Assembly: GCF_004959855.1 (NCBI RefSeq)
Contig: NZ_SPNT01000021.1
Span: forward strand, 1 to 35,284
Direction: 5' to 3'
Length of the DNA stretch: 35,284 nucleotides
Source of the DNA: Nitratireductor sp. XY-223
GTDB lineage: Bacteria; Pseudomonadota; Alphaproteobacteria; Rhizobiales; Rhizobiaceae
A program made the translations under genes and the position numbers. Below the pieces are notes generated by a model. That model searched no databases. It had not been told where the DNA came from and saw nothing but the letters and a program-made list of their open reading frames with translations. Below, in pieces: positions 1 to 35,284 of this stretch; positions within the stretch are counted from its first letter, which is position 1; each line of letters starts with the position of its first letter.

Positions 1-7
1 CTCCACA

Positions 8-58
8 GACATGGCGCAGGATCGGGCGACAGCAACCAGGTTGACGACATGGCGCAGG
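8..58. repeat. Two copies of a 13-bp direct repeat
   Basis: GACATGGCGCAGG occurs at 8-20 and again at 46-58, a 38-bp period. The window edge cuts the region, so I cannot tell whether more copies lie upstream. Frame 1 on the plus strand is open from base 1 to a TAA at 64-66 and ends in DDMAQAA. This could be the tail of a gene entering from the left, but 21 residues are too few to identify it. Confidence 0.5.
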
Positions 59-62
59 CCGC

Positions 63-272
63 CTAATCATGAAACCGCAACGCTGCCCGTTCCTTTTTCA
101 ACAGAGAACGGGACATCCCCTCGGCGCCGGAACGGGTGAACTCGTCGGTGTGGCAAAGACCGGTTGCCTTGATCTCGACAAGTACCTCGCCCCTTCGCGG
201 ACCTTCCAGGTTCACCTCCATGATTTCGAGTGGTTGGCCGGCTTCGACGGCAACGGCTGCTCTGGTGCGCAT
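63..272 (-). pseudogene. frmA: Truncated S-(hydroxymethyl)glutathione dehydrogenase (class III ADH), N-terminal remnant
   Basis: The first 50 residues are a canonical class III alcohol dehydrogenase start: MRTRAAVAVEAGQPLEIMEV, then EVLVEIKATGLCHTDEF with the catalytic-zinc Cys of GLCHTD, then SGA. The family continues with DPEG and the GHEGAG zinc motif. Here the frame passes through EGM into unrelated sequence and stops at residue 69 of roughly 370, so nucleotide-binding and most zinc-binding parts are absent. The start keeps an AAGGA ribosome site about 8 bases upstream. The intact enzyme oxidises the formaldehyde-glutathione adduct, which suits its place after a putative formaldehyde-releasing N-demethylase operon on the same strand. 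The break lies near 115-125. An assembly error is possible. Confidence 0.75.
86..112. terminator. Hairpin with 7-bp arms beside the broken frmA end
   Basis: CCCGTTC at 86-92 pairs exactly with GAACGGG at 106-112 around a 13-nt loop containing five Ts. No T-tract follows on either side, so this is a weak terminator candidate. It sits exactly where the frmA-like reading frame loses similarity to its family, and may have arrived with the foreign end. Confidence 0.3.
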
Positions 273-300
273 GGGAGTATCCTTCAGACTGTTATTGGAA

Positions 301-347
301 ACAGCACCCGGCAGAGGAGTTTGCTGGTTGGATCTGCCGGGTGCTGT
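301..347 (-). terminator. Perfect 15-bp inverted repeat, probable terminator after the oxygenase operon
   Basis: ACAGCACCCGGCAGA at 301-315 is exactly complementary to 333-347, with a 17-nt loop. It lies between the GST stop codon (376) and the frmA remnant start (272). On the minus strand the stem is followed by a short run (TTTCC), so rho-independent termination of the oxygenase operon is plausible though the T-tract is poor. The stem could also act in the other direction. Confidence 0.5.
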
Positions 348-375
348 GGTCGCTGACCAACGTCTTGATCAGCTG

Positions 376-1044
376 TTACGATGCCAGTTTGCTGTCTTCA
401 TCCGCGGCGGGTCCGGCCGGGAATACACCGGACATCACCGTAAAGCCCGGAATGCGCTTGAAACGGTCGCACCAGCGGCGGATAGCGGGATAGTCCATGC
501 GGGATATTCCGCCCTCCTCGGACAGGATGATGTAGGGGAAACAGGCGATGTCGGCGATCGTCGGGTGATCGCCCGGACATATCCAGTCCTGTCCGGCCTC
601 CTCTGCAAAGAAAAGGTGCTCATCGAGGATGCGGAACAGGCGATGGGCACCGGCTCGGCAGGCGCCAACATCGATGTGGGTGTAGAACAGCGCGTCATGC
701 AAACGCGCCGCCGAGGCGGTGGCCGTGATTGCGTCGGCAAAGGCAAGCCACTGGGAAACCTGGCCGAGCAGATCGGGATTGTCCCGCGGATACCACTTGC
801 CCGACCCGTCGTATTTCGAAGCAAGATAGACGAGGATTGCCTGCGCGTCCCTGAGGACGAGACCGTCATCGTCGATGACGGGCAACTGCCCGAGCGGGTT
901 GATTTTCCGGAACGCTTCCGATTTGTGCCGATTGCCGGGATAGAAGTCGACGAGTTCCGACTCGTATTCCACGCCGAGAAAGGACATCAGCAGGCGCAGC
1001 TTGTAGCAGTTACCCGAAAGTTCGTAGTCGTAAAGTCTGATCAT
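376..1044 (-). CDS. Glutathione S-transferase-like protein (NdmE-like)
   Basis: A 222-residue protein with an N-terminal thioredoxin-fold GST domain (about residues 1-80: MIRLYDYELSGNCYKLRLLM, later NPLGQLPVIDDDG) and an all-helical C-terminal domain ending in a DHPTIADIACFPY segment typical of GSTs. The start at 1044 is chosen because it has GAGG about 8 bases upstream and begins 8 bases after the reductase stop; longer frames run back inside the reductase gene. Last gene of a four-gene minus-strand operon. In Pseudomonas putida CBB5 a GST-like protein, NdmE, binds NdmC and NdmD in the 7-methylxanthine N-demethylase complex. The operon context makes that structural role the best guess here, over detoxification. 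Family is secure; role is inferred. Confidence 0.85.
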   Translation of the reverse strand: MIRLYDYELSGNCYKLRLLMSFLGVEYESELVDFYPGNRHKSEAFRKINPLGQLPVIDDDGLVLRDAQAILVYLASKYDGSGKWYPRDNPDLLGQVSQWLAFADAITATASAARLHDALFYTHIDVGACRAGAHRLFRILDEHLFFAEEAGQDWICPGDHPTIADIACFPYIILSEEGGISRMDYPAIRRWCDRFKRIPGFTVMSGVFPAGPAADEDSKLAS

Positions 1045-1052
1045 GGCGGACC

Positions 1053-2777
1053 TCAGATATCCAGGATGAGCCGATCGGATGCGGCACGCGAAACGCAGGT
1101 CATGATGGACTTGCCTTCCGCTTTTTCTTTGGGGCTCAGATAAACGTCCTGATGCAGGATTTCGCCCTCGATGACGCCACAGCGGCAGGTTCCGCACGCG
1201 CCCTGTTCGCAGGAACTCGACATGTTGATGCCGGCCTCGCGCAGCACGTCCAGAATTGTCTTGCCAGACGGCACCGTCAGGGTCATCGCCGAGCGCGCAA
1301 GATCGATCTCGAAGCTGGAGCTGTCGTCGCGTTCCGTCGTGTTCTTGAAGTATTCGAAATGGATGGCTTCGTCGGCCCAGCCGGCATCGGCGGCGATCTG
1401 CCGTGTCGCCTCGAGCATCGGGCCGGGACCGCAGATATAGACATGGCGGGCACGACCCGGGGACTTGAGGACATCGCGCAAGGTGTCGCCCGTCTCGCCG
1501 GGCGAGAGCCCTTCGTGAATGGTCACCGCATCGCCCATTTCGCCGAAGGCTTGATTGAAGGCGACGTGGGCTCCGGACTGAACGAAATAGTGGAACTCGA
1601 ACCCCAGTCCCTGGCTGTTCAGCGTGCGTGCCATGGACAGCAGTGGCGTCACGCCGATGCCGCCCGCGACGAAAACCGTGTGGGTGGCGTCACGGCGAAG
1701 CGGAAAATTGTTGCGCGGCGCCGAAATCGCCAGGACATCGCCCTTGGCGACGCCGTCATGGATGGCGACCGATCCGCCTCTGCTGTCCGGCTCGCGCTTG
1801 ACGCCGATCGTGTAGTGATCGGTCTCGCCGGGACCATTGGTCAACGAGTACTGGCGCACCAGGCCGTTCTGCAGGTGCACATCGATATGGGCGCCCGGCT
1901 GGAAGGTGGGCAACGGCCCCTTCAACGCCTCCAGCCGCAGGCTGACAATGCCCTCGGCCGTCATCGCCTTCTCGGTCACCTGGACGCGAAGCTCGGCCTG
2001 CCGGCCGTCTTCGCTGGCCGGCGGGATATCGACCAGGTCCTCGGACACTTTGGCAATGGTCACGACCATCGGCTCGGGTGTCTCCATTGAGGCGGCTGCG
2101 GCTTCGATGCGACTGCGCAACTCCTCCAGCAACCAGTTATGGTGCTTCAGTATCGCTACACGTTCGGCACCCTCCGAAGCCTGGTCGAGCAGGCCGCGAA
2201 TGACCGAGTGATTGCTGTCGCACGGTTGGACGAAAAGGCGCACAGAAGGGCCGCCGGCCGCGGTAACGATCACCGAGCCGTCCGCCTCCTCACGGCTGGT
2301 ACAGCCTTCGGCGAAAACGTAGTGCCGCAATTCCTGGGCGACCAGTTCCCGTGGCGCATTGACGGGTACGGGCCGCAGGACAGTAACCTCATCAAAACCC
2401 TCCATGTCCGGAAGTTCACCGGATGCCGTCTCGCCGGCCCAGACAAGGCCATGCACTTCCTGCGTTGGATAGCGGTGGTTGCAGATCGTGCGGGCCGGCG
2501 CATCGGCCGGATGGGCGGGGATGTAGGTGCAGCCGGCCGTGCGGTTGGCGTATCGCCAGCCGTGATACTGGCACTTCAGCTCCTTGCCGTCATTGATCCC
2601 GATCGAAAGGCGCACCCCCCGGTGCAGGCAGCGGTTCTCCCAAACATTGACGTAGCCGTCATCGGCGCGCCAGACGGCAAATTCGCGTCCCAGGAGCTTT
2701 GCCTGATATACATGGCGTTTCGGCAGGTCCGAGCTCGATGCGATCGGATACCAATGGCTGTGCATGTCGGTGGTCAT
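1053..2777 (-). CDS. Rieske / FMN-NAD(P)H reductase / plant-type ferredoxin fusion (NdmD-like)
   Basis: 574 residues with three redox modules. A Rieske domain carries C50-x-H52-x16-C69-x2-H72. A phthalate dioxygenase reductase/VanB-type flavin and NAD domain follows at about 260-480 (RQYSLT at 308-313, AGGIGVTP at 371-378, CGPGPM at 449-454). A C-terminal plant-type [2Fe-2S] ferredoxin has C523, C528, C531 and C561. Ordinary VanB-type reductases are about 320 residues and lack a Rieske centre; the extra N-terminal Rieske domain is the hallmark of NdmD of Pseudomonas putida CBB5. It should pass electrons from NAD(P)H through FMN, ferredoxin and its own Rieske cluster to the Rieske-less oxygenase subunits encoded 24 bases upstream. 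Residues 130-225 look like part of an oxygenase catalytic domain without iron ligands. AGGA lies 8 bases before the start. Confidence 0.85.
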   Translation of the reverse strand: MTTDMHSHWYPIASSSDLPKRHVYQAKLLGREFAVWRADDGYVNVWENRCLHRGVRLSIGINDGKELKCQYHGWRYANRTAGCTYIPAHPADAPARTICNHRYPTQEVHGLVWAGETASGELPDMEGFDEVTVLRPVPVNAPRELVAQELRHYVFAEGCTSREEADGSVIVTAAGGPSVRLFVQPCDSNHSVIRGLLDQASEGAERVAILKHHNWLLEELRSRIEAAAASMETPEPMVVTIAKVSEDLVDIPPASEDGRQAELRVQVTEKAMTAEGIVSLRLEALKGPLPTFQPGAHIDVHLQNGLVRQYSLTNGPGETDHYTIGVKREPDSRGGSVAIHDGVAKGDVLAISAPRNNFPLRRDATHTVFVAGGIGVTPLLSMARTLNSQGLGFEFHYFVQSGAHVAFNQAFGEMGDAVTIHEGLSPGETGDTLRDVLKSPGRARHVYICGPGPMLEATRQIAADAGWADEAIHFEYFKNTTERDDSSSFEIDLARSAMTLTVPSGKTILDVLREAGINMSSSCEQGACGTCRCGVIEGEILHQDVYLSPKEKAEGKSIMTCVSRAASDRLILDI

Positions 2778-2801
2778 CTGATTTTCCTGTCGAATTCCGG
2801 G

Positions 2802-3698
2802 TCACGCCGCTGCCGGGATCACACCGTAGGTAATCCCTTTCTTTGTCAGCCACCTGCGGTAAGCGATGGCGGATTTATCGGCGCGAATGGGTGTCTCGGC
2901 ACGCGGATCCAGCGGAAGGCGCTTGGGATACTGGTTTTCCAGGATCGGCTTGTCCTGGCCGAAAATCGTTTGCTGGAACAGGCGGATGGCGGTGTCTTCG
3001 CTCGTTTCGTCAAGCAGTGTCAGCATCATGTGCGCCCGCACATGCTCCTGATCGACCGGCTGCACGAAGACGGCGATGACATCAAAGCGGCTCTCGTCCA
3101 GCGGACTGGATTTGTAAAGAACCGAACAATAGGGATGCGGGACCCTGTAGATATAGTCGACATCGGTGCCGCCGCTGGAGGCGGCCGCCGCCATCGGCTG
3201 AAAGAACTTGCAGTTCGTCGCGACGATCTCGTCGCGCTCCTCGGAAATCTCGACCTCGTATTCCCTGACCTCCGTATGCGGCTCGGCCCCGAGAATGTCG
3301 GTATGCACATAGGGAAAGTGCCCCATATCGAGGAAATTCTCGATCGCCCTCGGCGCCGAAACGTTGACGCCGAACGTGGCGGCGTGGATGTTCCGCCGGT
3401 CCTTCTCGCCATATTCAGGGATCGGAAAAAGGTCCGGGGGCGGCGTGCCGAATGAGGTCCAGACATATCCATAGCGCTCCAGCACCGGCAGGTGGTCGGC
3501 CGGGTCGGCCGGCAGCTCCGGTTCCGTCCGCGCGGGATAGGTCCAGACGACAGGGTCCCCGGTTTCGCTTCTGGTGAACGCGACTGGATCTTCCAGCAGC
3601 ACCGTCGTTGAAATGGCACCGTCAACCGCTTCGTCGGCGGATGCGATCGCGTGCCACAGATCCAGTACGACCGGGTCCTTGCAGGTGAAACGAGACAA
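2802..3698 (-). CDS. Rieske-type oxygenase catalytic subunit without Rieske cluster, paralogue 1 (NdmC-like)
   Basis: 298 residues from a TTG start at 3698, preceded by GGGAGG with 7-base spacing; the longer frame to 3758 would run into the upstream gene and has no better site. It has the mononuclear non-haem iron motif of Rieske oxygenase alpha subunits, E120-N-x2-D124-x2-H127-x4-H132, and a QDKPILENQ segment where D249 is the probable third ligand. No CxH...CxxH Rieske motif is present: the N-terminus goes from an LDLWHAIA-like segment directly to the YGYVWTSFGTP strand that normally follows the Rieske domain. Known family logic: NdmC takes electrons from the Rieske domain of NdmD. Predicted oxidative demethylase or hydroxylase; substrate unproven. 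Only about 26 bases separate it from paralogue 2. Confidence 0.8.
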   Translation of the reverse strand: MSRFTCKDPVVLDLWHAIASADEAVDGAISTTVLLEDPVAFTRSETGDPVVWTYPARTEPELPADPADHLPVLERYGYVWTSFGTPPPDLFPIPEYGEKDRRNIHAATFGVNVSAPRAIENFLDMGHFPYVHTDILGAEPHTEVREYEVEISEERDEIVATNCKFFQPMAAAASSGGTDVDYIYRVPHPYCSVLYKSSPLDESRFDVIAVFVQPVDQEHVRAHMMLTLLDETSEDTAIRLFQQTIFGQDKPILENQYPKRLPLDPRAETPIRADKSAIAYRRWLTKKGITYGVIPAAA

Positions 3699-3724
3699 GC
3701 TTTTTCCTCCCGTGAAGTTTTGTG

Positions 3725-4576
3725 CTAGGCGGCGGGAATGGCGCCGTAGCTGACGCAATGGTCACGAAGCCATCTGCGGTAAAGGATTGCGACTTTGTCG
3801 GCGCGGATCGGCGTCTCGGCGCGCGGATCCAGAGGCAGCCGCTTCGGCAGCTGGTTTTCCAGGATCGGTTTGTCCTGCGCGAATATCAACTGCATGAACC
3901 AGCGGATATCCGGCTCGTTCATGCCCTCCTTCAGATAACACAGCATGTTGTGAACGACGCAGTCTTCCGGCCCGACCGGCTGAATGAACAGGACGATGTA
4001 GTCCTTGCGGTCCGGATAGGCCGGGTTGGTCTTGTAGAGCGACACGATATAGGGGCGATATACGCGGTACTTGTACTCGACCTCGATGCCGCCCTCCGCC
4101 GTTGGCGATGCTACCGGCTGATAGAAATAGCATTCGGTCGCGATGATCTCGTCGTCCGGCGTCAACTCGACCTGATAGGGCGCGACTTCCGTATGCGGCT
4201 CCTCGCCAAGCCAGCCGGTGTGCACGAAGGGAAAATGCCCCATATCGAGAAAGTTCTCGACAACCCGAAGTCCGGACGCCCTTACCGGGAACGAACCGCC
4301 GCTTACGACATAGCGATCCGCCTCGCCCGCTTCGGGGATCTCGATGATGTCGCGCGACGGGGTGCCGACGCAAACCCATACGAACCCGTATTTGATCTGA
4401 CTGGGCAGGACACGACCCGTTTCCTTGTGCCTGACCTCGGCGCTTCCGTCTGCGCGCAGGTTGATATCGAGTTGCTGTTCAAAGAGTTCGGCAGATTGGC
4501 GGCTATGTTGCCTGAGGTGTTCCAGGTCTGCCACCACATGCCAGTCATCGAGAAGAATCCGGTCGTGGCACGTCAT
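3725..4576 (-). CDS. Rieske-type oxygenase catalytic subunit without Rieske cluster, paralogue 2 (NdmC-like)
   Basis: 283 residues, first gene of the operon, with AGGGGAT about 8 bases before the ATG. The iron-binding motif is E107-N-x2-D111-x2-H114-x4-H119, with D235 in QDKPILENQ as the likely third ligand. The N-terminus (LLDDWHVVADLEHL, then IKYGFVWVCVGTP at about 61-73) matches the rim of a Rieske oxygenase whose cluster-binding loops are deleted. It is a clear paralogue of the next gene: the C-terminal segments share KRLPLDPRAETPIRAD exactly, while the region after residue 120, which helps form the substrate pocket in this family, differs more. Both subunits presumably use the one Rieske-reductase fusion. 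N-demethylation releasing formaldehyde is the favoured reaction by NdmC homology; other N- or O-methyl substrates remain possible. Confidence 0.8.
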   Translation of the reverse strand: MTCHDRILLDDWHVVADLEHLRQHSRQSAELFEQQLDINLRADGSAEVRHKETGRVLPSQIKYGFVWVCVGTPSRDIIEIPEAGEADRYVVSGGSFPVRASGLRVVENFLDMGHFPFVHTGWLGEEPHTEVAPYQVELTPDDEIIATECYFYQPVASPTAEGGIEVEYKYRVYRPYIVSLYKTNPAYPDRKDYIVLFIQPVGPEDCVVHNMLCYLKEGMNEPDIRWFMQLIFAQDKPILENQLPKRLPLDPRAETPIRADKVAILYRRWLRDHCVSYGAIPAA

Positions 4577-4602
4577 AGTGTGATCCCCTGTTATTTATAT
4601 GC

Positions 4603-4632
4603 GTTATGCATTTTTGTTTTTATGGTAGGCAA
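4603..4632 (-). promoter_or_regulatory. Possible sigma70-type promoter for the oxygenase operon
   Basis: Read on the minus strand, TTGCCT (plus 4627-4632) and CATAAC (plus 4603-4608) are separated by 18 bases in an AT-rich gap between divergent genes. The -10 matches the consensus at only 4 of 6 positions. The candidate operator lies just upstream of the -35. Confidence 0.3.
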
Positions 4633-4640
4633 AATGGGAA

Positions 4641-4657
4641 AGATTGCATACCAATCT
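4641..4657. promoter_or_regulatory. 17-bp palindrome, candidate GntR operator
   Basis: AGATTG-CATAC-CAATCT has perfect 6-bp arms and a 5-base spacer. It sits in the 228-bp divergent region between the oxygenase operon (starts 4576) and the GntR gene (starts 4805). Position and symmetry suit a dimeric GntR/FCD repressor controlling both directions. A second short palindrome, GAAAGACTTTC, lies at 4664-4674. Confidence 0.45.
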
Positions 4658-4804
4658 CAAAAGGAAAGACTTTCAATTTTTCCTTGATAGTTATTTGCCG
4701 GTGGTCGCGTTAGTTTTTTGGTGCGGGATTGCGGGATGCGCAATACCGGCAGTTTTTGGGGCTCGTACCCTTAAGAGATATGATCAGAAGGTAGTACCAT
4801 TGCG

Positions 4805-5512
4805 ATGGGTAACCGTTCGGATGAGATATCCAAGGTAATCACCAGAGCCATCATCAATCGAAGGCTGACGCCCGGCTGCAAGCTGAGCGAGCAGGCGCTT
4901 GCGGATGTGTTCAACGTGAGCCGGGCCGTCGTCAGGCAGGCGCTGATCCGCCTCGCCGATGACGGGCTTGTCACCGTGGAACGGCACCGCGGCGCTTTCG
5001 TATCGCGGCCGAGCCACCGCGAGGCCATGGAAATCTACGACGCGCTGACCATGCTGGAACAGGGCGTCGCTGCACAGCTCTCGGGACGCCTCGACCAGCG
5101 GGGGTGGAGCGAGTTGCGGCATCACGTGGAGCTGCAGCACAAGGCGGTCGAAGAAGGCAATGACGAACTGGCGGATCAGCTCGGCTCGCATTTTCACGTC
5201 ATCCTGGTGAAGCTGTCCCGCAACACCGTGGTTCAGGAAATGCATGCGCAGCTGATACGGCGCACGGCGCTGTTGAGGTCGCTGGTGGACAGCCGCTTCG
5301 ACTATTGCGGCCTGCTGCACGACCATTCCGAAATCATCGACCTGCTGGAGGCGGGGCGGGTCGCCAAGGCGCAGGAGCTGATCGACACCCACCATCGCAA
5401 TGTCGTCAAGGGCTACCTGATGGGCGAGAACACCGAGCAATCGATGAGTGTTCATGAAGCCCTGGAGCCTTACGTCAACGATGCGAAAACCCCGGTGAAT
5501 GCAACAAGCTGA
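4805..5512 (+). CDS. GntR-family transcriptional regulator, FadR/FCD subfamily
   Basis: 235 residues. The N-terminal winged helix-turn-helix spans about residues 8-70 (KLSEQALADVFNVSRAVVRQ, then ALIRLADDGLVTVERHRGAFV). An all-helical FCD effector domain follows at about 78-215, with histidines in GSHFHVIL and the HHRNVV segment that commonly bind metal and ligand in this subfamily. It faces the oxygenase operon and is followed 82 bases later by the BMP transporter operon, so it probably senses the imported substrate or a demethylated product and controls both. The ribosome site is weak (only AGAAGG some 13 bases upstream), which suggests low expression. A 12-bp palindrome, CGCGAAATCGCG, lies at 5522-5533 just after it. 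Confidence 0.88.
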   Translation: MGNRSDEISKVITRAIINRRLTPGCKLSEQALADVFNVSRAVVRQALIRLADDGLVTVERHRGAFVSRPSHREAMEIYDALTMLEQGVAAQLSGRLDQRGWSELRHHVELQHKAVEEGNDELADQLGSHFHVILVKLSRNTVVQEMHAQLIRRTALLRSLVDSRFDYCGLLHDHSEIIDLLEAGRVAKAQELIDTHHRNVVKGYLMGENTEQSMSVHEALEPYVNDAKTPVNATS

Positions 5513-5594
5513 GGAGGACCACGCGAAATCGCGCACCGCACCCGACAAGGGAGCCAACAAACAAGAAAAACGCGAAACATGAGGGAGAGAGACA

Positions 5595-6689
5595 ATGAAA
5601 CGCGTAACCAGAAGAGATGTGCTGAAATACGGCTCGGCAGCGGGTCTGGCGGCCGGACTGTCCGGTCTGCCGTCCATCGGACAAGCCGCGGATGTATTGA
5701 AAGTCGGAGCGGTCTACGTATCGCCAGTCTCCGAGATCGGATGGACCAAACAGCACAGTCTCGGCATCGAAGCCATCCAGGAGGAATTCGGCGACAATGT
5801 CGAGGTAACCGTCATCGACAACATATTCCGCCCCCAGGATGCCGAACGCGTCTTTCGCGAACTGGCCGCCTCGGGCAATCACCTGATTTTCGGGACCAGC
5901 TTCTCGCACGGAACCCCGATGCAGAAAGTCGCGCCGCGCTTCCCCAAGGTGGCTTTCGAGCACTGTTCCGGCATCAAGCATCTGAAAAACCTCGGCACCT
6001 TCGAGGCCAAGTATTTTGAAGGCTGCTATGTGGCCGGCGTGCTCGCTGGCCATGTGTCGAAGTCCGCCAAGATCGGATTCATCGGCGGGTTCCCGATACC
6101 CGACATCGTCGGACCGGCAAACGCGCTGCTGCGCGGTGCGCAGAGCGTTAACCCGGACACCACCTGCAACGTCATCTTCCTGAACTCCTGGTTCGATCCG
6201 GGCAAGGAGAAGGAGGCGGCCAAGACGCTGGTCTCGCAGGGTTGCGATGTGATCTGCTCCATGACCGACACGGCCACCGGCGTCCAGGTCGCCGGCGAGA
6301 ACGATGTCTGGTCGGTGGGCTATGCCAGCGACATGGCGAACTTCGGCAATGGCAAGCATCTGACCGCCTTCACCCTGAACTGGGCGCCGGTCTACGTTCA
6401 GGCCGCCAAGGATGTCGCCGCCGGCACCTGGCAATCCACGGAACGCTGGCAGGGACTGTCGGACGGCGTCGTTCGCATGTCGCCTTTCAACGCGGATCTG
6501 CCGGGCGAAGCCGTCAGCGCCGCGCAAAAGGCGCAGGACGAGATCATCGCCGGAACGCTGCACCCATTCGCGGGCGAGCTGAAGGATCAGGGCGGCGGTG
6601 TGAGGGTCGAAGCGGGCGGCGTCCTGTCGGATGGCGACATTCGCAGCTTTGACTGGTTCGTTGAAGGTGTGATCGGCAACCTCGGTTAG
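5595..6689 (+). CDS. BMP-family ABC transporter substrate-binding protein, Tat-exported
   Basis: 364 residues. The N-terminus carries a twin-arginine signal (TRRDVLKYGSAAGLAAGLSG, about residues 4-23) with likely cleavage after GQA near residue 31, so the protein is folded in the cytoplasm and exported to the periplasm. The mature part matches the basic membrane protein (BMP/PnrA) family: VYVSPVSEIGWTKQH near the start, FEAKYFEGCYVAGVLAG and KIGFIGGFPIPDI in the middle, and a MTDTATGVQVA segment. Characterised BMP proteins bind purine nucleosides, and relatives serve purine or riboside ABC importers. With the downstream ATPase and two permeases it forms a complete importer. Its link to the adjacent N-demethylase-type operon suggests an N-methylpurine or related heterocycle as cargo (inference). 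GGGAGAGAGA precedes the ATG. Confidence 0.9.
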   Translation: MKRVTRRDVLKYGSAAGLAAGLSGLPSIGQAADVLKVGAVYVSPVSEIGWTKQHSLGIEAIQEEFGDNVEVTVIDNIFRPQDAERVFRELAASGNHLIFGTSFSHGTPMQKVAPRFPKVAFEHCSGIKHLKNLGTFEAKYFEGCYVAGVLAGHVSKSAKIGFIGGFPIPDIVGPANALLRGAQSVNPDTTCNVIFLNSWFDPGKEKEAAKTLVSQGCDVICSMTDTATGVQVAGENDVWSVGYASDMANFGNGKHLTAFTLNWAPVYVQAAKDVAAGTWQSTERWQGLSDGVVRMSPFNADLPGEAVSAAQKAQDEIIAGTLHPFAGELKDQGGGVRVEAGGVLSDGDIRSFDWFVEGVIGNLG

Positions 6690-6766
6690 TTCCGCAAGAT
6701 CACGCAATTCGCCCGGGCCGGCAAGTCCGGCTCGGGCGGCACCGTCCAGACAAAGGCAACCGCGCT

Positions 6767-8314
6767 ATGACTCCACGCCTGCAACTTCGTGGCATCAGCA
6801 AGTCGTACCCAGGCGTTCTTGCAAATGATGATATCTCGCTCTCCGTACTGCCCGGCGAAATCCACGCCGTTCTGGGTGAGAACGGAGCCGGCAAAAGCAC
6901 GCTGATGAAGATCATCTACGGAGCCACTCCGGCTGACGGCGGCCAGATTCTGTGTGACGGCCGGGAGGTGCCCGAACACGGACCCGCCGTCTCACGGGAA
7001 CTGGGCATCGAAATGGTCTATCAGCACTTCGCGCTGTTCGAATCCATCACGGTCGTCGAGAACATCGCACTGTCGATGCCGGGCCGCATGGACCTGAAGG
7101 GCCTTGCCGTGAAGGTGCGGGAGGTTTCCGAGAAATACGGGCTTCCCATTGACCCGGACCGGCTGGTCCTATCCCTGTCCGTCGGCGAACGCCAAAGGGT
7201 GGAGATCGTGCGCTGCCTCCTGCGCCAGCCCAAGTTGCTCATCCTCGATGAGCCCACATCGGTCCTGACGCCGCAGGCCGTCCGCAAATTGTTCGAAACG
7301 CTGCGCAAACTCTCCGACGAGGGATGCAGCATTCTCTACATAAGCCACAAACTGGACGAGGTGCGCGAGCTGTGTCATTCGGCGACCGTGCTGCGCGGCG
7401 GCAGGGTGACCGGTGAAACGGATCCACGCACCACCACCTCCGCGGACCTGGCGCGCATGATGGTCGGCAGCGACCTGCCTGAAATGCTGCTCCAGCCATC
7501 CGAGTTGAGCACCGCGCCGCTTCTCAGCGTCGACAACCTCAACATGGCCTCCGAAAGCCATGTGGGCACCAGTTTGACGTCCATCAGGCTTGAAGCCTAT
7601 GGCGGAGAAATCGTGGGTATCGCTGGTGTGTCCGGCAACGGTCAGGGTGAGCTGGCCGCCGCAATCAGCGGCGAGCGCATTGCCAGCGCTGCCGAGGACA
7701 TTGTCCTGGAGGGCCGTCCGGTCGGTCATCTGGACGCCGGCCGCAGGCGCGACCTGGGCCTTGGTTTCGTTCCCGAGGAGCGGCTCGGACGCGGTGCCGT
7801 CCCTCCGTACGAATTGTCCGAGAACGCGCTGTTGACGGCGCATCGCAAGGGCATGGTGAAACACGGCATGGCGGACCGCAACAAGGCCCGGGATTTCACC
7901 ATGCAGGTCATCGACAAGTACAGCGTCAAGGCCCATGGCCCCGACGCCAAGGCACACGGCCTGTCTGGCGGCAATCTTCAGAAATTCATCATGGGACGCG
8001 AGATCGAGCTCTCGCCCAAGGTGCTGCTGGTATCGCAACCCACCTGGGGGGTCGACGTCGGCGCCGCGGCATATGTTCGCCAGACCCTCATCGACCTCAG
8101 CCGCAGCGGCCGGGCCGTCATCGTCATTTCCGAGGAGCTTGAGGAGTTGTTCGAGATCTGCGACCGGCTCTACGTCATCAGCAATGGCGCGCTGTCGCAA
8201 TCGCTCAACCGCTCCGAGACCAATGTCGAGGAGATCGGGCTGCTTATGGCCGCGACCGGTTCGAGGGATCAGGACGCCGAACAGCGCGCGGAGGATATGA
8301 AATATGCTGTTTAA
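6767..8314 (+). CDS. Sugar/nucleoside-type ABC transporter ATPase (two fused ATPase domains)
   Basis: 515 residues with two nucleotide-binding domains in tandem, as in RbsA/MglA and in the ATPases of BMP systems. First domain: Walker A GENGAGKST at 37-45, signature LSVGE at 137-141, Walker B LLILDEP at 157-163. Second domain: a degenerate P-loop GVSGNGQGE at 287-295, signature LSGGN at 399-403 and an atypical Walker B LLVSQP at 420-425 in which the usual Asp-Glu is replaced by Ser-Gln. A degenerate second site is normal for this family, so the gene is not considered defective. It follows the binding-protein gene by 77 bases and overlaps the first permease gene by 11 bases. Confidence 0.93.
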   Translation: MTPRLQLRGISKSYPGVLANDDISLSVLPGEIHAVLGENGAGKSTLMKIIYGATPADGGQILCDGREVPEHGPAVSRELGIEMVYQHFALFESITVVENIALSMPGRMDLKGLAVKVREVSEKYGLPIDPDRLVLSLSVGERQRVEIVRCLLRQPKLLILDEPTSVLTPQAVRKLFETLRKLSDEGCSILYISHKLDEVRELCHSATVLRGGRVTGETDPRTTTSADLARMMVGSDLPEMLLQPSELSTAPLLSVDNLNMASESHVGTSLTSIRLEAYGGEIVGIAGVSGNGQGELAAAISGERIASAAEDIVLEGRPVGHLDAGRRRDLGLGFVPEERLGRGAVPPYELSENALLTAHRKGMVKHGMADRNKARDFTMQVIDKYSVKAHGPDAKAHGLSGGNLQKFIMGREIELSPKVLLVSQPTWGVDVGAAAYVRQTLIDLSRSGRAVIVISEELEELFEICDRLYVISNGALSQSLNRSETNVEEIGLLMAATGSRDQDAEQRAEDMKYAV

Positions 8315-9374
8315 AGTGGAGGCCCGCCAGGAACCCTCGCGCAAGATGGCTCTCGCGGCACCGCTGATTGCGACCGGCCTGACCGTCGTCATCAGCTCCC
8401 TTTTCTTTCTGTCGCTCGGTCTCAATCCGTTCGTGACGCTCTATACGTTCTTCGTCCAGCCGCTGACGACGATGAACGGCATTTCAGAATGGCTGCTCAA
8501 GGCTTCGCCGCTGATACTGATCGCCTGCGGCCTTGCGGTCGCCTTCAGGGCGAATGTCTGGAACATCGGGGCAGAGGGCCAACTGATCATGGGCGCGATC
8601 GCCGCGGCCGGTGTCGGTCTGTTCTCGCCGTTCCAGGAAAGCATCTTCCTTCTGCCGCTCATGGTGGTCTGCGGCATGCTTGCCGGCGCCGCCTGGGCCG
8701 CTATCCCGGCGTTCCTCAAGGCCAGGATGAACACCAACGAGATCCTGGTGACGCTCATGCTGACCTATGTGGCGACGCTGATCCTGTCCTATCTGGTGCA
8801 CGGCCCCTGGCGCGATCCCGACGGCTTCAACTTCCCGCAGACGGCGCTGCTTCCCTATGCCGGCATGTTCGAGGTCTTTGATTATTCATACCGCCTCAAC
8901 ACCTCGATATTCTTTACCGTTGTCGCCGTAATTCTGGCCTGGCTGTTCATGGAGCGCAGCTTCCTCGGCTACAAGATGGCTGTTGGTGGCGTGGCGCCGG
9001 CAGCGGCGCGTTTTGCGGGCTTCAAGAGTTCGTCCTCGATCTGGGTCGGATTGCTGGTATCGGGTGCGACCGCGGGCCTGGCCGGCATGACCGAAGTATC
9101 CGGACCGCTCGGGCAATTGTCGTCGCAGATTTCCCCCGGATACGGCTTCGCGGCGATTATCGTCGCCTTCATCGGCCGGCTGAATGCCTTCGGCATCGTC
9201 CTTGGCGGACTGCTTCTGTCGCTACTCTACCTGGGCGGCGAAACCGTGCAATTGTCCCTCGGCCTGCCGTCCTCCATCGCGCTCATCTTCCAGGGAATGC
9301 TGCTGTTCTTCCTGCTGGCCAGCAACTTCCTGATCAACTTCCGCATTCGCGCAATTGCAGTGAGGGCCCACTGA
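8304..9374 (+). CDS. ABC transporter permease, BPD_transp_2 family (BMP system, first permease)
   Basis: 356 residues, strongly hydrophobic with about nine or ten membrane segments. The segment FRANVWNIGAEGQLIMGA (about residues 82-99) and the NTNEILVTLMLTY segment are typical of the YufP/NupB-type permeases paired with BMP binding proteins. It overlaps the ATPase gene by 11 bases and the second permease by one base (TGATG), indicating a single coupled operon. It forms half of the heterodimeric channel in the inner membrane. Confidence 0.92.
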   Translation: MLFKVEARQEPSRKMALAAPLIATGLTVVISSLFFLSLGLNPFVTLYTFFVQPLTTMNGISEWLLKASPLILIACGLAVAFRANVWNIGAEGQLIMGAIAAAGVGLFSPFQESIFLLPLMVVCGMLAGAAWAAIPAFLKARMNTNEILVTLMLTYVATLILSYLVHGPWRDPDGFNFPQTALLPYAGMFEVFDYSYRLNTSIFFTVVAVILAWLFMERSFLGYKMAVGGVAPAAARFAGFKSSSSIWVGLLVSGATAGLAGMTEVSGPLGQLSSQISPGYGFAAIIVAFIGRLNAFGIVLGGLLLSLLYLGGETVQLSLGLPSSIALIFQGMLLFFLLASNFLINFRIRAIAVRAH

Positions 9375-10294
9375 TGGAGCTGTTTATCTCGATCTTCGTG
9401 GCGACGATTGTTGCGGCGACGCCTCTCGTTTTTGCCGCCCTTGGCGAACTTGTCGTTGAAAAATCAGGCGTCCTGAACCTCGGCATCGAGGGGATGATGC
9501 TGGTCGGCGCAGCATTTGGAGTCTGGGCGCATTTCGCCGGGCTTTCGATGCCTGTTGCCCTGTTGACCGCCGTGCTGTCCGGTGCTGTGGTGTCCTTGCT
9601 GTTCGGCGTGCTGGCGCTGACTTTCATGACCAATCAGTATGCGGCCGGGCTGGCGCTGGCTATTTTCGGCACCGGCGTGTCGGCCTTTGTCGGCCGCGGT
9701 TTCGGCAGCACACCGGTGGAGGCGATCCAGCCGCTGCATTTTCCGGTGCTCTCGGACATTCCGGTGATCGGACCGATGCTCTTCCAGTTCGATCCGCTCG
9801 TCTATTTCTCCTTCGTCATGTTCGCGCTGGTCACTTGGTTCCTGTACAGGACGAAGGCCGGCCTTGCCCTGCGCGCCATCGGTGAAAGCCCGGACTCCGC
9901 CCACGCCATCGGATATCCGGTCATCAAGATACGCTATCTGGCCGTGATGTTCGGCGGCGCCATGGCCGGTCTCGGCGGTGCCTATCTGTCGCTGGTCTAC
10001 ACGCCGCTGTGGGTGGAGAACATGACGGCCGGGCGCGGCTGGATATCGCTTGCGCTGGTGGTTTTCGCCGCCTGGCGGCCGCTGCGCGTCATGATCGGCG
10101 CCTGGTTGTTCGGCGGCATGACCATATTGCAGCTGCAAGGCCAGGCAATGGGCGTGTCGGTCCCGTCCGAGGTCCTGTCCGCTCTACCCTATCTCGCCAC
10201 CATCGTGGTTCTCGTGCTGATTTCGCAAAACCGCAAGGCCATGGCTCTGGATTTTCCGGTTTCCCTCGCCCAGCCGTTTCGACCGCGCGGGTGA
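9374..10294 (+). CDS. ABC transporter permease, BPD_transp_2 family (BMP system, second permease)
   Basis: 306 residues, about eight to ten hydrophobic segments. EKSGVLNLGIEGMMLVGAA at about 33-51 and the AIGESPDSAHAIGYPV loop are characteristic of YufQ/NupC-type permeases of BMP importers. Its start overlaps the preceding stop by one base. It is the last gene of the importer operon; a short GC-rich palindrome follows directly. The operon carries no enzyme gene, so metabolism of the cargo must be encoded elsewhere, most simply by the divergent oxygenase operon. Confidence 0.92.
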   Translation: MELFISIFVATIVAATPLVFAALGELVVEKSGVLNLGIEGMMLVGAAFGVWAHFAGLSMPVALLTAVLSGAVVSLLFGVLALTFMTNQYAAGLALAIFGTGVSAFVGRGFGSTPVEAIQPLHFPVLSDIPVIGPMLFQFDPLVYFSFVMFALVTWFLYRTKAGLALRAIGESPDSAHAIGYPVIKIRYLAVMFGGAMAGLGGAYLSLVYTPLWVENMTAGRGWISLALVVFAAWRPLRVMIGAWLFGGMTILQLQGQAMGVSVPSEVLSALPYLATIVVLVLISQNRKAMALDFPVSLAQPFRPRG

Positions 10295-10297
10295 CTT

Positions 10298-10310
10298 GGG
10301 CGGCCCGCCC
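10298..10310. terminator. GC palindrome after the ABC operon
   Basis: GGGCGGCCCGCCC allows a 5-bp GC stem with a 3-base loop four bases after the last permease stop. No T-run follows, so it is at best a weak terminator. Confidence 0.25.
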
Positions 10311-10353
10311 TCAATTGCCGGCAACCCATGCCATGGGGTGACTACACCGTCTC

Positions 10354-10410
10354 TCAGCGCGCGTCGTAGACCAGGCAGAAACCCTGATGCAAGGCGGTGC
10401 TGCCCGGCAT
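10354..10410 (-). pseudogene. C-terminal remnant of a second FGE/SUMF1-family gene
   Basis: On the minus strand an 18-codon frame ends in PGSTALHQGFCLVYDAR and TGA. It aligns without gaps to the end of the intact FGE gene in this window (PDSSTSHTGFRLVYDMD, ending 19697), sharing P, S, H, G, F, L, V, Y and D; the last 9 bases before the divergent tail (GTCTACGAC) are identical. Upstream on the minus strand the similarity disappears and the LacI-type operator at 10422-10439 begins. This is most simply the tail of a deleted formylglycine-generating-enzyme-like gene. The match is short, so chance similarity is not fully excluded. Confidence 0.5.
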
Positions 10411-10421
10411 ACAATGCCAGT

Positions 10422-10439
10422 TGGTAAATCGCTTTACCA
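10422..10439. promoter_or_regulatory. LacI-type operator, site 1
   Basis: TGGTAAATCGCTTTACCA is an 18-bp near-perfect palindrome with the central CG typical of LacI/GalR operators; 8 of 9 base pairs are symmetric. It lies 36-63 bases before the two possible starts of the solute-binding-fold gene. It closely matches site 2 at 17331-17348 next to the LacI gene, which marks that protein as the likely binder. Confidence 0.7.
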
Positions 10440-10474
10440 TCAAGAAATTCGGTGTATATTGAAACGCATTCGAG

Positions 10475-11623
10475 ATGATCAACAACAGCTCAGGCGTTCG
10501 AATGCTCAAAGGCATGACATGGGACCACCCGCGCGGATACACAGGCCTCGAAGCCGCCTCCGCGCGCTATGAAAAGGAACACGGCATTTCCATCTCATGG
10601 GATCGCCGCAGCCTGCAGGCCTTCGCCGATGCCTCCATTTCGAAGCTGGCGGATGACTACGATCTGATTGTCCTTGATCATCCGCATGTCGGCCAGATAG
10701 CTGACTCGGCGTGCCTGCATGCGCTGCCGTTTCCGGATGACGCGGACCAGTGTTCGCTCGGCGGCAGTCTCGAAAGCTATGTCTGGCGAGAAAAACTCTG
10801 GGCCTATCCCGTCGACGCCGCTTGCCAGATGGCGGTCAAACGCCCGGATCTGTGCCGCGTCGTATTGCCCGACTGGGAGGCCACCCTCAATGCCGGGCCG
10901 AAGGACTACCGGTTGGTCACCGCCCTCCTGCCCGTCGATTCATGCTGCATGTTCATGACGCTGGCCGCCGGACAGGGCGAAGAGGACCTGCCCTATTCGG
11001 AAGACGCCTTTGCATCGAAAGACTGTGGGACGCTGGCCCTCAAGGTGCTCAAGGCGCTGTACAGGCTCGGCCCCTCGGAAGCCGTGTCCTGGAATCCGAT
11101 CAAGGTCCTGGAGGCGATGGCGGCGACCGACGAATTTGCCTATTCGCCCTGTCTCTTCGGCTATATCAACTATGCCCGGCCCGGCTTTAAGCCCAACCGG
11201 CTCGAATACACCGATCTGCCGAGCTTCAGGGGAAGCTCCGTGAAGAGAGGCATCCTCGGCGGCGCCGGCATCGGTGTGTCGGCAAAGACTACCGAATTGG
11301 ACCGGGCCGTCGATTTCGCCCGCTGGATCACTTCCGAGGCCGTCCAGTCGGGAATCTATCTCGAAAACGAAGGCCAGCCGGCGCATTTGCAGACGTGGCG
11401 CAAAAAGGGTTCTGATCCCGATTACGCCGGCTTTCTTTCCGGCGGCCTGCACACGATGGAAAATGCCTGGACCCGTCCGCGCGATGTCTGGTTCCTCGGG
11501 TTCATTGACGATCTCTGCGAGGTCTTCCCGGATTTCTTCATCAAGGATCTGGATGAATCCGCATTCCTGGAAACCATCAACAAACTCTATCGCCACCATC
11601 GGGCCCGGGGGGAAGAACAATGA
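10475..11623 (+). CDS. Solute-binding-protein-fold protein without signal peptide
   Basis: 382 residues (373 if the ATG at 10502 is used, which has AGG about 8 bases upstream). It resembles extracellular solute-binding proteins of the COG1653/SBP_bac_1 type: a start MLKGMTWDHPRGYTGLEAAS, then YDLIVLDHPHVGQIAD, PVDAACQMA and GGAGIGVSAKT segments and helical C-terminal repeats. No signal peptide, Tat motif or lipobox is present, and no permease or ATPase gene belongs to this operon. It therefore probably acts in the cytoplasm, as a ligand-binding partner or an enzyme built on the periplasmic-binding-protein fold. It overlaps the SDR gene by four bases (ATGA). Fold family is fairly secure; function is unknown. 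Confidence 0.7.
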   Translation: MINNSSGVRMLKGMTWDHPRGYTGLEAASARYEKEHGISISWDRRSLQAFADASISKLADDYDLIVLDHPHVGQIADSACLHALPFPDDADQCSLGGSLESYVWREKLWAYPVDAACQMAVKRPDLCRVVLPDWEATLNAGPKDYRLVTALLPVDSCCMFMTLAAGQGEEDLPYSEDAFASKDCGTLALKVLKALYRLGPSEAVSWNPIKVLEAMAATDEFAYSPCLFGYINYARPGFKPNRLEYTDLPSFRGSSVKRGILGGAGIGVSAKTTELDRAVDFARWITSEAVQSGIYLENEGQPAHLQTWRKKGSDPDYAGFLSGGLHTMENAWTRPRDVWFLGFIDDLCEVFPDFFIKDLDESAFLETINKLYRHHRARGEEQ

Positions 11624-12336
11624 AGACGGCAATCGTCACCGGCGGCAACAAGGGTCTTGGCCTCGCCCAGACGAAGAAGTTCCTCGACGAAGGCCTCCGC
11701 GTTTATGTGGTCTCGCGAAGCGAGGGCGAAATTGCAACGCTCGAGGGAGATGTTGTCTTTCATCCGCACGATCTCAGCGACTGGAGAGATGTGGGTTATC
11801 TCGACCGGATTTCATCGGAGGCCGGCGGTATCGACATACTCGTGAACAATGCCGGCGCCCACCTCAAGAAGCCTGCATGGGACGTGAAGGGCGACGAACT
11901 GGAAACGGTGCTGGACCTGAACGTCAAGGCCATGTTCGCCGCCTGCGGACGCTATGTCGAACTGCAGAAGGAGAAAGGCGGGGCAATCGTCAATATCTCG
12001 TCCATGGGCGGGCTTTTGGCCCTGCCCTCGGCGGCCGCCTACGTCACCGCCAAGACGGCGGTCATCGGCCTGACCCGGTCGATCGCCGTCGATGCCGCCC
12101 CCTACGGCATACGGTGCAATGCGGTCGCGCCGGGCTTTATCGACACCGACATGACCCGCGCGATCCTCGAGAAGGACCCGGCAAGGCGCGCCAAGATCGA
12201 AGGGCGCATCCCGGGCGGCAAGTTCGGACTACCCGAAGACGTCGCCAACGCCGTCTATTTTCTGTCGTCCGGCCAGGCCGCGCATGTAAGCGGCGTCGTT
12301 CTGCCCGTCGACGGCGGGTTTTCCGTCGGGTTCTGA
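11620..12336 (+). CDS. Short-chain dehydrogenase/reductase (FabG-like)
   Basis: 238 residues, a classical SDR: cofactor loop TGGNKGLG at 7-14, NNAG at 76-79, and the catalytic S128, Y141 and K145 (AAAYVTAK). The C-terminus GGKFGLPEDVANAVYFLSS with VLPVDGGF is standard for FabG-type oxidoreductases. It overlaps the preceding gene by four bases and ends four bases before the MDR dehydrogenase. An SDR of gluconate-5-dehydrogenase type next to an L-idonate-5-dehydrogenase-like enzyme would suit two-step epimerisation of a sugar acid through a ketone, but SDR sequences do not predict substrates well. Confidence 0.88.
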   Translation: MKTAIVTGGNKGLGLAQTKKFLDEGLRVYVVSRSEGEIATLEGDVVFHPHDLSDWRDVGYLDRISSEAGGIDILVNNAGAHLKKPAWDVKGDELETVLDLNVKAMFAACGRYVELQKEKGGAIVNISSMGGLLALPSAAAYVTAKTAVIGLTRSIAVDAAPYGIRCNAVAPGFIDTDMTRAILEKDPARRAKIEGRIPGGKFGLPEDVANAVYFLSSGQAAHVSGVVLPVDGGFSVGF

Positions 12337-12339
12337 GCA

Positions 12340-13368
12340 ATGGGCTATACCCGATCCCTCCTCACAGCCGCCCGGTCGATCGCCATTGAAGAGGCCGACC
12401 TGCCTGGCGAGATAGCCCCGGATCACATGCGTCTGCGCCTCGCCACGGCCAGTATCTGCGGTACGGACATGCATTATTTCCGCCACTTCGCCAATGCCGG
12501 CTTCACGCTCGATTATCCGGTGACGCTCGGCCACGAGGCCTGCGCCTATGTGGAGGATGCGAACGGTCACGGGTTTGCGGCGGGCGCACTGGTCGCCATC
12601 AATCCGGTGATCGAATGCGGGACATGTGAAAAGTGCCGCAGCGGCGACATCAACATGTGCCCGGACAAACGGTTTCCGGGCTCCGCCACCACCAAGCCGC
12701 ATATTGACGGCTTCTTTCGGAACTATTTCGATTTTCCGGCCCGGTGCTGCCGAACCGTGTCCAAAGGGGTCGATCCGGATCACCTGACTTTCGCCGAGCC
12801 TCTGGCTTGCGCCATGCACTGCGTCAACCGCGCCGGCGTCGACCGGCAAACGAAAGTACTGGTGACCGGTTGCGGGCCGATGGGCCTCCTTGCGGTCGTC
12901 GGCTGCAGGGCCAGGGGCGCACAGATCCACGTGACCGACCTCAAACAGGGTGCCATCGACGCCGCGCGCGCCGTCGGCGCAAGCAAGGGATATGTTATCG
13001 GCCGGGACGATCTCACAGAACTGTCAAACCGTTATGACGTGGTGATCGAGGCCAGCGGTTCGCCGCACGGCTACAACCAGGCGCTGGACGCCGCGCGTAA
13101 ACAGGGGGTCGTTGCCGTGCTGTCGCTGATCCAGCCGACCGACGTGCCGATCAATCTGCACCTCAACGCGCTCAAGGAAATCACCTCGACCGGCTCAATT
13201 CTGTTCACCCGCGAGTTCGACGACGCGGTTGACCTGATTGAATCGGGAGATGTCGATTTCGACAGCCTTGTCGCCGGCCGGTTCGGCGTAGCGGAGACGC
13301 TCGCCGCTTGCGAATTGATGGCCTCCGGGGAGGCCGTGGGCAAGGTTCTGATCAAGCCGTCCGCGTGA
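12340..13368 (+). CDS. Zinc-dependent MDR dehydrogenase, L-idonate 5-dehydrogenase-like
   Basis: 342 residues. Catalytic zinc ligands are in ICGTDMH (C40) and LGHEA (H65, E66); the structural zinc lobe is C93-x2-C96-x2-C99-x7-C107. The Rossmann motif TGCGPMGLLAV follows at about 169-179. A segment FPGSATTKPHIDGFF resembles the region of E. coli IdnD that reads FFGSAMYFPHVDGGF, and FAEPLACAMH matches FAEPLAVAIH. It should oxidise a secondary alcohol of a polyol or sugar acid with NAD(P). It is the third gene of the operator-1 operon and converges on the acyl-CoA operon with only four bases between stop codons. Confidence 0.83.
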   Translation: MGYTRSLLTAARSIAIEEADLPGEIAPDHMRLRLATASICGTDMHYFRHFANAGFTLDYPVTLGHEACAYVEDANGHGFAAGALVAINPVIECGTCEKCRSGDINMCPDKRFPGSATTKPHIDGFFRNYFDFPARCCRTVSKGVDPDHLTFAEPLACAMHCVNRAGVDRQTKVLVTGCGPMGLLAVVGCRARGAQIHVTDLKQGAIDAARAVGASKGYVIGRDDLTELSNRYDVVIEASGSPHGYNQALDAARKQGVVAVLSLIQPTDVPINLHLNALKEITSTGSILFTREFDDAVDLIESGDVDFDSLVAGRFGVAETLAACELMASGEAVGKVLIKPSA

Positions 13369-13372
13369 TGTT

Positions 13373-14341
13373 CTACCGGTCGAGTTTCACCTCGCCGCCG
13401 GCCTGGATTTTGACCCGGCGCACGATTTCCTCGTCGCGCTGGCGTTTGAACTCTTCGGGGTCGCGCTCCGACCAGTCGTAGAATCCCTTGCCGCCGCGCA
13501 TGCCGGTGTGCCCCTCGGCGAACAACGCGCCGACGGGCGTCTCCGCCGGGTCCGACACGTTGGAAAGGTCCGCCCATACGGCCTTGGCGGCGGCGCCGTT
13601 CATCAGGTCGAGACCGGCGAGATCTGCGTGCTCGAAGGCGCCCATGGCTGGGAGCCGTGCGGCATAGCCTTCCTTCAATATCGTGTCGCAGGCCTCCGGC
13701 GTGACCAGTCCCCTGCCCACCAGCGACGCGAATTCCCGCAGCACCGCATGCTGGATACGTGCCCACAGGAAACCCGGTATGTCGGGGCACAGGACCGGGG
13801 TCTTGCCGCTGTCGCGCATCAGTTGCGTTGTGAGGTCTATCGCCGCTTGTCCCGAGTCCTTGCCCGGAACGATCTCTACAAGCTTCACGAGATGGGCGGG
13901 CTGCGCGTAATGCGCGACGCAGAAGTTCCGCGGCCGCCCCAACGCCGTTTGCAGCGCCGTCGCGCTCAGGGCCGACGTGGTGGAGGAGAGAACGGCATCG
14001 GACGCCGACAGTTCCTCGGCCGCCCGCAGGAGGCTTTGTTTTATGGCCAATTCCTCGGCAACGGCCTCGATGACGAAACCGGCACCGGCAACCGCGTCAC
14101 CCAGGTTGTCGGTGGTCGATATTCGGGCCTGCACGTCCGGCTTTGAGCCAGCGTCGGCGAGCCCTGCCGCCGCGAGAAAATCGAATGCCTCACCCATGCG
14201 CGCTTCAGCGTCGGCGAGGCTCTCCTTCCGGCGTCCCCAAAGCCTTACCCGCGCACCCCCGAGTGCAAGGGAAAGCGCAATCTGCGCGCCCATTGTGCCG
14301 GCGCCGAGCACCGCGCAAACCGGCAGTTGCTTATCCGACAT
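13373..14341 (-). CDS. 3-hydroxyacyl-CoA dehydrogenase family protein
   Basis: 322 residues. The NAD-binding motif GAGTMG is at 13-18, the catalytic histidine is H144 in CVAHYAQPAH, followed by KLVEIV with the partner glutamate, and the C-terminal domain contains IPGFLWARIQHAVLREFASL. Family members oxidise 3-hydroxyacyl-CoAs; L-gulonate 3-dehydrogenase and carnitine 3-dehydrogenase are homologues of similar size. It is the last gene of a four-gene operon and overlaps the metallo-hydrolase gene by 11 bases. Given the CoA-transferase and hydratase upstream, a 3-hydroxyacyl-CoA substrate is favoured; a free 3-hydroxy acid is the alternative. Confidence 0.85.
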   Translation of the reverse strand: MSDKQLPVCAVLGAGTMGAQIALSLALGGARVRLWGRRKESLADAEARMGEAFDFLAAAGLADAGSKPDVQARISTTDNLGDAVAGAGFVIEAVAEELAIKQSLLRAAEELSASDAVLSSTTSALSATALQTALGRPRNFCVAHYAQPAHLVKLVEIVPGKDSGQAAIDLTTQLMRDSGKTPVLCPDIPGFLWARIQHAVLREFASLVGRGLVTPEACDTILKEGYAARLPAMGAFEHADLAGLDLMNGAAAKAVWADLSNVSDPAETPVGALFAEGHTGMRGGKGFYDWSERDPEEFKRQRDEEIVRRVKIQAGGEVKLDR

Positions 14342-15281
14342 AATACCAGCCGTCGCCTTCCTTCCTGGCCAGCCCCTTGGCCGCGAAGTCCTTCAGGCTG
14401 GCATCGATCGAGACCAAGGCACGCCATTCGCGCACCATGTCCTGGTCATCACAGCATTTGTCGCGCAGCTCGGCAAATGTGATGCCAGGATTTGCCTTGA
14501 TGTGGGTGGTCATGGAACGTTCGACCTGGTCCACCCGCCGGCGGCAATCGTCGACCAGTTCCTTCGTCTCGGATGCGTTTTTCACCTCGTCATGGGCAAA
14601 GAGGACGGCCTGGACGTCACGCTCCGTCAGGAAATTCTCGATCTTGTCGAAGGTCGCCCGCATCACGTTCGGGTCCTCGTAAAGATAGAGCACCGGATTG
14701 AATGGCGGCAGCAGCGGATCGGCGATGACCAGCGTCCTCGTGGAATGCTCGAAGAAACCGACCTCGGCCATCGAATGTCCGAGCACCTCGACCGTCTCCA
14801 GAACCACGCCGCCGCCGAGATCGATCAGTTCTCCGTCGCGGATGAATTCGTCGATCGGTCCCTCGGTCGGCCCCATCCAGTCGAGATATTCCGCGTTAAG
14901 GTCGAATTGCTCGCCCTCCGGAAAGGCGTGCACGATCGCCTTGGCATTGAGCATGTTGTCGGCCACCCGGTCCGCCCGTCCCGGATGGCCGAGGATCATG
15001 CAGCCGGTCTCGGCCTTCAGCCAGCCATTGTTGCCCACATGATCCATGTGTTCGTGGGTCAGCAGCAGCAGATCCAGATCCCCGCGGTCGATGCCAAGCT
15101 CGTCGAAAGCCTGCTCCAGGGCCGGCAGGCCGCCGTAGAGCCCGCTGTCGATCAACGCGATCCTGTCCGCGCCGCGGACGAAAAAGACGCGCGTCGCGGT
15201 CTTGCCCTCGTGATCGCCCGGCAGGCCCATCGACACCGTTGCGAATGGACCCGACTGATAGCTGATGACAGATTGACTCAT
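14331..15281 (-). CDS. Metallo-beta-lactamase-fold hydrolase
   Basis: 316 residues from an ATG at 15281 with AAGGAG 5 bases upstream; the longer frame would overlap the hydratase gene. The metal-binding motif is H76-E-H78-x-D80-H81 (LTHEHMDHVG), with further ligands likely in GHSMAEVG (H, about 188) and a C-terminal FAHDE segment. A winged-helix-like tail follows residue 250. The fold covers thioesterases, lactonases and glyoxalase II. Sitting between enoyl-CoA hydratase and 3-hydroxyacyl-CoA dehydrogenase, an acyl-CoA thioesterase or lactonase role is plausible. No signal peptide, so cytoplasmic. Confidence 0.85.
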   Translation of the reverse strand: MSQSVISYQSGPFATVSMGLPGDHEGKTATRVFFVRGADRIALIDSGLYGGLPALEQAFDELGIDRGDLDLLLLTHEHMDHVGNNGWLKAETGCMILGHPGRADRVADNMLNAKAIVHAFPEGEQFDLNAEYLDWMGPTEGPIDEFIRDGELIDLGGGVVLETVEVLGHSMAEVGFFEHSTRTLVIADPLLPPFNPVLYLYEDPNVMRATFDKIENFLTERDVQAVLFAHDEVKNASETKELVDDCRRRVDQVERSMTTHIKANPGITFAELRDKCCDDQDMVREWRALVSIDASLKDFAAKGLARKEGDGWYYVG

Positions 15282-15291
15282 TGTTTCTCCT

Positions 15292-16086
15292 TCAACGCCC
15301 TTTGAATTCCGGATCGCGTTTTTCCAGAAAGGCAGCGATGCCCTCCTTGCCGTCCTGCGTGGCGAAAAGCCCGCCAAGCACGCGCTGTTCGAAAGTCAGC
15401 CCCGCGGAAAGCGCGGTGTCGAGACCATCATCGATTACGCGTTTGCCCTCCGCCAGGGCAATCGGTGCCTGGGCTGCCAGCGTCTCGGCGAGTACGAGGG
15501 CACGGCCCATCAGTTCGTCCGGCGCGCAGCATTCGAGCGCGGCGCCGTAGTCAACCGCCTCCTGCGCCGTGATCATGCGGCCGGTGAGCAGCATCTCCTT
15601 GGCCCGCATCGGCCCTACAAGACGCGGCAGGCGCTGGGTTCCGCCACCGCCGGGCAAGAGGCCGAGCTTGATTTCCGGCAGTCCCAATTTCGTCTTCTCG
15701 TTGACGAGGATGAAGTCGCAGCACATCGCCAGTTCGAATCCCCCGCCCAGCGCATAGCCGTTGACCGCGCAGATGGTGATCTGCGGCAATGCCGCTATGG
15801 CGTCGAATGTCTGGCGCGAGCGGCGCTGGAAATCATCGAACACAGTCTGCCCGACACCATGATATCCGGCAATGTCGGCGCCGGCGACGAAGCCGCGCCC
15901 CGTTCCGGTGACAACGAGCGCCCGGACAGCCTCCTTCCGGGCGGCGAGGTCTGTAGCAAACGCACCGATTGCCTCCATGATCTCAAAATTCAGTGCGCCG
16001 AGAGACTCTTCCCGGTCTATGCGCAACACCTCGACGGCGCCCCTGCGTTCAAGCGCCAGATGAGGATGCAGACGTTCCTCGGCCAT
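15292..16086 (-). CDS. Enoyl-CoA hydratase/isomerase (crotonase family)
   Basis: 264 residues, typical crotonase length. Oxyanion-hole segments [11 protein letters not shown] and GYALGGGFE are present, and both catalytic glutamates of a hydratase are in place: E118 in [11 protein letters not shown] and E138 in [16 protein letters not shown]. It should add water to an enoyl-CoA formed from the substrate activated by the CoA-transferase. Its ATG overlaps the CoA-transferase stop by one base (TAATG), and the hydrolase gene follows after 10 bases. Confidence 0.92.
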
Positions 16087-17276
16087 TACAGTGCTCCTGC
16101 CGCGCGCAGCTTTTCGACCACCTCGCTCCCCAGCATTTCCCCAAGCACTTCATCGGTGTGCTCGCCCACCTGTGGCGGCACGAAGCGCAGCGACACCGGC
16201 GTTCCGCTCATGGTGATCGGATTGGCAATTGCCTTGATCTTTCCGGCCTTCGGATGATCCATTTCGACAAGACGGGGCGAATCGAGCGCGACCAGTTCGT
16301 CGAGCGCCTCCTTTGAGTTGCGTATCGGGGCCGCCCAGACATCGGCGGCCTCGAAAATCTCCATCAGTTCAGCGGTGGTCCTTTTCGATGTGCCGGCATC
16401 GATCCGCTGCTTGGTTTCGTCGCGCTGCGACCAGGGATCGAGGTCCGCCAGCCCCTCGTCGCCAAGGAGTTCAGCCAGCGTCTCCAGCGGGCACATGGCG
16501 ATGGCGATCCATCCGTCGGCAGTCGGGCAGGCACCGTAGGGCGCGTCGTTCCAGCACGAGGCAACGCCGGCTTCGGAGCGGTTGAGTTCGATGCCCTGGT
16601 TGAGAACGGCGAAGTTCTCCTGCCCCATCAGATTGAGCGTCGCCGAATAGAGGTTCGTTTCGACCTTCTGGCCGACGCCGTGCCTGTCGCGGGCCAAAAG
16701 GGCTCCCAGGATACCGATGGCGAGCGCCTGGCTGGCGGCAAAATCGGCGATCGGCGTGCCACAGGCTGTCGGCGGGTCGCCCGCCCTTCCGGTATTGAAC
16801 ATCACGCCGCTCATGGCCTGTACAAGCAGATCCTGGCCCGGCCAGCCCTTCTCAGCCAGGTAGCTGCCGGCGCCCCAGCCCGAACCCGAGGCATATATGA
16901 TCCTGGGATTGGCGGCACTGAAGTCGTCATAACCCAGTCCGAGGCGGTCCATCACACCGGACCGGAAATTCTCGACCACGACGTCGCAATGGCTGGCCAT
17001 TTCGATCAGCGCGTCCCGCCCTTCCGGGCTCTTCAGATCGACCGTCACGGACCGTTTGTTGCGGTTGAAGGAATGAAATGCGGCGCTGTCGCCGCCGACA
17101 AGCTGACCGATCATCGGCATGGAGCGCATCCATTCGCCCTTGCCGGGGCGCTCGATCTTGATGACGTCGGCGCCCAGATCGGCCAGCGTCTGCGTGCACA
17201 GCGGCCCCAGCATCATCTGGGTGAAGTCAAGCACGCGAATGCCCTCCAGTGCCTGTTTGCCTTGATGCTCGGTCAT
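16086..17276 (-). CDS. CaiB/BaiF-type (family III) CoA-transferase
   Basis: 396 residues, usual length for family III. Conserved parts: VLDFTQMMLGPLCTQTLADL, GADVIKIERPGKG, VENFRSGVMDRLGLGY, and D149 in GWPGQDLLVQAMSG as the aspartate that forms the acyl-enzyme anhydride. It moves CoA from a donor thioester to a carboxylic acid and so activates the pathway substrate without ATP. First gene of the four-gene minus-strand operon; AAGGA is 8 bases before the ATG. The operator at 17331-17348 lies 55 bases upstream. The closest characterised relatives act on carnitine/crotonobetaine, formate/oxalate or dicarboxylates; I cannot choose among them. Confidence 0.9.
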   Translation of the reverse strand: MTEHQGKQALEGIRVLDFTQMMLGPLCTQTLADLGADVIKIERPGKGEWMRSMPMIGQLVGGDSAAFHSFNRNKRSVTVDLKSPEGRDALIEMASHCDVVVENFRSGVMDRLGLGYDDFSAANPRIIYASGSGWGAGSYLAEKGWPGQDLLVQAMSGVMFNTGRAGDPPTACGTPIADFAASQALAIGILGALLARDRHGVGQKVETNLYSATLNLMGQENFAVLNQGIELNRSEAGVASCWNDAPYGACPTADGWIAIAMCPLETLAELLGDEGLADLDPWSQRDETKQRIDAGTSKRTTAELMEIFEAADVWAAPIRNSKEALDELVALDSPRLVEMDHPKAGKIKAIANPITMSGTPVSLRFVPPQVGEHTDEVLGEMLGSEVVEKLRAAGAL

Positions 17277-17330
17277 GACCGTTCCTTCCCAATCGAGGCG
17301 GATTCCCGGTTGTTTCCACCGTAAGAGATT

Positions 17331-17348
17331 TGGTAATACGTTTTACCA
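17331..17348. promoter_or_regulatory. LacI-type operator, site 2 (divergent promoter)
   Basis: TGGTAATACGTTTTACCA is an 18-bp palindrome with central CG, extended one pair to TTGG...CCAA. It lies between the CoA-transferase start (17276, minus) and the LacI gene start (17423, plus), so one site can control the acyl-CoA operon and the regulator. Half-sites match site 1 at 10422-10439. Confidence 0.7.
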
Positions 17349-17392
17349 ATTATTGGATTGCGTTTGCGCTGCTTGTCAACCCGGTGTTATGA

Positions 17393-18436
<1,044 letters not shown>

Positions 18437-18497
18437 TCGTCCCCTTCCGGGCATGGACACGCATCAGCACATCCACAACACTCGTGCATTTTTATTT

Positions 18498-18515
18498 GGG
18501 TAAAACGCTATATCA
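18498..18515. promoter_or_regulatory. Degenerate LacI-type operator, site 3, upstream of the FGE gene
   Basis: GGGTAAAACGCTATATCA keeps the GGTAAA half-site and central CG of sites 1 and 2 but has a poor right half. It lies about 140 bases before the small coupled frame and 258 bases before the FGE start. Binding is uncertain without assay. Confidence 0.35.
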
Positions 18516-18639
18516 ACCCGATTTTCCGTGTTTATAGTGAGTGCGACGGCTCCTGGAATTTATGGCTCGGAGGCGGCCAATCTGGAAATTCGGCAAGCAA
18601 ATAGCGCGGAAAAAACGGGTGAAAGCGGAGGAACGCGGG

Positions 18640-18759
18640 ATGGAAAATGGCGTAATCTTGCGAGATGTCGTGAAGTTGCCGGACGTCAAGCTCGTCGCGC
18701 CGGGCGTGATCACCCATGCGAGTTCGGTCGTGGATGAAGAAAGGCAGTCTTCGGGATGA
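18640..18759 (+). pseudogene. Small 39-codon frame, MetE-like remnant or leader, coupled to FGE
   Basis: A short frame starts at an ATG with GGAGG 8 bases upstream and ends in a TGA that overlaps the FGE start by four bases (ATGA). Its core, VKLPDVKLVAPGVITHASSV, resembles the segment of cobalamin-independent methionine synthase (MetE C-terminal domain) family proteins that reads KLPEGK..IPGVV.HATN.VEHPE. Neither the rest of that domain nor a natural end is present. It is either the scar of a MetE-like gene whose ribosome site now drives FGE translation, or a genuine short leader. The surrounding 18437-18755 holds only this frame and operator site 3. Confidence 0.4.
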
Positions 18760-19697
18760 AAAGCTGCGGCTGTAATCCGGTGTTCGAAAGATCTGCGGTG
18801 CGCGGGCGCAGTCCGGCGGTTCTTTCCTCGCAAGAGTCCCCGGCAACCCTGCGGCAATCGGCAGTTAGTGTTCCCGGCGGCCGGTCGCTGCTGGGCACAA
18901 ACCGGCCGGTTCTGACAGCCGACGGCGAAGGCCCCCTCAGAACGACCAGGGTGAAGCCATTCCGGATCGAACCGACCGCGGTTACCAACGCACGGTTCGA
19001 AGCCTTCGTCACCGCGACCGGCTATGAAACCGATGCCGAGAAGCTCGGGTCTTCCTTTGTATTCGAGAACTTCCTGCCTGCAGCGGAGCGCGATAAGCCG
19101 AGAGTCGCCGCTGCGCCGTGGTGGTGCGAGGTTGAAGGTGCCTGCTGGCGCGAACCCTGCGGTCCCGGCAGTGCGGATCTGCGTGAACCGGACCATCCGG
19201 TTGTTCACATCTCCTGGCATGACGCAGGCTCATTCGCATCGTGGGCCGGCGGCCGGTTGCCAAGCGAAGCCGAATGGGAACACGCCGCCCGCGGGGGCCT
19301 CGGCGATGTGCGGTTTCCCTGGGGCGACGAAGAACCCGACGATGTCGGCCACTTCCCGTGCAACATATGGCAGGGAACGTTTCCGGAAATAGACCTGGCG
19401 CTCGATGGCTTTGCGGGGCTGGCCCCGGCACAATCCTTTGCCCCGAACGGCTACGGTTTGTTCAACATGGTCGGCAATACGTGGGAATGGACCTCGGAGC
19501 CGTTCAAGGTCCGGTCGCTGAAGAAATCTGCTCGGGTCACCCATGCCGGCGCGCGCGGATACAAGCTGGTCAAGGGCGGCTCGTTCCTGTGTCATGCAAG
19601 CTATTGCTACCGCTACAGGATCGCAGCGCGCAGTGGCACGTCACCGGACAGTTCCACATCGCACACCGGTTTTCGCCTTGTCTACGACATGGATTAG
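18756..19697 (+). CDS. Formylglycine-generating enzyme (SUMF1/FGE family)
   Basis: 313 residues. It shows the full FGE pattern: FRIEPTAVTNARFEAFVTAT at about 69-88, PWWCEVEGACWREPCGPGS at 121-139, the GGRLPSEAEWEHAARGG stretch at 165-181, GNTWEWTSEPF at 240-250, and the catalytic copper-binding cysteines C279 and C284 in GGSFLCHASYCYRYR. Human SUMF1 has the same C-x4-C arrangement, so this should be a true oxygen- and copper-dependent FGE rather than a non-catalytic relative. It turns the Cys of a CxPxR motif in sulfatases into formylglycine. A client sulfatase is encoded at 23803. No signal peptide, so it works in the cytoplasm. It is convergent with the second LacI gene, 13 bases apart. Confidence 0.9.
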   Translation: MKSCGCNPVFERSAVRGRSPAVLSSQESPATLRQSAVSVPGGRSLLGTNRPVLTADGEGPLRTTRVKPFRIEPTAVTNARFEAFVTATGYETDAEKLGSSFVFENFLPAAERDKPRVAAAPWWCEVEGACWREPCGPGSADLREPDHPVVHISWHDAGSFASWAGGRLPSEAEWEHAARGGLGDVRFPWGDEEPDDVGHFPCNIWQGTFPEIDLALDGFAGLAPAQSFAPNGYGLFNMVGNTWEWTSEPFKVRSLKKSARVTHAGARGYKLVKGGSFLCHASYCYRYRIAARSGTSPDSSTSHTGFRLVYDMD

Positions 19698-19710
19698 ACG
19701 GACGGGAACG

Positions 19711-20715
19711 TCATGTCGTTTCGCCGACAACCAGATCGAACGGAAACTCCCGGACCCTCGGCATTGACTGGCCGACAAGCAAATTCAAAACGGTGCGCGC
19801 GGCCGTGCGGCCGACACTTTGGCGCGGAAAATCGATGGTGGTCAGTTTCTGGCTGAGCGACTGTCCGATTTCCATGCCGCCGAAACCGGCGATGGCGATA
19901 TCTCCGGGCACCTGCCAGCCCATTTTCATGGAAAGAAGATAGCCGCCGGCGGCCATCAGATCATTTCCGAAGATAACGACATCGATGTCTGGCCGCGCCG
20001 CGCGCAGTTTGCTCAATCCCTGCGTCCCGTCCTGTATGCCCGGAGGCGCATTGTACCAACTCGGTGCAAAGAGCTCGAACCCGGCTTGCGACAAGACTGT
20101 CCGGATCCCTTCATATCGGGCCGATGCGGCAAACTCCATTCCGTGCCAGCCAAGGAATCCAAAGCGCCGGTAACCGCGTGAGATCAGATGACGGACCATT
20201 TCGGCTCCGGCTTCGAAGTGGTTGAAGCCGACACAGTGATCGATGGGATCGCCGGCGACCTGCATGATTTCCACGACCGGCGCCGGTGACACCGAAAGGA
20301 GCCTTGCGGCGCGGCGCGTGTGGACGAAATCATTGACGATCATCCCTGCCGCATTCCAGGACAGCATCGATTCAATCAGCCGTTCCTCGCGGTCCGGGTC
20401 ATAGTCGGTGATCCCGATAACCGGGTTGTACCCCGCTTTCTCCAATTCCGCCGCAATCCCCGCGGCGACGTCCGGGAAAATGCCGACGGTGATGGAAGGC
20501 AGCACAACGCCGACCTGATTGGATCGTGCACTGGCAAGCGACCCGGCCAGGCGGTTCGGCACATAACCCAATTCGGCGACGGCTTTCAGCACTTTTTCGC
20601 GTGTCTTGCTGTTGACGACACCCCTGCCGGCCAGCACGCGCGACACGGTCATGTCCGACATGCCGATGGATCTCGCAACATCCCGCTGCGTAAGCCTTTT
20701 TTGGCCTTTGGCCAA
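19711..20715 (-). CDS. LacI-family transcriptional regulator (second, GntR-of-gluconate type)
   Basis: 334 residues from a TTG start with GGGAGG about 6 bases upstream (an ATG five bases before it is out of frame). HTH LTQRDVARSIGMSDMTVSRV at about 7-26, hinge GYVPNRLAGSLAS, then the effector domain (VGVVLPSITVGIFPDVAAGI, RGYRRFGFLGWHG). The sequence is closest in style to gluconate-type LacI regulators. It is transcribed away from the TTT-sulfatase operon, with a 26-bp palindrome in the gap, and is its likely repressor. Confidence 0.9.
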   Translation of the reverse strand: MAKGQKRLTQRDVARSIGMSDMTVSRVLAGRGVVNSKTREKVLKAVAELGYVPNRLAGSLASARSNQVGVVLPSITVGIFPDVAAGIAAELEKAGYNPVIGITDYDPDREERLIESMLSWNAAGMIVNDFVHTRRAARLLSVSPAPVVEIMQVAGDPIDHCVGFNHFEAGAEMVRHLISRGYRRFGFLGWHGMEFAASARYEGIRTVLSQAGFELFAPSWYNAPPGIQDGTQGLSKLRAARPDIDVVIFGNDLMAAGGYLLSMKMGWQVPGDIAIAGFGGMEIGQSLSQKLTTIDFPRQSVGRTAARTVLNLLVGQSMPRVREFPFDLVVGETT

Positions 20716-20728
20716 ACATTCCTCCCAA

Positions 20729-20754
20729 ATTGTTGACGCCAGACAATCAACAAT
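20729..20754. promoter_or_regulatory. 26-bp palindrome, candidate operator of the second LacI protein
   Basis: ATTGTTGA at 20729-20736 and TCAACAAT at 20747-20754 are exact inverted repeats separated by 10 bases. They sit between the divergent LacI gene (20715) and tctC (20813). The 10-base spacing is longer than in a classical LacI operator, so it may be two half-sites of adjacent operators or a different factor's site. Confidence 0.45.
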
Positions 20755-20812
20755 AGCCTCGCATTTCCTGTCAAGCTAAGCTTGCTCCGAAACAAAATTT
20801 CGGGAGGTACTG

Positions 20813-21760
20813 ATGATGAATTCGGTGTTGAAGATTCTGTGTTCGGCGACCGCTTTGGCAATCTGCTCGGTCGGGGCGGCCTGGGCAGATTATCCGGATC
20901 GCACGATTTCCCTGATGGTGCCTTTTGCCGCCGGCGGCGGTGCCGATGTTCCGGCACGGTTCATTGCAGAGGAGCTGGAAAAGGAACTCGGACAATCGGT
21001 TGTCGTCAGCAACGTGACCGGAGCCGGCGGTACGGTTGGCGCGACGCAGCTGTCGACGGCAACCGCCGACGGATATAGCCTTGGCTTCATGCCCGTCGGT
21101 ACCACAACGACCCAGCCACATCTGCGCGGCACCAGCTATGGCGTCGACAGTTTCATTCCGATCTGCATGGTGGCTTCGGGGCCCTTTTATCTGGTGGTGG
21201 ACGCGGACAGCGGATTCAAGTCCTGGGAGGATCTCGAGGCAAAGGCCAAGGGTGACGGTATCACCTTTACCGGCGCGGCACCCGGCTCGCTGGCTCATGT
21301 TACCTCCGTCGCCCTCGGCGCCATGTGGGGTGTTGACGTCGGCTATCTGCCCACGAAGGGCGGCGGCGATGCAATGAACGAGCTCAAGGGCGGACGCGCC
21401 GATGCGACGGCATGGTTCTCGGACTTCGACGTTCGTTTCGGCCTGAACGCATTGGCAATCTTTGCGCCGGAACGGTCTGAAATTCATCCCGATGTTCCGA
21501 CATCCGGCGACAAGGGCCATCCCGCGGACATCGCCGTCTGGATGGGGTTGTTTGCGCCCGCCGGCACACCGGCTGATGTCGTCGCCAAGCTCGACGCGGC
21601 CTGTGAGACAGCCATCTCCTCGGAGGGATTCACGGCGAATATGGAAAAGGCCAATCGTGAAATCCGCCACATGAATACCGATGAGTTCAGCGCCTTTTTC
21701 CGAAAGGCCTTTGAAGAGAATGGCGAGCTTTTGAAAAACGCCGGACTGGTGAAGAACTGA
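20813..21760 (+). CDS. tctC: Tripartite tricarboxylate transporter substrate-binding protein
   Basis: 315 residues with a Sec signal peptide (about residues 1-25, cleavage after AWA). The mature protein shows the TctC/Bug hallmarks: YPDRTISLMVPFAAGGGAD near its start, the ligand-loop GAGGTVGATQL, and a GDAMNELKGGRADA segment. Bug proteins bind carboxylates through water-bridged contacts in this first loop. GGGAGG lies 5 bases before the ATG (a second ATG follows immediately). It is the first gene of a six-gene operon with tctB, tctA, a sulfatase and two SDRs. Confidence 0.93.
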   Translation: MMNSVLKILCSATALAICSVGAAWADYPDRTISLMVPFAAGGGADVPARFIAEELEKELGQSVVVSNVTGAGGTVGATQLSTATADGYSLGFMPVGTTTTQPHLRGTSYGVDSFIPICMVASGPFYLVVDADSGFKSWEDLEAKAKGDGITFTGAAPGSLAHVTSVALGAMWGVDVGYLPTKGGGDAMNELKGGRADATAWFSDFDVRFGLNALAIFAPERSEIHPDVPTSGDKGHPADIAVWMGLFAPAGTPADVVAKLDAACETAISSEGFTANMEKANREIRHMNTDEFSAFFRKAFEENGELLKNAGLVKN

Positions 21761-21850
21761 GACTTCACTCCCTGCCCTCGAATGCCACGGCGTTCGGGGG
21801 CACCACGGTTTGAGACCGCGGAGCCCTGCCGCATCGGCCGGAGGTGAGAA

Positions 21851-22306
21851 ATGCGCGCACTTGACCTGACAATTTCCGCGGTGTTTTTCGCCACATCGAT
21901 CGTATTTCTTGTCCTGACATTTTCCGACAATTTTGATGTGCCGACGTTCGGCGGCGATGTCGGACCGGCGTTTGCACCGCGCGGCTACCTGATCATTGCG
22001 ATCATCCTGTCCGCAATCGTTTTCTTCAATGGGCTGCGCTCCGAGGAATCGGAAGGCGTCGGACAGCATCTGGGCCGGATGGTGCTGGTGAGCGCCATCG
22101 GTTTCGTGACCGGACTGGCGATGCTCTATGTCGGCTTCGTGTTTGCTGCAATCCCCGGTTTCTTCTGTTTTTGCTATGCTTTCGGATACAGGCGGATCGG
22201 CATTCTGCTGGTACTCAGCGTCGCCGCACCCTTTTTGATCTGGTGGATCTTCACCTTTGGGTTTGAGCTTTGGCTGCCCCGCTCACCATGGTTCGGGAGC
22301 CTATAG
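21851..22306 (+). CDS. tctB: Tripartite tricarboxylate transporter small membrane subunit
   Basis: 151 residues with four predicted membrane segments (about 5-25, 43-58, 75-105 and 110-135), typical of the poorly conserved TctB subunit. GGAGGTGA lies just before the ATG. It follows tctC after 90 bases and ends three bases before tctA. Assignment rests on size, hydrophobicity and position between clear tctC and tctA genes. Confidence 0.88.
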   Translation: MRALDLTISAVFFATSIVFLVLTFSDNFDVPTFGGDVGPAFAPRGYLIIAIILSAIVFFNGLRSEESEGVGQHLGRMVLVSAIGFVTGLAMLYVGFVFAAIPGFFCFCYAFGYRRIGILLVLSVAAPFLIWWIFTFGFELWLPRSPWFGSL

Positions 22307-22309
22307 ACC

Positions 22310-23806
22310 ATGGAACTGTTCTTCTCAGCTTTGGGGCTCTTCAATTCTCCAACTGTTTTCGCGGCGCTGCTGATCGGCGGGATATGGGGAACCATTGCGG
22401 GCGTTCTGCCGGGAATGGGCACGGTGGCAGCCCTGATTATCGCCCTGCCCTTCACCTTTGCGATGCCGACCGAGAGCGCGATGGCGCTTTTCATGGCGAT
22501 CTACGTGACCTCGGTCTACGGCGGATCGATCTCGGCAATCCTGATCAACACGCCGGGCACACCACAGTCGGCCGCGACGGTGCTTGACGGGTATCCGATG
22601 GCACAGGCGGGCAAGGCGGACCTTGCTATCGGCTGGGCGACACTGGCTTCGTTCATCGGCGGCATATTCTCACTGGTCATCCTGATCGTCGCTGCCCCGG
22701 CGCTTGCGCGCGTCTCGGTGGCCTTCGGTCCCTCGGCGATCTTCGCGATCGTCCTTTTTGCTCTGACCTGCATCGCATGGCTTTCCTCCGGCAGCATGGC
22801 CAAAGGCCTGCTCGGCGGCGTACTGGGGCTGTTCCTGACGACGGTCGGGCAGGACAATTACACCGGCATGACCCGTTTCAGCTTCGGCTCGGACATCATG
22901 CGCGGAGGGTTCACGCTGATCCCGATCCTGATCGGGCTCTTTGCCCTGTCCGAGGTCTATCACAGGGCCCTGTTGCAAGGTGCGCACCGCACCGGGGCCG
23001 ACATGAATGTCGGCTTCCGGCTGCCACCGCTGTCGGACGTTATCGCGCGGTGGAAGGAACTGCTTCGCGCCTGCTCGATCGGCACATTTATCGGTATCCT
23101 GCCGGGCACGGGCGCAATGGCAGCCACATTTGTCAGCTATACTGCGGCCAAACGCTTCTCGCCCAACAGGGACAAGCTGGGCACGGGCGAGCCCGACGGG
23201 CTTATCGTGTCAGAAGCGTCCAACAATGCGGTCACCGGCGGTGCACTGATCCCGACGATGGCGCTGGGCATTCCCGGGGACGGTGGAACGCTCGTCCTGC
23301 TGGGCGTGCTGACCATCAAGGGTATCGTGCCGGGCTTTGACCTGGTCAACAACAACCCGCACATCCTGACGGCCGCCTTCATGATGGTTCTGCTGGCCAA
23401 CATCATCATGTTCGGCACAGGCATGCTGAGCGCCCGGCTGTTCGAACGGCTTCTGCGCGTGCCTGAACCGATCCTGATGGGACTGATCCTCTTGTTCTCT
23501 CTGGTCGGCGCCTTCGTCGTGCGCGGCAATCCGGTCGACCTTATCGTCTGCGTCGTCGCCGGAGCGGTCGGCGTGCTGCTGCGCTTGGCAAAATACCCGA
23601 TAGCGCCGATCGTGATCGGCGTGGCGCTTGGTTTTATCTTCGAGGAGAAGCTGCGTCAGGGCCTCATCGCCAGCAAGGGGAGCCTGTGGACCTTCTTCAC
23701 GGACCCGATAGCTCTGCCGATATTCGCGCTGACGGCGGTGATCATTGCGGCAACGGTTGTCAGCAATCTGCGCCAGCCCCCACAAACGAAAGCGTTGGAA
23801 GAATGA
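22310..23806 (+). CDS. tctA: Tripartite tricarboxylate transporter large membrane subunit
   Basis: 498 residues, about 10-12 membrane segments. The duplicated TctA signature loops are visible: GVLPGMGTVAALIIALPFTF near residue 35 and the second GILPGTGAMAATFVSY near residue 262, plus YGGSISAILINTPGTP and ALGIPGDGGTLVLLG. It is the sodium- or proton-coupled carrier that moves the TctC-bound ligand inward. Its stop overlaps the sulfatase start by four bases (ATGA), so import and sulfatase production are translationally coupled. Confidence 0.95.
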   Translation: MELFFSALGLFNSPTVFAALLIGGIWGTIAGVLPGMGTVAALIIALPFTFAMPTESAMALFMAIYVTSVYGGSISAILINTPGTPQSAATVLDGYPMAQAGKADLAIGWATLASFIGGIFSLVILIVAAPALARVSVAFGPSAIFAIVLFALTCIAWLSSGSMAKGLLGGVLGLFLTTVGQDNYTGMTRFSFGSDIMRGGFTLIPILIGLFALSEVYHRALLQGAHRTGADMNVGFRLPPLSDVIARWKELLRACSIGTFIGILPGTGAMAATFVSYTAAKRFSPNRDKLGTGEPDGLIVSEASNNAVTGGALIPTMALGIPGDGGTLVLLGVLTIKGIVPGFDLVNNNPHILTAAFMMVLLANIIMFGTGMLSARLFERLLRVPEPILMGLILLFSLVGAFVVRGNPVDLIVCVVAGAVGVLLRLAKYPIAPIVIGVALGFIFEEKLRQGLIASKGSLWTFFTDPIALPIFALTAVIIAATVVSNLRQPPQTKALEE

Positions 23807-25302
23807 CCAAGCCAAACATCTTGCTGATCGTCACCGACCATTGGATGGCGGAGTTGCTGGGCTGTGCTGGGCATCCGGTCGTCCGAACGCCGACGCTGGA
23901 CGCGATCGCGGCATGTGGCACCCGCTTCACCAACGCCTATTCAGAGCATCCGGTCTGCATCCCCGCCCGCCGCAGTTTGATGACCGGGACCTCGGCACGC
24001 GAACATGGGGATCGCACGTTCCAGGCAAAGCTCGAAATGCCCACCCACCTTCCGACACTGGCACAAACCTTTCGGGATGCTGGATATCAGGCGCACGGTG
24101 TCGGCAAGACCCACACCTATCCGCAGCGGGATCGTCTGGGCTTCGACGACATCCAGTTGGATGACGAAGGACGCACCCACCACGGCGTCACCGACGACTA
24201 CGAGATTTTCCTGGGCGACAATGGCTGGCTGGGCAAACAGTTCGGCCATGGCATATCCAACAATGGCTACGGCGCCACGACCTGGCATCTCCCGGAAGAG
24301 GCGCATGCGACCAGTTGGGCGACCGAAACCATGTGCCGGATCATCCGCCGCAGGGATCCGAAGCGGCCGGCCTTTTGGTACCTGGGATATCGTCACCCGC
24401 ACCCGCCACTGGTGCCGCCGCAGCGGTTTCTGGAGTTTTATCGCGGCATCGAATTGGACAAATCCACGCGCGGCGCATGGTGCGACGAAGAGGACCTGCC
24501 CTTGCTGCTGCAGGGTTTTCAGAAGCGCTATAATTTGTCGGATGTCGAGGCGGATTGGGCCCGGCGGCATTTCTACGCGCTCTGTACCCAGATCGACCAG
24601 AAAATCGGCACCCTGATCGGAACCATTCGCGAAGAGGGTATTCTCGACGATACAATCGTCATGTTCACCTCGGACCACGGCGAAAGTTTCGGCAATCACG
24701 GCATCTGGGCCAAGCAGAATTTCTATGAGAGTTCCGCCAATATCCCGATGATCGTGATGGGATGCAAGGATGACGGGCGTGTGGGCGCGGGTGCAGTCGA
24801 GAACCGGCTCGTTTGCCTTGCCGACGTCATGCCGACCCTTTTGGATCTCGCCGGAATCGACATACCCGAAACGGTGACGGGCCGCTCGATGTTCGGCGAG
24901 ACGCGCGACCATCTTTACGGCGAGTTCGGCGAGGGCGAGCTCAGCAGCCGGATGGTCCATGACGGGCGTTTCAAGCTGATCTACTACCCGGCGGGAAACC
25001 ACTTCCAGCTGTTTGACCTGCAGTCCGACCCAAAAGAGCTGGCAGATGTTTCGGCCCTGCCTGAATTCTCCGACAAACTTGCCGAGTTGAAGGACAAGCT
25101 GTGCAAGGAACTCTACGGAAGCGACCTGGAATGGTTGGCGGGCAATGATCTCAAAGGACTGCCCAACCGCACCTACAGACCGGCGCCCAACCGGGGCCTG
25201 GGACTGACCCGCGGGAATCAATGGCCTGTACCGCCGATCAATCCCGATGGCCTGATGGACTTTTTTCCGGAGTCGGATGACGACGCCGAGGCCTCCGAAT
25301 GA
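23803..25302 (+). CDS. Cytosolic Cys-type sulfatase
   Basis: 499 residues from the ATG overlapping the tctA stop. The sulfatase motif C52-I-P54-A-R56 (VCIPARRSLMTGT) is complete, so C52 should be converted to formylglycine. Metal and active-site residues are in place: D12-H13 in VTDHWM, K102 and H104 in GKTH, and D291-H292 in TSDHGESFG, with K304 after it. No signal peptide, so it hydrolyses a sulfate ester after import. Its four-base overlap with tctA suggests the transporter's cargo is that ester, probably also carrying a carboxylate. It overlaps the next SDR by four bases. Phosphonate monoesterase activity is a known alternative within this superfamily. Confidence 0.9.
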   Translation: MTKPNILLIVTDHWMAELLGCAGHPVVRTPTLDAIAACGTRFTNAYSEHPVCIPARRSLMTGTSAREHGDRTFQAKLEMPTHLPTLAQTFRDAGYQAHGVGKTHTYPQRDRLGFDDIQLDDEGRTHHGVTDDYEIFLGDNGWLGKQFGHGISNNGYGATTWHLPEEAHATSWATETMCRIIRRRDPKRPAFWYLGYRHPHPPLVPPQRFLEFYRGIELDKSTRGAWCDEEDLPLLLQGFQKRYNLSDVEADWARRHFYALCTQIDQKIGTLIGTIREEGILDDTIVMFTSDHGESFGNHGIWAKQNFYESSANIPMIVMGCKDDGRVGAGAVENRLVCLADVMPTLLDLAGIDIPETVTGRSMFGETRDHLYGEFGEGELSSRMVHDGRFKLIYYPAGNHFQLFDLQSDPKELADVSALPEFSDKLAELKDKLCKELYGSDLEWLAGNDLKGLPNRTYRPAPNRGLGLTRGNQWPVPPINPDGLMDFFPESDDDAEASE

Positions 25303-26036
25303 CAGTACTCAAAAAGGCAATTGTCACCGGAGCCACAAGCGGTATCGGGGAAGCCACCGTGCGGGCACTGGCGTCTTCCGGGCGGCAGGTGCTGGCCATT
25401 GCGCGCCGCGAGGAGCGGCTGCGTGCCCTGGCGGACGCGACCGGTGCCGAATTTCTGGTCACCGACGTGCGTCATTTGAGCGAGCAAACAGCACGTTTGA
25501 CCGGGTTTGAACCGGATATCCTGATCAACAATGCCGGCGTCGGCCATGGTATCAGCGGACTTGACGGGGTGTCAGCGGACCAGCTGCAGGAGGCGTTTGA
25601 TATCAATGTGACCGCGCCGTTAAAGCTGATCGCCTATCTGACACCGGGGATGAAAGAGCGCGGGCGCGGCCACATTGTGAACATCGGGTCGATTGCCGGT
25701 CTGCACACCATGATTTCAGCCATCTACGGCGGCACCAAGTCGGCGATCCACCGGATCAGCCAGAATCTGAGGTTCGAATTGTCGGGCACAGGTATCCGCG
25801 TGACCGAAATCGCGCCGGGCCGCGTCGCGTCCGAGTTCTACCAGGCGGCCGAGGGCGACAGCGAAAGGCTCGCCGCGATGGGCACTTCGGACATCCGCGA
25901 ACTGCAGCCTGAGGATATCGCCAACGCGATCCTGTTCGCCCTTGACGCACCGGCGCACGTGAATGTCGCCACACTCGAAATTCTACCGACGGAACAGGCC
26001 GTTGGCGGCGTCAAGGCCGAAGCCGTGAAGGACTAG
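25299..26036 (+). CDS. Short-chain dehydrogenase/reductase (YdfG/serine-3-dehydrogenase-like)
   Basis: 245 residues. Cofactor loop TGATSGIG at 10-17, NNAG at 77-80, catalytic S131, Y143 and K147 (YGGTK). The ending, with ALDAPAHVNVATLEILPTEQ, is typical of the YdfG-like SDR branch that oxidises beta-hydroxy acids such as 3-hydroxypropionate or serine. It overlaps the sulfatase gene by four bases. In context it may oxidise the alcohol freed by sulfate removal. Confidence 0.88.
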   Translation: MTVLKKAIVTGATSGIGEATVRALASSGRQVLAIARREERLRALADATGAEFLVTDVRHLSEQTARLTGFEPDILINNAGVGHGISGLDGVSADQLQEAFDINVTAPLKLIAYLTPGMKERGRGHIVNIGSIAGLHTMISAIYGGTKSAIHRISQNLRFELSGTGIRVTEIAPGRVASEFYQAAEGDSERLAAMGTSDIRELQPEDIANAILFALDAPAHVNVATLEILPTEQAVGGVKAEAVKD

Positions 26037-26044
26037 AGAGCAAT

Positions 26045-26791
26045 ATGGGACGACTGGCAGGCAAGACAGCATTGGTAACGGGCGGCGGGAATGGAATCGG
26101 CAGAGCCTGTGTTCTGCGCTTTGCCGAAGAAGGCGCGCAGATGATCGTTGCCGATTTCAATCCCGAGGCCGCCGGAAAGGTGGTCGAGGAAGTGGCGGCC
26201 GCAGGCGGCAAGGCGGTGCCGGTCACCGGCGACGTCAGCGATGAGGCGAGCGTCGATCAGATGGTTGCAGCCGGCGTCGACGCATTCGGTGGTATCGACA
26301 TTCTCCTGAACAGCGCCGGCGGCGGGTCGACCAGGGACGGTCCGGTCACCGAACTGGACCTCGATGAGTTCTGGCGCACGGTCCGCGTCGATCTTTTCGG
26401 CACACTCCTGTGTTGCCGCAAGGTCATCCCCGAAATGGTGCGCGCCGGCGGTGGGTCGATCATCAACATTTCGTCTCTGAGGGCCGTCATCGGCACCCAC
26501 GGGGCGGACGCCTACACCGCGTCGAAGGGCGGCGTGCTTTCGATGACCCGCGCCATCGCCATGCAATGGGCGAAGCACAATATCCGCGCCAATGTGATGG
26601 CGCCCGGCGTCGTCCTGACCGAGCGCGTCTCGGCGTTCATCAAGGAAGACAATCCGATCTACCGGAAGTCGCTGCTGGGCCCTTCGGAACCCGAGGATGT
26701 CGCATCGCTGGCGCTTTACCTGGCAAGTGATGAATCGCGCAGGGTCACCGGTGCGGTATTGCGGCTCGACGGCGGCGCAAGCATCTACTGA
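26045..26791 (+). CDS. Short-chain dehydrogenase/reductase (FabG-like)
   Basis: 248 residues. Cofactor loop TGGGNGIG at 12-19, NSAG at 89-92, catalytic Ser at 143-144, Y157 and K161 (AYTASKGG), and the closing VLRLDGGASIY. Asp38 after the second strand (IVADFN) suggests a preference for NAD over NADP. Last gene of the TTT-sulfatase operon, eight bases after the previous stop. Together the two SDRs could oxidise and re-reduce one carbon or act on two hydroxyls of the desulfated product. The 88-base gap before the convergent gene shows no strong terminator. Confidence 0.88.
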   Translation: MGRLAGKTALVTGGGNGIGRACVLRFAEEGAQMIVADFNPEAAGKVVEEVAAAGGKAVPVTGDVSDEASVDQMVAAGVDAFGGIDILLNSAGGGSTRDGPVTELDLDEFWRTVRVDLFGTLLCCRKVIPEMVRAGGGSIINISSLRAVIGTHGADAYTASKGGVLSMTRAIAMQWAKHNIRANVMAPGVVLTERVSAFIKEDNPIYRKSLLGPSEPEDVASLALYLASDESRRVTGAVLRLDGGASIY

Positions 26792-26879
26792 CGGCGTTCC
26801 GGCCGCGTTGTCTGGTTAAGTGCCACCCGAGTGTTCGAAAGGCGGCATCCTCTGCCGGGCGGCATCGGCTGAAGGACCC

Positions 26880-27230
26880 CTATTCCTCTGGAACTGAGGT
26901 CCAGCACGCGCAGCTGTTGGGAGAAATAATGAGGGGTATATGATACCGCGCCGAATTCGCTGGCATGAGAATCCTGAACACGATTTCCCTTGCAATCGGC
27001 GTATGTTCCCAGGCCCGGCCCTGCCAGAATATCCCCACCCGGAAGCACAGCTCATATTCCGTCGCCGGATCGTAGCCGGCGATATCGACCTGTTCACAAA
27101 GGCGGCCGCCTTCGTCGGTTGAACTGTCAAACAGGATCTCGCCCGAGGCCAGGTTTTTCAGCACCACCGGAATTCCCGGCGCATGGGTGCCGTCCGTGCC
27201 GTTGAGAACGTGGGAGGAAATGACGGCCAT
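26880..27230 (-). CDS. Transthyretin-like protein, 5-hydroxyisourate hydrolase family, lacking YRGS
   Basis: 116 residues, normal length for the family. The N-terminus VISSHVLNGTDGTHAPGIPV matches the STHVLD start of 5-hydroxyisourate hydrolases; H7, R43 (in DEGGRL) and H97 (in RYHIPLIISP) correspond to the family's active-site His-Arg-His. The C-terminal tetrapeptide YRGS, which closes the hydrolase active site, is replaced by an unrelated SCACWTSVPEE tail. Neither alternate frame restores it. Its ATG overlaps the ThDP gene stop by one base (TAATG), so it is coupled to that enzyme. Known members open the ring of 5-hydroxyisourate in purine breakdown; here a different ring or lactone hydrolysis is likely. 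Family fairly secure, reaction open. Confidence 0.75.
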   Translation of the reverse strand: MAVISSHVLNGTDGTHAPGIPVVLKNLASGEILFDSSTDEGGRLCEQVDIAGYDPATEYELCFRVGIFWQGRAWEHTPIAREIVFRILMPANSARYHIPLIISPNSCACWTSVPEE

Positions 27231-28960
27231 TACTCGATCGATGCCTTGTCGCGCTTGTCGGACGTCGCCGCCACGATCGGCGAAATGACGCCCCGGCACT
27301 TGACGTTGATGCAGGCGGTCTTGCCGCTGGCCAGGGCGCGCTCCATTGCGCCCGGCAACGCGTCGCGGCGCGTCACCAGTTCGCCGTATCCGCCAAGGCC
27401 CTCGAACATGGTGTGAAAGGGAATATCGCGAAAATCCGTGGCGAAATGCTTGCCGCTGGAAAACAGCCGTTCCTGCTGCTGGCTGATGCAATCCAGCCCG
27501 CCGTTGTTGTCCACCACCACCACGATGGGGATGTTCTCCTGGAAACAGGCCTCGATCGACAGGCCGCCCGACAGAAAGGCCCCGTCGCCGGTTACAAGAA
27601 CCGTCGTCCGCTCGGGGTTCACGTTCTTCGCCGCCAGGGCGAACGAGACGCCGACCCCCAGAAGGGAATAGTTGCCGGGATGCAGAATGCCACCGAGCTT
27701 GCGGCCGCGCGCGGCGGCGATGTTCGTCGCGATCTCGTTCCAGAAATGCGTGTTGCCGCCGTCAAAGACCAGCCAGTCGCCATCCTTCATGGCCGCCTGG
27801 ACATCGAGCGCCAGCTGCAGCGGATGCATCAGGCGATCGTTCTCGGCGTCAGCCGCGGTTTCGGAAGCGATGTGATCGGACCACTTTGAAACCCAGGCGG
27901 CCCGGCGTTCGCGCTGCAACGCCAACCAGCTGTCCCAACGGCGATCGATCCCCATGAGAGCGTCGAAAAAGGCACCGGGATCGCACAACAGCTGAAGGTC
28001 AGCCCCAATATTGTAGTCCAGTTCCTCGTGGCTGCCGTTCACGCAGATGAGTTTCGTGCCCTCGGGAATAAATGGCGGGTTGCCGAAGTTCATCTGGTTG
28101 TCGAGCCGGCAGCCCACCATCAGCACGACGTCGGCCTCGTGAACGGCCTGCTTGGAAGGATGGTACTGGTGGAAATCGGCAAGCCCCAGATAGGCCTCGC
28201 ACGCCTCGCCCAGCATCTTGGTGTGATACGGCACATTGAACATCGGAATTTTGAGCTCGGCCCCAGCGGCCGCCATCTTCTCTTCGCCGCCCGACCACCA
28301 GATACCGTGCCCGCCGATCAGCACCGGACGCCGGGCTGTCTTTACGGCATCGAGCACCTCGGCCAGCGGCTCAGGATCCGGCCAGGCGCGCGGAACGGGA
28401 CGGTCCTTCCTGTCAAAGGGGCGTTCCCCGCGCCCCGCGTCCTCCTCAAACGAGGAGAACATGATGTCCACCGGCAGTGAAAGATGCACGGGCCCGGGAT
28501 AGCCGGTCGTCGCGGCGTGCCAGGCGCGCTCGACGAATTCGCCGATGCGAGCGCCATCGGTGATCTGCACCGAATATTTGGTCAATGGCGCCGCAATGGC
28601 GACGTCGTCGATTTCCTTGAAGCCGCCCGCGCCCTGGCGCTTGAGGGTGGACGATCCGGTGATGAAAATCACCGGTGACCGTTCTCCCCAGGCCTCCAGC
28701 ATTGCCGGGACAGCGTTGGCAAAGCCTTCCGGGCCGACCAGGCACACCGCCGGCTTTCGCGTGATCCGGGCGTGGCCATCCGCCAGATGACCGGCCACCT
28801 GTTCATGCGGACAGTTGATGACCGGCATCTGGCATTCCATGAAGCCCTCGAGCGCCGGGTTGCAAAATCCGCCGGCGAGCGTGAACACATGGTCGACGCC
28901 CTTTTCTTTCAGGGCCCGCGCCAGCAGGGCGCCGCCGCGGATGCGTTTGGGTTCGGACAT
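27230..28960 (-). CDS. ThDP-dependent lyase/decarboxylase (acetolactate synthase-like family)
   Basis: 576 residues from the ATG at 28960, with AGGAG 11 bases upstream (a GTG at 28969 is too close to that site). Pyrimidine domain at the N-terminus holds the ThDP-activating E53 in NCPHEQVAGHLADGHAR. The pyrophosphate domain has G458-D-G460 and N485-N486 with 24 residues between. ITGSSTLKRQGAGGFKEID and YPGPVHLSLPVDI are typical of the IlvB/benzoylformate decarboxylase/2-hydroxyacyl-CoA lyase superfamily. Retention of E53 argues against glyoxylate carboligase, which has Val there. Placed 20 bases after an alpha-hydroxy-acid oxidase gene, it probably consumes the 2-oxo acid that enzyme makes. 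Confidence 0.85.
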   Translation of the reverse strand: MSEPKRIRGGALLARALKEKGVDHVFTLAGGFCNPALEGFMECQMPVINCPHEQVAGHLADGHARITRKPAVCLVGPEGFANAVPAMLEAWGERSPVIFITGSSTLKRQGAGGFKEIDDVAIAAPLTKYSVQITDGARIGEFVERAWHAATTGYPGPVHLSLPVDIMFSSFEEDAGRGERPFDRKDRPVPRAWPDPEPLAEVLDAVKTARRPVLIGGHGIWWSGGEEKMAAAGAELKIPMFNVPYHTKMLGEACEAYLGLADFHQYHPSKQAVHEADVVLMVGCRLDNQMNFGNPPFIPEGTKLICVNGSHEELDYNIGADLQLLCDPGAFFDALMGIDRRWDSWLALQRERRAAWVSKWSDHIASETAADAENDRLMHPLQLALDVQAAMKDGDWLVFDGGNTHFWNEIATNIAAARGRKLGGILHPGNYSLLGVGVSFALAAKNVNPERTTVLVTGDGAFLSGGLSIEACFQENIPIVVVVDNNGGLDCISQQQERLFSSGKHFATDFRDIPFHTMFEGLGGYGELVTRRDALPGAMERALASGKTACINVKCRGVISPIVAATSDKRDKASIE

Positions 28961-28980
28961 CGGCTTCACCGCTCCTGTTG

Positions 28981-30171
28981 CTATTGGCCGGCGACGTGCA
29001 GTCTCGCGCCGCCGCCGTCTGATTGCGGATCGTCGGCCGCCTCGCCATCATCGAAGAGATTGTGGGGACCAAGGTCGGACACGCTGGTGGTTCCGAGTTG
29101 CGCCATCGTTATGTCGATATCCTCGGCCAGACAACGCAACAGGTCCTTGAGACCGCGTTTCCTGTTGGCACCCAATGCGTACATGACCGGCCGTCCGAGC
29201 ATGACGAAATCGGCACCCAGGATCAGGGCCTTCACGATATCCTCGCCGTTGCGGACGCCGCTGTCGAAAAGCAGGGGCATAGCCGGCCCGACCGCCTGCC
29301 GGACGATCGGAAGCAATTTCAGCGAGGGCGGCACGCCGTCCAATTGGCGCGCGCCGTGGTTCGACACGTAGATGGCATCCACACCGGCCTGCTGTGCCCG
29401 GACCGCGTCCTCAGGCGAGGTGATGCCCTTGACGACGAGCTTGCCGCCCCACCGCTTGCGCAGTTTTTCCAGAAACGACCAATCGGCCCCGGCGCGGCTG
29501 GCATTGCGGACAAATCGCTCGCCGCGCTCGGCCGGGACATGGTTCTTGGGCGACGGCACGCCCGCAAAGAGGGTTGAAACAGACCAGAGCGGGTGACAGG
29601 CAAAATCCACAAACGCGCCCGGCGTCATCTTGAACGGCATGGTGAATCCGTTTCTGAGATCGCGGACCCGGCGCGACACCTGCGGCACATCCACCGTCAG
29701 CACGAGGGTCGAATAGCCCACCTCCTGGGCGCGGTCCGCCGTTGCCAGGGAAATGTCGGCGGACTGACCGAAATAGAGCTGGAACCAGACGTTCTTTCCG
29801 GCCCATTCGTAGACGCTCTCCAAAGTGCTGGAGCCGGCAGACGACAGGCACATGGGAATGTTCAGTTCACGGGCCGTCTCGGCGATCATGCGATCGGCGT
29901 GCGGGCAGGCAAGATTGCACATGCCCATGGGGGCCACTCCGAAGGGCGCGTCATATTGCGCATCCAGCAAACGCGTTGACTGGGAACGGCCCTCGACATC
30001 GGCCATGACACGGGGCTGAAGCAGGATCTTGTCGAACTGTTCGAGGTTGCGGGCCATTCCCGTCTCCCGCCCTGCCCCGCCCTCGATGAAATCGAAGACC
30101 ATGCGCGGCAGGCGCCGTTTCGCCAGACGGCGGGCGTCCTCGGTTGAAAAAATGCGATTTGCAGGTCGCAT
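28981..30171 (-). CDS. FMN-dependent alpha-hydroxy-acid oxidase/dehydrogenase
   Basis: 396 residues. Family landmarks: FDFIEGGAGRE at 26-36, APFGVAPMG at 75-83, WFQLYFG with Y133, LTVDVP with D161, RRVRDLRNGF with R170, K248 in VVKGI, and the active-site H272 in SNHGARQLDGVP. These enzymes oxidise L-2-hydroxy acids to 2-oxo acids, passing electrons to oxygen or the respiratory chain. Two unusual points: the substrate-binding Tyr (Y24 in spinach glycolate oxidase) is Phe28 here, and the usual SNHGGRQLD reads SNHGARQLD. AGGA lies about 8 bases before the ATG. First gene of a three-gene operon divergent from the TRAP transporter. Confidence 0.88.
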   Translation of the reverse strand: MRPANRIFSTEDARRLAKRRLPRMVFDFIEGGAGRETGMARNLEQFDKILLQPRVMADVEGRSQSTRLLDAQYDAPFGVAPMGMCNLACPHADRMIAETARELNIPMCLSSAGSSTLESVYEWAGKNVWFQLYFGQSADISLATADRAQEVGYSTLVLTVDVPQVSRRVRDLRNGFTMPFKMTPGAFVDFACHPLWSVSTLFAGVPSPKNHVPAERGERFVRNASRAGADWSFLEKLRKRWGGKLVVKGITSPEDAVRAQQAGVDAIYVSNHGARQLDGVPPSLKLLPIVRQAVGPAMPLLFDSGVRNGEDIVKALILGADFVMLGRPVMYALGANRKRGLKDLLRCLAEDIDITMAQLGTTSVSDLGPHNLFDDGEAADDPQSDGGGARLHVAGQ

Positions 30172-30329
30172 GACGAATGTCCTGTCGCACCAGTAGGTCA
30201 GCTCGGAATTCGTCTAGGTTATCTGTGGAGCGAAGAATTGAACCAATCGAAAAGCTTCGGGCACATATACGCTTTGGCTATGATTTTCCGTATTCACGGT
30301 CGCATTCATAGGCTGAGCGCATAGGTCCC

Positions 30330-30348
30330 GACCGGAATTCTATTGGTC
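30330..30348. promoter_or_regulatory. GACC-N11-GGTC inverted repeat in the divergent promoter region
   Basis: The 298-bp gap 30172-30469 separates the oxidase operon from the TRAP operon and holds no gene I can support. GACC at 30330-30333 and GGTC at 30345-30348 are inverted with an 11-base spacer, the spacing of LysR boxes, so this is a possible site for the nearby LysR protein. A shorter CGAA-N4-TTCG repeat occurs near 30250-30265. Short arms make both uncertain. Confidence 0.25.
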
Positions 30349-30469
30349 CTGAGGCAAACCCTCGCAGTAGTTTTTACACTGACGCGAAGGATTCCAACGT
30401 CCTCCGCTCGATACAGGTGGACGCGCCCCACGACCGGCGGAATGCGGACACGATGTTTGGGAGGAAACA

Positions 30470-31471
30470 ATGAAACTTTTCAAGATATTCGCTGTAGGCG
30501 CCGTGCTTACGTCTTCTCTGTTTTCGGCCAGTCTGGCGGGCGCCGAGGAAATTGTCGCGCGCCTGTCGGTTCATTGGGGACCCAAGCACCACAGCGCCAT
30601 CCATGCACAGATGTTCGCCGACGAAGTCAACAAGCGGGCTGAGGGTCGGTTGAGAATTGACGTGTTTCCCGCCGGCCAGCTCTTCGGCATCCGCGAACAG
30701 CTGGGCGCGGTGACATCCGGCGCCGTCGAGATGGGCGGTATCGTTGGTGTCGTGTCCTTTCCGCCGATCAACAAGAACTACAATGTCGTGTCCTTCACCG
30801 GGCTGTTCGACAGTTATGACGAACAGCGCGGATTCTTCACCGATGATCCGGCGGGCATGGCGATTTGGGACGACATCACCGGCAAATCCGATTCCGTTCT
30901 TCTGATGTACAATCCGGTGGGACCGGTCATGACCTTCTCGACGAAGGAACTGAACGGCGTGGATTCGATGTCCGGCCTCAAGGCCCGCGCCCTGATCGGG
31001 GCCGAGCGCCCGATGTGGGAGGCCCTTGGCGCCAACACCGTATCAATGCCGACCGGCGAGGTGTATTCAGGCCTGCAGACCGGAATGATCGACACCATCA
31101 ACAGCCCGCCGGGCTCGATCCGCGCATTCAGCTGGTGGGAATTCCTGACCCATGGACAAAAACCCTACCAGTATTTTGCAGACGCCTACATCATGGCAAA
31201 CGCCACCTGGTTCAAAGCACTGCCCGAGGATCTTCAGCAACTGCTGCTGGACGTTGGCGCGGAGATCGGACAGATTTCCACCGATACGATCATGCAAACG
31301 GGAGAAGAGACACTGGTCGAGTTCCAGGAGCGCGGCGGCGTGGTCAACGAGCTGGCCGGCGATGAAGCTGCCAAGTTCGACATGCTCATGAAAGACAAGG
31401 TGCAGCCCGTCATTGCCGACAAGATCGATGCGGACGCTCTGAGCGCCGCACAGGCCTACTCGACGAATTGA
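30470..31471 (+). CDS. dctP: TRAP transporter substrate-binding protein
   Basis: 333 residues with a Sec signal peptide (residues 1 to about 25, cleavage after LAGA). The DctP core is clear: RLSVHWGPKHHSAIHAQMFA, DVFPAGQLFGIREQL, and GLKARALIGAERPMWEALGA, where the Arg of the RA segment is the position that binds the substrate carboxylate in this family. MPTGEVYSGLQTGMIDTINS follows. GGGAGGAAAC precedes the ATG. As DctP ligands are nearly always carboxylates, and the divergent operon starts with an alpha-hydroxy-acid oxidase, a 2-hydroxy acid is a reasonable cargo. Confidence 0.93.
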   Translation: MKLFKIFAVGAVLTSSLFSASLAGAEEIVARLSVHWGPKHHSAIHAQMFADEVNKRAEGRLRIDVFPAGQLFGIREQLGAVTSGAVEMGGIVGVVSFPPINKNYNVVSFTGLFDSYDEQRGFFTDDPAGMAIWDDITGKSDSVLLMYNPVGPVMTFSTKELNGVDSMSGLKARALIGAERPMWEALGANTVSMPTGEVYSGLQTGMIDTINSPPGSIRAFSWWEFLTHGQKPYQYFADAYIMANATWFKALPEDLQQLLLDVGAEIGQISTDTIMQTGEETLVEFQERGGVVNELAGDEAAKFDMLMKDKVQPVIADKIDADALSAAQAYSTN

Positions 31472-31533
31472 CCCGGGACTGGCGTGGCCCGCCACCGCGC
31501 GGGCCACGTCGCCGCCGGCCGGAAACCAATCAC

Positions 31534-32052
31534 ATGAATCCGATCCTATTTGTCTTGCGCCGGATCAACGGCGCACTGGAAAAGCTGACAGCCGTAACCT
31601 CCTCGGCGATTGCCGCGGTAATGGTGCTGGCGCTGACACTCAGCGCGGTCACGCGCTATGTCAGCGGCACCGGGTATGACTGGTTCATCGAACTGCCGCC
31701 CGCTCTGGTTCCGTGGATGGTCTTTCCCCTGCTCGGCCCGCTTCTCCGCTCTGGATCGCATATACAGGTGGATCTCCTTCCCAGCATTCTCAAAGGACGA
31801 TCGCTGCTGGCGCTGAAGATGTTCATCTACGTCACCGTGCTCACCGGTGCGGTCATCTTCTTTCTGGCGGGCAATGAGGCCGTTGCGCTGTTTCGGCGCC
31901 TTGGCCAGCTGATGGAGCTGGAAATCGAGATACCCATCTGGTGGATGTATCTGGCGTTCCCGACGGGATTTGCGATCCTGATCCTGTTCTCGTTGGAACT
32001 GCTCCTCGAAACACTGCAGGATTTCGCCAGGTTCGAAGAGGCCGCAGCATGA
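31534..32052 (+). CDS. dctQ: TRAP transporter small membrane subunit
   Basis: 172 residues from the ATG at 31534; an earlier TTG at 31468 overlaps the dctP stop but would add a charged, proline-rich tail unlike this family. Four membrane segments at about 20-45, 55-75, 95-115 and 140-160. The segment WFIELPPALVPWMVFPLLGP and SGSHIQVDLLP match the DctQ pattern of a middle loop with GxHxxVD. It overlaps dctM by four bases (ATGA). Confidence 0.88.
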   Translation: MNPILFVLRRINGALEKLTAVTSSAIAAVMVLALTLSAVTRYVSGTGYDWFIELPPALVPWMVFPLLGPLLRSGSHIQVDLLPSILKGRSLLALKMFIYVTVLTGAVIFFLAGNEAVALFRRLGQLMELEIEIPIWWMYLAFPTGFAILILFSLELLLETLQDFARFEEAAA

Positions 32053-33317
32053 AATCCGCAGCCACGCTTCTGTCGCTCCTGCTGCTGGTCCTGTCGGTCC
32101 CGATCTTCATGGTGTTCGGTCTCGGCTCCGCCGCAACGGCCATCTGGGGCATGAACCTGCCGTGGTCGACGCTGATCCAGGTCTCGTTCGGTTCGATGAC
32201 CAAACATGTGCTCATTGCGGTACCGCTGTTCATCTTCACCGGCATGGTGATGCTGCGCGGCGGTGCGGCGGCGCGGCTCGTCCACTTCGCCACGACGCTG
32301 GTCGGCCACTGGCCGGGCGGACTGGGGATCGCGATGATCCTGGCCATGGGGTTCTTCGCGGCCTTCTGCGGATCGATCCTCGCAGCCATCACCGCCGTCG
32401 GCACCATCATGATCCCGCAGATGGTGAACCAGGGCTATCCCAAGCCGTTTGTCATCGTGCTTGCGGCCTCGGCGGCGTTTCTCGAGGCGCTGATCCCGCC
32501 CTCGAATGCGGCCATCCTGTTCAGCGCGCTGACGGATGTGCCGGTATCGCGCACGTTCGCGGCTGGCTTCGTGCCCGGGTTCATACTCATCGTGCTTCTT
32601 GGAACGCTGGTGACCTGGAAATGCCGGCACCTGCGCAACCTGAAAAAGGCGACGGCAAGGGAGCGACTGTCCGCGTTCTGGGCGGCCATCCCGGGTCTTT
32701 TCACGCCCGTGATCATCCTCGGCGGCATCTATACCGGGCTGCTCACGCCGTCCGAGTCGGCCGCGGTCGCCGGCATCTGGGCCATCATCATCGGCGCAGT
32801 GTTCTATCGCGAGATAACCGTCGCCGGCATCTTGGCCGCGCTCCATGAAACGGCCCGGATCACGGCGGTCATCTTCGCCATCATCGCGATGGCCACTTTC
32901 CTGAGCGTCGTGCTGACCTATTCGCAGACGCCGCAGAAGATCATCGGCTTCTTCACGGAAATGGGCGGAACACCGCTGATGTTCTGGCTGGCGGTCGCGA
33001 TCATCTGCCTGATATTGGGCACGTTCATCGAGATCGTGCCCGTCTTCTACCTGACCGTGCCGATTTTCGCCGCCCTGGCCCTTTCGCTGAACCAGGACAT
33101 CCTGCATCTCTACATCGTCTTCGTCGCCTTTGCCGGCATCGGAATGATCACCCCACCGGTCTGCGTGGGTATCTATACGGCAGCAGGCGTTGCCAGGGAG
33201 AGCCCGGAAAAGGCGTTTCGCGAAGTGCCCCTATTTGTGGGGCTGGGCATCGTGTTCGGCCTGCTGATGGTCTTCCTGCCGGCGGCCGCCACGTGGCTGC
33301 CCGATGTGCTGAACTAG
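32049..33317 (+). CDS. dctM: TRAP transporter large membrane subunit
   Basis: 422 residues, about 12 membrane segments, typical DctM length. Recognisable parts: AVPLFIFTGMVMLRGGAAAR, FFAAFCGSILAAITAVGTIM, PPSNAAILFSALTDVPVSR, LTPSESAAVAGIWAIIIGA and the closing GMITPPVCVGIYTAAGVA. It is the sodium-coupled carrier in the inner membrane. It ends on the palindromic CTAG that is also the stop of the convergent LysR gene, leaving no space for a terminator between them. Confidence 0.95.
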   Translation: MKSAATLLSLLLLVLSVPIFMVFGLGSAATAIWGMNLPWSTLIQVSFGSMTKHVLIAVPLFIFTGMVMLRGGAAARLVHFATTLVGHWPGGLGIAMILAMGFFAAFCGSILAAITAVGTIMIPQMVNQGYPKPFVIVLAASAAFLEALIPPSNAAILFSALTDVPVSRTFAAGFVPGFILIVLLGTLVTWKCRHLRNLKKATARERLSAFWAAIPGLFTPVIILGGIYTGLLTPSESAAVAGIWAIIIGAVFYREITVAGILAALHETARITAVIFAIIAMATFLSVVLTYSQTPQKIIGFFTEMGGTPLMFWLAVAIICLILGTFIEIVPVFYLTVPIFAALALSLNQDILHLYIVFVAFAGIGMITPPVCVGIYTAAGVARESPEKAFREVPLFVGLGIVFGLLMVFLPAAATWLPDVLN

Positions 33318-34237
33318 GCGCGGCTGAGCGATTTCACGTAGGATACGCGCCGATCGAGCTGTTCGGAGAACGTGTCGACAAATTCGATGGCCTCGCGGGA
33401 CAGCTGTTCACGTCCGGCCGCGACGATCGTGACAAAATAGGTCAGGTTCTGAACCAGAGGCCGGAAAACAACGCCTCCCATGCGCACCGCCTGCTCGGCC
33501 GAAAACGGGTCGGCTATCGCCAGGACACCGGTTTCGCGAACCAGTGCACCGGCGACGGGCACATTGGCCGCCGACAGGCGGGACCGCTTCTGCAGCTTCT
33601 GCGACAGGTCCGGATCAATCGACATCATCGTGTCGGGATAGTTCCCGCCAAAGGTCACGAAGGTTTCGTGGTCCGCCAGTTTTTCAAGGTCAAGCGCCCC
33701 TTTCCCGGTCGCCAGGTCATGGTCCTCGGGCAACAGGCACACATAGGGTGCCGACGTCTGAAACAGGGTCTCGACGCCATCGTGCTTGGCGTCCCGCCCG
33801 ACAATGCCGAGATCGATTTGCCGCATCTGGACCGCGTCCAGGATCGAGGGTGTGTTGCGCGACTGTATGTTGAACTGGATGCCGGGATACTTGCGATACA
33901 TTTGGCCGATCGTGATCGGCAGTTCCACGGTGGCGATGGACTGTATCGTTCCTATGGAGATTTCCCCGCCCTGCGTGGTCCGGATCGTGTTCGCCAGTTC
34001 CTCGAGACGATCGATCCCGACAAACATGGATTCGACACCGCGGTAAAAGTTCCTGGCCTCAACCGTCGGCGCCAGCCCGCGCCCCACCCGCACGAACAGG
34101 GCAAAACCGACCGAGTGTTCCAGGTCGGCGATCAGGCGGCTGACGCTCGGCTGCGAGATGTGCATCATGTTGGCGGCTTCGGTGATCGAACCGCATCGTA
34201 TCGTCGCCCGGAAGGCTTCCAGTTGGCGCAAGTTCAT
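33314..34237 (-). CDS. LysR-family transcriptional regulator
   Basis: 307 residues from the ATG at 34237, where the LysR HTH begins at once (MNLRQLEAFRATIRCGSITE, then AANMMHISQPSVSRLIADLE). GGATA precedes this start; a longer frame adds 17 residues unlike the family. The effector-binding domain spans about 90-300 (GGEISIGTIQSIATVELP, LGIVGRDAKHDGVE). It shares its stop with dctM and is divergent from the methanethiol oxidase gene 164 bases away. It could control the TRAP and oxidase operons, the methanethiol oxidase gene, or both. Confidence 0.9.
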   Translation of the reverse strand: MNLRQLEAFRATIRCGSITEAANMMHISQPSVSRLIADLEHSVGFALFVRVGRGLAPTVEARNFYRGVESMFVGIDRLEELANTIRTTQGGEISIGTIQSIATVELPITIGQMYRKYPGIQFNIQSRNTPSILDAVQMRQIDLGIVGRDAKHDGVETLFQTSAPYVCLLPEDHDLATGKGALDLEKLADHETFVTFGGNYPDTMMSIDPDLSQKLQKRSRLSAANVPVAGALVRETGVLAIADPFSAEQAVRMGGVVFRPLVQNLTYFVTIVAAGREQLSREAIEFVDTFSEQLDRRVSYVKSLSRA

Positions 34238-34401
34238 CGTGCTTATCCAGTTGAAAACTGCATGAACAATTCTAAAGCATTTGCTCACGCTATGTATAGG
34301 TCAGAGGGTTACATCCGATCCGGGTATGGGTTCATGTCCAAATTCGATTAGCCATCCCGCGTTCCAATTTCTACGGTTTGCATCTGGATGGAGGAGGATC
34401 A

Positions 34402-35284
34402 ATGAACGAACCCTGTTGCGGTCCTGGCTATGCGTCACCGATGGAGGCGATGCGGGCGCCGCGTGAGAAGGTGCTTTACACGATAGCGATCTACACGGGC
34501 ACGGGCATCCAGAAGCCGGACTACCTGTGCACGATCGATGCCGATCCGCAGAGCCCGACCTATTCCCAGGTGATTTCCCGGCTGGAGATGCCGGGCATCG
34601 GCGACGAGCTCCACCACATGGGCTGGAATGCCTGTTCGTCGTGCCATGGCGATGCCTCGATGGAGCGCAAGTACCTGATCGTGCCGGGGGTGCGCTCCAC
34701 CAACCTGCACATCGTCGACTGCGCCACCGACCCGCGCAATCCGAAGCTGCACAAGGTCATCGACGGCGCCGAGATCAAGGCGAAGACGAACCTTTCGGCG
34801 CCGCACACGGTGCATTGCCTGGGATCGGAGATCATCATCTCGATGCTGGGCGACGCGCAGGGCAACGCGCCGGGCGGCTATCTGCACCTCAACAAGGACT
34901 TCGACATCGTCGGCCGCTGGGAAGACACGATGGGCGACATCAAGTTCGGCTACGACTTCTGGTACCAGCCGCGCCACAACGTGATGGTCAGCTCCGAATG
35001 GGCGGCGCCCAACACCTTCATGCCGGGGTTCGACCTGGAAGAGGTCGGCCACCTGAAGTACGGCCGCGAGCTGCACTTCTGGGATTTCGAGAAGCGGCAG
35101 CCGAAGCAGAGCTTTTATCTCGGCGAGGACGGCCTCATCCCGCTCGAGGTCCGCTTCCACCATGATCCGGACTCTTCGCACGGCTTCGTCGGCGCGGCGC
35201 TGTCGGCCAACATCATCCACTGGTGGAAGGACGAGGCCGGGGAATGGCAATGGGAGAAGGTCATCGATGTGGAGAACGAGCCGC
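34402..35284 (+). CDS. mtoX: Methanethiol oxidase / selenium-binding protein (SBP56 family), cut by the window end
   Basis: 294 codons are visible of a family usually about 430-470 residues long, so roughly one third is beyond the window. GAGGAGGA lies just before the ATG. Typical SBP56 parts: EKVLYTIAIYTGTGIQKPDY near the start, HHMGWNACSSCHGD at 71-84 with the conserved cysteines C78 and C81 and histidines, LSAPHTVHCLGSEI, DFWYQPRHNVMVSSEWAAPN, and EVRFHHDPDSSHGFVGAAL. Bacterial members such as MtoX of Hyphomicrobium oxidise methanethiol to formaldehyde, hydrogen sulfide and hydrogen peroxide with copper. Family is secure; methanethiol oxidase activity is likely. No signal peptide is visible, though the known enzyme is periplasmic. 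Confidence 0.88.
   Translation, partial: MNEPCCGPGYASPMEAMRAPREKVLYTIAIYTGTGIQKPDYLCTIDADPQSPTYSQVISRLEMPGIGDELHHMGWNACSSCHGDASMERKYLIVPGVRSTNLHIVDCATDPRNPKLHKVIDGAEIKAKTNLSAPHTVHCLGSEIIISMLGDAQGNAPGGYLHLNKDFDIVGRWEDTMGDIKFGYDFWYQPRHNVMVSSEWAAPNTFMPGFDLEEVGHLKYGRELHFWDFEKRQPKQSFYLGEDGLIPLEVRFHHDPDSSHGFVGAALSANIIHWWKDEAGEWQWEKVIDVENEP

Follow-up and report, generated by a model that had tools for sequence, protein, structure and literature searches.

What does a bacterium take up, and what does it do to the compound, with a Rieske oxygenase system split over several proteins and encoded back to back with an ABC importer? Such a locus lies at one end of a contig of the soil bacterium Nitratireductor sp. 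XY-223. An earlier note, made from the DNA alone, had read it as an NdmCDE-like N-demethylation locus for methylxanthines or a related heterocycle. It overlooked that homologues of ndmCDE in Sinorhizobium and Mesorhizobium were already in print, described by Summers et al. in 2013 as of unknown function, according to the available part of a review (PMC4408171). We analyzed the window, that is, the whole stretch of 35,284 nucleotides, which is the entire contig; the module spans positions 121-10294.

An operon for a split oxygenase diverges from an importer

Pfam and PDB matches recovered every part that the earlier note had named, and a survey of open reading frames and Pfam domains bore out its arrangement, with an operon for catalytic subunits, fusion and GST-like protein diverging from a GntR gene and a complete BMP-type ABC importer. 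Besides catA and catB, the operon encodes the Rieske-reductase-ferredoxin fusion and the GST-like protein, and it includes a formaldehyde dehydrogenase gene that an insertion element interrupts. The gene content and the domain split were observed directly:

1-120: end portion of a repeated insertion element, forming the contig end (same-genome copies)
121-272, minus strand: N-terminal fragment of FrmA, about 50 codons (FrmA-family similarity; TIGR02818 match at 84-266)
376-1044, minus strand: GST-like (NdmE-like) protein, 222 aa (Pfam GST_N, GST_C_2)
1053-2777, minus strand: NdmD-like fusion of Rieske, reductase and [2Fe-2S] ferredoxin parts, 574 aa (Pfam Rieske, Fer2, NAD_binding_1)
2802-3698, minus strand: catB, Rieske-less mononuclear-iron catalytic subunit (VanA_C; ligands present)
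3725-4576, minus strand: catA, second Rieske-less catalytic subunit, 283 aa (VanA_C; ligands present; model pLDDT 92.4)
4642-4656: palindrome GATTG-N5-CAATC, probable GntR operator (pattern search)
4805-5512, plus strand: GntR/FCD-type regulator (Pfam GntR, FCD)
5595-6689, plus strand: BMP-family binding protein, AtzT-like, predicted to be Tat-exported (Pfam Bmp; TAT signal; 6pi5 match)
6767-8314, plus strand: ABC ATPase of the importer (Pfam ABC_tran, two stretches)
8304-9374, plus strand: ABC permease 1 (Pfam BPD_transp_2)
9374-10294, plus strand: ABC permease 2 (Pfam BPD_transp_2)

The best start of the GST gene is the ATG at 1044, the listed start at 1197 being overlong, and catB starts with TTG, with GGGAGG upstream. 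Genes downstream of the importer (10475-17276) were left out of the module because only an SDR gene recurred (7 loci, at varied distances). We also set aside a transthyretin/HIUase-like protein (26880-27491) as evidence of a urate pathway, since its NCBIfam score was 46 against a cut-off of 87.45 and it lies about 17 kb away.

The gene order is shared by loci of Sinorhizobium, Mesorhizobium, Aminobacter, Labrys and Nitratireductor, and a single palindrome almost always lies between the two arms; this recurrence of the order suggests that the arrangement is more than chance. The S. meliloti orthologues lie on the symbiotic megaplasmid pSymA, with the GST 79% and the GntR protein 62% identical to those of the window. 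The window GST is 54-63% identical to the GSTs of two further loci, L032 and L063, the higher value being that of the Paraburkholderia caffeinitolerans counterpart (L063). Our locus counts come from 141 catalytic rows, with 10 rows of at least 98% identity removed; the 80 loci from the contig scan are the best 80 of at least 516 confirmed relatives, and one or two representatives served to name each neighbour family. L029, a near copy of L030, was omitted; the second catalytic gene of L038 was merged during ORF selection, and this locus was counted as catB only; L039/L130, L041/L094 and L044/L131 each represent one genome twice.

The palindrome emerged from 9-mers shared by the gaps of 22 loci. 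It has a single match in the window, while 7 of 100 shuffled sequences had one (mean 0.07). Within 2.08 Mb of loci, 20 of 23 matches fall in the gap before the catalytic gene, a count that is descriptive, as the pattern was chosen after viewing the data and the loci are partly close kin. We consider the palindrome a probable GntR operator controlling both arms. Two other candidates were rejected: GntR-type sites of the form T-N-GT...AC-N-A occurred in the gaps of fewer than half of the 22 loci, at varying positions, and a 16-base consensus matched 18 of the 22 loci with up to 5 mismatches, yet missed the site of the window.

Two catalytic subunits lack a Rieske domain

VanA_C is the sole catalytic domain of catA and catB in Pfam; in catB, KshA_C also matches this stretch weakly. 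In all 128 listed split catalytic proteins, catA and catB included, the metal ligands (two His, one Asp) and the bridging Asp are directly visible, and the Rieske motif (CxH..CxxH) is found in none of these 128, compared with 13 of 13 intact relatives. The fusion, which carries the Rieske domain, matched phthalate dioxygenase reductase (2pia, 9e-63) and the ferredoxin domain of NdmD (6icm_D, 4e-19) in the PDB. With the GST-like partner, all the parts of an NdmCDE-like split system are thus present, as had been proposed.

The expected kinship of the catalytic subunits with NdmA, NdmB and NdmC held in part. Among solved structures, SxtT and GxtA are nearest by sequence and NdmA and NdmB follow. 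However, catA and catB fall outside the NdmC-type clade (16 rows, SH-aLRT 98) and form their own group (SH-aLRT 82) in a quick tree that was rooted on intact rows with long branches and in which the L063 protein stands in for CBB5 NdmC. On these alignments, they are a separate clade and not NdmC orthologues, with 45-46% identity to the NdmC-type proteins of L063 and L032. By sequence, they did not group with another oxygenase clade such as the O-demethylases, the outcome that the earlier note had named as speaking against it, but by fold alone O-demethylases are as near. The catA model reached TM-scores of 0.77-0.78 with GdmA, 0.75 with one dicamba monooxygenase chain and 0.72-0.75 with NdmA. 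Since these two O-demethylases are as near as NdmA, the fold does not separate N- from O-demethylation.

One residue position contributes to the N1 or N3 specificity of NdmA and NdmB. There, catA of the window has Met and catB has Gln, in line with the listed rows (Met in 23 of 24 for catA, Gln in 38 of 41 for catB), so that the two subunits likely have different specificities. catA was seen only alongside catB (24 of 24 listed loci) and catB also alone, a pattern that would fit catA as a structural partner of catB with no target of its own. Yet every catA row keeps all iron ligands and the bridging Asp, and 18 positions, the specificity position among them, differ at ≥95% between the paired catA and catB sets, so that we regard a purely structural role as rather unlikely.

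The importer is probably of the purine type

The binding protein was expected to be of the purine type, with nucleosides as ligands. It does belong to a purine-binding group, but its nearest solved relatives, AtzT (guanine bound) and 3s99 (adenine modelled), take bases and not nucleosides. A PDB sequence search matched it to AtzT (6pi5) at 5.8e-91, and its model has a TM-score to AtzT of 0.96 by target length and 0.88 by query, so the purine-type fold is itself an observation. With AtzT and 3s99 it shares, besides the fold, the aromatic clamp and the Ser97 and Phe98 positions, and it differs from AtzT by Tyr45 to Trp, Thr139 to Cys, Glu165 to Asp, Asn169 to Pro, Asn218 to Met and Asn220 to Asp. 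Across the 23 rows with ≥60% identity to the window protein, itself included, AtzT-numbered positions 45/97/98/194 are always W-S-F-W, 220 is D and 165/218 are D/M. As several AtzT contact positions are changed, a purine ligand is likely, not certain.

The pairing of a split Rieske system with its own importer, which the earlier note had singled out, is tied by both synteny and the common palindrome. A purine-type transporter is present in 28 of 38, 15 of 16 and 31 of 45 listed loci of three branches. The 10 loci of the window's clade that lack one within 10 kb include two on short contigs and five of the Devosia type with nearly full flanks, and in the NdmC-type clade the "BMP" is often a lone binding protein with no ATPase or permeases. 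A control for importer linkage gave 13 of 13, a figure that is biased upward because these genomes were chosen for a split system with a nearby BMP gene and that omits the positive genomes G065, G081, G083 and G097; the clade-wide locus counts are the fair ones.

Formaldehyde genes lie behind the operon

The FrmA fragment, running from 272 down to about 121 and starting 103 bp past the GST stop, corresponds to about the first 50 residues of glutathione-dependent formaldehyde dehydrogenase. Its identity to FrmA-family proteins of 18 other loci is 57-75% across 63-67 aa, and 14 of these 18 genes sit 0-105 bp behind the GST gene. In the window, frmA is interrupted by the repeated element that forms the contig end. 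Its 120 bases match 10 other places in the same genome over at least 118 of 120 bases at 100% identity, and at least six of these copies lie at, or 1-2 bases from, a contig end. Another contig ends in a FrmA-type remainder (profile positions 47-368), next to sequence common to the end of the element, and the two pieces may be halves of one gene. The frmA copy of the operon is disrupted in strain XY-223, and another FrmA is encoded elsewhere in the genome.

Among the 38 listed loci of the window's clade, 12 have frmA and/or frmB within 10 kb and 26 have neither. In 11 of the 12, frmA is directly behind the GST gene, at 43-105 bp in nine and with an overlap via an overlong ORF start in two. Both genes exceeded the curated cut-offs in L102, the one locus tested. 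Formaldehyde genes near the operon fit a demethylation.

A proposed route for methylated purine bases

The linkage to the importer, the purine-type binding protein and the frm genes support the N-demethylation of an imported methylpurine. We propose, with a probability of about 65%, that the module takes up a purine base carrying N-methyl groups and removes these via the split Rieske system; from the evidence above we infer a reaction, a substrate, a complex and a mode of regulation. The periplasmic capture of the base would fall to the Tat-exported AtzT-like protein, and its passage into the cell to the ABC transporter. In the cytoplasm, the reductase and ferredoxin parts of the fusion would relay electrons from NAD(P)H to the Rieske cluster of the same protein. 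This cluster would dock on the Rieske-less catalytic subunits, and the GST-like protein would keep the complex together, a role postulated for NdmE. catA and catB, probably assembled like the NdmA/NdmB hexamer (given as alpha3 alpha'3 in the available text of PMC12445004) minus its Rieske domains, would differ in position or substrate specificity, and each would hydroxylate an N-methyl group, releasing formaldehyde for clearance by FrmA/FrmB. The freed base, of the guanine, adenine or xanthine type, would enter purine breakdown, and GntR would govern both arms via the intervening palindrome.

As to the substrate, our first guess is a methylated aminopurine base, for instance a methylguanine. 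Genes of the guanine- and adenine-deaminase families adjoin the loci of some relatives (an aminopurine-deaminase-family neighbour in 5 of 38 listed loci of the window's clade), suggesting aminopurines over methylxanthines, and many loci of other branches come with purine deaminases or transporters of the purine type. The L035 amidohydrolase and the L117 adenine-deaminase-like protein scored below the cut-offs of their families. In the genome of strain XY-223 itself, guanine deaminase and the xanthine dehydrogenase small subunit exceed theirs.

The earlier note had favoured methylxanthines, to which nothing points in particular. A demethylase for caffeine, theobromine or 7-methylxanthine, with catA and catB taking different methyl groups of plant methylxanthines, would share its architecture with NdmCDE, which acts on 7-methylxanthine according to the available text of PMC4408171, and the placement of frmA behind GST matches the P. 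caffeinitolerans locus, which carries NdmA and NdmB orthologues. However, the module of the window has no intact NdmA- or NdmB-like enzyme, its catalytic subunits are a separate clade, NCS2 transporters occur in 10 of 16 listed NdmC-type loci versus 1 of 38 of the window's clade, and the deaminase-family neighbours point elsewhere; we therefore consider methylxanthines improbable. Less probable still is some other substrate bearing an N-methyl, N-alkyl or O-methyl group; s-triazines and pyridines (trigonelline, for instance) are examples. Besides guanine, AtzT takes ammeline and 2-hydroxyatrazine (PMC6834077), the pocket of the window protein departs from that of AtzT at positions 165 and 218, the S. 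meliloti orthologues reside on a symbiotic megaplasmid, and O-demethylases are near by fold, but purine-deaminase-family genes, NCS2 or BMP transporters stand beside many members of the split family. We found no functional record for the S. meliloti locus in the literature on trigonelline and S. meliloti transporters. Oxidation or hydroxylation of the ring of a purine or related N-heterocycle with no demethylation, for which the nearness of SxtT/GxtA and the existence of Rieske enzymes of purine oxidation such as HpxDE could be cited, is very unlikely, as frm genes in a third of the listed clade loci and the frmA fragment of the window are hard to explain without formaldehyde.

Returning to methylated purine bases, we offer one extension tentatively and with considerable doubt. 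catA and catB might form a mixed Rieske-less hexamer with two site specificities, served by one kind of reductase-borne Rieske cluster in trans, for the salvage of methylated RNA or DNA bases (e.g. methylguanines, dimethylguanine) from soil and plant roots, and NdmCDE might be an offshoot of a widespread nucleobase-salvage family. To our knowledge, the bacterial fate of RNA-derived methylated nucleobases has been little described. If true, rhizobia and their relatives would have a full import-and-demethylation route, the ndmCDE homologues listed in the review as of so far unknown function would gain a testable one, and a natural two-site Rieske-less oxygenase would be available for studying electron delivery in trans.

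Comparison with known systems

As far as we searched, the paired catalytic subunits, the BMP linkage, the operator and the formaldehyde link in the window's clade are new; in the open-access literature we found no paper in which a split Rieske system is linked to a BMP importer or to 7-methylguanine. The homologues of Summers et al. are very likely the same loci or their kin, as in the case of S. meliloti pSymA, but the available part of the review mentions no importer, operator, frm link or catalytic pair (PMC4408171). ndm homologues also occur in coffee-borer isolates with ABC and GntR neighbours, but the available text of that study does not describe the transporters as BMP type and, outside strains with the full ndmABCDE set, only ndmAD in two Erwinia shared a cluster (PMC8055839).

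SxtT and GxtA have the nearest solved fold to the catalytic subunit, but are intact enzymes with a Rieske domain that belong to another pathway; they hydroxylate their substrates. NdmA and NdmB of P. putida CBB5 likewise form a pair of catalytic subunits with different residues at the specificity position, but each carries a Rieske domain, whereas catA and catB have none. The legend of the CBB5 ndm map, in the available text of PMC4408171, names frmA and frmB, and frm genes are thus nearby there as in the window and in 12 of 38 listed loci of its clade. Closest in design is NdmCDE, the 7-methylxanthine N7-demethylase of CBB5, which according to the same text combines a Rieske-less catalytic subunit, a Rieske domain on the reductase fusion and a GST-like partner; the gene order of catalytic subunit, fusion and GST is that of the L063 and L032 loci. 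The locus of the window differs from NdmCDE in having two catalytic subunits, both outside the NdmC-type clade, together with its own BMP importer and a divergent GntR gene.

Layout of the module

The window is one entire contig of 35,284 bases. As the earlier note had proposed, it carries an NdmCDE-like split Rieske operon: the two catalytic subunits, catA and catB, match the VanA_C domain and give no match to a Rieske domain, which lies on a reductase-ferredoxin fusion, with a GST-like gene alongside. The complete BMP-type importer and GntR regulator said to diverge from the operon were all found on the plus strand. The genes are as follows, those of the operon in transcription order.

4576-3725, minus strand: catA, first
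3698-2802, minus strand: catB, second, 26-base gap after catA
2777-1053, minus strand: Rieske-reductase-ferredoxin fusion, third, 24-base gap after catB
1044-376, minus strand: GST-like gene, fourth, 8-base gap after the fusion
272 to about 121, minus strand: frmA fragment (about the first 50 codons), fifth, 103-base gap after the GST-like gene
divergent from the catalytic operon, plus strand: GntR, BMP-family binding protein with Tat signal, ABC ATPase, two permeases

Positions 1-120 are the terminal part of a multicopy insertion element, which breaks the frmA of the operon in this strain. Elsewhere, the window encodes a solute-binding-like protein (SBP_bac_8; 10475-11623, plus strand) in which no export signal is obvious by eye; genes of SDR and alcohol dehydrogenase type follow it. 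At 18756-25302 a formylglycine-generating-enzyme-like protein and a sulfatase flank genes that by eye resemble a tripartite tricarboxylate transporter, probably a cluster for sulfate-ester catabolism, and a transthyretin/hydroxyisourate-hydrolase-like protein (26880-27491, minus strand) adjoins a TPP enzyme and an FMN-dependent hydroxy-acid dehydrogenase.

Split Rieske architecture

Among 141 catalytic rows from the window and related loci, every one of the 128 split proteins retains the bridging Asp along with the 2-His-1-Asp ligands; the CxH..CxxH motif is present in 0/128 of them versus 13/13 intact relatives. The SxtT alignment of catA is weak over residues 1-33 and good over 109-333, so the cluster-bearing middle of the Rieske domain is missing, while the N-terminus of the fusion aligns with SxtT residues 10-119. 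These matches suggest that an intact ancestor was copied and that the copies then lost complementary parts. The intact Rieske and catalytic enzyme of locus L053 (9879-10886), which neighbours a BMP importer and is placed, with a long branch, beside the split group as a whole, is a possible pre-split form.

A second split architecture has a free-standing Rieske protein and GST (L035, L041-L044, L073 and others), with a BMP importer, deaminase-family genes and a Rieske-less catalytic subunit alongside. The Rieske-domain relatives at L033 (8763), L113 (6761) and L126 (6598) are without CxH..CxxH, possibly a cluster-free or degenerate partner, and adjoin an aberrant catalytic paralogue.

Linkage of importer and operon

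The BMP importer belongs with the split Rieske operon. The order BMP-GntR / catA-catB-fusion-GST, of which the window is the mirror image, appears in plain form in 13 of 24 loci with catA; another five show it with a single additional or uncalled gene. One plain-order locus is from the annotated pSymA of S. meliloti, and the nine proteins there share 57-79% identity with their window counterparts. Four loci (L031, L108, L134, L115) have a BMP importer preceding the same operon in the same direction of transcription, with a binding protein that shares just 22-25% identity with that of the window; in these loci the importer appears to have been replaced. BMP genes lie beside 27/38 loci of the window's clade, 7/16 of the NdmC-type clade and 30/45 of the rest. 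NCS2 nucleobase symporters occur in 10/16 NdmC-type loci, and any purine-type transporter in 28/38, 15/16 and 31/45, respectively; none was found in Devosia-type loci and a group of seven Rhizobium loci. In 13 genomes, a BMP gene lies within 10 kb of the split Rieske gene in 13/13 cases versus 3/75 for other Rieske-family matches; these genomes were picked with the split-gene result already known, and the locus counts are the fair ones.

The closest solved proteins to the window BMP protein are AtzT (TM 0.96 by target length) and 3s99, modelled with adenine; nucleoside-binding PnrA proteins fit the model less well than AtzT. According to PMC6834077, guanine (KD about 110 nM) co-purified with AtzT, and adenine and 2-hydroxyatrazine are ligands as well. 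The clamp of AtzT is kept. The window reads W S F C D P W M D where AtzT has Y S F T E N W N N (AtzT contact positions 45, 97, 98, 139, 165, 169, 194, 218 and 220). Position 139 aside, the window pattern recurs in every one of the 23 rows with 60% or more identity to it (the window included, one genome counted twice). The shorter Asp together with Met could leave space for a methyl group.

The palindrome GATTG-N5-CAATC matches the window once, at 4642-4656 (mean 0.07 in shuffled windows, 7/100 with one). The 2.08 Mb of loci hold 23 matches where base composition predicts about 0.9, a descriptive count since the pattern was found in these data, which include close kin. Twenty of the 23 lie in the gap preceding the catalytic gene, and among the 22 loci in which GntR and the catalytic gene diverge, 19 have it there, the gaps of L039, L130 and L110 having none. 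Since it is conserved across loci, the palindrome is likely a GntR operator. L110 carries a copy at 16546, where a second ABC importer has its ATPase gene 77 bp away.

Two catalytic subunits

catB is present in all 24 loci with catA, and occurs without it in 14, including L038, where ORF selection merged a second catalytic gene. The confident catA model (pLDDT 92.4) is nearest to SxtT/GxtA (TM 0.81-0.88 by query), then by E-value to NdmA/NdmB (0.71-0.75), with two O-demethylases, GdmA (0.77-0.78) and dicamba monooxygenase (0.65-0.75), ranking below by E-value at TM-scores similar to those of NdmA/NdmB. The predicted fold is thus that of a Rieske oxygenase and does not tell the reaction.

Eighteen positions separate catA rows from paired catB rows, each at at least 95%. 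PDB entries 6icp and 6icq, titled NdmA QL mutant, differ from NdmA at one Asn and one Phe, which we take to be N282 and F286. The Asn position, one of the eighteen, holds Gln in NdmB, in 16/16 NdmC-type rows and in 38/41 catB rows (His in the remaining three), and Met in 23/24 catA rows. Because of this difference at an NdmA specificity position, catA and catB probably differ in specificity; as few as two active-site mutations shift NdmA from N1- to N3-demethylation (PMC8055839). PMC12445004 gives the assembly of NdmA and NdmB as alpha3 alpha'3, a precedent for a mixed catA-catB hexamer. In L031, L108 and L134 a diverged BMP importer is preceded by a third catalytic paralogue, which has His and Leu at these two specificity positions.

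Proposed function

Within the window's clade, frmA lies within 10 kb in 11/38 loci, and frmA or frmB in 12/38. Oxidative N-demethylation releases formaldehyde, as does O-demethylation. All 11 frmA genes directly follow GST (43-105 bp in nine, an overlong ORF start in two), and the L102 FrmA and FrmB representatives pass the curated cut-offs TIGR02818 and TIGR02821. The Paraburkholderia caffeinitolerans locus L063 has frmA/frmB at the same place. The window's frmA starts behind GST and is truncated by the insertion element; another FrmA lies on contig C2 of this genome (610.9 bits).

Guanine-, 8-oxoguanine- or adenine-deaminase-like cluster members adjoin the module in other branches, and occur within the window's clade in L038, L039/L130, L078, L095 and L097. 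Among the scanned representatives, two from L090 pass their cut-offs, for guanine deaminase (411.2 vs 375.4) and 8-oxoguanine deaminase (603.9 vs 532). That of L072 passes as a guanine deaminase by PRK09228 (476.5 vs 351) and narrowly misses TIGR02967 (373.6 vs 375.4). Under their cut-offs fall the L035 deaminase-family representative (366.6 vs 532) and that of L117, which is adenine-deaminase-like (348.5 vs 472.5). Contig C44 of the window's genome encodes a guanine deaminase and a xanthine dehydrogenase small subunit, both over cut-off.

Because of the frm genes, the deaminase-family neighbours and this deaminase and dehydrogenase subunit, we propose that a methylated purine base would be imported and then N-demethylated by the module. 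The earlier note had suggested methylxanthines or a related N-methyl heterocycle; N-demethylation of a methylated purine base is the best reading, and the substrate is more likely a methylated aminopurine than a xanthine.

Comparison with the Ndm systems

According to the review PMC4408171, Summers et al. 2013 noted homologous ndmCDE clusters, their function unknown, in 18 further organisms, among them many Sinorhizobium and Mesorhizobium, and PMC8055839 describes scattered ndm homologues flanked by ABC transporters, permeases and GntR regulators. In the open-access literature we found no paper pairing a split Rieske system with a BMP importer or naming its substrate.

L063, whose intact enzymes match NdmB (688.6 bits) and NdmA (649.2 bits), supplied the NdmC-type reference, standing in for CBB5 NdmC. 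The window's fusion matches the solved NdmD ferredoxin domain at 71.9 bits versus 135.1 for the L063 fusion. The window's catalytic subunits fall outside the NdmC-type clade (16 rows, SH-aLRT 98), which holds the L063 protein. In this quick tree, rooted on intact rows, some long-branched, the catA (24 rows, 100) and catB (41 rows, 99) clades are sisters (82). Since they group outside the NdmC-type clade, the window enzymes, though seemingly alike in build, are not NdmC orthologues.
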